Notes: a model not told the origin generated them from the sequence alone. Numbered from the stretch's first letter, positions 1-61,105 are shown. The stretch: 61,105 nucleotides of DNA from an uncultured Flavobacteriales bacterium (GCA_913056345.1 CAJXMH010000016.1:1-61105); one strand, 5' to 3'. Numbers and translations: made by a program.

Positions 1-1125
1 TTTGCCTTAAGCGGAGGCACACCTGCCGGCGGAAGCTATTCAGGAGTTGGAGTAAGTGCAGGAAACTTTGACCCTTCGATTGCGGGAGTCGGAACCTTTA
101 CTCTTTTCTATGATTTTACAGACGCCTTGGGTTGCAGCAGTCGAGATTCCGCAACCATTACTGTTAATCCGTTACCAACTAGCGGCATTAGCAACGATAC
201 CGCCATTTGCACCGGTAACAGCGTGAATTTGACAGCAAGTGGAGGCAGTAGTTATCTGTGGAGTAATGCAGCGACTACCGCGAGCATCAATGTAAGTCCG
301 ACTGCAACCACCCAATACACAGTAACGGTCAGCAATGCGAGCGGCTGTACTTCAGTAGAAAACGCTACCGTAACAGTGAATCCATTGCCAACTTTGAGCG
401 TTTCAAACGACACCACCATATGCTTAGGAGATTCTGTTTCACTTTCTGCCACTAGTAATAGCAATACCTTTGCGTGGAGCAATGGTCAGAATAGCGCACA
501 AATCAAAGTAGCGCCAACCACTAACACCACTTATCTTGTAAGCGTCAGCAATACACAAACTTGCACTGCCATAGATAGTATTTTAGTAACCATCAATACA
601 GGGACAGCAATCAACATTGGACCAGACACTACCCTAGATCCAGTAATTCAAACTACTTATACCTATGATGCAGGTTCTGGATTTGCAAGCTATTTATGGC
701 AAGATAATTCGACAAACCAAACGTTTACTGTGAATTATGATCCGGCAAAAGCAGGTTTAACCGACACCATAACGGTGGCCGTATCCAACCTTTTTATTTC
801 GGCTTGCCTTTCCTTTGATACAGCCTTGGTTTTTTATGATTTTCCTTCAAGCTTAAAAAAGCGAGGGCAAGCGGCTAACAACATTCGTTTGACACCCAAT
901 CCAACCTCAGATCGCCTACAAATTCTGTTTGCGAAGCCTAGTCGTGAAGAGAAAAGGGTTTTACTTTATGATATGAAAGGCGCTTTGGTCTTTGAGCAAA
1001 CTTTCAACCCTCAAAGTCGAATCGTAAACTTAAGTGCAATAGAGCAAGGCATCAATAAAGGGGTTTACCTGATCAATGTGCTGATTGATGGTGAGGTCTA
1101 TCAAGAAAAAGTAGTGATCCAATAG
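1..1125 (+). CDS. T9SS-secreted Ig-like repeat protein, 3' part
   Basis: The frame is open from base 1, so the gene begins before the window; 374 residues are visible. The first 45 residues hold a Gly-rich repeat (GGTPAGGSYSGVGV) typical of Bacteroidota adhesins. Two tandem Ig-like repeats follow, each opening with a D-T-x-I-C-x-G motif and a Y/F-x-W-S core. After one more beta-rich module, the last ~80 residues form a T9SS type A sorting domain (TPNPTSDRL ... GVYLINVLIDG ... EKVVIQ). Such proteins are exported by Sec, carried across the outer membrane by T9SS and anchored or released. Adhesin or matrix protein is the likely role, inferred from architecture; the ligand is unknown. Confidence 0.85.
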   Translation, partial: FALSGGTPAGGSYSGVGVSAGNFDPSIAGVGTFTLFYDFTDALGCSSRDSATITVNPLPTSGISNDTAICTGNSVNLTASGGSSYLWSNAATTASINVSPTATTQYTVTVSNASGCTSVENATVTVNPLPTLSVSNDTTICLGDSVSLSATSNSNTFAWSNGQNSAQIKVAPTTNTTYLVSVSNTQTCTAIDSILVTINTGTAINIGPDTTLDPVIQTTYTYDAGSGFASYLWQDNSTNQTFTVNYDPAKAGLTDTITVAVSNLFISACLSFDTALVFYDFPSSLKKRGQAANNIRLTPNPTSDRLQILFAKPSREEKRVLLYDMKGALVFEQTFNPQSRIVNLSAIEQGINKGVYLINVLIDGEVYQEKVVIQ

Positions 1126-1152
1126 AATAATGAAGAAAGGATTTTAAGCGCA

Positions 1153-1875
1153 TTAGTTTTGTTTTTCAAACACCAAACAATGCTGCCAAGGTAAGTTGTC
1201 AATATTTTCTACTAGAAGAAATCCATTGGCTTCAAACTCCTTCACAGCTTGCTTTTCACTCATTTTGTGCAAGCGCTTAATCGGGACTTTGGGATCTTCC
1301 ATGCGGTATTCAATCAAGAAAATCTTACCCTTTGGTTTTAAAGCGCTGTGTATTGAAGCAAGCATTTCCTTCGGATAGCTAAACTCGTGGTAGACGTCAA
1401 CCATGAGAACCTTGTCGACGCTATTGGTAGGTAAATTCGTGCTTTGTTCCTCCCCTTTAATGCGTTCAATATTTTCCACGTCTAAAGCCTCTTGTTTATC
1501 GGCGATGGCATCTAACATTTCTTGCTGAATGTCAACTGCGTAGACCTTTCCACTTGAAGTAAGTGGCGCTATTTTAAAAACGTGATACCCTGAAACTGCT
1601 CCAATGTCTGCAATCACATCATCGGCTTGTATCTGCATGTTTTCAATCAGTTGAGCGGTTTCTTCTTCTTGCTCTCGTTCAGAACGCTCTAACCAAGCCA
1701 TGCCTTGATAACCCATCACATGAGCAATTTCTCTACCCATATACCATTTTCCAATGCCATTAGGGTCGCCTGATTTAAGCGTGTAGGTTTTATCTTTTGT
1801 TTGCTTCTCTTGTGCTTGGCAACTTCCCAAACTTAAAAGAGCTGCAAGCAGTAGCAGGGTGTAAAGTGGTTTCAT
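1153..1875 (-). CDS. Exported lipoprotein with class I SAM-methyltransferase fold
   Basis: About 240 residues. The N-terminus MKPLYTLLLLAALLSLGSC is a lipoprotein signal with lipobox LGSC; an ATG four codons upstream (1887) is an alternative start. The body matches a family of small class I methyltransferases: MGREIAHVMGYQGMAWLERS, then motif I DIGAVSGY, then AVDIQQEML, then VLMVDVYHEFSYPKEML, then LIEYRMEDPKVPIKRLHKMS. Motif I has Val where the second Gly of DxGxGxG normally sits. An extracytoplasmic methyltransferase is odd because SAM is cytoplasmic, so the true activity is uncertain. It converges with the upstream T9SS gene and is probably monocistronic. Confidence 0.8.
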   Translation of the reverse strand: MKPLYTLLLLAALLSLGSCQAQEKQTKDKTYTLKSGDPNGIGKWYMGREIAHVMGYQGMAWLERSEREQEEETAQLIENMQIQADDVIADIGAVSGYHVFKIAPLTSSGKVYAVDIQQEMLDAIADKQEALDVENIERIKGEEQSTNLPTNSVDKVLMVDVYHEFSYPKEMLASIHSALKPKGKIFLIEYRMEDPKVPIKRLHKMSEKQAVKEFEANGFLLVENIDNLPWQHCLVFEKQN

Positions 1876-1960
1876 GACGTCTATCATTTAAGTTTTAAAA
1901 CAGGCAAGTCCTTTATTAAGTTTTGGGCTTACCCTCAGTGTGAATAAGAAATGGAACTGC

Positions 1961-1993
1961 TTTGAGCTAAAGTAAAGGACTTCCTTAATTTCG
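1961..1993 (+). promoter_or_regulatory. Putative promoter of nitroreductase gene
   Basis: TTTG at 1961-1964 and TAATTTCG at 1986-1993 approximate the Bacteroidota -33 (TTTG) and -7 (TAnnTTTG) boxes with 21 bp between them and one mismatch. The nitroreductase ATG lies 21 bp further on. Confidence 0.4.
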
Positions 1994-2014
1994 TTGGTCA
2001 TTGAAAGAAAAAGC

Positions 2015-2788
2015 ATGGCCAAAAGCATTTTATCCGAAAGCCCTGATCTCAAATACACTGAAGATTCAGATTACCACAATCCGGAAGCCTTTACCGAATT
2101 AGTAGAAAACCGTCGCTCTTGCCGGGTTTACACTGATGAAAAAATTCCCGAGGAGGTAATGCAAGCTTGTTTCGATTTAGCCTTAAAAGCGCCAAATTCA
2201 TCTAATCTGCAACCATGGGAGTTTTACTGGGTTCGCTCAGCTGAGAAAAGAGCTAAGCTAATTCCTTATTGTATGGATCAAAACTCGGTAAAAACTGCTG
2301 CTGAGATGATCATCGTGGTAGCACGCACAGATACCTGGAAACGGAACAGTAAACTGATGCTGGAAGAATTAAAAAAACAGCCCTTTAAAACGCCAAAGTC
2401 AGCTTTTGACTATTACACGAAAATTACACGCTTAGCTTACTACCAAGGCTTTTTAGGTTGGTTTGGGATGTTGAAACGAATCATCTTCAATGTAGTGGCA
2501 CTTTTTAAACCCATGCCACGTCAACCCAAATCCATTGCCGACCAACGTGTTTGGGCGCATAAATCAACTGCCTTAGCTTGTGAGAACTTAATGCTTGCTT
2601 TTCGGGCTTATGGTTATGATACCTGCCCCATTGAAGGCTTAGACCATCGTAGAGTCAGAAAGCTTCTGGATTTACCTTATGGAAAAGCAGAAGTCTGCAT
2701 GGCCATTAGCGTAGGAAAAAGAGCGAAAAATGGGATTTATGGGCCAAGGATTCGTTTTGATAAAGAATTATTTGTGAAGGAGGTTTAA
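2015..2788 (+). CDS. Nitroreductase family protein
   Basis: 257 residues from the ATG at 2015; a TTG 21 bp upstream overlaps the predicted promoter. The N-terminal motif RRSCRVYTDEKIP ... APNSSNLQPWEFYWV is the FMN-binding signature of the nitroreductase superfamily (flavin-dependent NAD(P)H oxidoreductases). The C-terminal part (ACENLMLAFRAYGYDTCPIEGLD, then VCMAISVGKR) matches the second flavin-contacting segment. A hydrophobic insert near residues 135-165 may form the substrate lid seen in some members. It is cytoplasmic. Reduction of nitro compounds or quinones is inferred from the family; the physiological substrate is unknown. Confidence 0.9.
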   Translation: MAKSILSESPDLKYTEDSDYHNPEAFTELVENRRSCRVYTDEKIPEEVMQACFDLALKAPNSSNLQPWEFYWVRSAEKRAKLIPYCMDQNSVKTAAEMIIVVARTDTWKRNSKLMLEELKKQPFKTPKSAFDYYTKITRLAYYQGFLGWFGMLKRIIFNVVALFKPMPRQPKSIADQRVWAHKSTALACENLMLAFRAYGYDTCPIEGLDHRRVRKLLDLPYGKAEVCMAISVGKRAKNGIYGPRIRFDKELFVKEV

Positions 2789-2790
2789 GG

Positions 2791-2822
2791 AAAAAAGGCA
2801 AAACTTTCGTTTCGCCCTTTTT
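2791..2822. terminator. Putative bidirectional terminator
   Basis: Imperfect hairpin between convergent genes: GGC-A-AAAC, loop TTTC, GTTT-C-GCC, flanked by an A6 tract on the left and a T5 tract on the right. It could end transcription of the nitroreductase gene on the plus strand and of the lipoprotein gene on the minus strand. Confidence 0.6.
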
Positions 2823-2843
2823 AATCTGATAAAGCTATGGGTG

Positions 2844-3530
2844 TTACAAGCTACCTGCAGTAAAACTTCCATCCCAATTAGCATCGCCTACGGTTGCATC
2901 GGTGAAGGTGAATTTTCCGCTAAAGCTGTAGCCGTCTACTCTATAATCGAAGAAAGAAAATGTGAAAGTATTTCCACTCCTCTGATAATAAAGGGTGCCA
3001 GTTGAAGCAACGCTATTTCTTGGAAAAGTGCCTGACACATCCCTCGTATGACAATCTTTTAAACTGTTAGGTATACGATTTGCAGGACAAAACCGAAAGT
3101 CCCACTCTCCTTGGTTTGGCTCAGAGCCTAAGAAGTTTGTACGGTGTGGATATTCTTTGTCATTAGCAGGAAAATAAGGTTGCGCTCCTTCATTGAACTG
3201 AATGGTAAGGTTTGCCTGAGGGGTAGAGAAACGATTGCTTAATTGATGCAAATAGATTTTGCCATCTTGCGCATAGTAATAAGAGAAGGAAACAACTGAA
3301 TCAACATTTCCAGTCAAGGTATCTCTGTATTGGATCACATTATCGGTCATGCGGTTTAAGCTGTCAGGGTAGTTTCCTGAACCAGAGCCACCACCATTAC
3401 CACCGTTGTTTCCACCACCATTATTATTATTGGTAGTTGCAGGTGTTACTTCTTCGTCATCGTCTGCTTCACAAGCCGTGAAGGCAAAAACGCTAATAAA
3501 TACAAGGAATAAAATTCTACTAAGTTTCAT
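2844..3530 (-). CDS. Hypothetical lipoprotein with Asn/Gly-rich linker
   Basis: 228 residues. The signal MKLSRILFLVFISVFAFTAC has a lipobox ending in Cys20, followed by EADDDEE; acidic residues right after the lipidated Cys are the surface-export signal described for Bacteroidota lipoproteins. Residues ~30-52 are an Asn/Gly linker. The rest is beta-rich (YYYAQDGKIYLHQLSN, GNTFTFSFFDYRVDG) with two Cys near residues 148 and 160 that could pair. No family was recognised. It is probably a surface-anchored protein of unknown function, transcribed alone. Confidence 0.75.
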   Translation of the reverse strand: MKLSRILFLVFISVFAFTACEADDDEEVTPATTNNNNGGGNNGGNGGGSGSGNYPDSLNRMTDNVIQYRDTLTGNVDSVVSFSYYYAQDGKIYLHQLSNRFSTPQANLTIQFNEGAQPYFPANDKEYPHRTNFLGSEPNQGEWDFRFCPANRIPNSLKDCHTRDVSGTFPRNSVASTGTLYYQRSGNTFTFSFFDYRVDGYSFSGKFTFTDATVGDANWDGSFTAGSL

Positions 3531-3698
3531 CTTTTTGATTTTTAGATTAATAATGGTGTAAATTTAGAAGTAGCTAAAGGAGACATAAATAGAGCGATAT
3601 TCGTAAATTAACTAAGTAGATTACCCTAGTCGCTTTAAAAGCTTTTTCTAGAATACACAATCCAAACCCATTGGAATGAACTTGTGTACTTTTAGCAG

Positions 3699-4964
3699 AT
3701 GAGACTCACTCTTTCCCTTTTCTTAATTGCCTTTAGTTTTTACGGAAATGCTCAGCAAACTAAAAAAGCTCTCTTTATTGGAAACTCCTATACAGCTTCA
3801 AATAACTTAGTCCAGATGATCGCCAATATGGCGCAAAGTACTGGTGATAGCTTGATATATGATACACACACGCCCGGTGGTAATCGCTTTTTGAATCATG
3901 CAGCGAATCCAACCGTATTTAATAAGATCAGGGGACGAGATTGGGATTTTGTTAGTCTGCAAGGGCAAAGTCAAGAAGTGGCTTTTGACAGCTTGACTTT
4001 TTACCGAGATGTTTACCCGAATGTAAAAATCCTTTGTGATACCATTCGCGCCAATCATACTTGCAGTCAGCCCCTGCTTTTTACCACTTGGGGGCGACAA
4101 AATGGTGATGCCAGTAATTGCGCTTTTCTGCCTTATTTGTGCACCTATCAAGGAATGGACAGTGCCTTAACGACCAATTATACGCTACTCGCACAATCAA
4201 ACGAAACAGAAATGAGTCCGGTAGGGCCGGTTTGGCGCTACATTCGGAACCAATTTCCAAGCATCAATTTATATGCTCCTGACGGTTCGCATCCGTCATT
4301 GGCCGGTTCTTATGCATCAGCCTGTACCTTTTACAGCATGATTTTTAAAAAAGACCCTAGCACCATTAGTTGGAACAGTAGCTTAAGCGCTAGCGTAGCA
4401 GATAGCCTCAAAATTGCAGCTAAACGCATCGCCTACGATAGTTTAGCAAAATGGGATTTCAGTCAATTGTATCCCAAAGCTAGCTTTAGCATGAATCCGC
4501 TTGGAGGATTTCAACTGCAATTTCAACTTGATAGCTTGGCCCTGATTGATTCTATTAAATGGGAATTTGGAGACGGGAACCACAGCACTCAGGCTAATCC
4601 AAGCCATACGTATGCTACGGGAGGGACTTATCAAATACAATTGAAAAATTACCATTGTGGAAAAGTGGATAGCGTAAGCAAGTCATTCACATTCATTTTA
4701 AGTGCTTTAGAAAAGAAAGATGTGCGCATTGAATCAGGGCTGATTTTTCCAAATCCTGTGGGAGATCTATTAAACCTTAATTTAGTTGAAGATCAGTTAA
4801 AGAATCCTGTTATTCAGATATACAGCAGTTCAGGAATACTTATAAAAGGTTTAAACCAAACTGAAAACATTGACGTCAGTGATTTAAAGAAAGGGATTTA
4901 CATGCTTCTGCTTTTTGATGATAATAGACTGCTAAAGAACCAACTATTTATAAAGTCTAACTAG
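3699..4964 (+). CDS. SGNH/DUF4886-like hydrolase with PKD and T9SS sorting domains
   Basis: 421 residues. A signal peptide (to ~residue 18, NAQ) precedes a domain starting KKALFIGNSYTASNNL, the GNS block I of SGNH hydrolases. TPGGN follows, and PDGSHPSLAGSY supplies the Asp-x-x-His of block V. DUF4886-like proteins share this layout. Residues ~260-330 form a PKD domain (WEFGDGNHSTQANPSHTYATGG), and the last ~75 residues are a T9SS sorting domain (IFPNPVGDLL ... KKGIYMLLLFDD). It is likely a secreted esterase or deacetylase acting on polysaccharide; substrate unknown. TACTTTTA at 3687-3694, 4 bp before the ATG, suggests a nearly leaderless mRNA. The last 4 bp overlap the convergent kinase gene. 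Confidence 0.8.
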   Translation: MRLTLSLFLIAFSFYGNAQQTKKALFIGNSYTASNNLVQMIANMAQSTGDSLIYDTHTPGGNRFLNHAANPTVFNKIRGRDWDFVSLQGQSQEVAFDSLTFYRDVYPNVKILCDTIRANHTCSQPLLFTTWGRQNGDASNCAFLPYLCTYQGMDSALTTNYTLLAQSNETEMSPVGPVWRYIRNQFPSINLYAPDGSHPSLAGSYASACTFYSMIFKKDPSTISWNSSLSASVADSLKIAAKRIAYDSLAKWDFSQLYPKASFSMNPLGGFQLQFQLDSLALIDSIKWEFGDGNHSTQANPSHTYATGGTYQIQLKNYHCGKVDSVSKSFTFILSALEKKDVRIESGLIFPNPVGDLLNLNLVEDQLKNPVIQIYSSSGILIKGLNQTENIDVSDLKKGIYMLLLFDDNRLLKNQLFIKSN

Positions 4965-5956
4965 CCTTGTTTTTTCAGAAGTGAGCTTATTTGCTTTGCC
5001 TGATTCTCACTATAAAAATTCAACTTCTCATGCTCTGGTGCCCAACCTTTTAAAAAGCGCACAAAGTCTGCCCAAGCAAAAGGGTATAACCCTCTCCACT
5101 CATGCTCTAAGGCGCTAAAATTAACCGACTTTATATTTTTGCTCAGTGCTTGCTCTAATCGATCAAAATAAAAGTCTAGGATTTCCTTCTCATGCTTTTC
5201 ACATTCTTCTGCAGTAAGGCAACTACTCATTAAATAAATCACATCCTTCATGCCGCAGCCACCACCCACATATTGAAAGTCGACCGCAGCTACTTTTTCC
5301 AAACTTTCTGAAAAGCAGAAGTTAGCCACTTTAGCATCCCCATGTACCAAAGTTTGGTATTTAGCTCCATTTAGTTTTTGATCAATTAAAGCTGCTTGAT
5401 CTTTTAAAAAGGAAGCTTCCATGGCTTCCCACTCCTCTTGTCTGGTAGCTAAATGCCAATAGGTTCCAATTTCCCACAAACCTTTGGGCTTTTCATGCAA
5501 AAAGGTCGCATGGAAATGAGCCAACCATTCTAAACACACTTTCAATCCTTCAAGTTCAAGCTGTTCAAGCCTTAAGGGAAAACCGGCTGCATCTAGGTCT
5601 TCCAACACCAACACTTGACTCCCAGGCTCTGATTGGCTGTAGTAACATTCCGCTATTGGACAAGCAGGGCCGCAGCGAGCAGCGTATTCCTGATACCATT
5701 TCCACTCCACTTCATACGAACGCAATTTTCGCCTATGTGAAGCTCGCGTATTCCAACCGCGGGGGTGACTGGCTCCTTTTTGACTTGGAAGCTGAATCTC
5801 TTTGACGATTATGGATTTGGGTTTTGTACCCAAATGAAACCGCCGGATGCTGCCATAGTCACTCCATAGGGATTGGATTTCCTCTACCTTCAGGATCTCT
5901 TGGCAATTAAAAAGTTTTGAAAGTTGTTGTTGAATTCTTGAAATAGAAGGCATCAT
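4961..5956 (-). CDS. Phosphotransferase family protein (APH/choline-kinase-like)
   Basis: 331 residues. The kinase catalytic loop LVHGDAKVANF (His205, Asp207, Asn212) and the metal-binding VDFQ (Asp226) are the Brenner and DFG-like motifs of the aminoglycoside phosphotransferase/choline kinase fold. The hinge LVLEDLDAAGFP near residue 117 and GGGCGMKDVIYLMSSCL fit the ecdysteroid-kinase-like/CHK branch more than true antibiotic kinases. Lys52 in SIIVKEI may be the ATP-anchoring lysine. It is presumably a cytoplasmic small-molecule kinase; the acceptor is unknown. The ATG at 5956 is followed directly by a second in-frame ATG at 5953. Confidence 0.8.
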   Translation of the reverse strand: MMPSISRIQQQLSKLFNCQEILKVEEIQSLWSDYGSIRRFHLGTKPKSIIVKEIQLPSQKGASHPRGWNTRASHRRKLRSYEVEWKWYQEYAARCGPACPIAECYYSQSEPGSQVLVLEDLDAAGFPLRLEQLELEGLKVCLEWLAHFHATFLHEKPKGLWEIGTYWHLATRQEEWEAMEASFLKDQAALIDQKLNGAKYQTLVHGDAKVANFCFSESLEKVAAVDFQYVGGGCGMKDVIYLMSSCLTAEECEKHEKEILDFYFDRLEQALSKNIKSVNFSALEHEWRGLYPFAWADFVRFLKGWAPEHEKLNFYSENQAKQISSLLKKQG

Positions 5957-5984
5957 CTTTTAATATCGACTTGCTAATTTAACT

Positions 5985-7478
5985 TTACATCCAAGACCGC
6001 TCAGCCGTTTCAATCTTGTAGAGCGCATAATTGTAGATTTCCAAGGCTTCACTTTCGTCCATTTGCCACATTTGATAACTACCTGCTGCGGTATGTAAAA
6101 CAAGATGGGCCAATCCCCTTCGCTTTTGAAAGACATTTTGCTTTAACTGAACACTTTGTAACTTATAATAATGCAGGTAAATACGCTGTGGAAAAACCCA
6201 AGCACGCTGCAATTGAAGCATATCTCGGTTACTTTCTAGCCGCATCCGTTTGGCATACATCCAACTGAAAGGGGCAGCGATTAGAAACCAAGCTATGGCA
6301 ATGAAGAAAAATGGGGTTTCATAAATACCTAAACTAGCCAAGAGCGCTGCTGGAAGAAGGGCAAAAAGCAAAACCAATTGATAGCAGAACCACCTTTGAG
6401 CGCTATAAGTCTTAAAATCTGATGTAGCTTGCTCGGGAAAGAAGTTTTCTAAAACGCGATTTAAATGAAGCTCATTGCAAGCCGGAATCATGATGGATAG
6501 CTTGTCATTCAGTTCAACACTGCTTGCCTGCTTCACCACCACTGTTTTAAAACCTACTAATCTCCGCAAGGGATTAGTCGACCATTTGATCAATTGGATC
6601 TTATTCTCAGGGATCTGATAACTAACGCGCTTCAATAAGCCAGATTCGAGCTTCACTCCTTCTTCATCACAATAAAACCGGAGTCCATAGAATTTTAAAA
6701 TAGCCTGAATGATCGAAAAAATTCCAATCCCAAGAATAAAAGCAAGAGCGATAAAAGATTGCATGGTAATGAGTGAGTTAAGCATATTGGAATTATTCTC
6801 AATCACTTCATTGGTGTAGCCTTCAAAGTACTGCTGAAATTGCCAAAAGTAACCACTGATCAAGGCAAATAGGATTCCCGCAGTTCTTAAGTGATTTTCG
6901 GTTAAGCCCACCTTAACCAAATCTTTTAAAGTCAGTCTCACAAGCGCCTTTCTTTCCTTTTTCTCTGTTGAATTTGGCTCTTCCTCAACAATAGTTTCGT
7001 CTACAGCAGCCTGTTTACTTTCCATTAAAAAGGACTGAATTTGCTTAGCCATTGCTTTTGGCAGAGCCGCTATCTCTAACTCTTTAGCGGATGAACCTGC
7101 TGTATCAATGTTCAAACCGACAACTCCTAAAATACGCTGAATCAAATTTTGATTGACGTTTACAGTTTGAATCCGCTCAAAAGGAACTGTAATACGTTCC
7201 TTACTTAAAACCCCTTTTTCTATGATAAAGGAATCTTCCGTAGCATAAAAGAAGAAGTTTCGGTAAGTCAACACCGCAGCCACAAGTAAGCCTAGAAAGA
7301 CCAGACCAATTGCTCCGTTTAGCCAAAAGGAGGTAAAATCGGCTTTCATTCCAAATTGAATCACCAAAATGGAGAGTAAGACATTAACCGCCCTTCTCAG
7401 TTTTTTAATGAAAATAACGCCAACCCCCACAACTGATTGCCGCTGAGGCTGAGAAAGGTCGAGCTCGTTATTAGGCAT
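5985..7478 (-). CDS. PH domain-containing membrane protein (YdbT-like)
   Basis: 497 residues with several hydrophobic helix pairs, each followed by a bacterial PH-like (bPH2, YdbS/YdbT) domain. Signature segments are ERITVPFERIQTVNVNQNLIQRILGVVGLNIDTAG near residues 92-125, RVSYQIPENKIQLIKWSTNPLRRLVGF in the middle and RIYLHYYKLQSVQLKQNVFQKRRGLAHLVLHTAAG at the C-terminus, giving three copies. The start overlaps the end of the YdbS-like gene by 8 bp, so the two are translationally coupled. In Bacillus the homologous pair is linked to resistance to some bacteriocins; the role here is unknown. Confidence 0.87.
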   Translation of the reverse strand: MPNNELDLSQPQRQSVVGVGVIFIKKLRRAVNVLLSILVIQFGMKADFTSFWLNGAIGLVFLGLLVAAVLTYRNFFFYATEDSFIIEKGVLSKERITVPFERIQTVNVNQNLIQRILGVVGLNIDTAGSSAKELEIAALPKAMAKQIQSFLMESKQAAVDETIVEEEPNSTEKKERKALVRLTLKDLVKVGLTENHLRTAGILFALISGYFWQFQQYFEGYTNEVIENNSNMLNSLITMQSFIALAFILGIGIFSIIQAILKFYGLRFYCDEEGVKLESGLLKRVSYQIPENKIQLIKWSTNPLRRLVGFKTVVVKQASSVELNDKLSIMIPACNELHLNRVLENFFPEQATSDFKTYSAQRWFCYQLVLLFALLPAALLASLGIYETPFFFIAIAWFLIAAPFSWMYAKRMRLESNRDMLQLQRAWVFPQRIYLHYYKLQSVQLKQNVFQKRRGLAHLVLHTAAGSYQMWQMDESEALEIYNYALYKIETAERSWM

Positions 7479-7977
7479 GCTTGCTACTTAAAAGGTTGAT
7501 GTGTTCTTTTAATTGCTTGGCATCAACTTCAGATAGTCCAACAATTGCAATGTCACTACTAGCCCCACCCGCGGTATACACCTTTACTTTGGCTAAGTCA
7601 AAAATGCGTTCAAAAGGACCTTGGGTAACCTCTGTGTGTTGGATTCGATTAAAGGGCACCGAAGTCATTGAAAAAAAGATCCAACCCGTTTTGAAGCTAA
7701 TGTCATGCTCTCGAAGTACAAAACCTTTATACTTAAAGCCCACGATTTCAGCAATTAAAAACCAAATCAAGAGTAAACTTAAGCCTGAGGGTAAAAGCCA
7801 TACTGCAAATTTCTCAGTGAAGAAATTATACAATAAAGCAGCACCTAGAAGCAATAAGTAAAGGGATACCATAAAGGTTAGCCGCATCCAGAGGTACTCT
7901 TTGTTCAACTTTTGGAAACTAAGCGCTTCAAGCTGTGGTAAACCTTCTACTGAAAGGGTATTGTTTTCAAATTCCAT
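7471..7977 (-). CDS. PH domain-containing membrane protein (YdbS-like)
   Basis: 168 residues: two hydrophobic segments (about residues 35-75), then one bPH2 domain with DISFKTGWIFFSMTSVPFNRIQHTEVTQGPFERIFDLAKVKVYTAGG, the hallmark of YdbS. It forms the first gene of a two-gene operon with the triple-domain YdbT-like gene, sharing 8 bp. The products probably form a membrane complex; no enzymatic residues are visible. Confidence 0.87.
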   Translation of the reverse strand: MEFENNTLSVEGLPQLEALSFQKLNKEYLWMRLTFMVSLYLLLLGAALLYNFFTEKFAVWLLPSGLSLLLIWFLIAEIVGFKYKGFVLREHDISFKTGWIFFSMTSVPFNRIQHTEVTQGPFERIFDLAKVKVYTAGGASSDIAIVGLSEVDAKQLKEHINLLSSKHA

Positions 7978-8015
7978 TTGATCATATTAAAAGAAAGACC
8001 ATGCTAAGACCCAAT

Positions 8016-8246
8016 TTATCTATTCTTCAGCGGTTTAAGAAGGTACTCAAGACCATTTAACTTAATCTCGTAAAGGGTTTCAAGTAAGACTCCAAGCTTC
8101 CCTTTCGGAAAACCTTCCCGCTTAAACCAAACCAAATAAGGTTCTGGTAGTTCACAAAGTTTTCGTCCCTTGTACTTGCCAAATGGCATTTCCATTTCGA
8201 CCAATTGGCGAATCAACTCTCCTTGTGAATCATTAGCTTGTTTCAA
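8016..8246 (-). CDS. DUF3820 family protein
   Basis: 76 residues with MPFGKYKGRKLCELPEPYLVWF, then REGFPKGKLGVLLETLYEIKLNGL, the conserved core of DUF3820 (annotated by homology as quorum-sensing-regulated virulence factor, function not established). The start is a TTG at 8246; an in-frame ATG at 8195 would give a 59-residue protein that keeps the whole core. It is divergent from the outer-membrane protein gene that follows. Cytoplasmic, no signal peptide. Confidence 0.8.
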   Translation of the reverse strand: MKQANDSQGELIRQLVEMEMPFGKYKGRKLCELPEPYLVWFKREGFPKGKLGVLLETLYEIKLNGLEYLLKPLKNR

Positions 8247-8329
8247 GACCTAAATTTTAGTTTCATAAAACTAGTGAAAGCCTTCCTTAGTTTAAATACT
8301 TTTATAACGGATTAAATAAAGACGCACTT

Positions 8330-9163
8330 ATGAGCAAGATCCTTATTCTATTACTACCACTATTATGCATCACCTCTGCTGTAAAGGCTCAAGGAAATTG
8401 GTATGAAAGAGACGAAGATTCCTTCGTAGCAGACACTAACCGCTGGAGTTTTGGGGTGAACCTTGGAGCCTACTTTGCCGATAATAACACAGCGGTGCTT
8501 TATACAGGATCCCCTAGAGTGAGCCTTTACGGAGTTGAGTTTGTAATGCGACAGCAGTTTAACCGCCAATTTTTCGAGGATTACTTTCAACATCCCTATG
8601 ATGTGGTGGAGTACCCATTAGAGCCTCGCTACCAAACAGCTTTTGAACTAGGTGGTCATCTTGGCTTTCGGTTTTTGCCCCGCTTTAACCTTTTCGCTGA
8701 CTTTAATGTTGTCCAATTGGATTTTGAACAGGCGTTCACTGTGGCTATCCAAGATCCCTTTAACGGTATACCCGGACCAACTTTTGAACAAATCCCTATC
8801 ATTGGAGAGGAAAATCGCTTTTTCTTGAATCTTGGTTTACAATACGATTACTATGTTGGCAATTTCTCTGAAGCCTACATTTCAGCCTTCGGACATGCCA
8901 ACAACGTTCAAATGCAGCAGAATTACTTTGTAGTGGACAACCGCGAATTCAATATTTTCCACTTTAACCCCAACACTTCTAACCAACGCCCAGGCGGAAA
9001 TGGGCTAGGTTTTGGATTTGGCACAGGCTTTAAATTTCAGTTTTACGAGCATGTGTGGGTAGACCTGATGTATCAGTTGGTGAGAAGTGAAATAGAACTA
9101 ACTGAAACCGTTACAGAACAAGGCTTACACCACAGCTTGGGTATTCGTGTAATCTGGAAATAA
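8330..9163 (+). CDS. Probable outer-membrane beta-barrel protein
   Basis: 277 residues. The signal peptide is MSKILILLLPLLCITSAVKAQ. The mature part alternates short amphipathic strands (FGVNLGAYFAD, AFELGGHLGFRF, FNLFADFNVV, FFLNLGLQYDYYVG, GFGFGTGFKFQF, VWVDLMYQLV) and ends HHSLGIRVIWK, with a near-terminal hydrophobic strand as in outer-membrane barrels. No specific family or substrate was recognised. No convincing terminator separates it from the lipoprotein gene downstream, which has its own promoter. Confidence 0.7.
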   Translation: MSKILILLLPLLCITSAVKAQGNWYERDEDSFVADTNRWSFGVNLGAYFADNNTAVLYTGSPRVSLYGVEFVMRQQFNRQFFEDYFQHPYDVVEYPLEPRYQTAFELGGHLGFRFLPRFNLFADFNVVQLDFEQAFTVAIQDPFNGIPGPTFEQIPIIGEENRFFLNLGLQYDYYVGNFSEAYISAFGHANNVQMQQNYFVVDNREFNIFHFNPNTSNQRPGGNGLGFGFGTGFKFQFYEHVWVDLMYQLVRSEIELTETVTEQGLHHSLGIRVIWK

Positions 9164-9168
9164 CAAGA

Positions 9169-9199
9169 TTGAAGACTTCTCGACTTTAAAGTAATTTTG
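9169..9199 (+). promoter_or_regulatory. Bacteroidota-type promoter for lipoprotein gene
   Basis: TTG at 9169-9171, a 20-bp spacer and an exact -7 box TAATTTTG at 9192-9199. The ATG at 9234 follows after a ~28-base leader. The spacing fits the primary-sigma promoters described for Flavobacterium and Bacteroides. Confidence 0.6.
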
Positions 9200-9233
9200 T
9201 AAAATAAATGAAACTGTTTTTACTTCAATATCC

Positions 9234-9758
9234 ATGAAAAAAAAGTGTTACCTAAGTTCTTTAGCTGTTTGTTTGTTCTTGCTTTTCGCTTGTGAAAATC
9301 CTGCTACTCAGAAGGAAAAACCCCAAGAAAGCACAAAAATTCCTGCTGATGTCAAAGAAACAGGTGTACAGCCTTGCTCTAACATTTTTGAATACCAAGC
9401 CGAAAACTTAGATGGTAAACTTCGTGGCCAATTGCCCTTAAAGAAAAAGTTATCCGCTGAGATCGTCCAAAACTTTAACTATGATAATGAGGATAAAATA
9501 TTAGGCCGATTGGTCTTGAATGTGCGTTTCCTCGTTAATTGTGAAGGGAAAGCGACTTGGTTTAGAACCACAATTGTGAAAGAAAATTTTAAACTTAAGG
9601 CTGTTTCATTAGACTTACAAAATGCAGCTGAGCAGGCTGTTATGGCAGTTGATAGCTGGCCAGTTAAAACCGTAGATGGGAAAAATAAAGACCATTACGT
9701 ATCCCTTAGCTTAGAACTGCTGAATGGTGAATTGAAAGCAGTCTATAAAAACACCTAG
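9234..9758 (+). CDS. Lipoprotein with TonB C-terminal-like domain
   Basis: 174 residues. MKKKCYLSSLAVCLFLLFAC gives a lipobox ending in Cys20, followed by a charged linker to ~residue 45. The C-terminal ~110 residues (GRLVLNVRFLVNCEGKATWFRTTIVKENF ... AAEQAVMAVDSWPVKT) resemble the fold of TonB C-terminal domains used as free-standing modules in Bacteroidota. This is a pattern judgement rather than a clear motif match, and there is no TonB transmembrane anchor. The last 4 bp overlap the convergent glycerophosphodiesterase gene. Confidence 0.65.
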   Translation: MKKKCYLSSLAVCLFLLFACENPATQKEKPQESTKIPADVKETGVQPCSNIFEYQAENLDGKLRGQLPLKKKLSAEIVQNFNYDNEDKILGRLVLNVRFLVNCEGKATWFRTTIVKENFKLKAVSLDLQNAAEQAVMAVDSWPVKTVDGKNKDHYVSLSLELLNGELKAVYKNT

Positions 9759-10639
9759 GAACCCAAAAGGTCTTTCAAAGCAGAGAGATTGTCAGTTTGA
9801 ATGTAATCAGGATTGAAGCGGAGCAGCTTTGCATTTCCACTTTTACTTTTTGCCCCGAAAGTAATTACCTTAATGCCATTTGCATGGGCTTTTGCGGATT
9901 TTTCAGGGCTTAATAAGCTCGGTTTAACGGTTACCACTTTTATGTTATTATTTATAGCCCATTGTAGGTTTTGATCAAAGTCTCCGCTAATTTCTAGTGA
10001 AATGATATATGGTGAATTGAGCTTTCTTGCAATCTTCAAAGCATCTTTATCTAAACTGATCAGAAGGAGTTTATCTTCTGGAATGGAATAACTAGCCAGT
10101 TTCTGATGTAACTGCTTAATGTAAGACGACTTGAATGAGAGGTTTTCCTTTAGTTCAAAACAACTGCTGTAAGTCCGCATATCAATCTGAACAAAAGGGA
10201 TTTCCTCTTGACTTTTAATAAGTTGAAATAGGCTATCTAAAGTAATTATTCGCTCTGACTGAAACCAATCGAAAGGCCAACCTAGTTGATAAGCTAGGCC
10301 CTTAACGTCTTTCAGTTTTTTGTCAGCGATACAGCCTTCTTGTGCCGTTTGGCTCTGTAATTCATTGTCGTGGTAGAGTACAAACTCTCCATCTTTCGTC
10401 ATTTGCAGGTCTAACTCTATTCCATCTGCCCCATTTTCTAAGGCAGCGGTAAATGAAGCACTGCTGTTAGCAGGTAGCGCTTGAAAGGGAAACCAACGAT
10501 GAAATCCTAAACCGCCGTGCCCAATTTTGTAAACCTTCCCGTCCTGTAGATTCTTGATCTCACGTGGGTCAAAATCAACGCAAGCAGTGAAAAGTAAGCT
10601 AACTAAGAAAAGTAATAGACTATTTTTCAGGGCAATCAT
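9755..10639 (-). CDS. Glycerophosphodiester phosphodiesterase family lipoprotein
   Basis: 294 residues. The signal ends LLFTAC (Cys20), predicting a lipoprotein. The GDPD TIM barrel is recognisable: catalytic His41 in IGHGG, metal ligands Glu75 and Asp77 in GIELDLQMTKDG, and His90-Asp91 in VLYHDNEL. Family members normally have HRG at the first motif; here Arg is Gly. C-terminal strands end SGNAKLLRFNPDYIQTDNL, a normal GDPD ending. The expected reaction is release of glycerol-3-phosphate from glycerophosphodiesters in the periplasm or at the outer membrane, but the Arg loss makes activity or substrate uncertain. Confidence 0.87.
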   Translation of the reverse strand: MIALKNSLLLFLVSLLFTACVDFDPREIKNLQDGKVYKIGHGGLGFHRWFPFQALPANSSASFTAALENGADGIELDLQMTKDGEFVLYHDNELQSQTAQEGCIADKKLKDVKGLAYQLGWPFDWFQSERIITLDSLFQLIKSQEEIPFVQIDMRTYSSCFELKENLSFKSSYIKQLHQKLASYSIPEDKLLLISLDKDALKIARKLNSPYIISLEISGDFDQNLQWAINNNIKVVTVKPSLLSPEKSAKAHANGIKVITFGAKSKSGNAKLLRFNPDYIQTDNLSALKDLLGS

Positions 10640-10655
10640 AGAAAGCCGAAGTTAA

Positions 10656-12461
10656 TTAAGATACTTCTGCTTTCGAGGCCCTTTTTCTAGCATTTTCGTC
10701 AAGCAGCACCTTTCTAAGTCTGATCGACTCAGGAGTAACTTCAACGTATTCATCTTTTTGAATGTATTCTAAGGCCTCTTCTAGACTGTATTTAATGGCT
10801 GGCGCAATTCTTAACTTATCATCTGCTCCGGCTGATCGCATATTACTCATCTTCTTCGTCTTTGTAATATTTACAACCAAATCACCTGCCCTATTATTTT
10901 CACCAATTACCTGACCTGTGTAGATATCCTCATTAGGGTCAACAAAGAATTTTCCTCGATCTTGCAGGTTATTCAAAGAATAAGGAATTGCTTTTCCTTG
11001 TTCCATGGAGATCAATGAGCCGTTCTGTCTGCCGGGAATAAGGCCTTTAAAAGGCTGAAACTCTTTAAAACGATGCGACATAATGGCCTCACCTGCAGTA
11101 GCGGTTAGTAAAGCATTTCTCAAACCAATGATTCCTCGGGAAGGGATCTCAAAATCTAGGATCATGCGGTCTCCCTTTGGTTCCATATTAAGCATCTCCC
11201 CTTTACGCTGATTCACCATTTCAATGGCCTTGCCACTTACATCTTCAGGCAGGTCAATGGTAAGTTCTTCCACCGGTTCGTGCTTCTGTCCGTCAATTTC
11301 TTTTATAATTACCTGTGGTTGACCAATTTGCAATTCATATCCTTCTCTCCGCATGGTTTCGATCAAAACTGAAAGGTGTAAGACCCCTCTTCCGAATACA
11401 TTAAAAGAATCAGCTGAATTGGTTTCTTCAACCCTTAAGGCTAGGTTACGCTCCAACTCTTTAGTCAAACGGTCTTTAATATGCCTTGAAGTAACGTACT
11501 TTCCTTCTTTGCCAAAAAACGGTGAATCATTAATGGTGAATAACATACTCATGGTTGGCTCGTCAATGGCAATGCTCGGAAGTGCCTCAGGTGCTTCTAG
11601 GTCTGCTATGGTATCTCCAATATCAAAACTTTCCAAGCCCACTACAGAACAGATGTCTCCTGCCTTAACTTCTTCAACTTTTGCCTTACCTAATCCTTCA
11701 AAAACGTAAAGCTCTTTCACTTTAGACTTGGTTTCTGAACCGTCCCTTTTGATCAGCTTAACTTGCTGATTGGTTTTCAAAGTGCCACGGTGCAAACGTC
11801 CGATGGCAATTCTTCCTATAAAAGAAGAATAATCTAAAGAGGTAATCAGCATTTGGGTGTTTCCTTCAGGCGGCTTAGGTGAAGGAATGTGCTCAACAAT
11901 CGCTTCCATTAAAGCACCAATATCTTCAGTTGGCTTTTGATAATCATCGCTCATCCATCCGTTTTTAGCTGAACCAAATAGGGTTGGAAAATCCAACTGA
12001 TCCTCTGTTGCACCTAGGTTAAACATGAGATCAAAAACCTTTTCTTGTGCAATATCTGGGGTGCAATTTTCTTTATCCACCTTATTGACAACCACAATAG
12101 GTTTCAATCCCAAACCAATTGCTTTTTGAAGCACAAAGCGCGTTTGCGGCATTGGTCCCTCAAAGGCATCTACCAGAAGCAACACACCGTCTGCCATATT
12201 CAAAACACGTTCTACTTCTCCCCCAAAATCGGCGTGACCGGGCGTGTCAATGATGTTTATTTTGGTGTCTTTGTAAAAAACAGAAACATTTTTTGAAAGA
12301 ATGGTAATGCCACGCTCCTTTTCAATGTCATTATTGTCCATGATCAATTCACCGGGGGTTTCATGATCGCTAAAAAGTTTGCCTGCAAGCAGCATCTTAT
12401 CCACCAAAGTGGTTTTACCGTGGTCAACGTGTGCAATTATGGCGATATTCCTGATATTCAT
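10656..12461 (-). CDS. typA: Translational GTPase TypA/BipA
   Basis: 601 residues from the ATG at 12461, the usual length; an upstream TTG lies in the promoter. The P-loop [10 protein letters not shown] is at residues ~10-19, the switch I threonine is in KERGITIL, G3 is [12 protein letters not shown] and G4 is NKVDK. Domains II, III, V and the TypA-specific C-terminal domain follow ([49 protein letters not shown]). It is a ribosome-associated GTPase of the EF-G class needed for ribosome assembly and stress or cold adaptation. Here it is a single-gene transcript with an exact TACTTTTG box upstream. Confidence 0.97.
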
Positions 12462-12479
12462 AGGTGTATTTTGAGGGCG

Positions 12480-12487
12480 CAAAAGTA
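12480..12487 (-). promoter_or_regulatory. -7 promoter element of typA
   Basis: TACTTTTG on the minus strand, an exact TAnnTTTG match, with its end 18 bases before the typA ATG at 12461. No convincing -33 TTG is seen at the expected distance. Confidence 0.5.
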
Positions 12488-12536
12488 CGTTTAAACTTTG
12501 GGCTGCAGCACTTTTCTTAGCTCAGAAAAGAATAGT

Positions 12537-12544
12537 TATGTTTG
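12537..12544 (+). promoter_or_regulatory. -7 promoter element of hydrolase operon
   Basis: TATGTTTG, an exact TAnnTTTG match ending 16 bases before the ATG at 12561. It would drive the three coupled genes from the alpha/beta-hydrolase to the quinone oxidoreductase. Confidence 0.5.
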
Positions 12545-12560
12545 TTTGAAATATCTAAGC

Positions 12561-13907
12561 ATGAAAAAGCTCTTACTTGCGTGCCTTCTAGCCTCTGCTA
12601 CGCTTACAAAGGCTCAATATTTTTCCGAAAAAGAAGCACTGGAAAACAACTTAATTAACGAAATTGAAAAGGCGGAACAGTTTGGTGAAGAATTGCTCAA
12701 CTTACTTCACGAACAACAATTTGAAATGATCCACAAAGCATTCTTGGAAGAAGAGCTCCAAGAAGAACTCACTGTCAAAAAGCTAGCTCTAAGCTGGAAT
12801 AAATTAGCTAGCGAAGGCATGAGTGATATTCTTGAACCAAAGCTAAAGGTCACTGCCTCCAATGTTTTTTACCTGAGAGGCTTCTCGACCGAGGAAAAAA
12901 AATACGACCTAACTTTCACCCTGAACGAAGAACGAAAGCTCACTACTTTTCGCATTAGTCCTTTTCAAAAAGTGGAAACTTGGGAAGCGCCTAATTATGT
13001 TGCTGCTGAAAGGTTTAAAACGGAAGATTTGAAAATTGGCGATGAACAAGCCTTGCTTGCTGAAGTCACTCTTCCTTTAAAAACGAAGGATTTTCCTTTG
13101 GTAGTGATGGTGCATGGATCGGGACCCAACGACATGAACGAAAGCTTAGGACCCAACAAACTTTTTAAAGATCTAGCCTACGGTTTTGCCTCTAGAGGCA
13201 TTGCAAGTATCCGCTACAACAAACGCACCTTCGATTGGCCTAATTCCATACTTGATGACTATGCTAAAGCAAATTTTAGGGATGTGGTAGACCATGATGC
13301 GAGAAATGCCATTCAAATAGCAGCTGAATACACCAGTGGGCCAATCATTTTATTGGGACATAGCTTAGGTGGCTACTTAGCTCCCAGAATAGCAGAAGGA
13401 ATGGATTTAGCAGCTGTAATCGTGATGGCAGGCAACTCAAGTCCTTTAGAAGAAGTCATCATGCCACAGTTTGAATATTTATATAAAAATGACACAAGTG
13501 GAGCAGTAAACGAGTTTCTGCTAAATATGATCAAAACCCAAGTCAAAAATTTAAAAGAAGGCAATTTCGATTCTACTACCATTGCCCCTATACTGCCCTT
13601 AGGCTTACCGGCAGGTTTTTGGCTAGACCTCAAGAAATATGACCCTGTTAAGACCGCTAAAAAACAAAAGACTCCGTATTTAATAGTAAGCGGAGAACGC
13701 GATTATCAAGTACCGCCCAAAGAAACTAAAGCGTGGGAAAGTGCTTTAAATCATCCTCAGTCTAATGTAAAAATTTACCCAAAGTTGAACCACATGTTTT
13801 TTGCGGGAGAAGGTTTGTGCTTGCCTGCAGAATATGAGACTAAAGCCCCTGTTAATAAGCAAGTGGTGGACGATCTGATCAAATGGATCAAGGGAATAGC
13901 TAAATGA
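12561..13907 (+). CDS. Secreted alpha/beta-hydrolase
   Basis: 448 residues from the ATG at 12561, which gives the signal peptide MKKLLLACLLASATLTKAQ. Residues ~25-125 look like a DUF3887-type N-terminal domain (small, helical then beta). The hydrolase domain has the oxyanion motif MVHGSGPNDMNES, the nucleophile elbow GHSLGG (Ser268), Asp in SGERDYQVP and His in KLNHMFF, a complete triad. Periplasmic esterase or peptidase of the dienelactone-hydrolase/S9-like group; substrate unknown. The stop overlaps the next start (ATGA). Confidence 0.87.
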   Translation: MKKLLLACLLASATLTKAQYFSEKEALENNLINEIEKAEQFGEELLNLLHEQQFEMIHKAFLEEELQEELTVKKLALSWNKLASEGMSDILEPKLKVTASNVFYLRGFSTEEKKYDLTFTLNEERKLTTFRISPFQKVETWEAPNYVAAERFKTEDLKIGDEQALLAEVTLPLKTKDFPLVVMVHGSGPNDMNESLGPNKLFKDLAYGFASRGIASIRYNKRTFDWPNSILDDYAKANFRDVVDHDARNAIQIAAEYTSGPIILLGHSLGGYLAPRIAEGMDLAAVIVMAGNSSPLEEVIMPQFEYLYKNDTSGAVNEFLLNMIKTQVKNLKEGNFDSTTIAPILPLGLPAGFWLDLKKYDPVKTAKKQKTPYLIVSGERDYQVPPKETKAWESALNHPQSNVKIYPKLNHMFFAGEGLCLPAEYETKAPVNKQVVDDLIKWIKGIAK

Positions 13908-15874
13908 GAGACCTATTGCGCAAACATTTCCCTGCCAGCCTGATTCTTTTGCTTTTTTTAATAGGCGGCGCTTACTATCTTTTTGGGAATTTCATGGATG
14001 TTTACCCAAGTTATGTGCACGCTTGGACCCAAACCGACCGATTAGCCTTAGCCATGAACTTTCAAGAAAATGGCTTTGATTTCTTTCATCCTGCAACCTA
14101 TAACCTATTAACAAAAGATGGAATTACCCAAGTTGATTTTCCTATTCACGATTACCTGATCGCACTGCTTTCTTCCCTCTTGAATTTAGATCTAGTTAGC
14201 AGCTTTCGATGGTATAATTTACTCTACAGCCTCTTAGGTATCTTTTTCTTTTATCGTAGCTTATTGCTATTTCAAATCTCGGATCAAAGAGCGGTATTTG
14301 GCAGTCTATTTCTTGCAACTGTCCCCTTTTACCTCTATTACCAAAATGGTTTCCTTGCCTCTGCCCCTTCTTTTGCCAATTTTTTAATTGCACTTTATTT
14401 TTTCAAGAAAGCAGAGCTGAAGGGCAAAACCAGGCATTACCTTTTAACAGCGGTATTTTTTACACTCGCCGCTTTAAGTCGCACCCCTTTTGTTGTTTTT
14501 TTATTGGCTTTTATCGGGCATTACGCTCTTAAATTCTTTAGAAAAGAAACAGCAGCACTAAAAGGACTAATACCAGCAATTTTTGGTTTAGGCCTGGTAG
14601 TGGCGTATTATTTTTACAACCAATACTTAGCCAACACATATGGTAGCATGTTCTTGAGCGAACTACTTGCACTCGATTCTATTGAGAGCTTACGAAACCT
14701 GATCGAAAACCTTTATGACCGTTGGCTTGGAGACTTGCTTAGTCCATTCCACCTACTCACATTGCTAATGCTTTTAGCTTTTGTGTTCGTCCATAAAAAT
14801 AAAGCTGTAAATAAACTTGAAGGAAGCTGGCAAGTTTTCACCCTACTCAGCACTTTGGGGGTTTTGAGTTTCTTTATTGCCATGGGAAGGCAGTTTGGAG
14901 AGCATGATTATTACTTCTTAGACAGCTTCTTGCCTTTACTTGCACTCTTGCTGATCTTCCTCCTAAAAAATGCTCGAATTCCTAAGCCTTGGTATACACC
15001 CTTTGCCACCTGGTGCTTTATTGCTTGTTTTTATTTCTACAGCTATGGAAAAAACACCTTGGAAGAACGCTATACACCTGCATGGAACGATCGAGTAGAA
15101 TATGCTTATTCAGTTTATGAAGCAAGCAAAGATGACTTAAAGCAATGGGGTGTAACACAAGAAGATACGCTACTTGTATTAGACGCTGTTTCAACCAACA
15201 TGCCTTTTACCGTTTGGAAGAATAGAGGTTACACCCTCCTCAATAGCGGGAAGGAATACGTTCAAGAAGCTTTAGAACAAGATTTTAATTATGTCGTCAT
15301 TCTCGATTCTAACTTGGTAAGCGACACTTGGAAAGATTATCCTGAATTAATAAAAAAATTAGACCTCAAAGCGCAGAACGGCCACTTGAGCCTATACACC
15401 GAAACTACTGACACATCTAAAATTAACTTTTTTGAGCAACTGCATTATTATGGAAGAGCCAATTTTGATGGGGTTAAGGAACTAGATAGTGCTTCTATGG
15501 CTTGGATGAAAAATAAGCAGACAGAATATGGCAACAGCTACTATGCCCCTGCTGACTATGAGTTTTTTCTGAGTACCAAACTGAGCGGGAAAGAAATCAT
15601 ACCAAATAAGCCCATTCAAATTTTAGTGCAGGCAGATTACAAGCCTTTAAAGGATAGCTGTAAAATTCAATTAACCGCCAAGCATGCTGATTACTATGGG
15701 GCTAAATACCTTCAGTCTCAGCTAACGGAAATCGATCAATGGCAAAGCCAACTCTATCGTTTTAAAATTAAGCCTGATAAAATCAAGCAAGGCGAAGAGA
15801 TTTCATTATACTATTGGAATCCTGAAAAAAGTGAACTATTAATTGATAACCTAAGCATAATCGTATACCAATAA
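13904..15874 (+). CDS. GT-C type membrane glycosyltransferase-like protein
   Basis: 656 residues. A first transmembrane helix (residues ~12-30) is followed by a periplasmic loop YVHAWTQTDRLALAMNF, where the Asp resembles the catalytic acidic residue of GT-C (GT39/ArnT-like) enzymes. About ten further hydrophobic helices run to ~residue 385, and then a soluble C-terminal domain of ~270 residues faces the periplasm. Such proteins transfer sugars from polyprenyl-phosphate donors; the acceptor is unknown here. The start overlaps the hydrolase stop by 4 bp, and its stop shares one base with the next ATG, so the three genes are tightly coupled. Confidence 0.75.
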   Translation: MRDLLRKHFPASLILLLFLIGGAYYLFGNFMDVYPSYVHAWTQTDRLALAMNFQENGFDFFHPATYNLLTKDGITQVDFPIHDYLIALLSSLLNLDLVSSFRWYNLLYSLLGIFFFYRSLLLFQISDQRAVFGSLFLATVPFYLYYQNGFLASAPSFANFLIALYFFKKAELKGKTRHYLLTAVFFTLAALSRTPFVVFLLAFIGHYALKFFRKETAALKGLIPAIFGLGLVVAYYFYNQYLANTYGSMFLSELLALDSIESLRNLIENLYDRWLGDLLSPFHLLTLLMLLAFVFVHKNKAVNKLEGSWQVFTLLSTLGVLSFFIAMGRQFGEHDYYFLDSFLPLLALLLIFLLKNARIPKPWYTPFATWCFIACFYFYSYGKNTLEERYTPAWNDRVEYAYSVYEASKDDLKQWGVTQEDTLLVLDAVSTNMPFTVWKNRGYTLLNSGKEYVQEALEQDFNYVVILDSNLVSDTWKDYPELIKKLDLKAQNGHLSLYTETTDTSKINFFEQLHYYGRANFDGVKELDSASMAWMKNKQTEYGNSYYAPADYEFFLSTKLSGKEIIPNKPIQILVQADYKPLKDSCKIQLTAKHADYYGAKYLQSQLTEIDQWQSQLYRFKIKPDKIKQGEEISLYYWNPEKSELLIDNLSIIVYQ

Positions 15875-16869
15875 TGGAAAACATTGAATTCAAAGCATTT
15901 GTAAGTAGAGAAAACGAAGACGGTACTTTTAGCAGAAAAATTGAAAACAAGACCACCGCTGAATTGCCCGAGGGCGAAGTGTTGATCAAAGTGAGTTATG
16001 CTGCTTTAAATTACAAAGATGCGCTTTCAGCGAGCGGACATAAAGGAATAACTAAAACGTACCCTCATGTTCCGGGTGTTGACGCTGTTGGTGAGGTAGT
16101 TTCTTGCACTACTAATGATTTTACAGAAGGGGAAGCTGTAATTGTGACTTCTTATGACTTTGGGATGAATACTTCCGGTGGGTTTCAGGAATACATCCGT
16201 GTGCCTGCTGCTTGGCCTGTTAAATTGCCCAGAGCGCTTAGCATGGAAGAAAGTATGATTCTAGGAACAGGAGGCTTTACAGCTGCATTATCGCTTTATA
16301 AAATGGAACAATGCGGTCAAAACCCTGCTATGGGTCCTATTTTGGTAACCGGCGCAAGTGGCGGTGTTGGCAGTATGGCAGTTTCGATTTTAGCTTTGAA
16401 TGATTACGAAGTGATTGCGGCAAGCGGCAAGCAATCAGCACACACTTACCTCAAAGAACTTGGCGCTAAGCATATAATTGATCGTGCAGAGGCAAACGAT
16501 CAAAGTGGACGACCCTTACTAAGAACTAAATGGGCAGGTGCAATTGACACTGTTGGCGACAACACCCTAGCTACCTGCATAAAAGCTTGTGGTAGAAATG
16601 GCAGCGTAGCGGTTTGTGGATTAGTTGCCTCTCCAAAACTAGACACCACGGTTTATCCTTTTATTTTAAACGGAGTAAATCTGCTAGGAATAGAAACTGC
16701 TGAGACTCCAAGAAATATTCGGTTAGAGATTTGGGAAAAACTTGCACAAGAATGGAAACCACAGCATTTGCAGCAGATCAAAGAAATCATTCAATTGGAA
16801 GAATTGGATGGATACATTGATCAAATGTTAGCAGGAAATTCGAAAGGAAGAGTATTGGTAAAATTTTAG
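15874..16869 (+). CDS. YhdH/YhfP family quinone oxidoreductase (acrylyl-CoA reductase-like)
   Basis: 331 residues of the zinc-free medium-chain dehydrogenase class. ALNYKDALSASGHKGITKTYPHVPGVDAVGEV is the family signature at residues ~45-80, GFTAALSL lies near residue 130, and the NADPH Rossmann motif is ILVTGASGGVGSMAVSILA. GLVASPKLDTTVYPFILNGVNLLGI near the end is typical of YhdH/AcuI, which reduce acryloyl-CoA to propionyl-CoA. The physiological substrate here is not certain. It is the last gene of the operon starting at 12561. Confidence 0.92.
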   Translation: MENIEFKAFVSRENEDGTFSRKIENKTTAELPEGEVLIKVSYAALNYKDALSASGHKGITKTYPHVPGVDAVGEVVSCTTNDFTEGEAVIVTSYDFGMNTSGGFQEYIRVPAAWPVKLPRALSMEESMILGTGGFTAALSLYKMEQCGQNPAMGPILVTGASGGVGSMAVSILALNDYEVIAASGKQSAHTYLKELGAKHIIDRAEANDQSGRPLLRTKWAGAIDTVGDNTLATCIKACGRNGSVAVCGLVASPKLDTTVYPFILNGVNLLGIETAETPRNIRLEIWEKLAQEWKPQHLQQIKEIIQLEELDGYIDQMLAGNSKGRVLVKF

Positions 16870-16915
16870 ACTGTTTAACTTTTTTTGAATTTTATTAAAC
16901 ATTAAGGTTAATTTC

Positions 16916-17929
16916 ATGTTAAGCTACCAAAACCTAAATCAATTAATATGGAAAAAGTTAAAATTCTTTGCGCTTTTATTAGCAGCTTCTAGTATGTTAT
17001 TAACGTTTAACGCTTGTAGCGATGACGATGACGACGTTCAACCAACTACCAACAACAACCAAGGTGGTGGAAACCAACAACAAAACATTGCTGAAATAGC
17101 AATAGCAGGCAGTGAAACAGACAGCTTAGTTGTTGCTTTGCAGTCAGCTAATTTGGTATCACTATTTCAAGGAAGTACTGAGTATACGGTATTTGCTCCT
17201 ACTAATGCTGCTTTTGCAACTTTTATCAGTTCCACAAGTGGTGTTGACCAAGTTTCAGACATCCCTAATCTTGACGATGTATTGAAATACCACGTTTTGC
17301 AAGGTGAAGTTAAGTCAGGAAGCCTAACAGATAACATGTACGCCAACAGTTTAAACGATGCATCGCCTGATAATGACCTTACAGTGATGAAGATCAACAC
17401 CATGAATGGTGTAATGATAAACAACAATGCGAGTGTTTCTACTCCTGATGTTGATGCGTCAAACGGTGTTATTCATTTAATTGATGCGATTATCACCCCA
17501 AAAAACGTAGTTGACCTTGCTGTAAATGACCGCAGATTTGATAGCTTAGAAGTGGCTTTAGGAGTTGCTAGTTTAGTAACTACAGTTCAAAATGCCAATG
17601 GAATTACACTATTTGCTCCAACAAATAGCGCTTTTAGAGATTTATTAGCAACTAATTCTTCATGGAACAGAATTTCCGATATTCCATTAAATACTTTATC
17701 AGCAGCTTTGGCATATCATGTATATGCAGGAGGAAATGTGCAGTCAAGTGAATTAGGGCCATTAGATGGACAGTCAATTGCTATGTTCAACAACAGTGGT
17801 AATTTAACCATTAGTGGAACTTCGCTCATTACTGCTCAAAGTGATACAGTTGACATCAATTTAGGTGCTGTTGATATCCAAGGAACCAATGGTGTGATAC
17901 ACGCTATTAGAGGAGTTTTATTACCCTAA
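16916..17929 (+). CDS. Fasciclin-domain lipoprotein
   Basis: 337 residues. The N-terminus is long (MLSYQNLNQLIWKKLKFF) before the hydrophobic core; the lipobox LTFNAC is followed by SDDDDD, a surface-export type acidic tract, and then an Asn/Gln/Gly linker. Two fasciclin (FAS1) domains follow, each with the H1-like motif TVFAPTNAAF / TLFAPTNSAF and the H2-like YHV (LKYHVLQGEV, LAYHVYAGGN). FAS1 proteins mediate adhesion in many organisms; surface adhesion or matrix contact is inferred. A strong terminator follows immediately. Confidence 0.92.
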   Translation: MLSYQNLNQLIWKKLKFFALLLAASSMLLTFNACSDDDDDVQPTTNNNQGGGNQQQNIAEIAIAGSETDSLVVALQSANLVSLFQGSTEYTVFAPTNAAFATFISSTSGVDQVSDIPNLDDVLKYHVLQGEVKSGSLTDNMYANSLNDASPDNDLTVMKINTMNGVMINNNASVSTPDVDASNGVIHLIDAIITPKNVVDLAVNDRRFDSLEVALGVASLVTTVQNANGITLFAPTNSAFRDLLATNSSWNRISDIPLNTLSAALAYHVYAGGNVQSSELGPLDGQSIAMFNNSGNLTISGTSLITAQSDTVDINLGAVDIQGTNGVIHAIRGVLLP

Positions 17930-17947
17930 GTAAGAATACACTAAAAG

Positions 17948-17975
17948 AAAACCTCCGTTATGCGGAGGTTTTTTT
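17948..17975 (+). terminator. Rho-independent terminator after fasciclin gene
   Basis: Perfect 10-bp stem AAAACCTCCG / CGGAGGTTTT with a 5-base loop (TTATG), ending in a run of Ts to 17975. The next gene starts 18 bases later. Confidence 0.92.
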
Positions 17976-17992
17976 ATTTAATATCTCAAAGT

Positions 17993-18631
17993 ATGAAAGC
18001 ATTTAATCGAAATGAAATTGCGGACATGGAAAAAGTGTTCCGTTTGAACTTGATCAACTCAATCAGTGGCTACAAGGCTGCAAATCTGATCGGCACCAAA
18101 GGTAAAGTAGCTAACAACTTGGCTATCTTTAGTTCTGTGATTCATTTAGGCTCCAACCCTCCACTACTCGGTATGATTTGTCGCCCCGCTACTGTGCCAC
18201 GGCATACCTTGAGTAATATTGAAGAGAATGGTGTGTACACCATCAATCACATTTCAGAAGAGATGCACCATAGAGCTCATTACACTTCAGCCAAATTTCA
18301 AGAGCATGAATCTGAGTTTGAGCAATGTAATTTCAAAGAGGAATACCTTTTAAACTGCGATGCCCCTTTTGTGAAAGGAAGTCCAATAAAGATGGAGATG
18401 GAATGGAAAGAGAATATTCCGATCAAATTGAATGGAACTATTTTAGTCATCGGAGAGATCAAAAACATCTACCTGAATGAAGGGATAATCCAAGAAAACG
18501 GCCAACTGGATCTTAATCATGCAAAAATTGTCTGTATCTCAGGTTTAAACCGCTACCATAAAGTGGAAGAGATTGGTCATTACCCTTATGCAAGAAGAGA
18601 AGAACTGCCTGATTTTTCAGATATTCCTTAA
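17993..18631 (+). CDS. Flavin reductase family protein
   Basis: 212 residues from the ATG at 17993; an earlier in-frame start would lie in the terminator. The split-barrel FMN-binding pattern is visible: LINSISGYKAANLIGTKGKVANNLAIFSSVIHLGSNPPLLGMICRPATVPRHTLSNIEENGVYTINHIS, then YTSAKF with a charged stretch to LNCDAPFVKGSPIKMEMEW. Members bind FMN and either reduce flavin with NAD(P)H or act as pyridoxine-oxidase-like flavoproteins. Cytoplasmic; the partner is unknown. The 66-bp gap before the GNAT gene leaves room for a separate promoter. Confidence 0.87.
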   Translation: MKAFNRNEIADMEKVFRLNLINSISGYKAANLIGTKGKVANNLAIFSSVIHLGSNPPLLGMICRPATVPRHTLSNIEENGVYTINHISEEMHHRAHYTSAKFQEHESEFEQCNFKEEYLLNCDAPFVKGSPIKMEMEWKENIPIKLNGTILVIGEIKNIYLNEGIIQENGQLDLNHAKIVCISGLNRYHKVEEIGHYPYARREELPDFSDIP

Positions 18632-18697
18632 AGCATTAGGGATTGCTTGCTAGAATGTCGAAATTAGCAAGACACTTAACCAAAACGACCTAAATCA

Positions 18698-19141
18698 ATG
18701 CTTGAAACACAGGTTTTCAATGCTACCAACAAACCCACAGAATTAGAAAAGGGAAAGATCATTAACTTTCTTCACCATCACCTTGAAGAATATGGTGATC
18801 CAAAAGATGATATTTCTAACTGCTTAGCCTACGCTTTAAAAGAACGTGTTTCTTTTGGTGGTTTTGTAGTAGTAACCACTGAAGGAGATGAAATTTTAGG
18901 TGCTGTGATCGTTAATAAGACAGGTATGAATGGCTACATTCCTGAGAATATTTTAGTTTACATTGCCACCCATCATGCGCACAGAGGTAAAGGAATTGGT
19001 AAAACCTTAATGCAAAAGACCATCAGTCTTGCCAGTGGCGATATTGCTTTACACGTAGAAAAAGATAATCCTGCCATAAAGCTTTATGAAAAGTATGGCT
19101 TCACTACCCCCTACCTAGAAATGCGTTATAAACGCAGCTAG
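18698..19141 (+). CDS. GNAT family N-acetyltransferase
   Basis: 147 residues. The acetyl-CoA binding motif A is VYIATHHAHRGKGIGKTLMQKTI (R-G-K-G-I-G, residues ~95-106), followed by HVEKDNPAIKLYEKYGF, the usual GNAT motif B. The N-terminal half (LHHHLEEYGDPKDDISNCLAYAL) would form the acceptor site. The start of the symporter gene is 3 bp after its stop, so it belongs with the symporter and racemase. N-acetylation of an amino acid or related amine is inferred from that context only. Confidence 0.87.
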   Translation: MLETQVFNATNKPTELEKGKIINFLHHHLEEYGDPKDDISNCLAYALKERVSFGGFVVVTTEGDEILGAVIVNKTGMNGYIPENILVYIATHHAHRGKGIGKTLMQKTISLASGDIALHVEKDNPAIKLYEKYGFTTPYLEMRYKRS

Positions 19142-19144
19142 TTT

Positions 19145-20569
19145 ATGAATTGGATCGACCTTTCGATTTTTATTTTTTACACTTTATGCATGCTTGGGGT
19201 AGGAATCTACTTCTTTAAGCAAAATAAGAACGATGATGACTACTATGTAGGTGGCCGGAATATGTCGGCAGGCCACATAGGCTTATCTGTTGTTGCAACA
19301 GATGTTGGTGGTGGTTTTTCGATTGGTTTAGGCGGACTAGGATTTACCATGGGTCTATCAGGAAGTTGGATGCTTTTTACAGGTTTAATAGGCGCATGGA
19401 TGAGCAGTGTTTGGCTGATCCCAAAAGTATTTGGCACCGCTCAGAAAAAAGGCTTATTGAGTTTTCCTCAAGCATTAGAACATTTTTACAGCCCACGCGT
19501 GGCTTTAATTGCAGGGGTTATCTCCCTGATTGGTTACATCGGCTTTACCAGTTCTCAACTATTGGCAGGCGCTAAACTAGCCTCTGCCACTTTTGGCGAC
19601 CTTTCTTTACAAACGGCTATTTTACTAATGGGAGTCATCGCAGTTGTTTATACTGTTTTTGGTGGATTAAAGGCTGTTATCTACACTGATAGTATTCAGT
19701 GGGCTATCCTTTTAATTGGTCTCATCGGAATTGGCATTCCCCTTGGTTTTCAAAAGATTGGTGGCTTTGATGGACTAGCAGCAGTAGTAGATCCAAAAAT
19801 GCTCAGTTTAAGCAACCTTAGTATAAGTGATATGATCAATTGGTTTATCACCATTGTGCCAATTTGGTTTGTTGGCATGACACTCTATCAAAGAATATAT
19901 GCTTGTAAAGACGAGAAGACAGCAATAAGAGCGTGGAGAATAGCCGGACTTTTTGAATGGCCCATCATGGCTTTTATGGGTGTTTTATTAGGCCTTTTTG
20001 CAAAGGTAGCGTTTGAGCAGGGTCTTTTTGCCGACTTGGGTTACCCAAGTGCTGAAGGATTGGATGCAGAAATGGGTCTACCTTTATTTTTAAGAGAAAC
20101 GCTGCCCGTAGGTTTAATGGGCTTGATGCTTTCAGCATATTTCTCAGCCATACTCTCTACCGCAGATAGTTGTTTAATGGCAGCTTCAGGAAACTTAACT
20201 ACTGATATTCTTGGCCGATATAGAAGCAAGAAAAAAGGCCTGAAGCATGCCCAACTTTATACTTTTGCAATTGGAGGCTTTGCGCTACTTCTAGCCTACT
20301 CCATGGAAAACGTATTAAGTCTAATGCTTCACTCCTACGCTTTTATGGTTTCAGGTCTACTGATTCCGGTTTTAGCCATGATCTTTATTAAGAACCCATC
20401 AGAAAAAGCGTGTATTGCGGCAATGGTTGTTGGTGGTGGACTTACGCTAAGTTTGATTTTGTTGGATATTTCTTTACCTTATCAACTTGATGCAAACTTA
20501 TTTGGTTTGAGTGCAGCCGGGCTAATATTCTTTACAATACAGTATTTCGAAAAAATTAAATCATCCTAA
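19145..20569 (+). CDS. Sodium:solute symporter family protein
   Basis: 474 residues, about 12-13 transmembrane helices. The SSS core is clear: DDYYVGGRNMSAGHIGLSVVATDVGGGFSIGLGGLGFTMG near residues 32-70, GLKAVIYTDSIQWAILLIG in TM5-6, and LMLSAYFSAILSTADSCLMAASGNLTTDI, which carries the SxxSTADS Na2-site region. Sodium-coupled uptake of a small organic solute, most likely an amino acid given the racemase encoded directly after it (stop and ATG are adjacent). The substrate is not readable from sequence. Confidence 0.92.
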   Translation: MNWIDLSIFIFYTLCMLGVGIYFFKQNKNDDDYYVGGRNMSAGHIGLSVVATDVGGGFSIGLGGLGFTMGLSGSWMLFTGLIGAWMSSVWLIPKVFGTAQKKGLLSFPQALEHFYSPRVALIAGVISLIGYIGFTSSQLLAGAKLASATFGDLSLQTAILLMGVIAVVYTVFGGLKAVIYTDSIQWAILLIGLIGIGIPLGFQKIGGFDGLAAVVDPKMLSLSNLSISDMINWFITIVPIWFVGMTLYQRIYACKDEKTAIRAWRIAGLFEWPIMAFMGVLLGLFAKVAFEQGLFADLGYPSAEGLDAEMGLPLFLRETLPVGLMGLMLSAYFSAILSTADSCLMAASGNLTTDILGRYRSKKKGLKHAQLYTFAIGGFALLLAYSMENVLSLMLHSYAFMVSGLLIPVLAMIFIKNPSEKACIAAMVVGGGLTLSLILLDISLPYQLDANLFGLSAAGLIFFTIQYFEKIKSS

Positions 20570-21664
20570 ATGGCTTACCTAACTCTATTTCAAGACAAAC
20601 TAGAACATAATTTCCACTTTCTACACAATATGTTTGATGAACATAAGATCAGGTGGACGGTAGTTTCTAAACTTCTCTGCGGCCATAAACCATTCTTGGA
20701 GGTGCTGCACCAAATGGGCATTGAAAACTATTGCGATTCAAGAATTTCCAACTTAAAAATGATCAAAGAAATTGATCCTAGTAATGAAACGGTTTACATC
20801 AAACCGCCTGCTCGCGGAAGTGTAGCAGACATAGTGCGGTATGCAGATGTTAGTTTCAATACTGAAGTGGAAACGATTAAGGCCTTATCGAAAGAAGCTA
20901 AGAAGCAAGGAAAAAAACACCAGGTATTGATCATGATCGAATTGGGAGAACTGAGAGAAGGTGTTTTGAGAGAAGAGTTCATGGATTTTTATGAAGCTAT
21001 TTTTGAATTACCGAATATCGATGTGATTGGCATTGGCACAAACCTGACTTGTATGTATGGCGTGCTTCCCACCCATGATAAATTAATTCAATTGTGCTTA
21101 TACGTTAAGCTCATTGAAGCAAAGTTTAACCGCAAGATCCCATTTATTTCAGGTGGTACATCGGTAACTATTCCGTTGATTTTTCAAAATTTACTACCTG
21201 AAGGCGTTAACCACTTTAGGGTGGGAGAATCATTTTTTATGGGCACCGAACCTTATAACAATGAAAGGATTGATGGAATGTATGGAGATATATTTGAGTT
21301 GAATGCGCAGATCATTGAATTAACGGAAAAACCAATCGTTCCCGATGGAGAACTTGGCGAAAACTTAAAAGGTGACAGTTTGAGCTTCAGCGATGAAGAC
21401 CGCAACAGTACTTCTTACCGAGCTATTATAGACATTGGAGTGCTTGATGTTGAAGAAGGACAAGCTGAACTTCAAGATAAGGATCTTGAAATTGTGGGTT
21501 CTTCATCTGATGTGCTTGTGCTAGACTTAGGTGAGAACAAACAAAACTACCAAGTAGGTGACTACATCAAATTCGATCTTGGCTATTTGGCAATCTTGAG
21601 GATTATGAATTCGCGCTATATAGAAAAACGGATTGAAGATTTTGGCATAAAAAAAGGCAGCTAA
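20570..21664 (+). CDS. Alanine/ornithine racemase family PLP-dependent enzyme
   Basis: 364 residues of the fold-type III (alanine racemase-like barrel) family. The PLP lysine is in VSKLLCGHKPFL (residue ~33). Further family blocks are IENYCDSRISNLKMI, VLIMIELGELREGV, IGIGTNLTCMYGVLPTHDKL, PFISGGTSVTIPL and NHFRVGESFFMGTEPY, the pattern of the ornithine racemase (Orr)/YhfX group. It probably interconverts L- and D-forms of an amino acid, ornithine being the best-known substrate. It ends the GNAT-symporter-racemase operon; the stop codon lies inside the terminator stem. Confidence 0.85.
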   Translation: MAYLTLFQDKLEHNFHFLHNMFDEHKIRWTVVSKLLCGHKPFLEVLHQMGIENYCDSRISNLKMIKEIDPSNETVYIKPPARGSVADIVRYADVSFNTEVETIKALSKEAKKQGKKHQVLIMIELGELREGVLREEFMDFYEAIFELPNIDVIGIGTNLTCMYGVLPTHDKLIQLCLYVKLIEAKFNRKIPFISGGTSVTIPLIFQNLLPEGVNHFRVGESFFMGTEPYNNERIDGMYGDIFELNAQIIELTEKPIVPDGELGENLKGDSLSFSDEDRNSTSYRAIIDIGVLDVEEGQAELQDKDLEIVGSSSDVLVLDLGENKQNYQVGDYIKFDLGYLAILRIMNSRYIEKRIEDFGIKKGS

Positions 21665-21677
21665 AAGCTGCCTTTTC
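21652..21677. terminator. Bidirectional rho-independent terminator
   Basis: Perfect 11-bp stem AAAAGGCAGCT / AGCTGCCTTTT with a 3-base loop (AAA). A-rich on the left and T-rich on the right, it can serve both the racemase operon (plus) and the M16 peptidase operon (minus), whose last stop is at 21697. Confidence 0.9.
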
Positions 21678-21696
21678 TTTGCACTAGAAATCTAGT

Positions 21697-23778
21697 TTAT
21701 TCAACTTTAAACAAGTCTTTATCTAAATTCGGGTTTACTTTAACCTCTTCTACTTTAATGTTCATGGTTTGAGGTCCGGTGCTTTGGTCTATCTTGTGCG
21801 GATACATGATCTTACCCACTTTCTTGTAATCACCCATTACACTGGTTTGAGTAAAAGCGCCTTGCGGAGTTTCTAAAGTGGACTCTGACTTTAACAAATA
21901 ACCGTTATCAGCACCATAATAATTGGTTTGGCTTTGACCATTAGGCTTAGTCACTTTTAATACGTAAACCTCAGTACCATCAAGTTGGTCTACTCCTTTT
22001 AGTTCAAGCTCATAACCTTCATCTAAGTAATAAAGCTCAGGAAAAATCAATGACTCATACTTCATGTTTTCCAGCTGTTCTTCATCCATTTCCTTCGCAC
22101 CCTGCATTCCGGATAGCTTTCCTTTCTCTCCGTCAAACACTTGCTTTTGGAAGGTCATACCGTTTCCTTTAACCTCAGAAAGGTATTCTCCGTTTTCTCC
22201 ATTGTAACTTTCAATGCTGATGTCCATTCCTTGCATCTTAGTAGACATTTCAACCTGCATTGATTTTACTTTTTCGAGGTTCTTTTTGCCACCTATAGAC
22301 TCAATGTATTGGTTGATCACACTTTCTGCAGTAATACCTTCAGGCGCTTCCTTGGTAGTGGTTTCTTCAACCTTATTGCCATAAGTATCTAGAAACATGA
22401 TCTCACCTAATGGTGAAAATTGTTTCACCTTTTCAGCAACTTCTTCTTGATTCCCCACAATCAGCATGTAACCATTTTGTGGTTTAATGTACGCTTTAGA
22501 AATTCGCTTTACGTCATCAAGACTTACTTCTGATAAACGCTTTAAATAAGTAGCATAATAATCATCAGGTAAATCATAACGCTCGGTATTTAAAGCAAAT
22601 CGAGCCTTGGTTTGCGGATTTTCTAAGCTATAAGAAAACGTTCCTGTTTGATAGTTCTTAATGGTCTGCAATTCATCTTCTGTAATGTCACCATCAAGCA
22701 TCGCTTTCAATTCCTTGATCGTTTCAGTAAGAGCACTATCTGTTACTTCATTTCTAACCTTGGCTGAAGCATTAAAATAACCTATCAACTCATCAGAAGA
22801 AAGATTGGATCTTGCACCATAGGTATATGCATTCTCTTCTCTTAAGTTTAGGTTTAGCTTTGAAATGAAACCACCACCCAGTATTCCATTGGTCACTCGA
22901 GCAGGAATTGCATCTTCAGAGCCTGGCTTGAGGTCAGCTGTATTAAACACAGAAATAACAGATTGAACTGCTCCTGGCTTATTAACAAAAGCAACTTGCA
23001 TCATTTTAGGTTGCTCAGGAGCTTCGAATTCATGCTTTGGTACTTCACCCTTTTTCCAATCTCCAAAATATTTCTCGATCAAAGGCTTGGCCTCTTTTGC
23101 ATTGATATCACCCACTACAGCCATGTAAGCAACATTTGGCTTAAAATAAGTGCTGTAATAAGCCTTAGCATCTGCTAAGGTGATGTTTTCGAGGGTTTCT
23201 TCCGTCATGATCTCACCATAAGGGTGGTCTTTTCCGTAAAGAAGTACTCTTCTTACTTTATTGGCAATTGCATCAGGATCGTCTTTTTCAGTTTGAATAC
23301 CTGAGAGATACTGCTTCTTTAATTTGTCAAGCTCTTCATCATTGAATTCAGCATGCTTCACTACGTCTGACATTAACTCTAGTAGCTTTTCTTGGTGCTT
23401 TTTTAATGAAGCCCCATATACTGAAGAGGCTGAAGTACTTAAACGAGCGCCAATAAAATCAACTTCAAAATTGATCTCATCTTTGGTTCTGTTTTTTGTT
23501 CCTTTCATCATAAGGTCACCAGCAAGATCAGCTGCACCCACTTTATCTCCTTCTTTAATGGGATCAAGATCAAGTACTAAAGAAAAAGCCACGCGTGGTA
23601 ACTTGTTATTCTCTACCACAAAGACCTTCATTCCATTTTCCAAGGTAAAAGACTCTGTTTCACCAAGGTCAATTTTTGGAGCAGGTCCCGGATCGGGCAT
23701 CTTACTTCTGTCTAGTTCTTGGGCGTTTACAAAACCACCAAGCAGAAGCGCAAACAATGTAAAATATATCTTTTTCAT
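21697..23778 (-). CDS. M16 family peptidase-like protein, inactive subunit, with C-terminal extension
   Basis: 693 residues with signal peptide MKKIYFTLFALLLGGFVNAQ. The M16 fold is evident (ESFTLENGMKVFVVENNKLPRVAFSLVLDLDP; YYSTYFKPNVAYMAVVGDI; GGGFISKLNLNLREENAYTYGARS), but the zinc motif HxxEH is replaced by D-L-A-G-D in AADLAGDLMMKGT, so it should not bind zinc. Residues ~490-693 form an additional domain (VINQYIESIGGKKNLEKVKSMQVEM ... DLFKVE) like lipoprotein-carrier-type beta domains often attached to such subunits. It is the second gene of an operon with the active M16 gene, 19 bp downstream. It probably completes the peptide-binding chamber of a periplasmic heterodimer. Confidence 0.92.
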   Translation of the reverse strand: MKKIYFTLFALLLGGFVNAQELDRSKMPDPGPAPKIDLGETESFTLENGMKVFVVENNKLPRVAFSLVLDLDPIKEGDKVGAADLAGDLMMKGTKNRTKDEINFEVDFIGARLSTSASSVYGASLKKHQEKLLELMSDVVKHAEFNDEELDKLKKQYLSGIQTEKDDPDAIANKVRRVLLYGKDHPYGEIMTEETLENITLADAKAYYSTYFKPNVAYMAVVGDINAKEAKPLIEKYFGDWKKGEVPKHEFEAPEQPKMMQVAFVNKPGAVQSVISVFNTADLKPGSEDAIPARVTNGILGGGFISKLNLNLREENAYTYGARSNLSSDELIGYFNASAKVRNEVTDSALTETIKELKAMLDGDITEDELQTIKNYQTGTFSYSLENPQTKARFALNTERYDLPDDYYATYLKRLSEVSLDDVKRISKAYIKPQNGYMLIVGNQEEVAEKVKQFSPLGEIMFLDTYGNKVEETTTKEAPEGITAESVINQYIESIGGKKNLEKVKSMQVEMSTKMQGMDISIESYNGENGEYLSEVKGNGMTFQKQVFDGEKGKLSGMQGAKEMDEEQLENMKYESLIFPELYYLDEGYELELKGVDQLDGTEVYVLKVTKPNGQSQTNYYGADNGYLLKSESTLETPQGAFTQTSVMGDYKKVGKIMYPHKIDQSTGPQTMNIKVEEVKVNPNLDKDLFKVE

Positions 23779-23797
23779 CTTCTCTTTCTTTTAAGAT

Positions 23798-25129
23798 TTA
23801 TTGTGGCTGCTCAGCTTTTGGCAAATAATGCAGCACTACTCTATTTTCTTTATTCAAGTATTTGTTAGCAGCAGCTTTAATATCCTCTCTGCTAACTTTC
23901 ATGTAACGATCTATTTCAGTGTTGATCAAATTCGCATCACCATAATATACATGGTAGTTCGCAAGATTCTCAGCCAAGCCTCTTACGCTAGCATTTCCGC
24001 TTATAAAGTCGTTTTCTACTTGATTTTGTAACTTCTGAAATTCCTCTTCTGAGATCAGTTCATTTTTTACTTTATCAACCTCGACATCCATAGCCTCTTC
24101 AAGCTCAAGTACCGGAACACCCATGTTCGCAATACCAAACATTAAGGCTAAGCCAGGATCTTCAGTCGGTAAAGGGAAAGCTCCTACAAACAATGCTTTT
24201 TCTTTTTCATCTTTAATTACTTTATTAAACCTCGAGCTTTCGCCTTGAGAAAGCAATTGTGCTAGCATGCTCATGGCATAAAAGTCATCTTCGCCTTGAG
24301 CAGGAGTATGGTACCCCATAACCACAGCAGGCAGTTGAATATTATCATAAACGGTATCACGCACTTCAGCCGTTTTCTTAGGCTCAACTATATCAGGTCT
24401 TGGAATCTCTTTAGTCCCTTTTTTAATTTCACCGAAATACCTTTCAATCATTTTTTTTGTTTCAGGAATTGAAATATCTCCCGCAATAGAAAGTGTAGCA
24501 TTATTAGGTACATAAAACACCTTGTAGAATTCCATGAACTCTTCTAGCTTGGCTTGATTAAGGTATTCCGCATCTCCAATCGGCGTCCAACGGTATGGGT
24601 GCTTTTCAAATGCATGGCCGAACATTTCAGGTAAAATGGTACCGTAAGGCGTATTCTCATTACGTTGCTTTAGTTCTTCTTTCACAACTCCTCTTTGGGT
24701 TTCTACCCCAATTGAGTCAATTTTAGCGTGTAACATTCGCTCTGACTCTAACCAAAGTCCAAGCTCCAATTGATTAGAGGGTAGCACTTCATAATAAAAG
24801 GTACGATCAAAAGAAGTGTTGGCATTCAACACACCACCGTTTCCTTGAACGATCTTAAAGAATTCTCCCCTTCCAATATTCTCAGAACCTTCAAACAGCA
24901 AGTGTTCAAAGAAGTGTGCAAAACCAGTACGGTCTGCATCTTCATTTTTAGAGCCGACATGGTATAAAACCGAAACAGCTACTATTGGAGTTGATTTATC
25001 CTCATGCAGAATAACATGTAATCCATTATCTAGATCGTATTCCACAAATTCAATTTGTTTGCCTTTGTCTTGTGCTTTCAAACCGACTAGGCTTAGCACC
25101 GCAAAAGCAAAAAGCAATTTTCTTTTCAT
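23798..25129 (-). CDS. M16 family zinc metallopeptidase, catalytic subunit
   Basis: 443 residues. The signal peptide ends KAQ at residue 20. The zinc motif is GFAHFFEHLLFEGSE (His72, Glu75, His76) and the third ligand is Glu151 or Glu152 in GVVKEELKQRNEN, the expected ~74 residues later. The C-terminal half carries the substrate-clamp domain (GIANMGVPVLELEEAMDVEVDKV). It is a periplasmic endopeptidase degrading short or unfolded peptides, expected to pair with the catalytically dead M16 partner encoded just downstream. Confidence 0.95.
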   Translation of the reverse strand: MKRKLLFAFAVLSLVGLKAQDKGKQIEFVEYDLDNGLHVILHEDKSTPIVAVSVLYHVGSKNEDADRTGFAHFFEHLLFEGSENIGRGEFFKIVQGNGGVLNANTSFDRTFYYEVLPSNQLELGLWLESERMLHAKIDSIGVETQRGVVKEELKQRNENTPYGTILPEMFGHAFEKHPYRWTPIGDAEYLNQAKLEEFMEFYKVFYVPNNATLSIAGDISIPETKKMIERYFGEIKKGTKEIPRPDIVEPKKTAEVRDTVYDNIQLPAVVMGYHTPAQGEDDFYAMSMLAQLLSQGESSRFNKVIKDEKEKALFVGAFPLPTEDPGLALMFGIANMGVPVLELEEAMDVEVDKVKNELISEEEFQKLQNQVENDFISGNASVRGLAENLANYHVYYGDANLINTEIDRYMKVSREDIKAAANKYLNKENRVVLHYLPKAEQPQ

Positions 25130-25295
25130 GATATAAGGTTTATTTTGACAAGGCTCGAAAATACTAAATAAAACACGGCTAATTGAATTGCATTTACAGG
25201 TGGCGGCTATCTTATTTGATTGGTCTTGCTATAGGACAGCTAGCTTATTTGTTAAAGAATCGGTATTTTAGAAGTTCTAAACTTTTCCAATAGAC

Positions 25296-27104
25296 ATGAA
25301 AAAATTTACTGCTATTTCCCTAAGCTTTCTACTAGCTACAACTTTTGCTTTTGCTCAAGTTCCAACTAGTGGTGGGCCGGATACTTTTGGCTACACCTTT
25401 AAAACCTCTCAAGACCCTACTGGACCAACTTATAATTGGTTCGATATAAGTCAAATAGGTACCTTAGTTTCAGGTTTAGCTGATGATAACTTTGTTGGCC
25501 CTTTTCCCATTAGCAACTTCCCTTTTTACAGTAGTACGCCACAATCTTTATACATCGGTTCTAATGGTTATTTGGCTTTTACTCCTGGAAACATCGCTTC
25601 TACTGCCGCCCAGTTTCCTGCTATTCCAAACTCTGGTGGATCAAACAATTTTATTGCGGCCATGCTGACAGACCTCAATTTCGCAGGTCCTAATAATCCG
25701 GCTAATGCATACTTCTACAGTGCAGGGGATACGGTTTGCATCACTTTTGAGAAAGTGCCCTTTTGGACAAACAACAGCTTAACTTATTCAGGCTTAAATA
25801 CTTTTCAAGTTATTTTAAACAAAGCGGACTCTTCGATCACGGTGAACTATAAACTACAAAGCGGATTACCTGACCCTACTTATGTGAACAACTTTGTAAG
25901 CATGGGAATAGAAAATTCTACCGGACTAGATGGATTGCAATTTTGGAGAAGTAACACCTTCCCTCCTGATACATTTTCAGTAAAATACTATTATCCTGCC
26001 ATTACCACTCCAGTTACGGATCTTAGTTTAAATTGGACTAGTAGTGAAAATGATGGCGGTAAATTCTTGCTTGTAAACCAAAGTTTTAGCCCGACACTCA
26101 ATATTCTCAATGTCGGTAATCAAGATATTAAAACGAATATTACCGTTAATTATGAATTGAGAGATGCAGCGAACTTTCTAATCAACAGCGGCACTGGTCA
26201 AATCGACTCTTTATTGGTTGGTGATGACAGTACTTATACTTTTGCATCAACTCCACCAATCACCTTTCCAGGTAGGTACCGCTTAAAGACTTTTATATCA
26301 GCGGTAAGTGGAGATAACATTCAGTTAAATGATACCAGTGAGGCACTTGTAAAGGTCTTAGACTCGTCTAAGTTTCCGGTAATCTTAGACTACAGTGATG
26401 TAGCAACCCCAAGCTTTGGAGGAGTTAGTTGGAGTGGCGGTAATGCGGGTGTTGGTGTTTACATCGAACCACCCTTCTACCCTGCACGCATTGTAGCTGC
26501 TAATCATTACATAGCCAACGTAGGAACAACCGGTTTCTATTCGATCTTGTATGATGATGATGCCCGCGGAGGCGGACCGGGTACAATATTGGATTCAATG
26601 TATTTTGGTCCAGGACAGATTGCAAGCGGTCAATACCTGCGTGATTCTCTAAGAAACAACATCATTATAAACAGCGGAGGAGTCTACCTTTTATGGCGGA
26701 TGGGCAGTGGTACAATCACCTTAGGAACTTCCTTTGCTCAACCAGTTTCAAATCAAACTTTTGAGGTAATTGGAGGTGCTTGGGCCCCTTACAGAAGTCG
26801 AGAATTTCAAGACTTTAAAATGAACATAGAAGTACAACCCTTGTCCGTAGCACTTAATGAGTTAGAACAGACAAGTGTTGAACTCAGAATTTATCCTAAT
26901 CCAACAAATAACTTTTTTGATGTGGAGGGATTCGAAAACATTGATCAAAATACGTTACAGCTTTTTGACCTTAATGGCAAAGAGGTAAATGTGAAGGTTA
27001 TTCCTTACGATAATAAAATGAGGGTTTTTAAAGGTAATCTTGACGCAGGTCAGTATTTTATAAAAATTGGCCAAGAAACGAAGCCTGTCATCTTCACAGA
27101 TTAA
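25296..27104 (+). CDS. T9SS type A sorting domain-containing secreted protein
   Basis: 602 residues with signal peptide MKKFTAISLSFLLATTFAFAQ. Residues ~50-230 resemble the nidogen-like/beta-sandwich module of Bacteroidota exoproteins (SLYIGSNGYLAFTPGN; NFIAAMLTDLNFAG; CITFEKVPFW; FQVILNKADSSITVNYKLQ). A CARDB-like segment follows near 235-350, and the last ~75 residues are a T9SS sorting domain (LRIYPNPTNNFFDVEGF ... LDAGQYFIKIGQETKPVIF). There are no catalytic motifs. It is an exported surface or released protein of unknown role. The final 11 bp overlap the convergent MBL hydrolase gene. Confidence 0.87.
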   Translation: MKKFTAISLSFLLATTFAFAQVPTSGGPDTFGYTFKTSQDPTGPTYNWFDISQIGTLVSGLADDNFVGPFPISNFPFYSSTPQSLYIGSNGYLAFTPGNIASTAAQFPAIPNSGGSNNFIAAMLTDLNFAGPNNPANAYFYSAGDTVCITFEKVPFWTNNSLTYSGLNTFQVILNKADSSITVNYKLQSGLPDPTYVNNFVSMGIENSTGLDGLQFWRSNTFPPDTFSVKYYYPAITTPVTDLSLNWTSSENDGGKFLLVNQSFSPTLNILNVGNQDIKTNITVNYELRDAANFLINSGTGQIDSLLVGDDSTYTFASTPPITFPGRYRLKTFISAVSGDNIQLNDTSEALVKVLDSSKFPVILDYSDVATPSFGGVSWSGGNAGVGVYIEPPFYPARIVAANHYIANVGTTGFYSILYDDDARGGGPGTILDSMYFGPGQIASGQYLRDSLRNNIIINSGGVYLLWRMGSGTITLGTSFAQPVSNQTFEVIGGAWAPYRSREFQDFKMNIEVQPLSVALNELEQTSVELRIYPNPTNNFFDVEGFENIDQNTLQLFDLNGKEVNVKVIPYDNKMRVFKGNLDAGQYFIKIGQETKPVIFTD

Positions 27105-27858
27105 TTTGCAGGCCATCATAAGCTAGAGCCACATTAGACGGTAATTCTTGTTCAACTTCACTGTGCTTGCCCATTAAATGGCTAATGTGAGTTAAGTAGG
27201 TTTGTTTGGGTTTTAGCTCTGCTATAAGTGCTAGGGCTTCCTCTAGATTGAAGTGAGAAATGTGTTTTTTCTTACGAAGAGCATTCAACACCAAAACATC
27301 TAGGTCTTTAAGTTTCTCCTTTTCATCTTCTTCAATAAAGTTGGCGTCTGTTAGGTAGGCAAATGATTTGATCTTGAACCCCTTGACAGGTAGCTTATAA
27401 TGCAAAGCATCTATGCTCGTTACCTTTTCACCATTTAAGTGAAACGGTTCATCGTATAAGGTATTTAAATGTATTTTAGGAACCCCGGGATATTTTTTGG
27501 TTGCAAAAACATAGGAAAACTCCCTTTGTAGAGCTTCCTGAACCCTTGGAGTGGCATAAACCTCCATCTCTTTTCCGCCAGATTTAAAATTGAAGGCCCT
27601 GATATCATCCAATCCTGCTACATGGTCTTTATGCTCATGTGTGAACAGCACAGCATCTAAATCTTGAATACGTTCCCTCAACATCTGCTCCCTAAAATCG
27701 GGTCCTGTATCAACTACTAGTTTGGTTTTATCAGTTTCTACGTATATAGAACACCTTGTCCGCTGGTCTTTAGGATCTATTGAACTGCATACTTTGCAAT
27801 TACAAGCAATAACCGGCACACCTTGAGAAGTTCCACTACCTAGAATCGTAACCTGCAT
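27094..27858 (-). CDS. MBL-fold metallohydrolase (PhnP-like)
   Basis: 254 residues from the ATG at 27858, 2 bp after the cysteine desulfurase stop; a longer frame would run into that gene. The N-terminus MQVTILGSGTSQGVPVIACNCKVCSS has the extra structural C-x-C-x2-C site of PhnP-type phosphodiesterases. The catalytic motif is FTHEHKDHVAGLDD, and distal ligands are in YLTDANFI and THISHLMGKH. It probably hydrolyses cyclic phosphodiesters. It is the last gene of the glmM operon, so the role may be housekeeping rather than phosphonate catabolism. Confidence 0.9.
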   Translation of the reverse strand: MQVTILGSGTSQGVPVIACNCKVCSSIDPKDQRTRCSIYVETDKTKLVVDTGPDFREQMLRERIQDLDAVLFTHEHKDHVAGLDDIRAFNFKSGGKEMEVYATPRVQEALQREFSYVFATKKYPGVPKIHLNTLYDEPFHLNGEKVTSIDALHYKLPVKGFKIKSFAYLTDANFIEEDEKEKLKDLDVLVLNALRKKKHISHFNLEEALALIAELKPKQTYLTHISHLMGKHSEVEQELPSNVALAYDGLQINL

Positions 27859-27860
27859 AC

Positions 27861-28997
27861 CTAATTGTCTGAATTGTAAATCCTTTGTAATACCTCGATA
27901 CATTTATCTATATCTGCAATACGATTAAACCGTCCAAATGAAAAACGAACCGAAGGTCGATCCATTGGCACATCAATAGCTTGGAGCACATGAGATCCTT
28001 GGTTGCTACCTGATGAACAGGCACTACCACCTGAAGCACTAATTCCCTCTATATCTAAATTGTATAAAAACATTTCATCCATATCTGATGAAGGAAAGCA
28101 CACACTTAAAACGGTGTAAAGTGAATCCTCAGACTCAGAATCCCCATTAAATGAAACTCCAGGTATTGCTTCCTTCAATTTATTGATCATGTAACTTTTC
28201 AAAGACTGGATATGTTTTTGATGCCCTTCTAAATTTAAATAGGCTAACTCTAGTGCTTTTGTAAGTCCAACAATTCCATAAATATTTTCTGTGCCTGCAC
28301 GCATGTTGCGTTCTTGCGCACCACCTGTAATTAAAGGATTGATGCTAACCTCATGGTTTATGTATAGGAAGCCCACTCCTTTTGGTCCATGAAACTTATG
28401 TGCGGCACAGGTTGCAAAATGTAGGTTCAAGTCGCTAAAATCAAAAGCATAGTGACCCATAGTTTGCACTGTATCGGAATGAAAGTAAGCTTCATACTTG
28501 GCACAAAGCTCTCCGACTTCCTTAAGTGGCAAGCGGGTAGCAATTTCATTGTTAGCATGCATGAGACTAACCAAGGTTTTGTCATCTGTTTGCAAAAGGC
28601 TTTCGAGGTGTTCTAAGTCTACCTTACCCTTTTTGTCAACTTTAACCAAACTCAGTTTAACGTTAAAGTTCTCTGCCAACTCCTCTGCTGTGTGTAAAAC
28701 TGCATGGTGCTCTAATGGAGAAGTAATAATGTGTTTAACATCCAAGTCTTCTACAGCGCAACGCAACACCATATTGTCAGCTTCTGTACCACCTGAGGTA
28801 AAGAAAAATTCGGCAGGGCTTGCATTAAAATGTGCTGCAACGCTTTTTCTTGCTTTTTCTATAATAGAGCGCGCTACTCTTCCATCAGCATGAATGGAAC
28901 TTGGGTTGCCAAAATTCTCTTTTAGAATAGGCACCATTGCTTCTACCACCAAAGGGTCTATGGGTGTAGTAGCAGCATTATCAAGGTAAATATTCAT
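27861..28997 (-). CDS. Cysteine desulfurase family protein (NifS/IscS-like)
   Basis: 378 residues. The PLP lysine is Lys201 in CAAHKFHGPKGVGFLY and the persulfide cysteine is Cys327 in SASGGSACSSGSNQGSHVL, both conserved. The N-terminus YLDNAATTPIDPLVVEAM and SGGTEADNMVL are standard. It removes sulfur from cysteine for Fe-S clusters or thiolation; the cysteine loop fits the NifS/IscS group rather than SufS. Middle gene of an operon: 9 bp after glmM, 2 bp before the MBL gene. Confidence 0.95.
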   Translation of the reverse strand: MNIYLDNAATTPIDPLVVEAMVPILKENFGNPSSIHADGRVARSIIEKARKSVAAHFNASPAEFFFTSGGTEADNMVLRCAVEDLDVKHIITSPLEHHAVLHTAEELAENFNVKLSLVKVDKKGKVDLEHLESLLQTDDKTLVSLMHANNEIATRLPLKEVGELCAKYEAYFHSDTVQTMGHYAFDFSDLNLHFATCAAHKFHGPKGVGFLYINHEVSINPLITGGAQERNMRAGTENIYGIVGLTKALELAYLNLEGHQKHIQSLKSYMINKLKEAIPGVSFNGDSESEDSLYTVLSVCFPSSDMDEMFLYNLDIEGISASGGSACSSGSNQGSHVLQAIDVPMDRPSVRFSFGRFNRIADIDKCIEVLQRIYNSDN

Positions 28998-29006
28998 CCT
29001 ATAAAG

Positions 29007-30401
29007 TTAAATAAGCGATTTGATCTCATCCATGATTTTATGCGCCAGCTGATTGGCTTTCTCTTTGGATTCACTTTCAGCATATACCCGAATGATCGGC
29101 TCTGTATTAGATTTACGTAAATGCACCCATTCTTGATCGAACTCAATCTTTAAGCCATCTATTGTGCTATGCGGTTGCGTTTTATACCTCTCTTCCATCT
29201 TTTGCAGCAATAGGTCTACATCGATATCTGGTGTAAGGCTGATCTTGTTCTTACTAATGGTATAATCACGATAAGTTTGACGCAATTGAGCGGTTGAAAG
29301 GCTTCCCTCTTCTAAAGTTGCCAAGTGTGACAGGAACAAGGCTATTCCCACTAAGGCATCTCTTCCATAATGCGAAGTTGGATAGATCACGCCTCCATTC
29401 CCTTCTCCTCCAATAGTTGCTCCTACTTCCTTCATTTTTGTAACTACATTCACTTCTCCCACCGCTGAGGCAAAATATTGCTGCCCGGCTGCTTCAGTTA
29501 CATCTCTTAATGCTCGAGTTGAAGATAAATTACTAACAGTCGCTCCTTTCTGGTGCCTTAAAACATAGTCAGCCACAGCAACAAGCGTATACTCCTCCCC
29601 AAACATCTCACCATTTTCATCTACTAAGGCAAGTCGATCCACATCGGGATCAACCACAATACCCAAATCAGCTTTTTCTTCCTTTACCACAGCCGATATC
29701 TTACTTAAGTTCTCAGCTAAGGGTTCAGGATTGTGAGGAAACTTACCATTTGGCTCACAATAAAGTTCAATTATACGATTGACACCTAATGCTCTTAATA
29801 GCTCAGGTACGAAAATGCCTCCGGTTGAATTTACTCCATCTACCACTACTTTGTAGTTCTTTTTCTTGATTGCCTCCACATCAACAAGCTCTAGCCCTAA
29901 AATATGTTGAATGTGTTTTTGCAAGTAAGTGTCATTTTGAGTGTAGTTTCCAAGAGCATCTACTTCTGCATATTGAAATTCAGCTGCTTCAGCGAGGTCG
30001 AGAATATGTTTTCCTTCTGCAGCTGAAATAAACTCACCTTTATGGTTTAGCAATTTTAAGGCGTTCCATTCTTTTGGATTATGACTCGCAGTTAGAATTA
30101 TACCGCCATCAGCTTCTTCCATAGGCACTGCAAGTTCCACGGTTGGTGTGGTAGAAAGACCTAGATCAACTACATCAATGCCTAGGCCTCGAAGACTTGA
30201 ACTAACCAATTGACTTACCATATCACCACTTAGTCTAGCATCTCGACCAATAACGACCACTAAAGATTCTTTTTGGGTTGATTCTTTCAACCAACTACCA
30301 TAAGCTGAGGCAAAACTCACCACATCAAGCGGTGTTAAATTGTCTTTCACTACTCCCCCAATGGTTCCGCGAATGCCTGAAATTGATTTAATAAGTGTCA
30401 T
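29007..30401 (-). CDS. glmM: Phosphoglucosamine mutase
   Basis: 464 residues. The N-terminus is SISGIRGTIGG; the phosphoserine loop is TASHNPKEWNALK (Ser106); the metal site is DPDVDR (251-256); the sugar loop is GEGNGGVIYP; and the phosphate-binding C-terminus is RKSNTEPIIRVYAES. It converts glucosamine-6-phosphate to glucosamine-1-phosphate for peptidoglycan and LPS precursors. Phosphomannomutase activity cannot be ruled out from sequence, but TASHNP-EWN and the length match the Bacteroidota GlmM group. First gene of a three-gene operon, with an exact TAnnTTTG box 20 bases upstream. Confidence 0.93.
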   Translation of the reverse strand: MTLIKSISGIRGTIGGVVKDNLTPLDVVSFASAYGSWLKESTQKESLVVVIGRDARLSGDMVSQLVSSSLRGLGIDVVDLGLSTTPTVELAVPMEEADGGIILTASHNPKEWNALKLLNHKGEFISAAEGKHILDLAEAAEFQYAEVDALGNYTQNDTYLQKHIQHILGLELVDVEAIKKKNYKVVVDGVNSTGGIFVPELLRALGVNRIIELYCEPNGKFPHNPEPLAENLSKISAVVKEEKADLGIVVDPDVDRLALVDENGEMFGEEYTLVAVADYVLRHQKGATVSNLSSTRALRDVTEAAGQQYFASAVGEVNVVTKMKEVGATIGGEGNGGVIYPTSHYGRDALVGIALFLSHLATLEEGSLSTAQLRQTYRDYTISKNKISLTPDIDVDLLLQKMEERYKTQPHSTIDGLKIEFDQEWVHLRKSNTEPIIRVYAESESKEKANQLAHKIMDEIKSLI

Positions 30402-30420
30402 ATTCTGTATTTTTGCACTG

Positions 30421-30428
30421 CAAAAGTA
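30421..30428 (-). promoter_or_regulatory. -7 promoter element of glmM operon
   Basis: TACTTTTG on the minus strand, an exact match, ending about 20 bases before the glmM ATG at 30401. Confidence 0.5.
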
Positions 30429-30538
30429 GGAAAATTGAAATCCCTTAACTGTTAATTTCTTTGTGGATAAGAAAGCCGTCGAATAAGCGATTTTAGCTGT
30501 TATTTTTCAACCTTTGTTAATACTTCAAGCAAGACTCC

Positions 30539-31954
30539 ATGGATAATTATTTTGGTAATTTTTCTGAAAACTCTCCCAACATAGAGGTGATCAAAAAATA
30601 CGAGGAAATGCTAGCCAATAAGCAAGCGCTTTTTTTTGATGTAGAAGAGTTTGAAGACCTAGTTGATTACTACAGCAGCAAGAATGATACTGCCAAGGCC
30701 TTAAACGTGACAAAGTTTGCACTAGAACAACATCCTAATTCTGCTAGCTTACTCGTTAGTTGTGCACAGCTTTATGTTTCAATACATAAGCCACAAGAGG
30801 CCATGAAATACCTCAATCTAGCTGAGACGTTTGAACCATTCAATATTGACCTTTTCCAAACCAAAGCTTCTATTTTTAGTCAGCTGAGACAATCAGACAA
30901 AGCAATAGAGCAATATTCAAAGGCCTTGGAGCACAGTAGTCAAGAAGAACGAGAAGATCTATTAGTCCAATTAGCATTTGAATACGAAAATGCTAACAAG
31001 TATCTCTTAGCTATTGATTGCTTAAAAGAGGTCTTGAGCCTTAATCCAGAAAACGAAACGGCCTTGTATGAACTTGGCTTTTGTTTTGATATGTCTGATC
31101 AAAAAGAAGGCGGTAGAGATTTCTTTCAATGGTTTGTAGATCAAAACCCTTACTCGCACATTGGATGGTATAACCTAGGAATTAGTTACGATAAACTAGA
31201 ACTCTATGAAAAGGCCATAGATTGCTACGATTTCGCCATAGCGATCAAAGAAGATTATTCTTCAGCCTTTTTTAATAAAGCGCATGACCTTAACAAGTTA
31301 AACCGTCCCAAAGAGGCACTAGCTTGTTATAATGAAACCCTCAAAATAGACACTGAAGACTCGCTGAGCTATTATTACATTGGTGAATGTTATGAAAAGA
31401 TGGAGGAACTTGAACGGGCTATCTCTTTCTACAAAAAAGCAGTTGAGATTGATGAGTTCATTGCAGATGCATGGTATGGAATTTCCTCCTGCTTGTTTGA
31501 GATCGGCAAGTACAAAGAAGGTCTAGCTTACATTAATAAAGCAATCACATTAGACGAATTCAATTACGATTACCATTACCTTAAAGGTGACATTCAAAAG
31601 CAATTGGGATTAGAAGATGAGGCCTTAGCATCATTTGAAAAGGCCTATGAGCTTGAGCCAAGCGATGAAGATCTTTTAATTGATTTGGCTTTTTTAAGTG
31701 ATGAAAGAGGTGATTCTGAGCACGCAAGAGAATACTTTTACCAAGCGCTTAAGGAAGACCCTACAAATGCCAAGTTATTGTATAACTTTGTCGCTTTCTT
31801 GCTGAAAAAAGGCGATGTGATCAATGCGCTGTTTTATTTGGAAACAGCCTTGAGCAAACACTATGAAGATCGTTTTGAACTCTTTGAGCGATTTCCTGAA
31901 GCAGAGCATGATCCGCAAGTAATAGAATTAGTTGAATATTACAACCAGAAATAG
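30539..31954 (+). CDS. Tetratricopeptide repeat protein
   Basis: 471 residues without signal peptide or transmembrane segment. About 11 TPR units run through most of the length, for example AMKYLNLAETFEPFNIDLFQ, AIEQYSKALEHSS, AIDCLKEVLSLNPENETALYELGF, GWYNLGISYDKLELYEKAIDCYDFAIAI, AISFYKKAVEIDEFIADAWYGI and AREYFYQALKEDPTNAKLLYN. The protein is very acidic. A cytoplasmic protein-interaction scaffold is likely; the partner is unknown. The phosphosulfolactate synthase ATG is 5 bp after the stop, so it heads the 30.5-34.7 kb operon. Confidence 0.92.
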   Translation: MDNYFGNFSENSPNIEVIKKYEEMLANKQALFFDVEEFEDLVDYYSSKNDTAKALNVTKFALEQHPNSASLLVSCAQLYVSIHKPQEAMKYLNLAETFEPFNIDLFQTKASIFSQLRQSDKAIEQYSKALEHSSQEEREDLLVQLAFEYENANKYLLAIDCLKEVLSLNPENETALYELGFCFDMSDQKEGGRDFFQWFVDQNPYSHIGWYNLGISYDKLELYEKAIDCYDFAIAIKEDYSSAFFNKAHDLNKLNRPKEALACYNETLKIDTEDSLSYYYIGECYEKMEELERAISFYKKAVEIDEFIADAWYGISSCLFEIGKYKEGLAYINKAITLDEFNYDYHYLKGDIQKQLGLEDEALASFEKAYELEPSDEDLLIDLAFLSDERGDSEHAREYFYQALKEDPTNAKLLYNFVAFLLKKGDVINALFYLETALSKHYEDRFELFERFPEAEHDPQVIELVEYYNQK

Positions 31955-31959
31955 CCTTG

Positions 31960-32745
31960 ATGAATTTCTCGCTCCCTCATATTCCTGAACGCACTGAAAA
32001 GCCAAGAAAAAGTGGCCTTACCATGATGATGGATAAAGGCTTAAGTTGGCGACAAGCAGAAAACTTCGTCGATTCTTGTGCTGAATTTGCGGATATCGTA
32101 AAACTCGGTTTCGGCACCTCCTATCTCACTAAAGATTTTGAGCGAAAACTTGAAATCTATCATGAAGCAGGTATTACTACCTATTTAGGTGGTACTCTAT
32201 TTGAAGCATTTATTATCCGCGGAATGTTTGACGACTACCGTAAATTATTGGATCGCTTTAAGATTCCTGCAGCTGAAGTATCAGACGGCTCTATTGTGCT
32301 TAATCATGAATTGAAGTGTGAATACATCAACAAATTGAGCAAGGACTTTATTGTAATGTCAGAAGTTGGTTCTAAGGAAGAAGGGATATTGATAAGTCCC
32401 AACAAATGGATCAACATGATGCAAGCTGAATTAGAAGCAGGATCTTGGAAAGTTATTGCAGAAGCAAGAGAAAGCGGAAACGTTGGTATATACAGGCCTA
32501 ATGGGACTGCTCACGTTGCTCTTGTCAATAAAATCATTGCTAAGGTGTCAGTTGAGAATATCCTGTGGGAAGCCCCAAAAAAAGCACAACAGGTTTGGTT
32601 TATCAAGCAATTTGGGACGAATGTTAACCTTGGTAATATTGCCCATGATGAAGTTATTCCGCTCGAAACTTTGAGAATAGGACTTAGAGGTGATACCTTC
32701 CACGACTTTTTACCTGAAGGAGTGGCTAATCAGAATATTGAATGA
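31960..32745 (+). CDS. Phosphosulfolactate synthase family protein (ComA-like)
   Basis: 261 residues from the ATG at 31960. Family blocks are RTEKPRKSGLTMMMDKGLSWRQAENFVD near the N-terminus, FADIVKLGFGTSYL, YHEAGITTYLGGTLFEAFI, AAEVSDGSIVLNHE, VMSEVGSKEEG, IAEARESGNVGIYRPNG and WEAPKKAQQVWFIKQFGTNVNLGNI. Archaeal ComA adds sulfite to phosphoenolpyruvate to make phosphosulfolactate in coenzyme M synthesis; bacterial members occur in organisms that do not make CoM. A role in sulfolactate- or cysteate-derived compounds such as sulfonolipids is an inference. The stop overlaps the rhodanese start (ATGA). Confidence 0.9.
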   Translation: MNFSLPHIPERTEKPRKSGLTMMMDKGLSWRQAENFVDSCAEFADIVKLGFGTSYLTKDFERKLEIYHEAGITTYLGGTLFEAFIIRGMFDDYRKLLDRFKIPAAEVSDGSIVLNHELKCEYINKLSKDFIVMSEVGSKEEGILISPNKWINMMQAELEAGSWKVIAEARESGNVGIYRPNGTAHVALVNKIIAKVSVENILWEAPKKAQQVWFIKQFGTNVNLGNIAHDEVIPLETLRIGLRGDTFHDFLPEGVANQNIE

Positions 32746-33041
32746 AATACCATGAGTTATCAGCCGAGGAGCTGAAAAGTAAAATGGACCAAAAAGGACA
32801 TTTGCTCTTAGATGTAAGAGAAGAGTACGAATATGAAGACAATAACATTGGAGGTATTAATATGCCGCTATCAAGCGTACTTGGTCGAATTGAAGAACTC
32901 AAAAGATATCCTGAAATAACCATTTGTTGTGCAAGCGGTAAGCGTTCAGCAGCTATGGCAGTGCATCTTGCAAAAAAGTTAGAATCACACAAAATCAATT
33001 CTCTAAAGGGAGGCATAGAAAGTTATTTAACCCATGCTTAA
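32742..33041 (+). CDS. Rhodanese-like domain protein
   Basis: 99 residues, a single rhodanese domain. It opens LLLDVREEYEYEDNNIGGINMPLS (the DVRE...H-type start with Asn replacing the common His), then the active loop CCASGKRSA with Cys63 and the +5 Arg68 needed for persulfide stabilisation. It is cytoplasmic. Sulfurtransferase activity, moving sulfane sulfur from thiosulfate or a persulfide, is expected. It overlaps the phosphosulfolactate synthase by 4 bp and the DUF368 gene by 8 bp. Confidence 0.92.
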   Translation: MKYHELSAEELKSKMDQKGHLLLDVREEYEYEDNNIGGINMPLSSVLGRIEELKRYPEITICCASGKRSAAMAVHLAKKLESHKINSLKGGIESYLTHA

Positions 33042-33951
33042 CAAAAAACACTTGCTGATCACCCTAAAGGGTATGGCCATGGGAGCTGCCGATATTGTAC
33101 CCGGAGTTTCTGGTGGAACAATTGCACTCATTGCAGGGATTTACGAAGACTTTGTCAATGCACTTAAATCATTTAGCTCGGTAATTCCCGTGCTTACCAA
33201 ATCAGGAATTTCTGCAGCTTGGAAACATGTAAATGGAAACTTCTTACTTGCTCTTTTTATTGGCATAGGCATCAGCTTGATCAGCTTGGTCAAAGTAATA
33301 AAGTATACCCTAGTAGAGCACCCTATTCTACTTTGGTCATTTTTCTTCGGATTGATCTTAGCATCTATCTATTACGTAGGTAAAAAAGTAAGTAAATGGA
33401 ATTTGAGCAATGTTCTTTCCTTGCTTATAGGAGCAGCTCTGATTTTTGGTATTACTACGATTAGTCCTGCAGAAACAAGCACCTCCCTAGCTTTTGTTTT
33501 TTTAAGTGGTATGTTAGCTATCTGCGCTATGATTTTACCAGGTATTTCAGGCGCTTTTATTTTAGTCTTGCTTGGCAAATATGCTTACATAATTGAAGCT
33601 TTAAGCGACCTTAAACTATCAGTAATTGCCACATTTGCTGCAGGCTGTGTGGTTGGACTTTTAAGTTTTAGTCATTTCCTTTCTTGGATGCTAAAACGTT
33701 ACCATAACTTGACCATAGCACTCCTCACCGGATTCATGATTGGGTCATTAAACAAGATATGGCCCTGGAAAAAAGTGCTAGAATGGGGATTTGACCGGCA
33801 CGGAGAGAAAAAAGCAATTATTGAAGAAAACGTTTTACCCCAAGCCTACGAAGGGGAAAATCAACTCCTTTTTGCGGTGGTTTTAGCGGCTTTTGGATTT
33901 GGCTTAATCGTATTGTTGGAAGAGCTAGCGGGAAAAAAGCAAACTGCGTGA
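33034..33951 (+). CDS. DUF368 membrane protein (polyprenyl-phosphate transporter-like)
   Basis: 305 residues, about 8 transmembrane helices with two inverted-repeat signature loops: GAADIVPGVSGGTIALIAGIYE near residues 18-39 and MILPGISGAFILVLLGKY near 165-182. DUF368 proteins (PopT) have been reported to recycle undecaprenyl phosphate across the inner membrane, which is the best current assignment. The gene overlaps its neighbours on both sides (8 bp with rhodanese, GTGA with aroE). Linkage to aroE is probably transcriptional convenience. Confidence 0.9.
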   Translation: MLNKKHLLITLKGMAMGAADIVPGVSGGTIALIAGIYEDFVNALKSFSSVIPVLTKSGISAAWKHVNGNFLLALFIGIGISLISLVKVIKYTLVEHPILLWSFFFGLILASIYYVGKKVSKWNLSNVLSLLIGAALIFGITTISPAETSTSLAFVFLSGMLAICAMILPGISGAFILVLLGKYAYIIEALSDLKLSVIATFAAGCVVGLLSFSHFLSWMLKRYHNLTIALLTGFMIGSLNKIWPWKKVLEWGFDRHGEKKAIIEENVLPQAYEGENQLLFAVVLAAFGFGLIVLLEELAGKKQTA

Positions 33952-34679
33952 GACAGTTTGGACTTTTAGGCAAAAAACTAGGTCATTCCTTCTCTAAGAA
34001 ATACTTCACTGAAAAGTTTAATAAACTAAACTTAAGCGACTGTAAATACGAGCTATATGAGCTAGAAAGAGTTCAAGAATTCACTACCTTAGTGAAGGAA
34101 AATAACTTTTCAGGATTAAACGTTACGATTCCTTACAAGGAACACATATTACCCTATCTTGACAAATTTGATCCTGTTGTTGAGCAGATAGGAGCTTGCA
34201 ACACCATTGCTTTTCAAAATGATAAGCTAATTGGTTACAATACCGATGTAATTGGGTTTGAAAAAAGCCTGATTCCATACCTAGCCCCTATACACAGCTC
34301 TGCTCTTATACTTGGAAATGGTGGAGCATCAAAAGCAGTACAATACGTTTTAAAAAAACGATCTATCCCCTTTTTTATCGCAAGTAGAACACCTCAAGAT
34401 CAAGCAGAAGTCTCCTATTCCGAATTAGACTCTAAAACGCTTGCTCGATTCAAATTGATCATCAATACAACACCACTAGGCATGCACCCGAATACCAAAG
34501 AAATGCCAAAGGTCGATTGCTCTCTTCTGACTGAAGACCATCTAGTCTATGACTTGATTTACCAACCGGCAGAAACCTTATTTTTAAGTGAAGCAAAAAA
34601 GAGAGGAGCGACTATTCTAAATGGACTAAGCATGCTTCGCTTACAAGCTGAGGCATCTTGGAAAATATGGAACGAATAA
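33948..34679 (+). CDS. aroE: Shikimate dehydrogenase
   Basis: 243 residues starting at a GTG that overlaps the DUF368 stop (GTGA). Shikimate-binding motifs are GKKLGHSFSKKYF (S-x-S type) and LNVTIPYKEHILPYLD with the catalytic Lys-Asp pair; IGACNTI and GYNTDVIGF follow. The NADP site is LGNGGASKAVQYVL. It reduces 3-dehydroshikimate to shikimate. Slightly shorter than the enterobacterial enzyme, as is common in Bacteroidota. Last gene of the operon; it converges with the MFS gene after 1 bp. Confidence 0.95.
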   Translation: MRQFGLLGKKLGHSFSKKYFTEKFNKLNLSDCKYELYELERVQEFTTLVKENNFSGLNVTIPYKEHILPYLDKFDPVVEQIGACNTIAFQNDKLIGYNTDVIGFEKSLIPYLAPIHSSALILGNGGASKAVQYVLKKRSIPFFIASRTPQDQAEVSYSELDSKTLARFKLIINTTPLGMHPNTKEMPKVDCSLLTEDHLVYDLIYQPAETLFLSEAKKRGATILNGLSMLRLQAEASWKIWNE

Positions 34680-34680
34680 G

Positions 34681-35898
34681 TTAATCCAAAAGCCTTTTCC
34701 GGAAAGCTGCTAGGCTGATGATCATGGAAAGTAGAATAAGCAGAGCAGCCAAAACAAAGGGAGAACCAGGAAAGTGAAAACCACTATCCTCTTGCGTAAA
34801 AGCATAAAAGATATTCGTCATGATCAAGGGGCCAAAAATGGCAGTAAGAGCTATTAAAGAAGTTAAAGCACCTTGTAACTTACCTTGCTCTTGATTGGAA
34901 TACTGATTTGACAAAGTGCTTTGTAAAGTAGGAGTTGCAACACCACCCAAACAATAAGGCAGTACAAAAACAAAAAGCATCCAACCTTCAGTTGCAAAGG
35001 CAAATAATAACAAACCGATAATCCACATCGAATAACCAATAAATATGGTCTTTAACTCACCAAACCAAAGTACAAAGCGCTTTACTAGCAAACCCTGTAC
35101 TATAGCAACAGCAACCCCTACCACGCCTAAGGAATAACCCACTTTGGTTTCATCCCAATCAAACTTATACATAGAAAAGAATGTCCAAGTGGATTGAACC
35201 GCATGAGAAGCTAAATAAAGCAGAAAGAAAGCTATGGCAAGAGCTGAAACCAAGCCTTTTTGACTTAATAACTTAAAAGAACCAACTGGATTAGCTTTTC
35301 GAAAATTGAGTTGTGTATCTCTGTTTTCAACTGCTAAGGATTCAGGTAAAATAAACCAACCGTAGAAGAAATTGAGCAAAGTGAGCCCTGCTGCAATTAA
35401 AAAAGGCAGTTGTATAGAATACTTTGCTGCTAACCCACCAATTACGGGTCCAATGATAAAACCCAAACCAAATGCAGCTCCAATGACTCCAAAGTTCTTA
35501 GCTTTTTCTTCCGCTGCACTAATGTCTGCAATATAAGCGGTAGCAACAGTATAACTAGCTCCGCAAATGCCTGCAATAATACGTCCGACGAATAACCAGG
35601 TCAAAGAAGGTGCATAGGCATGGAGAAGGTAATCAAGACCTAAACCAAAAAGTGCAATAAGCAAGATTGGCTTTCGCCCAAAGCGATCACTTAAGCTTCC
35701 TAAAAAAGGAGCAAAGAAAAACTGCATAAAAGAATAGGAAAAAATCAACCACCCTCCTATTCTAGAAGCTTCACTCAAGCCGGAACCATGCAAGCTTTCA
35801 ATTAAACTTGGCAAAACAGGGATAATAATGCCAAAGCCAATAACGTCGATTAAAATGGTAAAGAAAATAAAACTGAGAGAAGCGTTCTTGTTCTTCAT
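34681..35898 (-). CDS. MFS transporter, TCR/Tet family
   Basis: 405 residues, 12 transmembrane helices. Motif A is GSLSDRFGRKPILLI between TM2 and TM3; motif C is GFIIGPVIGGL in TM5; TM1 has LIDVIGFGIIIPVLPSLI, typical of TetA-like drug:H+ antiporters. It exports hydrophobic compounds by proton antiport; the substrate is not predictable and resistance should not be assumed. It ends one base after aroE on the opposite strand. Confidence 0.9.
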   Translation of the reverse strand: MKNKNASLSFIFFTILIDVIGFGIIIPVLPSLIESLHGSGLSEASRIGGWLIFSYSFMQFFFAPFLGSLSDRFGRKPILLIALFGLGLDYLLHAYAPSLTWLFVGRIIAGICGASYTVATAYIADISAAEEKAKNFGVIGAAFGLGFIIGPVIGGLAAKYSIQLPFLIAAGLTLLNFFYGWFILPESLAVENRDTQLNFRKANPVGSFKLLSQKGLVSALAIAFFLLYLASHAVQSTWTFFSMYKFDWDETKVGYSLGVVGVAVAIVQGLLVKRFVLWFGELKTIFIGYSMWIIGLLLFAFATEGWMLFVFVLPYCLGGVATPTLQSTLSNQYSNQEQGKLQGALTSLIALTAIFGPLIMTNIFYAFTQEDSGFHFPGSPFVLAALLILLSMIISLAAFRKRLLD

Positions 35899-35955
35899 TG
35901 AAAAATCAAAATTAGACTTCTAGTTGCAGTAATGTTTATCTTTAAACCAAAACAA

Positions 35956-36351
35956 ATGGGCAAAATAGAAGGCATAGGTGGAATTTTCTTTAAATGTGAT
36001 GATCCAAAAAAAATAAAAGAATGGTATAGCAAAAAGCTTGGCATTAAAACCGACGATTATGGAGCTTTGTTTGAATTTAGAACAGCTGAAAACCCTGATC
36101 AAAAAGCCTATCTGCAATGGAGTCCGTTTGAAAAAAACACACCGTATTTTAAACCCTCTGAAAAAGAGTTTATGATAAACTACCGTGTTTCAGATATTGA
36201 AGACTTAGTCGAAGAACTAAAAAATAAGGGCGTAGAGATCTTAGATGAAATAGAAGAGTTTGAATACGGTAAATTCATACATATTCTAGATCCTGAAGGA
36301 AATAAAATTGAACTTTGGGAACCAAAAAATGAAGAAAAATCCTTTGGCTGA
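35956..36351 (+). CDS. VOC family (glyoxalase-like) protein
   Basis: 131 residues from the ATG at 35956; an in-frame ATG at 35932 would add eight residues lacking family similarity. One vicinal-oxygen-chelate unit pair: GIGGIFFKCDDPKKIKEWYSKKLGIK, then INYRVSDIEDLVEELKNKGVEILDEIEEFEYGKFIHILDPEGNKIELWEP with the C-terminal metal Glu in IELWEP. The expected first metal His is replaced by a GGIFF context, so the reaction is uncertain. Stand-alone small cytoplasmic protein. Confidence 0.87.
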   Translation: MGKIEGIGGIFFKCDDPKKIKEWYSKKLGIKTDDYGALFEFRTAENPDQKAYLQWSPFEKNTPYFKPSEKEFMINYRVSDIEDLVEELKNKGVEILDEIEEFEYGKFIHILDPEGNKIELWEPKNEEKSFG

Positions 36352-36358
36352 GAATAGC

Positions 36359-37222
36359 TTATTGCGGGAAGGTAACAGAAGCAAGCTTAATCACCTCGGC
36401 CAATGCTGTTTGATCAATTATTTCCAAGCCTTCCTGCTCTGAAAAATGAGCGATCATCTTTTCAGTTGGCATATTTCCGGTTAGCTCATCTTTAGCCATA
36501 GGGCAACCTCCGTAACCTTTAATTGCCCCATCGAAACGGCGGCAACCTGCATGATAGGCTGCATCAATCTTCTCTTCCCAGCTATTTGGAGTAGTATGGA
36601 AATGCGCCCCAATTTCTAACTCAGGAAACTCAGGAGTTAATGTTTTAAATACCCGCTCAATGATAGCCGGTTCAGCTATCCCAATCGTGTCACTCAAGGC
36701 GAAAATCTTGATGTCTAATTTTTTGAGCTCAAGCAAGTACTCTGCTAAAAGTTCTTCATGAAAAGGGTCGCCATAGGGATTGCCAAAGCCCATAGAAAGG
36801 TAAACCACCAATTCTTTATTGGACTTAACGGTTTTGTTTTGAATGTCTTCAAGACGAACTTTTGATTCTTCAATGCTTGCATTGGTGTTGCGCTTCTGAA
36901 AGGTCTCTGAAATTGAAAAGGGATAACCTAAATAACTAATCTCATCATATTGAACGGCATCTTCCGCCCCTCTTTGGTTAGCAACAATGGCTAAGAGTTT
37001 AGTTTTCGTTTCGCTTAGGTCGAGCTTGCCAAGCACTTCAGCTGTATCTTTTAGCTGGGGTATGGCTTTGGGAGAAACGAAAGAGCCAAAATCAAGGGTA
37101 TGAAAGCCTATATTTAGAAGCAGTTGTAGGTACTCAACCTTGGTTTGGGTTGGTATAAAAGTCTCAATGCCTTGCATGGCATCTCTTGGACATTCAATTA
37201 GCTTAAGCTCTTTTTTCTTCAT
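36359..37222 (-). CDS. Hydroxymethylglutaryl-CoA lyase family protein
   Basis: 287 residues from the ATG at 37222. The HMGL-like TIM barrel starts [20 protein letters not shown] (where Arg-Asp correspond to the catalytic and metal residues) and ends with metal ligands in EIGAHFHTT, and [29 protein letters not shown] carries the essential loop cysteine GGCPMA. It cleaves HMG-CoA to acetoacetate and acetyl-CoA in leucine degradation. The start lies inside the 3' end of pyrD (20-bp overlap), so the two genes form an operon. Confidence 0.9.
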
Positions 37223-38249
37223 ACTTTGCAATTGCTTGATTCATTTTTTTGATCATGGCAGGGCCTTCATAAACAAAGCCCGTATAAATTTGCACCAATT
37301 GGGCACCAGCTTCTAGTTTTTCGATGGCATCTTCTGCTTTAAAAATTCCGCCCACCGCAATAATGGGTGTTTGCTTTAGCTTACTTCTTAAAAAACGGAT
37401 CACTTCAGTAGACCTAGTTTGCAATGGTTTTCCACTTAGACCGCCTGCACCTATTTTCTCCACATAGTTAGCGTCCGTTTTTAGACCTGAGCGATCAATA
37501 GTTGTATTGGTGGCGATTAAGCCATCCAAGTCAACTGATTTGGTAATTTCAACAATATCGAGTAGTTGACTTTCAGTAAGATCAGGAGCTATTTTGAGTA
37601 AAATTGGTTTAGGAGCCTCATGAGCTTGGTTTGCTGCTTTAATTGCTGTGAGCAAACGCTTTAAAGGTTCCTTTTCTTGTAGCTCCCTCAAGTTTGGCGT
37701 GTTAGGAGAGCTCACATTTACCACAAAGTAATCAACATGATCTTTTAGGGCATGAAAACACTTAAGGTAATCGTCTGTAGCCTGCTCATTGGGGGTTAAC
37801 TTGTTCTTGCCGATATTTCCACCTACTATGATTTGGCTCTTCCGTTTTTTTAAGCGCTTGAGCATACTCTCCAAGCCCTCATTGTTAAATCCCATGCGGT
37901 TGATCAAAGCCTGGTCTTCAGCTAAACGAAAGAGACGTGGCTTTGGATTTCCTTCTTGAGCTTTTGGGGTAACCGTTCCAACTTCTATAAAACCAAAACC
38001 AAAGCAGGCTAATTCATCAATTAACTTGGCATCTTTATCAAAACCAGCTGCAAGTCCCACAGGTGAGTCAAATTTCAATCCAAATACTTCCCGCTTAAGG
38101 CTGTTAGGCTTTTTTGCATACCAATTGGCACACATTTTTTTGGACCAAGCTGAATTTAGTGACTTTTTGATCCAAGAAAAAACCTGATAGTGAACCTTTT
38201 CGGGATCTGAACGAAAAAGAATTGGTCTTATGACTGATCTGTAAATCAT
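37203..38249 (-). CDS. pyrD: Dihydroorotate dehydrogenase (quinone), class 2
   Basis: 348 residues. Class 2 hallmarks: an N-terminal hydrophobic helix ([13 protein letters not shown]...), [45 protein letters not shown] for FMN and orotate, the catalytic serine in [13 protein letters not shown], and [11 protein letters not shown]-terminal phosphate sites are IIAVGGIF and [13 protein letters not shown]. It is membrane-associated and passes electrons to menaquinone in pyrimidine synthesis. A -7 box ends 4 bases before the ATG, predicting a leaderless mRNA. Confidence 0.95.
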
Positions 38250-38265
38250 CTTACAAAAGTAAACT
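38249..38265 (-). promoter_or_regulatory. pyrD promoter overlapping an XRE-operator-like element
   Basis: The minus strand reads AGTTTACTTTTGTAAGA. It contains an exact -7 box TACTTTTG (38254-38261) and matches, at 15 of 17 positions, the element TGTTTACTTTTGTAACA at 40334-40350. The shared 14-bp core GTTTACTTTTGTAA is at 38251-38264. The -7 box ends 4 bases before the pyrD ATG, so transcription would start at about the start codon. Confidence 0.5.
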
Positions 38266-38328
38266 TTGTTGGGTGTAAAACGTCTTTTTCAGCTAGCAGT
38301 AGAAATTTATTATTTTCCTTTGTTAATT

Positions 38329-38751
38329 ATGGAAGAATTTGGATTTGTATTAAAGAAAGAATTAGATTTTGCTAAAATCTGGATTAACAGCGAATACGGT
38401 ATTATTTTGATCGATTTTCTTCCCTACCAAACTGTTGGTCTAAAAGAAGCACAAATTTTAGAATCAAACATTCTACAACTTCTTGATAAAGAAGAGAAAG
38501 TTTTTGGAATTACCAGGCTAAATGATGGTTCTGATATGGATGATAAAGCAAGGGAGTATTTTGCAAAATGCTCGCTGACCGTAAAGCATACAAAAGCACT
38601 CGCAGCTGTATTTGATAACTTAGGCCATCGTATATTGTACAATGTTTACTTAAAGATTAATAAACCAGGCATTCCAATGAAAGGATTTGCTAACTTGCAA
38701 AAGGCTGTTAATTGGTTGGTAGAAAAAAAAAGTATTGAATCATTACGATAA
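38329..38751 (+). CDS. Small SpoIIAA/STAS-like protein, paralogue A
   Basis: 140 residues from the ATG at 38329. First of three tandem paralogues of a Bacteroidota family (DUF7793-like; assigned by pattern, not by search). Shared blocks: ELDFAKIWINSEYGIILIDF at the N-terminus, a central KAREYF, and C-terminal LAAVFDNLGHRILYNVYLKINKPGIPMKGFANLQKAVNWL. The alternating beta-alpha pattern fits the SpoIIAA/STAS fold; no catalytic residue is obvious. TTCCTTTG at 38315-38322 may be a weak -7 box. The end overlaps paralogue B by 17 bp. Confidence 0.8.
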   Translation: MEEFGFVLKKELDFAKIWINSEYGIILIDFLPYQTVGLKEAQILESNILQLLDKEEKVFGITRLNDGSDMDDKAREYFAKCSLTVKHTKALAAVFDNLGHRILYNVYLKINKPGIPMKGFANLQKAVNWLVEKKSIESLR

Positions 38752-39139
38752 AAAATATGAGTTAGCCTTAGATCTGGGCTTTGCTACCATATTCCACAAT
38801 AAGCAAGATGGAATCCTGCTTATTCGTTATACAGAAGAGACAGAAGTAGACCTAACCAAGGCTGAGATTGTGATCGACTCGGTCCATAAAATCCTTAAAG
38901 ATGGCAAAACTCCCTATGGCTTCACAGATGCTACAGCTAAAAGAATACACATAACGCCTGCTGCAAGGAAAGCTTACCGAGACAATCCAAGTATGCGCCT
39001 GAATAAAAAACATGCAATTCTAGTAAAAGGACTTAGCAATAGAATTTTGGCAAATGCCTTCATTAAATATGATAAGCCCATTGTCGACTCGAAAATATTT
39101 AATGACTTCCAAGATGCCGAAACTTGGCTTTTATCCTAA
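38735..39139 (+). CDS. Small SpoIIAA/STAS-like protein, paralogue B
   Basis: 134 residues from a TTG start inside the 3' end of paralogue A; no in-frame ATG upstream of the conserved region exists. Same layout as A: ALDLGFATIFHNKQDGILLIRYT, then VDLTKAEIVIDSVHKILKDGKTPYGFTDATAKRIHITPAARKAY, then HAILVKGLSNRILANAFIKYDKPIVDSKIFNDFQDAETWL. The 17-bp overlap implies coexpression with A. Function unknown. Confidence 0.75.
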   Translation: MNHYDKKYELALDLGFATIFHNKQDGILLIRYTEETEVDLTKAEIVIDSVHKILKDGKTPYGFTDATAKRIHITPAARKAYRDNPSMRLNKKHAILVKGLSNRILANAFIKYDKPIVDSKIFNDFQDAETWLLS

Positions 39140-39198
39140 AAAACTTGACCATTTCTCTTACCACCTTTCTAACCAATATACCAGAGGTTTATAAAATA

Positions 39199-39228
39199 TT
39201 GTGAAATTGCTATTTTATTTTACCTTTG
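39199..39228 (+). promoter_or_regulatory. Bacteroidota-type promoter of paralogue C
   Basis: TTG at 39199-39201, a 19-bp spacer and TACCTTTG at 39221-39228. Both boxes and spacing match the Bacteroidota consensus. The TTG start at 39246 follows after a leader of about 10 bases, and C therefore has its own promoter. Confidence 0.7.
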
Positions 39229-39245
39229 GTTAAAGTAAAAAGTAA

Positions 39246-39650
39246 TTGAAAGGTTTTGTTTGCATAAAAGAACTCGACTTTGTAAGCTTTTTAGTCGCAG
39301 TTGAGAATCAAATCCTTTTAAGCAAGTACAAGGATAACTCGACGATAGACAAGGTAAAAGCTTTACAAATAATAGAAGATTCCTATACTTTTATAAAGTC
39401 TTATAAACTAAATTACGGATTAATAGATAACCGCGCAGCTTTTTTAAACACTACCGAGGAGGCAAGACAACTATTGAGTAATAATAAAAGCCTTAAACTG
39501 TTAAAGGTACAAGCAGTCTTAGTCAAAACCCTTGCAGACCGCATAAACACCAACTACTTTATCCAAGTATCTAAACCAATAATTCCCTTTAAGGCCTTTG
39601 AAGAAGAAGTGAAGGCTTTGAAGTGGCTAGAAAATTTCAAGACGGCTTAA
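39246..39650 (+). CDS. Small SpoIIAA/STAS-like protein, paralogue C
   Basis: 134 residues from TTG at 39246, just downstream of a good promoter; there is no usable ATG before the conserved region. Layout as in A and B: CIKELDFVSFLVAVENQILLSKYK, TIDKVKALQIIEDSYTFIKSYKLNYGLIDNRAAFLNTTEEARQLL, VQAVLVKTLADRINTNYFIQVSKPIIPFKAFEEEVKALKWL. The last 14 bp overlap the convergent XRE regulator gene. Function unknown; it could be a regulatory partner like other STAS-like proteins. Confidence 0.75.
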   Translation: MKGFVCIKELDFVSFLVAVENQILLSKYKDNSTIDKVKALQIIEDSYTFIKSYKLNYGLIDNRAAFLNTTEEARQLLSNNKSLKLLKVQAVLVKTLADRINTNYFIQVSKPIIPFKAFEEEVKALKWLENFKTA

Positions 39651-40044
39651 ACTCCCGAAAAGTCTGGTCAGAATAAAAAACCACGATGCGTTCAACTTCT
39701 TTCTTAACTCCATAAGAAATAGGCTCTTCTGAACGAACAATACTTTCCGACAAACTCTCATCAGCTCGTTTCTCCTTCTCCTGATCATCCTCTATGAACG
39801 ATTGATCTTCTGGGACTGGTTTAATGTTTTTTTGCTGCATATTGGTTGAACCATTAACTAACCAGTTTGCATCTACCTTCGGAAATCGATTCAATACCTT
39901 TTGCACAAACTCCAAACTTGGCTTATTTCGACCTGAAAGCACATGCGAAATAGAGGAACGTTGCACCCCAATTTGTTCTGCAAAAGCTGAAGCTGAAAGC
40001 TGATTCAACTTCATAATATACTTCAACCGCTCACTAATATCCAT
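39637..40044 (-). CDS. XRE family helix-turn-helix transcriptional regulator
   Basis: 135 residues from the ATG at 40044. The N-terminal HTH_XRE domain is MDISERLKYIMKLNQLSASAFAEQIGVQRSSISHVLSGRNKPSLEFVQKVLNRFPKVDANWLVNG, with recognition helix RSSISHVLSGR. After an acidic Lys/Glu linker, the C-terminus ends VKKEVERIVVFYSDQTFREFKPS, a tail common in Bacteroidota members. It lies convergent with paralogue C. Its upstream region carries many GTAAAC/GTTTAC elements, so autoregulation is likely. No phage genes are nearby. Confidence 0.92.
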   Translation of the reverse strand: MDISERLKYIMKLNQLSASAFAEQIGVQRSSISHVLSGRNKPSLEFVQKVLNRFPKVDANWLVNGSTNMQQKNIKPVPEDQSFIEDDQEKEKRADESLSESIVRSEEPISYGVKKEVERIVVFYSDQTFREFKPS

Positions 40045-40062
40045 CTTTACTTTTATTCGTTT

Positions 40063-40350
40063 TTGTAAACAACAACAATTATACACAATTGTAAACAAAA
40101 GTTATCAGTTCTAATTTGAATCTTGTAAACATAATTCTCAACCTGCCTTCAAACTCGATATTTATATAAACTAAAGGTTTATTTATCACATTTAAACAAC
40201 TCGAAAAGAATAAATTAGCGAGAAATAAGAAACTTTAGCTCGATATGTTTACAATGTGTTACTATCTATGTGATACAATTGTAAACAAAAGAGGCTCTAC
40301 TAAATCTGTTTACCGATGTAACAAGACTTAGGTTGTTTACTTTTGTAACA
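40063..40350. repeat. Cluster of GTAAAC/GTTTAC operator-like elements
   Basis: The 476-bp gap between the XRE gene and the TonB receptor gene holds no gene I can support. It contains TTGTAAACA at 40063, 40089, 40123 and 40279, its complement TGTTTACAA at 40246, and two 17-bp dyads TGTTTAC-N3-TGTAACA at 40307-40323 and 40334-40350. The 17-mer ACAATTGTAAACAAAAG occurs twice (40085-40101 and 40275-40291). The last dyad contains an exact TACTTTTG box (40338-40345). These are likely binding sites of the XRE regulator. Confidence 0.6.
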
Positions 40351-40470
40351 GCGTTAGTAGCAAATCCATTTTTTAGCCACTGATTATTTCTAGTTCTCTC
40401 ATTAATTGGAGCCCTCCCATTCTCGACACTTTCATCTATAAAATAGGGCGTATAAAGTCTATTATTCTAT

Positions 40471-40488
40471 TTTTAGGCTTGTCTAAAT
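40471..40488. promoter_or_regulatory. Putative DtxR/MntR-type operator of TonB receptor gene
   Basis: TTTTAGGCTTGTCTAAAT: half-sites TTTAG and CTAAA start 11 bp apart. It matches 13 of 18 positions of the dyad in front of the DtxR-type regulator gene (44145-44162) and sits just upstream of the -7 box, a normal repressor position. Confidence 0.55.
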
Positions 40489-40490
40489 TG

Positions 40491-40508
40491 TTAGATTTGC
40501 AAATCTAA
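40491..40508. promoter_or_regulatory. 18-bp perfect palindrome containing TonB receptor -7 box
   Basis: TTAGATTTGCAAATCTAA is a perfect palindrome. Its left arm contains an exact -7 box TAGATTTG (40492-40499), 21 bp before the ATG at 40521. It may be a second regulator site. Confidence 0.6.
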
Positions 40509-40520
40509 ATTTTGGTTTTT

Positions 40521-42920
40521 ATGAGCATAAAGTTTGGTATGATTTATAGACTTACCCTCCTACTCTTTTCTTTTTTAGTTTTCAATGACGGCTTTGCCCA
40601 AAATGCGTCTTTTAAAGGAGAGGTGCTTAATAATGAACAAGAGCCCATTCCCTATGCTTCAGTTTCACTGAAAAGCAAAAGTCTTACGGGAGTTTCAGCA
40701 AATGAAAAGGGGCACTTTGAACTAAATCAGATTGTACCAGGCACTTATCTCTTGACAATCTCTGCGCTTGGTTACCGAACTTATCAGGACTCTATTCAAT
40801 TTAAAGATGCTGAGGTTGTAAAAAGGCAAATTAGTTTGAATCCTGATGTATTTAACTTGTCTCAAGTGGTGATTACCGGCTCTCGCAACAGAGTTGAGCG
40901 TTATAATTCTCCTGTAATCGTTAATTCTCTAGATGCTAAAACCCTTGAATCTACTCAGTCTTTTAATTTAGCAGAAGGCCTGAATTATACTCCAGGCTTA
41001 AGGGTAGAGAATAATTGTCAAAACTGTGGTTTCACTCAAATCCGTATGAATGGACTAGATGGTGCCTACTCTCAAGTATTGATCAACAGTAGACCGGTAT
41101 TTTCAGCTCTAGCAGGCGTTTATGGTCTGGAAATGATCCCCACTAATATGGTCGACCGTATTGAAGTGGTTCGAGGGGGTGGTTCTGTTATGTTTGGCGG
41201 AAATGCGATTGCCGGCACTGTAAACATCATTACGAAAACACCGCTTGAAAACACCTTTGAAGTTGGCCTTAATCAATCACTGATCAATGGAGAAGCATCA
41301 GATCGAACTGTAAACTTTAACGGTGCTTTAGTAGCTGAGGACTTGAATAAAGGAATCTCATTTTTTGGATTTAATCGAAATCGAGAGCACTGGGATGCCA
41401 ACGGGGATGGATTTTCTGAAATAGTAGCGCTGCAAAACAACACCTTTGGGTTTGATGCATTTTATAAGCTAAACGACCAAAGTGAATTTAAACTAGGGGC
41501 TTATTTTATAGAAGAATTCCGAAGAGGAGGCAACAAATTTGACTTATTCCCACACCAAACAGATCTTACAGAACAATTGGAACATACTATTCTCAATACC
41601 AACTTTTCATTTGATCATAGCAGTAAAAACAACAAGCACCATTTTTCACTTTACGGTTCCATTCAAAGCGTAGATAGAGCAAGCTACTATGGAGGTGGCG
41701 GCCGAGTATTGAGCCCCGGTGACTCCTTAACTGAATCAGACTTGATCGCAATTAATGCTTATGGTAATTCTAATGACTTTGCCAGTGTTAGCGGTTTACA
41801 GTATCGCTATGAGTTTAAAAAGAACCTAAACCTTACTGTGGGTTCAGAATACATCTATAATGATGTAAAAGATGAAATGCCCGGTTATGACAGGTTGATC
41901 GAACAAAAAGTTGGCACTTGGGGAACTTTTGCTGAAGTTGAATATCAGCCTAGCGCGCGACTTACTCTTTTAGCAGGTGGTAGACTTGATCAACTCAATA
42001 TTGATGGAAACTACAATCTAGCCACCCAAAGCTTTCAAAATAAAGAGCAGATCAATGTTCTTGTACCGCGCCTTTCCGCTATGTATCAGCTTCAGGAAAA
42101 CTTGAAGGTCCGTGCTTCCTTTGCCCAAGGGTATCGAGGTCCACAAGCGTTTGATGAAGACCTACACATCGAAACAGTGGGTGGAGCAGCTCGATTTATA
42201 CAACTGCAAGCCGGCTTAGAAGTTGAACGATCAAATAGCACTACCGTTTCTCTTAATTACGATAAGTTTCATGACAATAAGCAATTCAACTTTGTGCTAG
42301 AAGGATTTTATACTGAACTAAGCAACCCTTTTATTTTCTCAGATCAAACTGAATTACCAAATGGTGTGGCAATTATTAATAAGCGAAATGGTTCGGGCGC
42401 AATTGTAAATGGAATTAACTTAGAAGCAAATGCAGCCTTGGGAAGCAAAGTTGTTTTACAGTCAGGAGCAACTATTCAAGAAGCAAATTATCTAAATGAA
42501 GAAGAAATTTGGGCTCCTGAATCTTCCTCAAATGAACTTGTAGCGACTAACACTCGAAGCTTGTTAAGAACACCTAACACCTACGCCTACTTTTCTTTAA
42601 TCTATTCCCCCAAAGAACAATTTACCTTTGCTTATTCTGGGATCTACACCGGTTCAATGGATGTAGCTCATGTTATAGATGCTGAAACCGAACGCACCGT
42701 AATCAAACGAACGCCCAATTTCTTTGAAAACAACTTGAAATTTAGCTACACACTTAAAATTGACGACCACTATCGATTTGAATTTTTCACAGGTGTTCAA
42801 AATATCTTTGACAGTTTTCAGCGTGATTTTGATCTTGGTGCAGAACGCGATGCAGGCTATGTTTATGGACCACTAAGACCACGAACCTTTTTTCTTGGTC
42901 TAAAAATGGGCTTAAACTAA
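40521..42920 (+). CDS. TonB-dependent outer-membrane receptor, probable metal importer
   Basis: 799 residues from the ATG at 40521. The signal peptide ends FAQ (~residue 27), then a carboxypeptidase-regulatory-like domain (ASFKGEVLNNEQEPIPYASVSLKS, ~28-107), then the plug (~115-235) with IRMNGLDGAYSQVLINSRPV and RIEVVRGGGSVMFGGNAIAGTVNIIT, then a ~560-residue beta-barrel ending FFLGLKMGLN. The plug carries NNCQNCGF with Cys166 and Cys169, a possible metal-binding pair. An operator shared with the downstream DtxR-type regulator gene suggests Mn, Zn or Fe uptake rather than sugar uptake; there is no SusD partner. Substrate assignment is inference. Confidence 0.92.
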   Translation: MSIKFGMIYRLTLLLFSFLVFNDGFAQNASFKGEVLNNEQEPIPYASVSLKSKSLTGVSANEKGHFELNQIVPGTYLLTISALGYRTYQDSIQFKDAEVVKRQISLNPDVFNLSQVVITGSRNRVERYNSPVIVNSLDAKTLESTQSFNLAEGLNYTPGLRVENNCQNCGFTQIRMNGLDGAYSQVLINSRPVFSALAGVYGLEMIPTNMVDRIEVVRGGGSVMFGGNAIAGTVNIITKTPLENTFEVGLNQSLINGEASDRTVNFNGALVAEDLNKGISFFGFNRNREHWDANGDGFSEIVALQNNTFGFDAFYKLNDQSEFKLGAYFIEEFRRGGNKFDLFPHQTDLTEQLEHTILNTNFSFDHSSKNNKHHFSLYGSIQSVDRASYYGGGGRVLSPGDSLTESDLIAINAYGNSNDFASVSGLQYRYEFKKNLNLTVGSEYIYNDVKDEMPGYDRLIEQKVGTWGTFAEVEYQPSARLTLLAGGRLDQLNIDGNYNLATQSFQNKEQINVLVPRLSAMYQLQENLKVRASFAQGYRGPQAFDEDLHIETVGGAARFIQLQAGLEVERSNSTTVSLNYDKFHDNKQFNFVLEGFYTELSNPFIFSDQTELPNGVAIINKRNGSGAIVNGINLEANAALGSKVVLQSGATIQEANYLNEEEIWAPESSSNELVATNTRSLLRTPNTYAYFSLIYSPKEQFTFAYSGIYTGSMDVAHVIDAETERTVIKRTPNFFENNLKFSYTLKIDDHYRFEFFTGVQNIFDSFQRDFDLGAERDAGYVYGPLRPRTFFLGLKMGLN

Positions 42921-42946
42921 TGGCTTTAATTTATATTTTAGAGCAT

Positions 42947-42968
42947 AAAAAAACCGGCTCTCGCCGGT
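42947..42968 (-). terminator. Terminator of the small Cys-rich protein gene
   Basis: Stem ACCGGC / GCCGGT with loop of four; on the minus strand it is followed by seven Ts. It lies 9 bp past the stop of the 42977-43225 gene. On the plus strand the T run is missing, so it is a weak terminator for the TonB receptor gene. Confidence 0.8.
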
Positions 42969-42976
42969 GTTAAATT

Positions 42977-43225
42977 TTAAGCTGATGCTTCCTGTGGGGC
43001 CCACGAGCTGCAGAGCATTCCAATTGCTGCTTTGTTGGGGTTTGCACAGGCCTCTTGTTTAAATTTTGCACAATTGCCACAATTGTTTTCATTTTTCAAT
43101 TTTGCTTTCATGGAAAAACTGTCACAAGTGTGTTGCGGACTTACATCTACTTTATGTTTTCTGCAAAAATCATCATCGGTTACAAATTCACAGTTTAAAC
43201 AGTTATTTGATAATCGAATAGCCAT
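42977..43225 (-). CDS. Small double C4 cysteine-cluster protein
   Basis: 82 residues from the ATG at 43225 (a GTG at 43246 is possible). Eight cysteines form two repeats: Cys9-x2-Cys12-x8-Cys21-x12-Cys34 and Cys49-x2-Cys52-x7-Cys60-x11-Cys72. Each begins NNCxNC (NNCLNCEF and NNCGNCAKF), like the plug motif of the adjacent receptor. No signal peptide, so it is cytoplasmic. It probably binds zinc or another metal, or an Fe-S cluster; function unknown. It converges with the TonB receptor gene. Confidence 0.82.
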   Translation of the reverse strand: MAIRLSNNCLNCEFVTDDDFCRKHKVDVSPQHTCDSFSMKAKLKNENNCGNCAKFKQEACANPNKAAIGMLCSSWAPQEASA

Positions 43226-43325
43226 AGTGTTAGGTTTTTGGTTCACACACCTAACGTCAAGCAGGCAACATCGTTTAATAAATAACTAATCCCTATTTAG
43301 AATAAATTAAAATAAGCTATCCAGT

Positions 43326-44129
43326 CTATTGAGGTAGACGAATACTCAGACCGATAGTATGGAAGTTCATGCTTCGATTTAACCCAAAACCATAAACGTA
43401 ATCTAGTTGTAAGTTTTCTTTTAACAAATACGTTAATCCCACATCTGCATTGGTTTCCCAATCCTCCAACTCTACTGCAGTGGTAAAAAATTCTGCGAAT
43501 ACCGTTAATTGATCAGACATACTTTGGCTGTAGGCCAAGGTGTAAATAAAATTACCTTCTGCTCTCCTCACAAGGCCTTCAGGCGCAAAGTCAAGAAATT
43601 CATTTACGTAAGCAATGTTTGAACCCAAACTTCTTTGCTCATCAATTTCATAAGCTAAATTTAACCTACCCATGGTACCGTATAATTCATTGGTAATACC
43701 AGTTGAACCTGTAGGTAAAAAAACATGTCCTTGTAATGCCATGACCAAGCGATCTTCTTTAGACTTAAGTTGGTACTTAAGTCCCAGTTGAACATTCTCA
43801 GTACCTCTTACCCTATTCTCATCCAGTCTTCCTGTGGGATCAATCAAGCGGTAAGCCACCAATTGATTCACCATACGGAGCTCAAATTTTTCACTTAAAC
43901 CAATTCGAAATAAATTAATGGGGTAAGAAGTCCTTTCTTGAACCAATCCACCTCCCACTTCATAACGCTCGAATAAAACACCACTTTCAATCTGTAGCTC
44001 TCCTGGTCTTATTACAGTGGCAGCTTCTGTTTGATTTGGTCGATCTGTGGCAATATTCTGAGCTAAAGTTTTCTGGCTAAAAACAAGAGCCGTGGCGCTT
44101 AATAAGATCAATACAAATTGCTTTAACAT
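43326..44129 (-). CDS. Outer-membrane transporter-like protein (MetA-pathway phenol-degradation family)
   Basis: 267 residues. The signal peptide ends TLAQ at ~residue 24; the mature protein starts NIATDRPNQTEAATVIRPGELQIESGVLFER, the opening signature of the beta-barrel family annotated as MetA-pathway of phenol degradation. Regular barrel strands follow, ending FHTIGLSIRLPQ. The family name reflects early gene context, not a proven activity. It is divergent from the DtxR-type regulator gene, and the dyad at 44145-44162 lies between them, so metal control is plausible. Confidence 0.8.
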   Translation of the reverse strand: MLKQFVLILLSATALVFSQKTLAQNIATDRPNQTEAATVIRPGELQIESGVLFERYEVGGGLVQERTSYPINLFRIGLSEKFELRMVNQLVAYRLIDPTGRLDENRVRGTENVQLGLKYQLKSKEDRLVMALQGHVFLPTGSTGITNELYGTMGRLNLAYEIDEQRSLGSNIAYVNEFLDFAPEGLVRRAEGNFIYTLAYSQSMSDQLTVFAEFFTTAVELEDWETNADVGLTYLLKENLQLDYVYGFGLNRSMNFHTIGLSIRLPQ

Positions 44130-44134
44130 ACTTT

Positions 44135-44162
44135 CTAAATTAATTTTTAGACTACCCTAAAA
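44135..44162. promoter_or_regulatory. Putative DtxR/MntR-type operator array
   Basis: TTTTAGACTACCCTAAAA at 44145-44162 is the second copy of the dyad found before the TonB receptor. Another CTAAA at 44135 extends the array: half-sites CTAAA, TTTAG and CTAAA begin at 44135, 44146 and 44157, exactly one helical turn apart. It sits between the divergent porin and regulator genes. Confidence 0.6.
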
Positions 44163-44177
44163 GTAGTGCTTATTGCT

Positions 44178-44185
44178 TAACTTTG
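44178..44185 (+). promoter_or_regulatory. -7 promoter element of regulator/tro operon
   Basis: TAACTTTG, an exact TAnnTTTG match, 16 bp after the operator array. It covers an in-frame TTG at 44183, which rules that codon out as the translation start. Confidence 0.6.
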
Positions 44186-44200
44186 TCGAAAATAAACATT

Positions 44201-44854
44201 TTGCTATCCTTAACAGAAGAAAATTACTTGAAGGCAATTTTTAGCCTCAACCGAGAAGTGGCCGAAAGTGCTACCACCAATGCCATTGCCGAAAAGCTTG
44301 ATACCAAAGCCTCTTCAGTTACTGACATGATGAAAAGATTGAGCAAGAAAGATTTGGTAAACTATCAGAAGTATCAAGCTGTAAGCCTTACCAAAAAGGG
44401 CAAAGAAGTGGCTATTTCCATCATTCGAAAACACCGTCTTTGGGAGCTATTTTTAGTAGAAAAACTCCATTTTAAATGGGACGAGGTGCATGACATTGCA
44501 GAACAACTAGAGCATATCAAATCAACGCAACTAACTGATCGACTTGACGCTTTCTTAGGCTTTCCTGATCAAGACCCACACGGAGACCCGATACCAAATA
44601 AAGAAGGACAATTTCCTGAAGATGGTAGAACAACCCTAAGTGAATTAAATCAAAAAACAAGCTGTAAAGTAGTTGGCGTAAAGGACCACAGCAGTAGTTT
44701 TTTAAGCTATTTAGAAAGCATGGACATTGAATTGAACACCATTATCCAAATCAAGACCCATCATGCTTTTGATTCATCTATGGAGATTTTGATTGAAGGA
44801 AAAAAAGAGGCACATATCTCGAAAGAAGTTGCACAAAATTTATACGTAGAATGA
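44201..44854 (+). CDS. DtxR/MntR family metal-dependent transcriptional regulator
   Basis: 217 residues if started at TTG 44201, giving MLSLTEENYLKAIFSL, the usual beginning of this family; the TTG at 44183 is inside the promoter. The winged helix ENYLKAIFSL ... ASSVTDMMKRLSKKDLVNYQKYQAVSLTKKG is followed by the dimerization/metal domain (RKHRLWELFLVEKLHFKWDEVHDIAEQLEHIKS ... GFPDQDPHGDPIP, with His/Glu ligands) and a C-terminal FeoA-like SH3 domain (LSELNQKTSCKVVGVKDHSS). It is a metal-activated repressor, probably of itself, the tro genes and the TonB receptor. ATGA overlap with troA. Confidence 0.93.
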   Translation: MLSLTEENYLKAIFSLNREVAESATTNAIAEKLDTKASSVTDMMKRLSKKDLVNYQKYQAVSLTKKGKEVAISIIRKHRLWELFLVEKLHFKWDEVHDIAEQLEHIKSTQLTDRLDAFLGFPDQDPHGDPIPNKEGQFPEDGRTTLSELNQKTSCKVVGVKDHSSSFLSYLESMDIELNTIIQIKTHHAFDSSMEILIEGKKEAHISKEVAQNLYVE

Positions 44855-45774
44855 AATCTAGGTCACTCATAATCATTCTATTAGCTTCTTTACTGTTGTT
44901 TTCTTGCCAAGAGGGCAAACAACAAACTGAAAGTGATGGTGAGATCAAAATTGTTTGCACTACGGGCATGCTCGGTGATTTGGTTCAAAATCTAATCGGC
45001 ACTCAAGCTGAAGTTATTAGCCTTATGGGCCCCGGTGTAGACCCCCACCTTTACAAAGCAAGTCAAGGTGACCTCAAAAAATTGAGTGAGGCAGACATCA
45101 TCATTTACAATGGCCTACATCTAGAAGGTAAAATGGGCGAAATTTTTAAAAAACTGTCAAATCGTAAAACCATTTTAGTCGCTGCTGACGCAATTGATCA
45201 GGAATTACTTATCAACAGTAGCGACTTTCAGGGCGCTTATGACCCCCATATTTGGTTTGACCTTCAATTATGGAAAAAAGTAGCCACTCACCTAGCCCAA
45301 GAATTAAGTGAAGAAAAAGCTTTCAAAGCTGACAGCATCCAATACAGGCTTGAGCGATATGCTTTCAAACTAGACAGCTTGGATGAATGGGTAAAGGAGC
45401 AGATTTTACAAATCGACTCTTCTAAACGGGTGCTTATTACCGCTCATGATGCCTTTGGTTATTTTGGTAAGGCTTATCAAATTGAAGTAAAGGGATTACA
45501 AGGTATTTCAACGGTTTCGGAATATGGCTTAAAAGATGTCAGTGATCTAGTGAATTTTATCAGTGAAAGAGGAATCCGTTCGGTTTTTGTTGAAAGCTCT
45601 GTTTCAGATCGCGCTTTAAAAGCGGTGGTAGAGGGTTGTAAAAGCAAGGGGCATGCAGTTCAAATTGGAGGTACACTATATAGCGATGCGATGGGTGAAG
45701 CAGGCAGCACAGAAGGCAACTACCTTGGAATGGTGCAACACAATGTTAATACCGTAGTAGAAGGATTGAAATGA
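44851..45774 (+). CDS. troA: Metal ABC transporter substrate-binding lipoprotein, TroA type
   Basis: 307 residues. Lipobox LLFSC (Cys19). The cluster A-I metal-binding fold has ligands His66 (GVDPHLY), His133 (DPHIWFD), His199 (ITAHDAFGYFG) and Asp279 (LYSDAMGEAG), the His3Asp set and spacing known for Treponema TroA, which binds Zn and Mn. Segments EVKGLQGISTVSEYGLKDV and TEGNYLGMVQHN are also TroA-like. It delivers Mn or Zn to the permease. A 247-bp gap containing repeat-like DNA separates it from the ATPase gene. Confidence 0.93.
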   Translation: MKSRSLIIILLASLLLFSCQEGKQQTESDGEIKIVCTTGMLGDLVQNLIGTQAEVISLMGPGVDPHLYKASQGDLKKLSEADIIIYNGLHLEGKMGEIFKKLSNRKTILVAADAIDQELLINSSDFQGAYDPHIWFDLQLWKKVATHLAQELSEEKAFKADSIQYRLERYAFKLDSLDEWVKEQILQIDSSKRVLITAHDAFGYFGKAYQIEVKGLQGISTVSEYGLKDVSDLVNFISERGIRSVFVESSVSDRALKAVVEGCKSKGHAVQIGGTLYSDAMGEAGSTEGNYLGMVQHNVNTVVEGLK

Positions 45775-45837
45775 GAATAAAAAGTTCAAGAGATGAAGAG
45801 AAAAAGAATTGAAGCGTTGATGAGTCTAATAGTAGCT

Positions 45838-45955
45838 TGTCAGTTCGAGTGATCCCGAAACTTCGGGGTAGTATCGAGAACAAAAAGCGAATAGGTAAGC
45901 AATCCTAATTGTATAACCGCTAAGACCACCAAGAATCCACAAAGAACGCTAAGCA
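45838..45955 (+). repeat. Intergenic repeat-like element between troA and troB
   Basis: The 247-bp gap (45775-46021) has no gene. It contains CAGTTCGAGTGAT followed by the hairpin CCCGA-AACT-TCGGG (45854-45867) and GTATCGAGAAC, a motif I recognise as recurring between genes in Bacteroidota genomes. A second phrase at 45915-45955 (ACCGCTAAGACCACCAAG...) is also of a kind often seen as dispersed repeat. Copy number cannot be seen in this window, where each occurs once. Confidence 0.5.
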
Positions 45956-46021
45956 AGTGAACTTCGAGAACTTATAGTAGGCTTCGAGCCCATTACGGTT
46001 AAGAAAAGGAGAGAATACAAG

Positions 46022-46801
46022 ATGAATGATAAAACAGCCATAGAAGCGCATAACTTAACGGTCAGCTATAACCGCAGGCCAGTTTTGTGGAATGTCGACT
46101 TTGAACTGCCCGCAGGACAAGTAATTGGCATTATTGGTCCGAATGGTTCAGGTAAAACCACTTTGCTCAAAGCTATTATGGACTTGGTAAAGAAAAGCAG
46201 CGGCTATGTTAAACTCTTTGAACAAGATCTAGAAGAGGTAAGAGAACGAATCAGCTATGTTCCACAAAGAGAGTCTGTAGATTGGGATTTTCCTGCTTCG
46301 GTGATGGATGTGGTTTTAATGGGCAGATACCGAAAGAACAAATTGCTGAAAAGGCTAAGTAAAGCCGATCGCGATCTTGCAGCTGAAGCTTTAGAAAAAG
46401 TCAACATGCTTGAGTACAGCAACCGACAGATCAGCCAATTGAGCGGTGGACAGCAACAGCGGGTCTTCATTGCTCGTTCCTTAGCCCAAGGCGCAGACCT
46501 TTACATCATGGACGAACCTTTCGTAGGTGTAGATGCAGCAACTGAAGAAGCCATCATGCTTCTGATGCAGGAGATGAAAAAGGAAGGCAAAACTGTGGTA
46601 GTGGTGCATCACGATCTTCAAACAGCAAAGCTCTATTTCGACTGGATCGTATTACTCAACACACGCTTGGTAGCTTCAGGACCAAAGGATCAGATCTTTA
46701 ATGAAGCACTTTTACAAGAAGCATACGGAGGTAAGTTAAATGTTTTGAGCAAGGTAGGCGAATTGATCAAAGAAAAAGACTTTCCTGTAAGAGAAAAGTA
46801 A
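46022..46801 (+). CDS. troB: Metal ABC transporter ATP-binding protein
   Basis: 259 residues. Walker A GPNGSGKTTL (~residues 39-48), Q-loop YVPQRE, the ABC signature LSGGQQQR, Walker B DLYIMDEPFVGVD and the H-loop VVVHHDL are all intact. The PQRESVDWDFP and MGRYRKNKLLKRLS segments are characteristic of the Mn/Zn (TroB/MntA-type) subfamily. It powers import together with the two permeases encoded right after it; the stop of this gene and the next ATG are one base apart. Confidence 0.93.
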   Translation: MNDKTAIEAHNLTVSYNRRPVLWNVDFELPAGQVIGIIGPNGSGKTTLLKAIMDLVKKSSGYVKLFEQDLEEVRERISYVPQRESVDWDFPASVMDVVLMGRYRKNKLLKRLSKADRDLAAEALEKVNMLEYSNRQISQLSGGQQQRVFIARSLAQGADLYIMDEPFVGVDAATEEAIMLLMQEMKKEGKTVVVVHHDLQTAKLYFDWIVLLNTRLVASGPKDQIFNEALLQEAYGGKLNVLSKVGELIKEKDFPVREK

Positions 46802-46802
46802 A

Positions 46803-48098
46803 ATGAAGGAAACCCTTGAATTCTTCAGCTTTAGCGACCCAAATGTTAGGTTTGTAGTCTTAGGAACCATGATTTTAGGGGCCACTGCCGCTATGGTGGG
46901 CAGTTTTGCATTTTTACGCAAAAGAGCTTTAGTTGGTGATGCTATTGCACATGCTATTTTACCAGGGGTTTGCCTTTCCTTTATGGTTTCAGGAGACAAG
47001 AATCCCATAGCCTTGATTATTGGTGCCGTGATTAGCGGTTGGCTTTCTTTAATGGTGATTGATGGGATAAGTCGCACCACCAAATTGAAGAGCGATGCAG
47101 CTATTGGCATTGTACTGAGCGTCTTCTTTGGTTTTGGAATCCTGCTATTGACCTCCATTCAAAACTCTGGCAATGCGGCACAATCGGGTTTGGATAACTT
47201 CCTCTTTGGAAAAGCAGCCTCCTTAACTCAAGATGACATTCTGATCTTCAGTGGAATTGGTCTGGTGCTAATAGTGCTGGTACTGCTTTTTTACAAAGAG
47301 TTCAAACTCATATCATTCAACCCTGATTATGCGAAGGTTATAGGCCTACCGGTTAAGTTTCTTGAGTTTTTATTGGCAACCATTACAGTGCTATCAGTTG
47401 CTGTAGGCATACAGGCTGTTGGCGTAGTTTTAATGGCGGCGCTTTTGATCACACCTGCTTCTGGAGCACGTTTTTGGACCAACAAACTGAGCTATATGAT
47501 CTTAATTGCAACAGTATTCGGCGCCTTATCTGGCTTAATGGGTTCTTATGTAAGTTATGTTGCACCTGCAATGCCTACTGGGCCATGGGTGGTCATGTGC
47601 CTTTCTTTGCTTACGATTTCTTCCATTTGGTTTGCGCCCAAAAGGGGCATGTTTGCCCGCTTCAAACAGCATCGTGACAACAAGAAGAAGATCCTGCAGG
47701 AAAATATCTTAAAGCTATTCTATCACCTAGGGGAAGCAAATCAGGACTTTGAAGCCGGTAGAAGCTTCGCTACTTTAAAGGCTAGTCGAGAACTCTCTGA
47801 AAGTGAACTAGACCGTGGCTTAAAACTATTGAAACAGCAAAATTACCTGCGTAAAATGACTGATCTGTGGTACATTACACAGGCAGGTCTTGAAGCATCA
47901 AAGCGGGTAATTAAACTTCACCGACTGTGGGAGATGTACTTAAACCAACGATTAAAACTAGAGCCTGACCATGTACACAATGATGCAGAAGCAATAGAGC
48001 ACATTATCACCCCTGAAATTGAACAACAGCTAGAGCGTGAGTTAGACTTTCCGGTTAAAGACCCCCATCAAAGCACCATTCCATATCAAGAAAGCTAA
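46803..48098 (+). CDS. troC: Metal ABC permease fused to a DtxR-like regulatory domain
   Basis: 431 residues. Residues 1 to ~285 are an ABC-3 family permease with 8-9 transmembrane helices (FLRKRALVGDAIAHAILPGV; AVGIQAVGVVLMAALLITPASGARFW). From ~290 to the end is a soluble DtxR-like module: a winged helix (ENILKLFYHLGEANQDFEAGRSFATLKASRELSESELDRGLKLLKQQNYLRKMTDLWYITQAGLEASKRV) and the metal/dimer domain (KLHRLWEMYLNQRLKLEPDHVHNDAEAIEHIITPEI ... FPVKDPHQSTIP). The frame is continuous, so this is not an assembly error. The domain might sense cytoplasmic metal and gate transport. Confidence 0.93.
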   Translation: MKETLEFFSFSDPNVRFVVLGTMILGATAAMVGSFAFLRKRALVGDAIAHAILPGVCLSFMVSGDKNPIALIIGAVISGWLSLMVIDGISRTTKLKSDAAIGIVLSVFFGFGILLLTSIQNSGNAAQSGLDNFLFGKAASLTQDDILIFSGIGLVLIVLVLLFYKEFKLISFNPDYAKVIGLPVKFLEFLLATITVLSVAVGIQAVGVVLMAALLITPASGARFWTNKLSYMILIATVFGALSGLMGSYVSYVAPAMPTGPWVVMCLSLLTISSIWFAPKRGMFARFKQHRDNKKKILQENILKLFYHLGEANQDFEAGRSFATLKASRELSESELDRGLKLLKQQNYLRKMTDLWYITQAGLEASKRVIKLHRLWEMYLNQRLKLEPDHVHNDAEAIEHIITPEIEQQLERELDFPVKDPHQSTIPYQES

Positions 48099-48101
48099 GC
48101 C

Positions 48102-48968
48102 ATGGATGGATTTTGGATCATACTAAGCGGAACATTGATTGCCATTTCTTGTGGCCTTTTGGGAGCCTATTTGGTATTAAGAAAAATGGCCATGGTTGGT
48201 GATGCCATCTCTCATGCTGTTTTACCTGGCATCGTTTTAGCCTATTTGTTTTCAGGAAGCAGGGAAACCATACCCATGTTAATCGGTGCAGCCGTTTTAG
48301 GGGTGCTTACCACTGTTTTGATCGAGCTTTTTTACAAGCAAGCAAGACTTCAGATAGATGCCTCTATTGGCATCACTTTCACCTGGTTATTCGCTATTGG
48401 CATCATCTTAATTTCCGTTTTTGCCGGACAAGTAGATCTAGATCAGGATTGTGTGCTCTACGGAGAAATTGCTTACGTTCCTTTAGACCTTTGGTTCACC
48501 GCATCGGGCATTAATTTAGGTCCGCGCACCGTTTGGATTGCCGCTACCCTACTGCTTTTAATCTTAACCTTTATTTATTTTGGGAGAAGAGGCTTGTTCA
48601 TCACTACCTTCAATGAGGAGTACGCTAAAGCCTTGGGCTTAAACGTGGCCTTTTGGCATTATGCCTTAATGGGTTCTGTTTCCTTAACCACCGTTGTATC
48701 CTTCGAATCTGTAGGCGCAATCTTAGTGGTTGCCTTTTTGATCGTCCCTCCTGCCACGGCTTACCTCATTACTACTTCCTTAAAACCCATGCTTTGGCTT
48801 ACGGCTTTCTTTGGTTTCTTAAGTAGCTTAGGAGGTTACTTCTTAGCTGTTTGGATCAACGGTTCTATAGCAGGCGCTATGGCAACTGTAGCCGGGATAT
48901 TCTTTTTGTGCGTTTGGATCTTCTCCCTTATTAAACAAAAGCAAGCTTCAATTCCTTTCCGGGCATAA
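48102..48968 (+). CDS. troD: Metal ABC transporter permease
   Basis: 288 residues, 8-9 transmembrane helices, ABC-3 family (GAYLVLRKMAMVGDAISHAVLPGIVLAYLF; TTVVSFESVGAILVVAFLIVPPATAYL). It lacks the regulatory tail of its partner and has the normal length. It begins 3 bp after the fused permease. The two permeases are expected to form a heterodimer with two TroB ATPases. The 175 bp after it contain no recognisable terminator or gene. Confidence 0.92.
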   Translation: MDGFWIILSGTLIAISCGLLGAYLVLRKMAMVGDAISHAVLPGIVLAYLFSGSRETIPMLIGAAVLGVLTTVLIELFYKQARLQIDASIGITFTWLFAIGIILISVFAGQVDLDQDCVLYGEIAYVPLDLWFTASGINLGPRTVWIAATLLLLILTFIYFGRRGLFITTFNEEYAKALGLNVAFWHYALMGSVSLTTVVSFESVGAILVVAFLIVPPATAYLITTSLKPMLWLTAFFGFLSSLGGYFLAVWINGSIAGAMATVAGIFFLCVWIFSLIKQKQASIPFRA

Positions 48969-49110
48969 AACAACTATGTAACAATTTACCGCATTCATGA
49001 AGTCATAGCGGCTATCAATGAAATAGTACTTGAATCCTTCCAAACTTCAAGCGATCTTGCTCTTTTAAAGCAAAAGAGAATTTAACATTTAATAAGAAAA
49101 CGATCAGCCA

Positions 49111-49122
49111 TTGGTAATTTTA
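49111..49122 (+). promoter_or_regulatory. Putative promoter element (TTGGTAATTTTA) of jelly-roll gene
   Basis: TTGGTAATTTTA contains TAATTTTA, one base from the -7 consensus. The identical 12-mer occurs before the next T9SS gene (52643-52654). Confidence 0.35.
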
Positions 49123-49143
49123 TCAAATAACACAATATACATT

Positions 49144-52100
49144 ATGAAAACACTTTCATTTGCTTCACTGATTTTAATTTTTACTTCATTTTCGCTTCAA
49201 GCTCAAAACATTCATATTCAGGAAGACTTTAACGCAGGCACTTTACCCGCTAATTGGACGACTACAGCTATAAGTGGCAGTCAAAGCTGGTCAGTTGGCT
49301 TAAATGGGGCTTCAGCTCATACAGGAAATACGAATCTAAATGGTACTTCCTTTGCTTATTTTGATGATGATGCCCTTGGCGGAGCATCAACAAACAATCA
49401 TGCGAGTCTAACAAGTCCTGTTTTTAATAATGTAGCTGATTCACTTACCTTTTTAGAATTTGACTACAATGCAAGATTTTTTCCAGGGATACCTGACTCT
49501 TTTATGGTAGAGGTTTATGATGGCTCGAATTGGAACATCGTTTTTCAGCGAACCACAGACGATTGTGGTAGCTATACTGCACCGCAATGCAGGGGTAATT
49601 TCCCCCATGCTCTAATTGATATTTCAGCTTATAAGAACACCAACTGTCAGGTACGCTTCCGATACTTTGATGGCAACGATTGGGGTTGGTACGTGGGCAT
49701 AGACAATGTGGAAGTCTATTCTCCATTTGATCATGACCTTAGCATAAGTCGAATTATAAGACCCAATGCTAATTGCGGTCAAAGTCAAGATTCTTTGGAG
49801 GTCATGCTTGTTAATTATGGAGCTGTTTCTCAGCATAACTTTACCCTTGCTTATCAGCTAGATCTTAACCCCGTCGTACAATATACGGTCCTAGATACCC
49901 TCGCTTACCTTGATTCTATGCGTCTAACCTTCCCGAATCAACTTAATCGCAGTGTAACAACTTCTCAGAACCTTTTGGTTTATTCAGACTTAGTGAATGA
50001 TCAAGACCGTACCAACGATACTCTTGCTCAAACCCTTCTACCCTTTACAAGCACTGCTTTAAATTATTTTGAAGATTTTGAAACGGCTAATCATGGGTGG
50101 ACAGTCAGCGGACAAAATGCTTCTTGGGCTTGGGGTGTTCCCGATACTAACCTGAGCATCATCAATAGTACTCTTTCAGGAAACAGCGCTTTTGTAACCA
50201 ACTTAAATGGCCTTTACAATAACAATGAAAGAAGTTATTTAACCTCTCCCTGTTTAGACTTCTCTGCGGACACGGCAGTACCTATTTTAAGCTTTGATTT
50301 GATTTACCAGACAGAAGCCTTTTATGATTTTCTTTGGTTAGAATACAGTCTAGATGGAGGAACTAGTTGGACTAAAGTTCCAACCGGTACCTATAATCGC
50401 AATTGGTACACTAATTTGACCAATGCTTATTGGGAAGATAATTCGAATGGATGGAAAAAAGCAATAAACAGCTTGAACCAATTGGCTGGGCAAAGTGGTG
50501 CGAAATTGAGGTTTGTTTTTGAATCTGACGGAAGTACTGTTTTAGAAGGAGTAGGAATTGATAATTTATTCATCAAATCCACTGACAGTCCTGATCTTTC
50601 AATTGATGAAATCACCTATCCCGCAATAGGTATCAGGGATTCCGGTTCTTGTCAGGCCATCTCTTCTCAAGAAATTATAGAGGCTAAGATCATCAACTTC
50701 GGATCAGATACCATACGATCCTTTGTGGCTGCCTTTCAGATAAGTGGAGGTAGCATTTTTCGCGATACCATTAGAAACCTAGCTTTAGCCCCCTTCACAG
50801 ATACCAACTTTGCTTTTATCACACCTATTTTATTTCCACAAAATCAAGTCAGTCAAGCAAGTGTATGGCTTGAAATGGCAGGTGATACCATACCACAAAA
50901 TGACTCCTTGACTCAACTAATATTTGACAGTAGACCACCACTTAATTTAATTCAGACCCCATTTTTTGAAGATTTTGAAACCGTTTTGACACCCGCTATT
51001 CCTGCTAATTGGACGACGAATACTCAAGCAAACTTTAATTGGAGAAGTGCAATCAACTTCACCTTGTCAGGTAACACTGGTCCAAATTCTTCAGATGGCC
51101 AATTTTTGTATACGGAAGCTTCCTCACCTGCTAGTGCAGGCGATACTGCAATTTTAGAGTCACCCTGCATAAGCTTGAGTGGACTAAACAACTACACCTT
51201 AAGCTTTGATTACCACAAACATGGAGCAGCTATGGGTGATCTTTTAATCGATGTTTTTGATGGTGTTCAATGGATCAATGCTGTTTCGCGCATCAATGGA
51301 CAAACCCATCCCAATCAAAACGATCCTTGGTTAAGGGATTCAATTGATCTTAATGCTTATGCCAATCGCACCATACAATTGAGGTTTAGAGGCATTTATG
51401 GAACCAGTTTTACAGGCGATATGGCCATTGATAATATATTGCTATCAGACACCTCTTTTATTGATGTTGGAATTAACGATGCCAATCCAACTTCTTCTTG
51501 CTACTTAGGTCCTCAAGAACCAATCTCCTTAATAATCACCAACTATGGTGAAGAAAATATCTTACCAAATCAATTAGGGTTAAACTACCAACTAAACAAT
51601 CAAGCTCTAGTAACCGAATTATATCCTGATACCTTAAAATCGGACAGTTCCGCCTTATTTGTATTCAGCCAAACAGTTGACTTAAGCACAGCTGGCCAAA
51701 CCTACAACCTTTTACTCTATGCCAGTCTTGCAGATGATGCAAGAGGTTCCAATGATTCTATTCAAACACAAGTGATCAACCAAAGTAGCAACTTTAATCA
51801 ATCACCTAGAATCACGGAAGACTTTGAAAGTGTATCTACTATTTGTCACAATGATTTGTCAGGGTCTTCTACACTTCCTTTAAACTGGTCTTATGATTTT
51901 AATGCAATTCACTATTCATGGTTAGTTCAAGATGCCTCACTTTGTCAATTTCCTGCAAGTGCAGGCGCAACTGAAACAAACCTTACAGGCCCCTCATCAG
52001 CACATTCAGGAAATAAGTTTTTATTTTATGAAGCTACTACTACAGGTCTAAATCAGGTCAAAACCAACTGCATTGACCCCCGTAATATGACACAATTATC

Positions 52101-52641
52101 AATGGAGTTCTATTATTACATGTACGGAAATGGCATGGGAAAATTATTAATTGAAGTAGAAGATTCCGCGGGTAATATCCAATTAGTTGATTCAGTAGTT
52201 GGTTCTCCGGCATTCAATGGACAAACCCACTTTAACAATTCTTCACCTTGGCTCAGAAAGCAAGTGGTCTTGGATTCCTTTATTAATCAAACTTTTAAAG
52301 TAGTTTTTAAAGTGGTTGATATGCAATCAGAGCGTTCAGATATTGCAATAGATGATGTAAGCTTTTACAATCCGCTTACGGTTAAGCTTGACGAAATGCA
52401 GAAAGAGTCCAATACAGAAATCAGCATCTACCCTAACCCATCTCAAGGCATTTACCAAGTGCGCAGCAGCGAAAACTTAGCAGGAAAGCGCTATCAAATC
52501 TTCGACCTCAAAGGGCAACTGATTCAAGAAGGTATGTTCACGAATCGCAATTATCAACTCAATTTGAGCAATTCCCCTTCAGGTATTTATTTCTTGCAAA
52601 TCAATCAGCTTGGAGTTAAAGAGAAGTTGGTCAAATATTGA
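49144..52641 (+). CDS. Large T9SS-secreted protein with repeated jelly-roll domains
   Basis: 1165 residues from the ATG at 49144 (signal peptide to LQAQ). Four choice-of-anchor-J/MAM-like jelly-roll modules open with EDFNAGTLPANWTT, FEDFETANHGWTV, FEDFETVLTPAIPANWTT and EDFESVSTICHND..LPLNWSYDF, each containing a conserved I-D-N/D strand (VGIDNVEVYS, VGIDNLFIKS, MAIDNILLSD, IAIDDVSFYN). Three CARDB-like spacers separate them. The end is a T9SS sorting domain (ISIYPNPSQGIYQV ... SGIYFLQINQLGVKEKLVKY). There is no protease or hydrolase motif. Surface carbohydrate or protein binding is inferred. Confidence 0.9.
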   Translation: MKTLSFASLILIFTSFSLQAQNIHIQEDFNAGTLPANWTTTAISGSQSWSVGLNGASAHTGNTNLNGTSFAYFDDDALGGASTNNHASLTSPVFNNVADSLTFLEFDYNARFFPGIPDSFMVEVYDGSNWNIVFQRTTDDCGSYTAPQCRGNFPHALIDISAYKNTNCQVRFRYFDGNDWGWYVGIDNVEVYSPFDHDLSISRIIRPNANCGQSQDSLEVMLVNYGAVSQHNFTLAYQLDLNPVVQYTVLDTLAYLDSMRLTFPNQLNRSVTTSQNLLVYSDLVNDQDRTNDTLAQTLLPFTSTALNYFEDFETANHGWTVSGQNASWAWGVPDTNLSIINSTLSGNSAFVTNLNGLYNNNERSYLTSPCLDFSADTAVPILSFDLIYQTEAFYDFLWLEYSLDGGTSWTKVPTGTYNRNWYTNLTNAYWEDNSNGWKKAINSLNQLAGQSGAKLRFVFESDGSTVLEGVGIDNLFIKSTDSPDLSIDEITYPAIGIRDSGSCQAISSQEIIEAKIINFGSDTIRSFVAAFQISGGSIFRDTIRNLALAPFTDTNFAFITPILFPQNQVSQASVWLEMAGDTIPQNDSLTQLIFDSRPPLNLIQTPFFEDFETVLTPAIPANWTTNTQANFNWRSAINFTLSGNTGPNSSDGQFLYTEASSPASAGDTAILESPCISLSGLNNYTLSFDYHKHGAAMGDLLIDVFDGVQWINAVSRINGQTHPNQNDPWLRDSIDLNAYANRTIQLRFRGIYGTSFTGDMAIDNILLSDTSFIDVGINDANPTSSCYLGPQEPISLIITNYGEENILPNQLGLNYQLNNQALVTELYPDTLKSDSSALFVFSQTVDLSTAGQTYNLLLYASLADDARGSNDSIQTQVINQSSNFNQSPRITEDFESVSTICHNDLSGSSTLPLNWSYDFNAIHYSWLVQDASLCQFPASAGATETNLTGPSSAHSGNKFLFYEATTTGLNQVKTNCIDPRNMTQLSMEFYYYMYGNGMGKLLIEVEDSAGNIQLVDSVVGSPAFNGQTHFNNSSPWLRKQVVLDSFINQTFKVVFKVVDMQSERSDIAIDDVSFYNPLTVKLDEMQKESNTEISIYPNPSQGIYQVRSSENLAGKRYQIFDLKGQLIQEGMFTNRNYQLNLSNSPSGIYFLQINQLGVKEKLVKY

Positions 52642-52642
52642 T

Positions 52643-52654
52643 TTGGTAATTTTA
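52643..52654 (+). promoter_or_regulatory. Putative promoter element (TTGGTAATTTTA) of M1 peptidase gene
   Basis: Second copy of the 12-mer at 49111. Its TAATTTTA ends 7 bases before the ATG at 52662, so a transcript from it would be almost leaderless. Confidence 0.35.
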
Positions 52655-52661
52655 GAGGGAT

Positions 52662-54563
52662 ATGAAAAATTACCTTCTAGCACTATTTCTTATTCTAAGT
52701 GGCACTTGTTTGCATGCACAGTCTACTACAGAAAAGATCATAGAACTTGAAAAGAGGCAGAAAGAGCATTTTCAAAAGTCATTATCTAGAACTGGCGAAG
52801 GAATAGATATCAGCTATTACAGACTTGATCTCAGCATTGACCCTACTGTAAAATACGTTAGCGGATCTGTAACCCTTTACTTCAAAGCAGTTCAAGACGG
52901 ATTTAGCAAGCTGACCCTAAACATGAGTGATCAACTCTTTTTAGACTCAGTGCTTCAGCGGAATCAAAAATTAAAGGCTTTGCAAATCAGTCAAGAGTTA
53001 AGAATTGAGTTAGGTGATAGTCTGCAAACAGGTGAACTAGATTCGGTCAGTATTTTTTATCAAGGTGTACCATTAAGTGGGGGTTTTGGATCATTTGTGC
53101 AAGACTCCTACAACAATCAAGACTCCATTATTTGGACCCTTTCCCAACCTTATGGTGCTTCAGCTTGGTGGCCCTGTAAAGATCAGTTAGATGATAAAGC
53201 CGATTCAGTTGACCTTTTTATTGAAACAACCTTAGGGAACCAAGTAGCAGCTAATGGTTTATTAGACAAAATTGATACTACAGGCAACAAAGTCACCTAT
53301 TATTGGAAAAGCCGCTACCCCATTGCAACTTATTTGATTGCTTTAGCAGTGACTAATTACGAAGTATTTGAACAAACTAAACCACTAGGCAATGATTCCA
53401 TTTATTTTCAACATTTCCTCTACCCTGCTGATTCACAAAGTGTAAAGGCTTCACTTGAAGAAACCTACCCTTTCCTTCAGCTTTTTGACTCTCTTTTCGG
53501 TCGGTATCCCTTTATCAAAGAAAAATACGGCCATGCTTCTTGCACCTTTGGAGGTGGCATGGAACATCAAACCATGAGCTTTATGGGAAGCTATGGTGGT
53601 GAATTGAATGCCCACGAATTGGCTCACCAATGGTTTGGTAATAAAGTCACTTGTGCTTCTTGGCAAGACATATGGCTTAATGAAGGTTTTGCTACCTACC
53701 TTACCCTGCTTACCTATGAATTTGGGGTAGTTCATGATACCCTATATTTTGATAACTACCTAGAAGGTATGCGAAATGCGGCTTTTTCAGATCCTAATGG
53801 TTCCGTAATTCAATACGACACTGCTGATGTTAGCAGCATCTTTAATTTCATGTCATACCAAAAGGGAGCTTATACCTTAAGAATGCTGCGTTACCTCTTG
53901 GGCGACTCTAGCTTTTTTGCAGGCTGTAGAAATTACCTCAACGATCCACAACTGGCTTATAGCATTGCCAATACCGCTCAATTTCAAGCCCATTTAGAAG
54001 CAAGCTCGGGCTTGGACCTAGAGGAGTTTTTTAAGGATTGGTGTTACGGTAAAGGTTTTCCAACCTACGAATTGAAATGGAGTCAATCAAATGGGCTATT
54101 TGAACTTGAGGTTTTCCAAACCCAATCGGATCCTTCAGTTTACTTTTTCAACATGCCGATTGAATTGAAGTTATTTAGTACAAATTGGGATAGCACAATT
54201 ACCGTAAACCCAAGGTTTTCAGGAGATCGATTCAGCTTTATGCCTAAGCGAAACATTGATTCAATTCAATTTGATCCCGAGCAATTCATCTTAGCAGAGG
54301 CAGATATTTTAACGGGACTGAATAAAAACCGTGAAAAGGATCAAATACACCTGTTCCCCAACCCAACTAAAGGACAGCTAAAGGTTAAAGTAGGTCAACG
54401 TCTTTTAGGTACAAATTATCGAATACTTGACTCAAAAGGAAGGATAATCGATTCAGGACAACTGCAAAGACAAACGAAAATAGATTTAAACGAAGCAGCC
54501 AAAGGCATTTATTACTTACAAATTGAAGCTGCTAAAACTGTGAAAAAAATCACACTCTACTAA
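52662..54563 (+). CDS. M1 family metallopeptidase with T9SS sorting domain
   Basis: 633 residues. The signal peptide ends LHAQ (residue 20). The aminopeptidase N-terminal beta-domain runs to ~residue 235. The exopeptidase motif is GGGMEHQTM (canonical GxMEN with His for Asn), and the zinc site is HELAHQWFGNKVT (His318, Glu319, His322) with the third ligand Glu341 in WLNEGFA, exactly HExxH-x18-E. The C-terminus is a T9SS sorting domain (LFPNPTKGQLKVKVG ... KGIYYLQIEAA). It is a secreted aminopeptidase for extracellular peptides. Confidence 0.95.
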   Translation: MKNYLLALFLILSGTCLHAQSTTEKIIELEKRQKEHFQKSLSRTGEGIDISYYRLDLSIDPTVKYVSGSVTLYFKAVQDGFSKLTLNMSDQLFLDSVLQRNQKLKALQISQELRIELGDSLQTGELDSVSIFYQGVPLSGGFGSFVQDSYNNQDSIIWTLSQPYGASAWWPCKDQLDDKADSVDLFIETTLGNQVAANGLLDKIDTTGNKVTYYWKSRYPIATYLIALAVTNYEVFEQTKPLGNDSIYFQHFLYPADSQSVKASLEETYPFLQLFDSLFGRYPFIKEKYGHASCTFGGGMEHQTMSFMGSYGGELNAHELAHQWFGNKVTCASWQDIWLNEGFATYLTLLTYEFGVVHDTLYFDNYLEGMRNAAFSDPNGSVIQYDTADVSSIFNFMSYQKGAYTLRMLRYLLGDSSFFAGCRNYLNDPQLAYSIANTAQFQAHLEASSGLDLEEFFKDWCYGKGFPTYELKWSQSNGLFELEVFQTQSDPSVYFFNMPIELKLFSTNWDSTITVNPRFSGDRFSFMPKRNIDSIQFDPEQFILAEADILTGLNKNREKDQIHLFPNPTKGQLKVKVGQRLLGTNYRILDSKGRIIDSGQLQRQTKIDLNEAAKGIYYLQIEAAKTVKKITLY

Positions 54564-54581
54564 AAAGTCGATTGACAAAAT

Positions 54582-55298
54582 TTAAAAGTAAAGACCTCGG
54601 TAGAAGCTTCTTAAACGTTTTTCAAATAAGAAATAAGAAAAAACTAACCTTGCTTGATGATTACCATACTCGACCGGAACTGCATTGGATTCCTCACCAA
54701 ATGCAGTAATGTTGGTATGGTAACGAGAAGAGATCAACAAATTGTTGATCTGGTAACCCAAGCCAATTTCTAGGCCTACATAAAATTGATTGATCTGACC
54801 TTGAGTATAGACATAATCATCACCGGCCCTATTCCCATAATTCACGGCTCTGTAGGTATGGAAATTAGCACTTGGTCCAATCAAAAATTGAGTTCGGTTA
54901 AATTTCGCCTGATAAAGTAGATTGAAATCAGTTTGCCAAGTAACATAGTCAAATTCAGCAACCTCAAAATCTCCTTCGGCATTTCTGCTTACCATTTCTG
55001 TCTTTCCACCGCATCTACAGGCACTTAACTCAGCCATTAAACCATGATTCATACTTGTTTCATAAGCCTTATAGCGATCTGGAGTACCTTTAAGCGCAAC
55101 TTGTCCCCCAATCCTTGTAGCGAAATCAAGACTGCCTTGTCTGATCCAAGTGGAGTTTCCTAAAAAATTATCAGAAACAGTGTACCTACTTGTAACAAGC
55201 CCTGCATTCAACCCAAATTCAAGAGATTGTGAACTTAGACTAAAGGTTGATGTAAAAAATGCAAGCAGCAGTAGGCTTATTTTAATGTTACGCTTCAC
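54582..55298 (-). CDS. Outer-membrane beta-barrel protein
   Basis: 238 residues from a GTG start (no suitable ATG). The signal peptide is KRNIKISLLLLAFFTSTFSLSSQ. Barrel-like strands: LEFGLNAGLVTSRY, GGQVALKG, WQTDFNLLYQAKF, FLIGPSANFHTY, FYVGLEIGLGYQI, NLLISSRYHTN, ARLVFSYFLF, resembling PorT-like small barrels. ACRCGGK near residue 92 holds a CxC pair, unusual for a barrel loop. Function unknown. Divergent from clpB across a 244-bp region. Confidence 0.72.
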   Translation of the reverse strand: MKRNIKISLLLLAFFTSTFSLSSQSLEFGLNAGLVTSRYTVSDNFLGNSTWIRQGSLDFATRIGGQVALKGTPDRYKAYETSMNHGLMAELSACRCGGKTEMVSRNAEGDFEVAEFDYVTWQTDFNLLYQAKFNRTQFLIGPSANFHTYRAVNYGNRAGDDYVYTQGQINQFYVGLEIGLGYQINNLLISSRYHTNITAFGEESNAVPVEYGNHQARLVFSYFLFEKRLRSFYRGLYF

Positions 55299-55445
55299 TT
55301 AAATTTAAAGTTCTAATTGGCAATTAGTTATATGTGACAAAACTAATGCTTTCTTTATAAAGGAAAGAAATTCACAATATTTTTAGTAAAACAAAAAACC
55401 AATTTAAAACTGCCAATAAGTCTGAATACAGCTATAAAAAGAGTG

Positions 55446-55470
55446 AAAAACTGCCATTATTGCGGTTTTT
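55446..55470 (+). terminator. Terminator-like hairpin in clpB upstream region
   Basis: Stem AAAAACTGC / GCGGTTTTT (one G-U pair), 7-base loop, ending in five Ts, 72 bp before the clpB ATG. It lies between divergent genes, so it does not end either neighbour and may be an attenuator or leader structure. Confidence 0.45.
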
Positions 55471-55542
55471 ATGCTCGTTTTCCCATTGGTTTTGAATTTG
55501 ATAAAATGAATTCGTGGAGTAAAAACAATAAAAACTAAACAA

Positions 55543-58167
55543 ATGAATTTTAAAAATTATACTATAAAGTCGCAAGAAGCCATACAACAGGCGCAGCAAA
55601 TTGCGATGAGCATGCAACATCAGGCGATCGAAAACGGACACCTTCTGAAAGCAATTTTAGAGGTCGACGAGAATGTAAGTCCTTTCATTTTAAAAAAGTT
55701 AGGCGTAAACCTTGAGATCCTAAAACAAACTTTAGAAAGAATCATAGGAGGCTATCCCACCGTTTCAGGGGCAGAACAATACCTTTCTAAAAAAGCCAGT
55801 CAAAGTCTGCAACAAGCTAATACTTATTTAAAAGAATTTGAAGACGAATATGTCTCTGTTGAACATTTGCTGCTAGGCATTTTGAAAAGTGGAGACGATG
55901 TTTCAACCCTATTAAAAGATACCGGGGTAAGTGAAAAAGATTTAAAACTAGCTATTAAAGAATTAAGAAAGGGCGAAAAAGTTACCTCACAAAGTGCCGA
56001 GGAAACATACAATGCCTTGAATAAATATGCGAAGAACCTTAACCAAATGGCAAGCGAAAATAAGCTTGATCCGGTTATTGGGCGTGATGAAGAAATACGC
56101 AGGGTACTACAAATCCTTTCCAGAAGAACAAAAAACAATCCTATTCTAATTGGTGAGCCAGGTGTTGGTAAAACAGCCATCGCCGAAGGTCTAGCACATC
56201 GGATTATCGGAGGAGATGTTCCTGAAAATTTGAAAAGCAAACAGATCTACTCGCTCGATATGGGTGCATTGGTAGCAGGTGCGAAATACAAAGGAGAGTT
56301 TGAAGAGCGCTTAAAATCGGTTGTCAAGGAAGTTACAGGAGCTGAAGGTGATATCGTGCTTTTCATTGATGAGATCCACACCCTTGTTGGTGCAGGAGGC
56401 GGCGAAGGGGCCATGGATGCAGCGAATATTTTAAAACCAGCCTTGGCTAGAGGAGAATTAAGGGCCATTGGAGCCACCACTTTAAATGAGTACCAAAAGT
56501 ATTTTGAAAAAGATAAAGCACTTGAAAGACGTTTCCAAAAAGTATTGATTAACGAGCCGGATACGGAAGATGCGGTCTCTATTCTGCGCGGTATTAAGGA
56601 GAAGTATGAAACGCATCATAAAGTGCAGATCAAGGATGAAGCAATTCTTTCAGCAGTTGAATTATCTCAACGCTACATAACCGACCGTTTTTTGCCTGAT
56701 AAGGCTATTGACTTAATTGATGAGGCAGCTTCCAAGCTTAGAATGGAAATAAACTCCAAGCCCGAAGAATTGGACGAACTAGATCGAAAAGTTCGTCAGT
56801 TGGAAATAGAACGAGAAGCCATTAAAAGGGAAAAAGACCAAGCTAAATTGAAGCAATTGGGTGAAGATCTAGCTAATCTCAACGAACGAAGGAACGAACT
56901 AAATGCAAAGTGGCAAGCCGAGCGAGAGATCGTGGATGGCATTCAAAAGGCTAAAGAAGACATTGATCGCTTTAAGTTTGAAGCCAAGCAGGCAGAACAA
57001 GCAGGCAATTATGAAAAAGTAGCTGAGATTAGATATGGTAAGATCAAGGAATCAGAACAAGAGCTTGAATCGCTGAAAACTAAATTGGCTGATCTTAAAA
57101 CGAAATCAACGCTGATCAAAGAAGAAGTAGACGCTGAAGAGATTGCTGATGTGGTAAGCCGTTGGACTGGCATTCCGGTAAGTAAAATGCTTCAAAGTGA
57201 ACGAGAAAAACTGTTGCACTTAGAGGATGAGTTACACAAGCGCGTAATCGGTCAAGAAGAAGCCATACAAGCCGTTTCGGATGCAGTGCGAAGAAGCAGG
57301 GCTGGTATGCAGGACGAAAAGAAACCCATCGGCTCATTTATTTTCTTAGGTACCACAGGTGTAGGTAAAACCGAATTAGCTAAATCCTTGAGTGAGTATT
57401 TGTTCAATGATGAAAATGCTATGACCCGAATCGACATGAGTGAATATCAAGAAAGGCATGCGGTTTCGCGTTTAGTGGGAGCACCTCCCGGATATGTTGG
57501 TTACGATGAAGGCGGCCAATTGACAGAGGCAGTTAGACGACGACCCTACTCAGTAATTTTACTTGACGAAATTGAAAAAGCACATCCTGATGTATTCAAT
57601 ATTTTATTACAGGTATTAGACGATGGACGCTTAACGGATAACAAAGGGCGCTTGGTTAATTTCAAGAATACCATTATTATCATGACTTCAAACTTAGGGT
57701 CACAGATCATCCAAGAAAACTATGATCAATACCAAGAAAATGATGCGGAAGCTCTTCAAGAGCGAACAAAACATGAAGTTTTAGGCCTTTTGAGAAAAAC
57801 CATCCGTCCTGAATTTTTAAACAGGATCGATGAAACCATTATGTTCACGCCTCTAAGTAAGGCTGATGTGAAACAAATCGTGAAGCTTCAGCTTAAAGGA
57901 GTTGAGAAAATGGCTGCTAAAAACAACATTGACCTGAGCACTTCCGATGAAGTAGTAGATTACTTGGCAGAAATAGGTTATGATCCGCAGTTTGGTGCAA
58001 GACCAATTAAGCGAGTGATTCAAAAGCAGGTCCTCAATCAACTTTCTAAAGATGTTTTAGCTGCTAAAGTTACTGCAGGAGATGTAGTAGTAATGGATGT
58101 TTTTGAAGACCAAGTGGTATTTCGGAAACCCTTGGAGGACGAAATAAAAGAGGCTGTTAGCAGTTAA
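55543..58167 (+). CDS. clpB: ATP-dependent chaperone ClpB
   Basis: 874 residues, full family length. The Clp N-domain has two repeats (residues ~1-145). AAA1 has Walker A GEPGVGKT (204-211) and Walker [17 protein letters not shown]; the coiled-coil M-domain spans ~400-525; AAA2 has Walker A GTTGVGKT (about 603-610), Walker [32 protein letters not shown] and the C-terminal domain [13 protein letters not shown] ... [10 protein letters not shown]. The pore tyrosine loop [12 protein letters not shown] and the absence of a ClpP-binding IGF/L tripeptide fit ClpB. It is a disaggregase working with DnaK. No CIRCE operator was seen. Confidence 0.97.
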
Positions 58168-58182
58168 ATATTTTTAATTATC

Positions 58183-58214
58183 AAAAGGGACAACATTTAA
58201 ACCTTGTCCCTTTT
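58183..58214 (+). terminator. Terminator after clpB
   Basis: Perfect 11-bp stem AAAAGGGACAA / TTGTCCCTTTT with a 10-base loop, ending in Ts. The next promoter element begins 2 bases later. Confidence 0.85.
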
Positions 58215-58215
58215 G

Positions 58216-58223
58216 TATTTTTG
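58216..58223 (+). promoter_or_regulatory. -7 promoter element of DUF2911 gene
   Basis: TATTTTTG, an exact TAnnTTTG match, directly after the clpB terminator and 21 bp before the ATG at 58245. Confidence 0.55.
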
Positions 58224-58244
58224 ATTACACTAAAATTCAAACAG

Positions 58245-58796
58245 ATGAAAGCGCTTAAGTGGATTATTGGAATTGTATTGGTTTTGTTAGTCGGTGGCTA
58301 TTTTGGTTTTGATTACATGAAGCAAGAAACTAAAAAACACAGTCCACAAGAAACCATTAACTACAACGCAGGAGATTTTTCCATGAGTGTAACCTATTCG
58401 AGGCCATATAAAAAAGGAAGAGAGATTTTTGGTGATTTAGTTCCCTACGAAAAGGTTTGGAGAACCGGTGCTAACGAACCAACTATCTTTAAATGCAATC
58501 AAACTGTCACAATCGGTGATCAAGACCTTCCTGCAGGCACCTATACCCTATGGACAATTCCTTACAGCTCTCAATGGACCGTTATTTGGAACAGTAAACA
58601 GTATGGTTGGGGAGTTGGCTTGGATGGAGAACCGAGTAGAGACGAGGAATATGATGTACTGAAAATAAATGTGCCTACTTCAGACACTAAAAATACTGTG
58701 GAACAATTTACCATTGATTTCCAATATCATGTTAACATGCGGATGGCTTGGGATGATACTCAAGTAATGGTTCCGATGATGTATGGTTATAATTAA
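58245..58796 (+). CDS. DUF2911 domain-containing membrane-anchored protein
   Basis: 183 residues from the ATG at 58245; a TTG upstream is in the promoter. One N-terminal transmembrane anchor (WIIGIVLVLLVGGYFGF), then DUF2911: VTYSRPYKKGREIFGDLVPYEKVWRTGANEPTIFKCNQTVTIGDQDLPAGTYTLWTIP, then WTVIWNSKQYGWG, ending VNMRMAWDDTQVMVP. This family is widespread in Bacteroidota and uncharacterised. The domain should face the periplasm. Monocistronic. Confidence 0.92.
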   Translation: MKALKWIIGIVLVLLVGGYFGFDYMKQETKKHSPQETINYNAGDFSMSVTYSRPYKKGREIFGDLVPYEKVWRTGANEPTIFKCNQTVTIGDQDLPAGTYTLWTIPYSSQWTVIWNSKQYGWGVGLDGEPSRDEEYDVLKINVPTSDTKNTVEQFTIDFQYHVNMRMAWDDTQVMVPMMYGYN

Positions 58797-58810
58797 TCTC
58801 GGTAGAAACC

Positions 58811-60058
58811 TTAATCATAACTTAATCTAAACTCAACCCGGCGATTTTGCCAGCGCCCCTCTTCTGTTTGATTAAGCTTAAGTGGCGCTGACTCTCCCTT
58901 GCCTGCAACGCTTAAACGATCAATAGCAACGCCTGCTTGTGTTAAGAAGCTTTGCACTGATTTAGCCCGATCAAGAGATAAAGTCAAATTATCCTCCTCT
59001 GTTCCCTGATCATCTGTGTGTCCGATAATCAGCACTTTCAGGTTTTTTAAGCCTTGTAAAAGCTCAGACAGATCCAAGAGTTCCGCCTGATATTGCTTTA
59101 AGATGACAGCCTCATTGGTATTGAATTGAATTTGCAAGTCAAAACTTAAGGAATCTTTAGACTTTCTGAGTTTATCACTATTCCAACTGCTAAGCTGTTC
59201 AGCAACATATTGCTTTATAATTTGATCTGCTTGAGCAATTCTTTTTCCTTTTGAAGCTAAAGATTTAGCTTTAATCATAACTGCAGAATCGTAGATCCGG
59301 TCACCTACATCAGCTATTGCAATTTTGAAGTGATAGGTTTTACCTTCTGCTAAGCGGATGTTTGCTTTTAAAGGCACAGTAAAACCATCAAATTGAAACA
59401 ACTTTGCCCTAATCCCCATAGCGGGATTAGCTTTCCAAAACTCAGGAGGATGGATATGCCAAAAATCAGAGGGCAAAAAGTACTCTTCATTTCGTCGGTG
59501 ATTCACATTATCTATGCTTACAGCTATTCTGCTAGCCGGCAAGAGAGCAATGTTCCTAGGAAAAAGCCCTCTACCTCCTACTTCTTTGATAAAGAAACCA
59601 AAAACATCATTTACACCTTTATTGACATACTCAGGATATTCTTCTGAAGCAAAAACGTAGGTAAATTCAAGGCTATCCCTCAAAGCTATCAAGTCAAATT
59701 CAAGTACTGCAGCATCAGTAGTAACTGAAGTTGCAATAGCTTGTAGGCTTTCATCACGCCTAGCAGAACTACGACTACCCTTATCTACTTGGTCGTTAGG
59801 ACCTTGAGCGTCGAAAACATTTCCCGTTGAAAGCATGATTCCTTCATCGATCAGCTCTGTTTCAAGGTCGCATTTGAAAGCTGCAATAGATTTAGCACTG
59901 CCTGTAAATTTGACGTTTTTGACGATCAAGTCACTTTTATCACCCAGCAAAACTTTTGTAACAAGCTCTTGCTCACTTAAAGTAGTGTCAATAGAAATAG
60001 TTTGGCCTCTTGCATTAATAAAAAGCAAGAGGCCAACAATGAATGTAAGTCCTTTCAT
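58811..60058 (-). CDS. Choice-of-anchor L domain protein with OmpA-like C-terminus
   Basis: 415 residues. The signal peptide ends ARGQ (~residue 19). Residues ~30-255 are the choice-of-anchor L domain (GIMLSTGNVFDAQGPNDQ; DAAVLEFDLIALRDSLEFTYVFASEEYPEYVNKGVNDVFGFFIK; YHFKIAIADVGDRIYDSAVMIKA). Residues ~300-415 form an OmpA-like peptidoglycan-binding domain (IQFNTNEAVILKQYQAELLDLSELLQ; GHTDDQGTEEDNLTLSLDRAKSVQSFL; GKGESAPL; RRVEFRLSYD). A surface or periplasmic adhesin-like module tied to the cell wall is inferred. 20 bp downstream of the prohibitin gene, so probably cotranscribed. Confidence 0.92.
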   Translation of the reverse strand: MKGLTFIVGLLLFINARGQTISIDTTLSEQELVTKVLLGDKSDLIVKNVKFTGSAKSIAAFKCDLETELIDEGIMLSTGNVFDAQGPNDQVDKGSRSSARRDESLQAIATSVTTDAAVLEFDLIALRDSLEFTYVFASEEYPEYVNKGVNDVFGFFIKEVGGRGLFPRNIALLPASRIAVSIDNVNHRRNEEYFLPSDFWHIHPPEFWKANPAMGIRAKLFQFDGFTVPLKANIRLAEGKTYHFKIAIADVGDRIYDSAVMIKAKSLASKGKRIAQADQIIKQYVAEQLSSWNSDKLRKSKDSLSFDLQIQFNTNEAVILKQYQAELLDLSELLQGLKNLKVLIIGHTDDQGTEEDNLTLSLDRAKSVQSFLTQAGVAIDRLSVAGKGESAPLKLNQTEEGRWQNRRVEFRLSYD

Positions 60059-60078
60059 GAAGGTGTTATGTAAATTAT

Positions 60079-60918
60079 CTATTGACCATTCAAGATCAAA
60101 GGCAATCCATCACCTCCACCACCAATTACAACAATTTTTGAGTTAGATGATTTAGCAAGCTCTTCAGTTGCAGAAATACCTTTTTCTCTTAAAATGTTAT
60201 CGGTAATAGATGCACTTAAAATACGGTTTGCAGTTGCTTTACCTTCAGCATCAATTCTTCTTCGCTCTGCTTCTTTTTTCTCTTTCTGAATTAAATAATC
60301 ATATTTCTGAGCCTCTTGCTCGGCAGCTAACTTCGTTTCAATAGAAGTTTTGATGGTTTGAGGCAATTTAATCGAACGGAACAAGAGCGCTTTTAATTGA
60401 ATAAAGTTATCATCTAGAATTTCTCTTGTAGATTGCTCTATTTTGGTTTCTATTTCCTGTCTTTTTGTAGCGTATAATTCTTCAGGAGTATACTGACCAA
60501 TAATTTTTCTAACGGCGGAACGTAGTTCAGGGCGAATCAAACTTTCGATGTAACTGTTTCTAAAAGCTCTGTACAGGTAACCGATTTCTTCAGGCTTCGG
60601 TCTGAAACGAAGCGAAACGTCGATGCTGATGGAAAGTCCATCTTTAGAAAGCACATCCATAGTTTCTTCGATCTGCTGCTCTTCAATTCTGAAAATGATT
60701 ACGTCGTTCCAAGGGGCAATAATATTAAGTCCCTCTCCTTTAATGTTGTCTACATCAAGCCCTGTGGTATATTTTTTAAAGACTACTCCACGTTCGGTAG
60801 GTTGCAGAATCACAAAAATGTTGGAGACCACAATTAATAAGATCACTACCGCTACACCAATAAAGATGTATGGCCTTATTTTTCCTGGGTCAAATGATGG
60901 TTGTTGAAAATCGTTCAT
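60079..60918 (-). CDS. Prohibitin/SPFH family protein
   Basis: 279 residues. One N-terminal membrane helix (YIFIGVAVVILLIVVSNIFVIL, residues ~17-38), then the SPFH domain (PTERGVVFKKYTTGLDVDNIKGEGLNIIAPWNDVIIFRIEEQQIEETMDVLSKDGLSISIDVSLRFRP) and a long charged coiled coil (KYDYLIQKEKKEAERRRIDAEGKATANRIL). Closest in layout to prohibitins. Such proteins form ring or cage assemblies on the membrane and control membrane proteases. The promoter box TACCTTTG lies 35 bases upstream. Confidence 0.93.
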   Translation of the reverse strand: MNDFQQPSFDPGKIRPYIFIGVAVVILLIVVSNIFVILQPTERGVVFKKYTTGLDVDNIKGEGLNIIAPWNDVIIFRIEEQQIEETMDVLSKDGLSISIDVSLRFRPKPEEIGYLYRAFRNSYIESLIRPELRSAVRKIIGQYTPEELYATKRQEIETKIEQSTREILDDNFIQLKALLFRSIKLPQTIKTSIETKLAAEQEAQKYDYLIQKEKKEAERRRIDAEGKATANRILSASITDNILREKGISATEELAKSSNSKIVVIGGGGDGLPLILNGQ

Positions 60919-60952
60919 GTTTATTATGGTTTTTTAGTTGTAGAATTATCTT

Positions 60953-60960
60953 CAAAGGTA
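60953..60960 (-). promoter_or_regulatory. -7 promoter element of prohibitin operon
   Basis: TACCTTTG on the minus strand, an exact TAnnTTTG match, ending 35 bases before the prohibitin ATG at 60918. No clear -33 box. Confidence 0.5.
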
Positions 60961-61028
60961 ACCATAAAGCAAAGGCCTTGTTTTTAAAAACCGAAGTTTA
61001 TGGTTTTACCTAGCGCATGTCACAAAGC

Positions 61029-61105
61029 TTAAAAATACATCCGTTGTTTTTCTTTCGGTCTGATCACCGGATCTTTCGGAAAAAAACTGATATCAATCTC
61101 TTCCA
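61029..61105 (-). CDS. Unidentified gene, 3' end only
   Basis: An open frame enters from the right edge on the minus strand and ends at a TAA (61029-61031). The last residues read EEIDISFFPKDPVIRPKEKQ followed by RMYF. The other two minus-strand frames are closed within this stretch. Too short to name; the gene continues beyond the window. It is 110 bp upstream of the prohibitin gene on the same strand. Confidence 0.5.
   Translation of the reverse strand, partial: EEIDISFFPKDPVIRPKEKQRMYF

Follow-up and report, generated by a model that had tools for sequence, protein, structure and literature searches.

A shared 18-bp dyad as the probable operator of a DtxR/MntR-type regulator upstream of its tro genes and a TonB-dependent receptor in a Flavobacteriales bacterium

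Only in a small number of bacteria is it known how manganese passes the outer membrane. In Stenotrophomonas maltophilia, a 2026 study describes a predicted MntR box before the gene of a TonB receptor with a CQNC plug motif and a thioredoxin-fold module (PMC13217887). The study reports synteny in Lysobacterales, Sphingomonadales, and Opitutales, and mentions no taxon beginning with Bacteroid (PMC13217887). In Porphyromonas gingivalis, PgMntR binds the promoter of the manganese-transporter operon to which it belongs, and does so more tightly with Mn2+; the terms "palindrom", "operator", and "TonB" do not occur in that paper (PMC4805248). DR2539 of Deinococcus radiodurans is a dual Mn/Fe regulator (PMC3327659).

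The window analyzed here, a stretch of 61,105 nucleotides from an uncultured Flavobacteriales bacterium (GCA_913056345.1 CAJXMH010000016.1:1-61105), contains two related 18-bp dyads, neither assigned to a strand. Operator 1 (TTTTAGGCTTGTCTAAAT, 40471–40488) lies upstream of the gene for a TonB-dependent receptor (40521–42920, + strand), and operator 2 (TTTTAGACTACCCTAAAA, 44145–44162) lies between the gene for a porin-like outer-membrane protein of the Phenol_MetA_deg family (43326–44129, − strand; Pfam) and the divergent gene for a DtxR/MntR-type metalloregulator (44201–44854, + strand). Both dyads were found where the first-pass annotation had placed them, and its agreement of 13 of 18 positions was reproduced; the match rises to 15 of 18 when one dyad is reverse-complemented. 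Its description of the half-sites as identical is nearly exact, because the left halves are identical and the right halves differ only at the last base (CTAAAT/CTAAAA). From the sequence evidence given below, it is highly probable that both dyads serve the neighboring regulator as operators, through which the receptor, porin-like, and regulator-tro genes would be repressed in a metal-dependent manner.

The regulator operon encodes a TroA/MntC-type ABC system on the + strand, consisting of a TroA/ZnuA-type metal-binding lipoprotein (44851–45774; Pfam, NCBIfam), a metal ABC transporter ATPase of the MntA/TroB type (46022–46801; Pfam, NCBIfam), a metal ABC permease that ends in a DtxR-like metal/dimer domain (46803–48098; ABC-3 at residues 15–277 and Fe_dep_repr_C at 359–427), and a second permease, TroD (48102–48968; Pfam). 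The DtxR-like tail of the first permease carries a full metal ligand set (HRLWE ... VHNDAEAIEH), and permeases of about 430 aa with such a tail recur in many relatives. The tail might sense metal and thereby act as a brake on transport. A search for Rfam RNA elements found none in 34000–52000.

The regulator, with a probable TTG start at 44201, has an HTH domain, a dimer/metal domain, and a FeoA domain (Pfam). Its PF01325 and PF02742 matches (53.9 and 110.5 bits) both exceed the cut-off, giving the DtxR/MntR architecture. It is the sole DtxR-family DNA-binding protein of the genome, in which the other PF02742 match is the permease tail; the genome also encodes two Fur-family proteins. In an alignment of 80 regulators, with positions given in DtxR numbering, the ligand residues H79, E83, H98, E102, E105, and H106 were present in all 80, including the MntR-like Glu at the position of DtxR Cys102; the corresponding stretch in the window regulator is HRLWE...VHDIAEQLEH. 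The first metal-ligand position is Asp in MntR and Met in DtxR. The window regulator and all 80 relatives have Asn there, not the Asp of MntR (Asp8 in Bacillus subtilis), so that the metal preference is not readable from known MntR or DtxR proteins. The best score of the regulator with an NCBIfam MntR equivalog was 147.3 bits, below the cut-off of 350.

The receptor has a CarboxypepD_reg domain, a plug with a CQNC motif (C166 and C169), and a barrel (Pfam), and both cysteines are invariant in an alignment of 18 receptor sequences. Its AlphaFold model is that of an ordinary TonB receptor (pLDDT 82.5), and the best PDB matches of the model were all TonB receptors, namely Cir, PirA, PfeA, and BtuB, with the copper receptor OprC ranked lower; such fold matches of a predicted model do not tell the cargo. 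An EF-hand-like loop, DANGDGFSE, occupies residues 292–300 (window 41394–41420). Its D292, D296, and E300 are fully conserved in CQ-type receptors, which suggests a possible second metal site. Between the receptor and porin-like genes, positions 42977–43246 (− strand) hold a cysteine-rich ORF of 89 aa in which CxxC motifs recur (NCLNC, NCGNC) and which has no match in Pfam or NCBIfam; it follows the porin-like gene in the same orientation and is convergent with the receptor.

Manganese is, as we infer, the likeliest metal. The same operator and regulator could instead serve the sensing and import of iron or zinc, or the regulator could sense Mn and Fe both, a reading we consider less likely. 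The CxxC plug suits thiophilic metals, and plug cysteines would fit Zn, Cu, or Fe at least as well as Mn; the Asn ligand of the regulator is unusual, the substrate-binding protein scored best with the zinc protein AztC, although below the cut-off, and the structural relative DR2539 responds to Mn and Fe (PMC3327659). However, the Glu shared by all 80 regulators at the Cys102 position speaks for manganese, the regulator and ATPase scored best with manganese models of NCBIfam, though all below cut-off, and the two Fur-family proteins might take care of iron or zinc. In Stenotrophomonas, moreover, receptors of the CQNC type are reported to be under MntR control (PMC13217887).

Conservation of the operator was evaluated at 80 loci with relatives of the regulator (51–61% identity) from named Bacteroidota genomes, in which 350 bp upstream was scanned. 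The exact dyad TTTTAG-N6-CTAAAA was found upstream of the regulator at 28 of the 80 loci, compared with 0.8% of random stretches, and a dyad with one mismatch at a further 30 (2.7% of random stretches), so that 58 of 80 loci have a dyad with at most one mismatch, compared with 3.5%; most of these lie 50–85 bp ahead of the first aligned regulator codon. A similar dyad lies 25–135 bp upstream of the regulator at 66 of the 80 loci. The 18-mer of operator 1 is identical to the regulator's own operator at two of the relatives' loci (L022 and L076). Presence and absence were compared in 41 genomes, i.e., the window's own and 40 relatives. The strict box was absent from all three genomes lacking the regulator (G003, G023, and G031) and present in 33 of the 38 genomes having it, a split with a probability of about 0.005 by chance (hypergeometric, from these counts).

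These comparisons bear on the idea that another transcription factor binds the box and co-regulates the same genes. Conservation of a dyad does not by itself tell which protein binds it, and an HTH regulator gene (39637–40098) adjoins the receptor; nevertheless, the box tracks the regulator gene over 80 loci, is missing where the regulator is missing, and stands upstream of the regulator in most arrangements, which makes such a factor very improbable. The neighboring DtxR/MntR-type regulator remains the preferred candidate. The data show directly that the box is conserved and specific, where it is placed, and that it accompanies these genes.

A symmetric weight matrix was built from the 66 operators upstream of orthologous Bacteroidota regulators, with the window excluded from training; the spacer was informative as well, roughly aCwwGt. 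In the window, the site at 40471 scored 24.7 bits and that at 44145 scored 21.6 bits, followed by a next best of 11.9 bits. The same two sites were the top two in matrix score among the listed candidates of the genome, which were those within one mismatch of two patterns. Under a second-order Markov model, 0.07 sites of at least 21.5 bits are expected per genome, and 40 Mb of such sequence contained no site that reached 24.7 bits. Among 18 lower-scoring genome candidates inspected, 17 were inside ORFs and one was between convergent genes, and therefore none was accepted as a further regulon member; as far as this pattern-based search reaches, the two operators of the window are the only ones of the genome that lie in promoters.

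Counting the loose pattern TTTTAG-N6-CTAAAA was uninformative. With three mismatches, the window gave 115 occurrences against 99 expected by chance, which is only slightly above chance level, and with two to three mismatches the genome gave 613 against 515 in the control; since so loose a pattern is common anyway, the test of the dyads must come from elsewhere. That the likeness of the two dyads is mere chance in AT-rich DNA, a reading suited to this slight enrichment in the window, is contradicted by the independent matrix, the genome ranking, the phylogenetic conservation, and the expectation of 0.07 sites per genome, and has next to no probability.

The promoter elements were located relative to the operators. 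The exact −7 box (TAnnTTTG) that the first-pass annotation had seen near each dyad was confirmed: TAGATTTG, in the receptor promoter (40492–40499, + strand), begins 4 bp past operator 1, and TAACTTTG, in the regulator-tro promoter (44178–44185, + strand), begins 16 bp past operator 2, which would place operator 2 at or near the expected −33 element. Among 66 aligned operators of regulator relatives, 61 have TAnnTTTG downstream, compared with 7% after shuffling, and the element mostly starts 8 or 24–31 bp after the box. Of 72 box-bearing receptor promoters, 52 have TAnnTTTG within 62 bp downstream of the box, with a start 3–10 bp after the operator in 49 of these 52. Both operator placements in the window, at offsets of 4 and 16 bp, would be expected to hinder RNA polymerase. 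A weak candidate for the promoter of the porin-like gene is TAATTTAG (44135–44142, − strand), with one mismatch from the −7 box. The three half-sites, one helical turn apart, that had been noted at 44135–44161 are present as letters, but the additional half-site is probably due to chance and was rejected, because a half-site at the 44135 offset occurs in just 3 of 66 relatives. A perfect 18-bp palindrome, TTAGATTTGCAAATCTAA, the only one in the window, overlaps the receptor −7 box at 40491–40508; its core, TTTGCAAAT, occurs in G007 as well, and it may possibly be a second regulatory site.

Repression and the cargo of the receptor are, like the metal, inferred from these data, and the following scheme is proposed. 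When metal, most likely Mn2+, is plentiful, a metal-loaded regulator dimer would sit on the box, which stands just ahead of the −7 element in the receptor promoter and at or near −33 in the regulator-tro promoter, and RNA polymerase would be blocked. When metal is scarce, the repressor would leave the DNA; the CxxC-plug receptor would then be made for active import across the outer membrane, together with the porin-like protein, whose divergent gene has operator 2 in common, and the regulator-troABCD operon would be switched on for import across the inner membrane.

Gene arrangements in relatives were consistent with joint control. Two relatives (G006 and G018) have the window order of porin-like gene, box, regulator, and troABCD, with a shared divergent box. 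In G007, a receptor 68% identical to that of the window occupies the porin position and is transcribed away from the regulator, a single box serving both, and in G004 the receptor gene precedes that of the regulator in tandem. Receptors unlinked to the regulator are of particular weight, because at loci chosen by their regulator any divergent receptor necessarily has the same box. Eleven CxxC receptors are on a contig other than that of the regulator, and of these, eight (in G009, G011, G015, G019, G024, G034, G038, and G040) have a box of at least 18 bits, compared with none of 19 control TonB receptors, although the genomes are drafts and some separate contigs could be close on the chromosome. 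The remaining three scored lower (G028, 10.1 bits; G037, 8.4 bits; and G016:C17, 3.2 bits, with a 7-bp spacer variant).

Nearly all box-bearing receptors have a plug CxxC, and the 19 control or weak-match TonB receptors have neither CxxC nor box, with scores of at most about 5. In a tree of 92 receptors, the CQ[NT]C (23) and C[NSGA][VI]C (46) groups are each set apart by a well-supported branch; for the CQNC and CQTC receptors of Bacteroidota, which lie together on one side of theirs, the support is 100. The box is present before nearly all receptors of both groups. An initial idea that the box always goes with a CxxC receptor was given up because of four receptors of a third type (L025, L028, L081, and L091), which have the box without CxxC, indicating that the motif is common but not required; these four, from Salegentibacter and Gillisia, have a strong box and adjoin the regulator. 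Conversely, five CxxC receptors have no good box (L119, L125, L127, L138, and L236_3348).

In summary, the prediction of the first-pass annotation that a single DtxR-type regulon comprises the receptor, the porin-like protein, the regulator, and the tro genes was supported by the box conserved upstream of orthologous regulators, by the divergent operator shared with porin-like or receptor genes in relatives, by the boxes before receptors on contigs other than the regulator's, and by the lack of a strict box in the three genomes without a regulator. This one-regulon reading, drawn from comparative sequence data, is strongly supported owing to the genome ranking, the chance expectation, the sole DtxR protein, the conservation, and the receptor association. 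Two relatives have boxes before other genes: in G035, a 26.5-bit box (L207:2000–2017) lies about 30 bp before a gene for a di-haem oxidoreductase, a putative peroxidase (2047–3246), which suggests a possible wider regulon, and in G039, a 20.7-bit box (L224:2000–2017) precedes an OprB-type porin gene (2101–3414).

The recurrence of the box before the same kinds of genes suggests a Bacteroidota control of outer-membrane uptake of manganese or a similar metal. A broader proposal, about as likely as not, is that a Bacteroidota-wide manganese box (TTTAGnCnnGnCTAAA) and an MntR-type regulator with the Asn ligand control receptors that import free or weakly chelated Mn2+ via the plug CxxC, with the CQ[NT]C and C[NSGA][VI]C receptors as distinct lineages that came under the same box. 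For a large phylum, the analysis thus defines an operator, a single regulator, and a family of receptors whose plug motif is a candidate metal site. No paper was found to contain the literal operator sequence, in a literature search whose incompleteness limits any claim of novelty.

The best PDB sequence matches of the regulator were DtxR-family manganese regulators, namely 5zr4, SloR (5cvi), ScaR (3hrs), and 8pvt (DR2539). These share the fold and most ligand positions with the window regulator, which differs in having Asn as the first ligand; the likeness is at the protein level. OprC of Pseudomonas aeruginosa (6z8y), the TonB-type metal receptor among the fold matches, has about 14% identity to the receptor; OprC binds copper partly through a plug cysteine, and its plug motif is not known to be CxxC. 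PgMntR is likewise a DtxR-family regulator of Bacteroidota, but it differs in its twin FeoA domains, its Cys108-bridged center, and its control of a FeoB-type transporter (PMC4805248). The MntR-controlled CQNC receptor of Stenotrophomonas is the closest precedent; the present case is its counterpart throughout the Bacteroidota, where the operator is a different one. S. maltophilia and the window have in common a receptor with a CQNC plug, a predicted regulator box in its promoter, and a manganese uptake gene under the same regulator; they differ in the inner-membrane importer, MntH there and the tro ABC system here, and in the box, a 25-bp palindrome there and an 18-bp dyad here (PMC13217887). 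In the same account, a thioredoxin-fold gene follows the S. maltophilia receptor (PMC13217887), whereas none adjoins the window receptor, the next gene being the convergent 89-aa cysteine-rich ORF, which lacks CAPC. The Stenotrophomonas finding, made independently, is now linked to Bacteroidota, and together the two cases indicate that receptors with a CxxC plug are paired with MntR-type regulators in phyla far apart.
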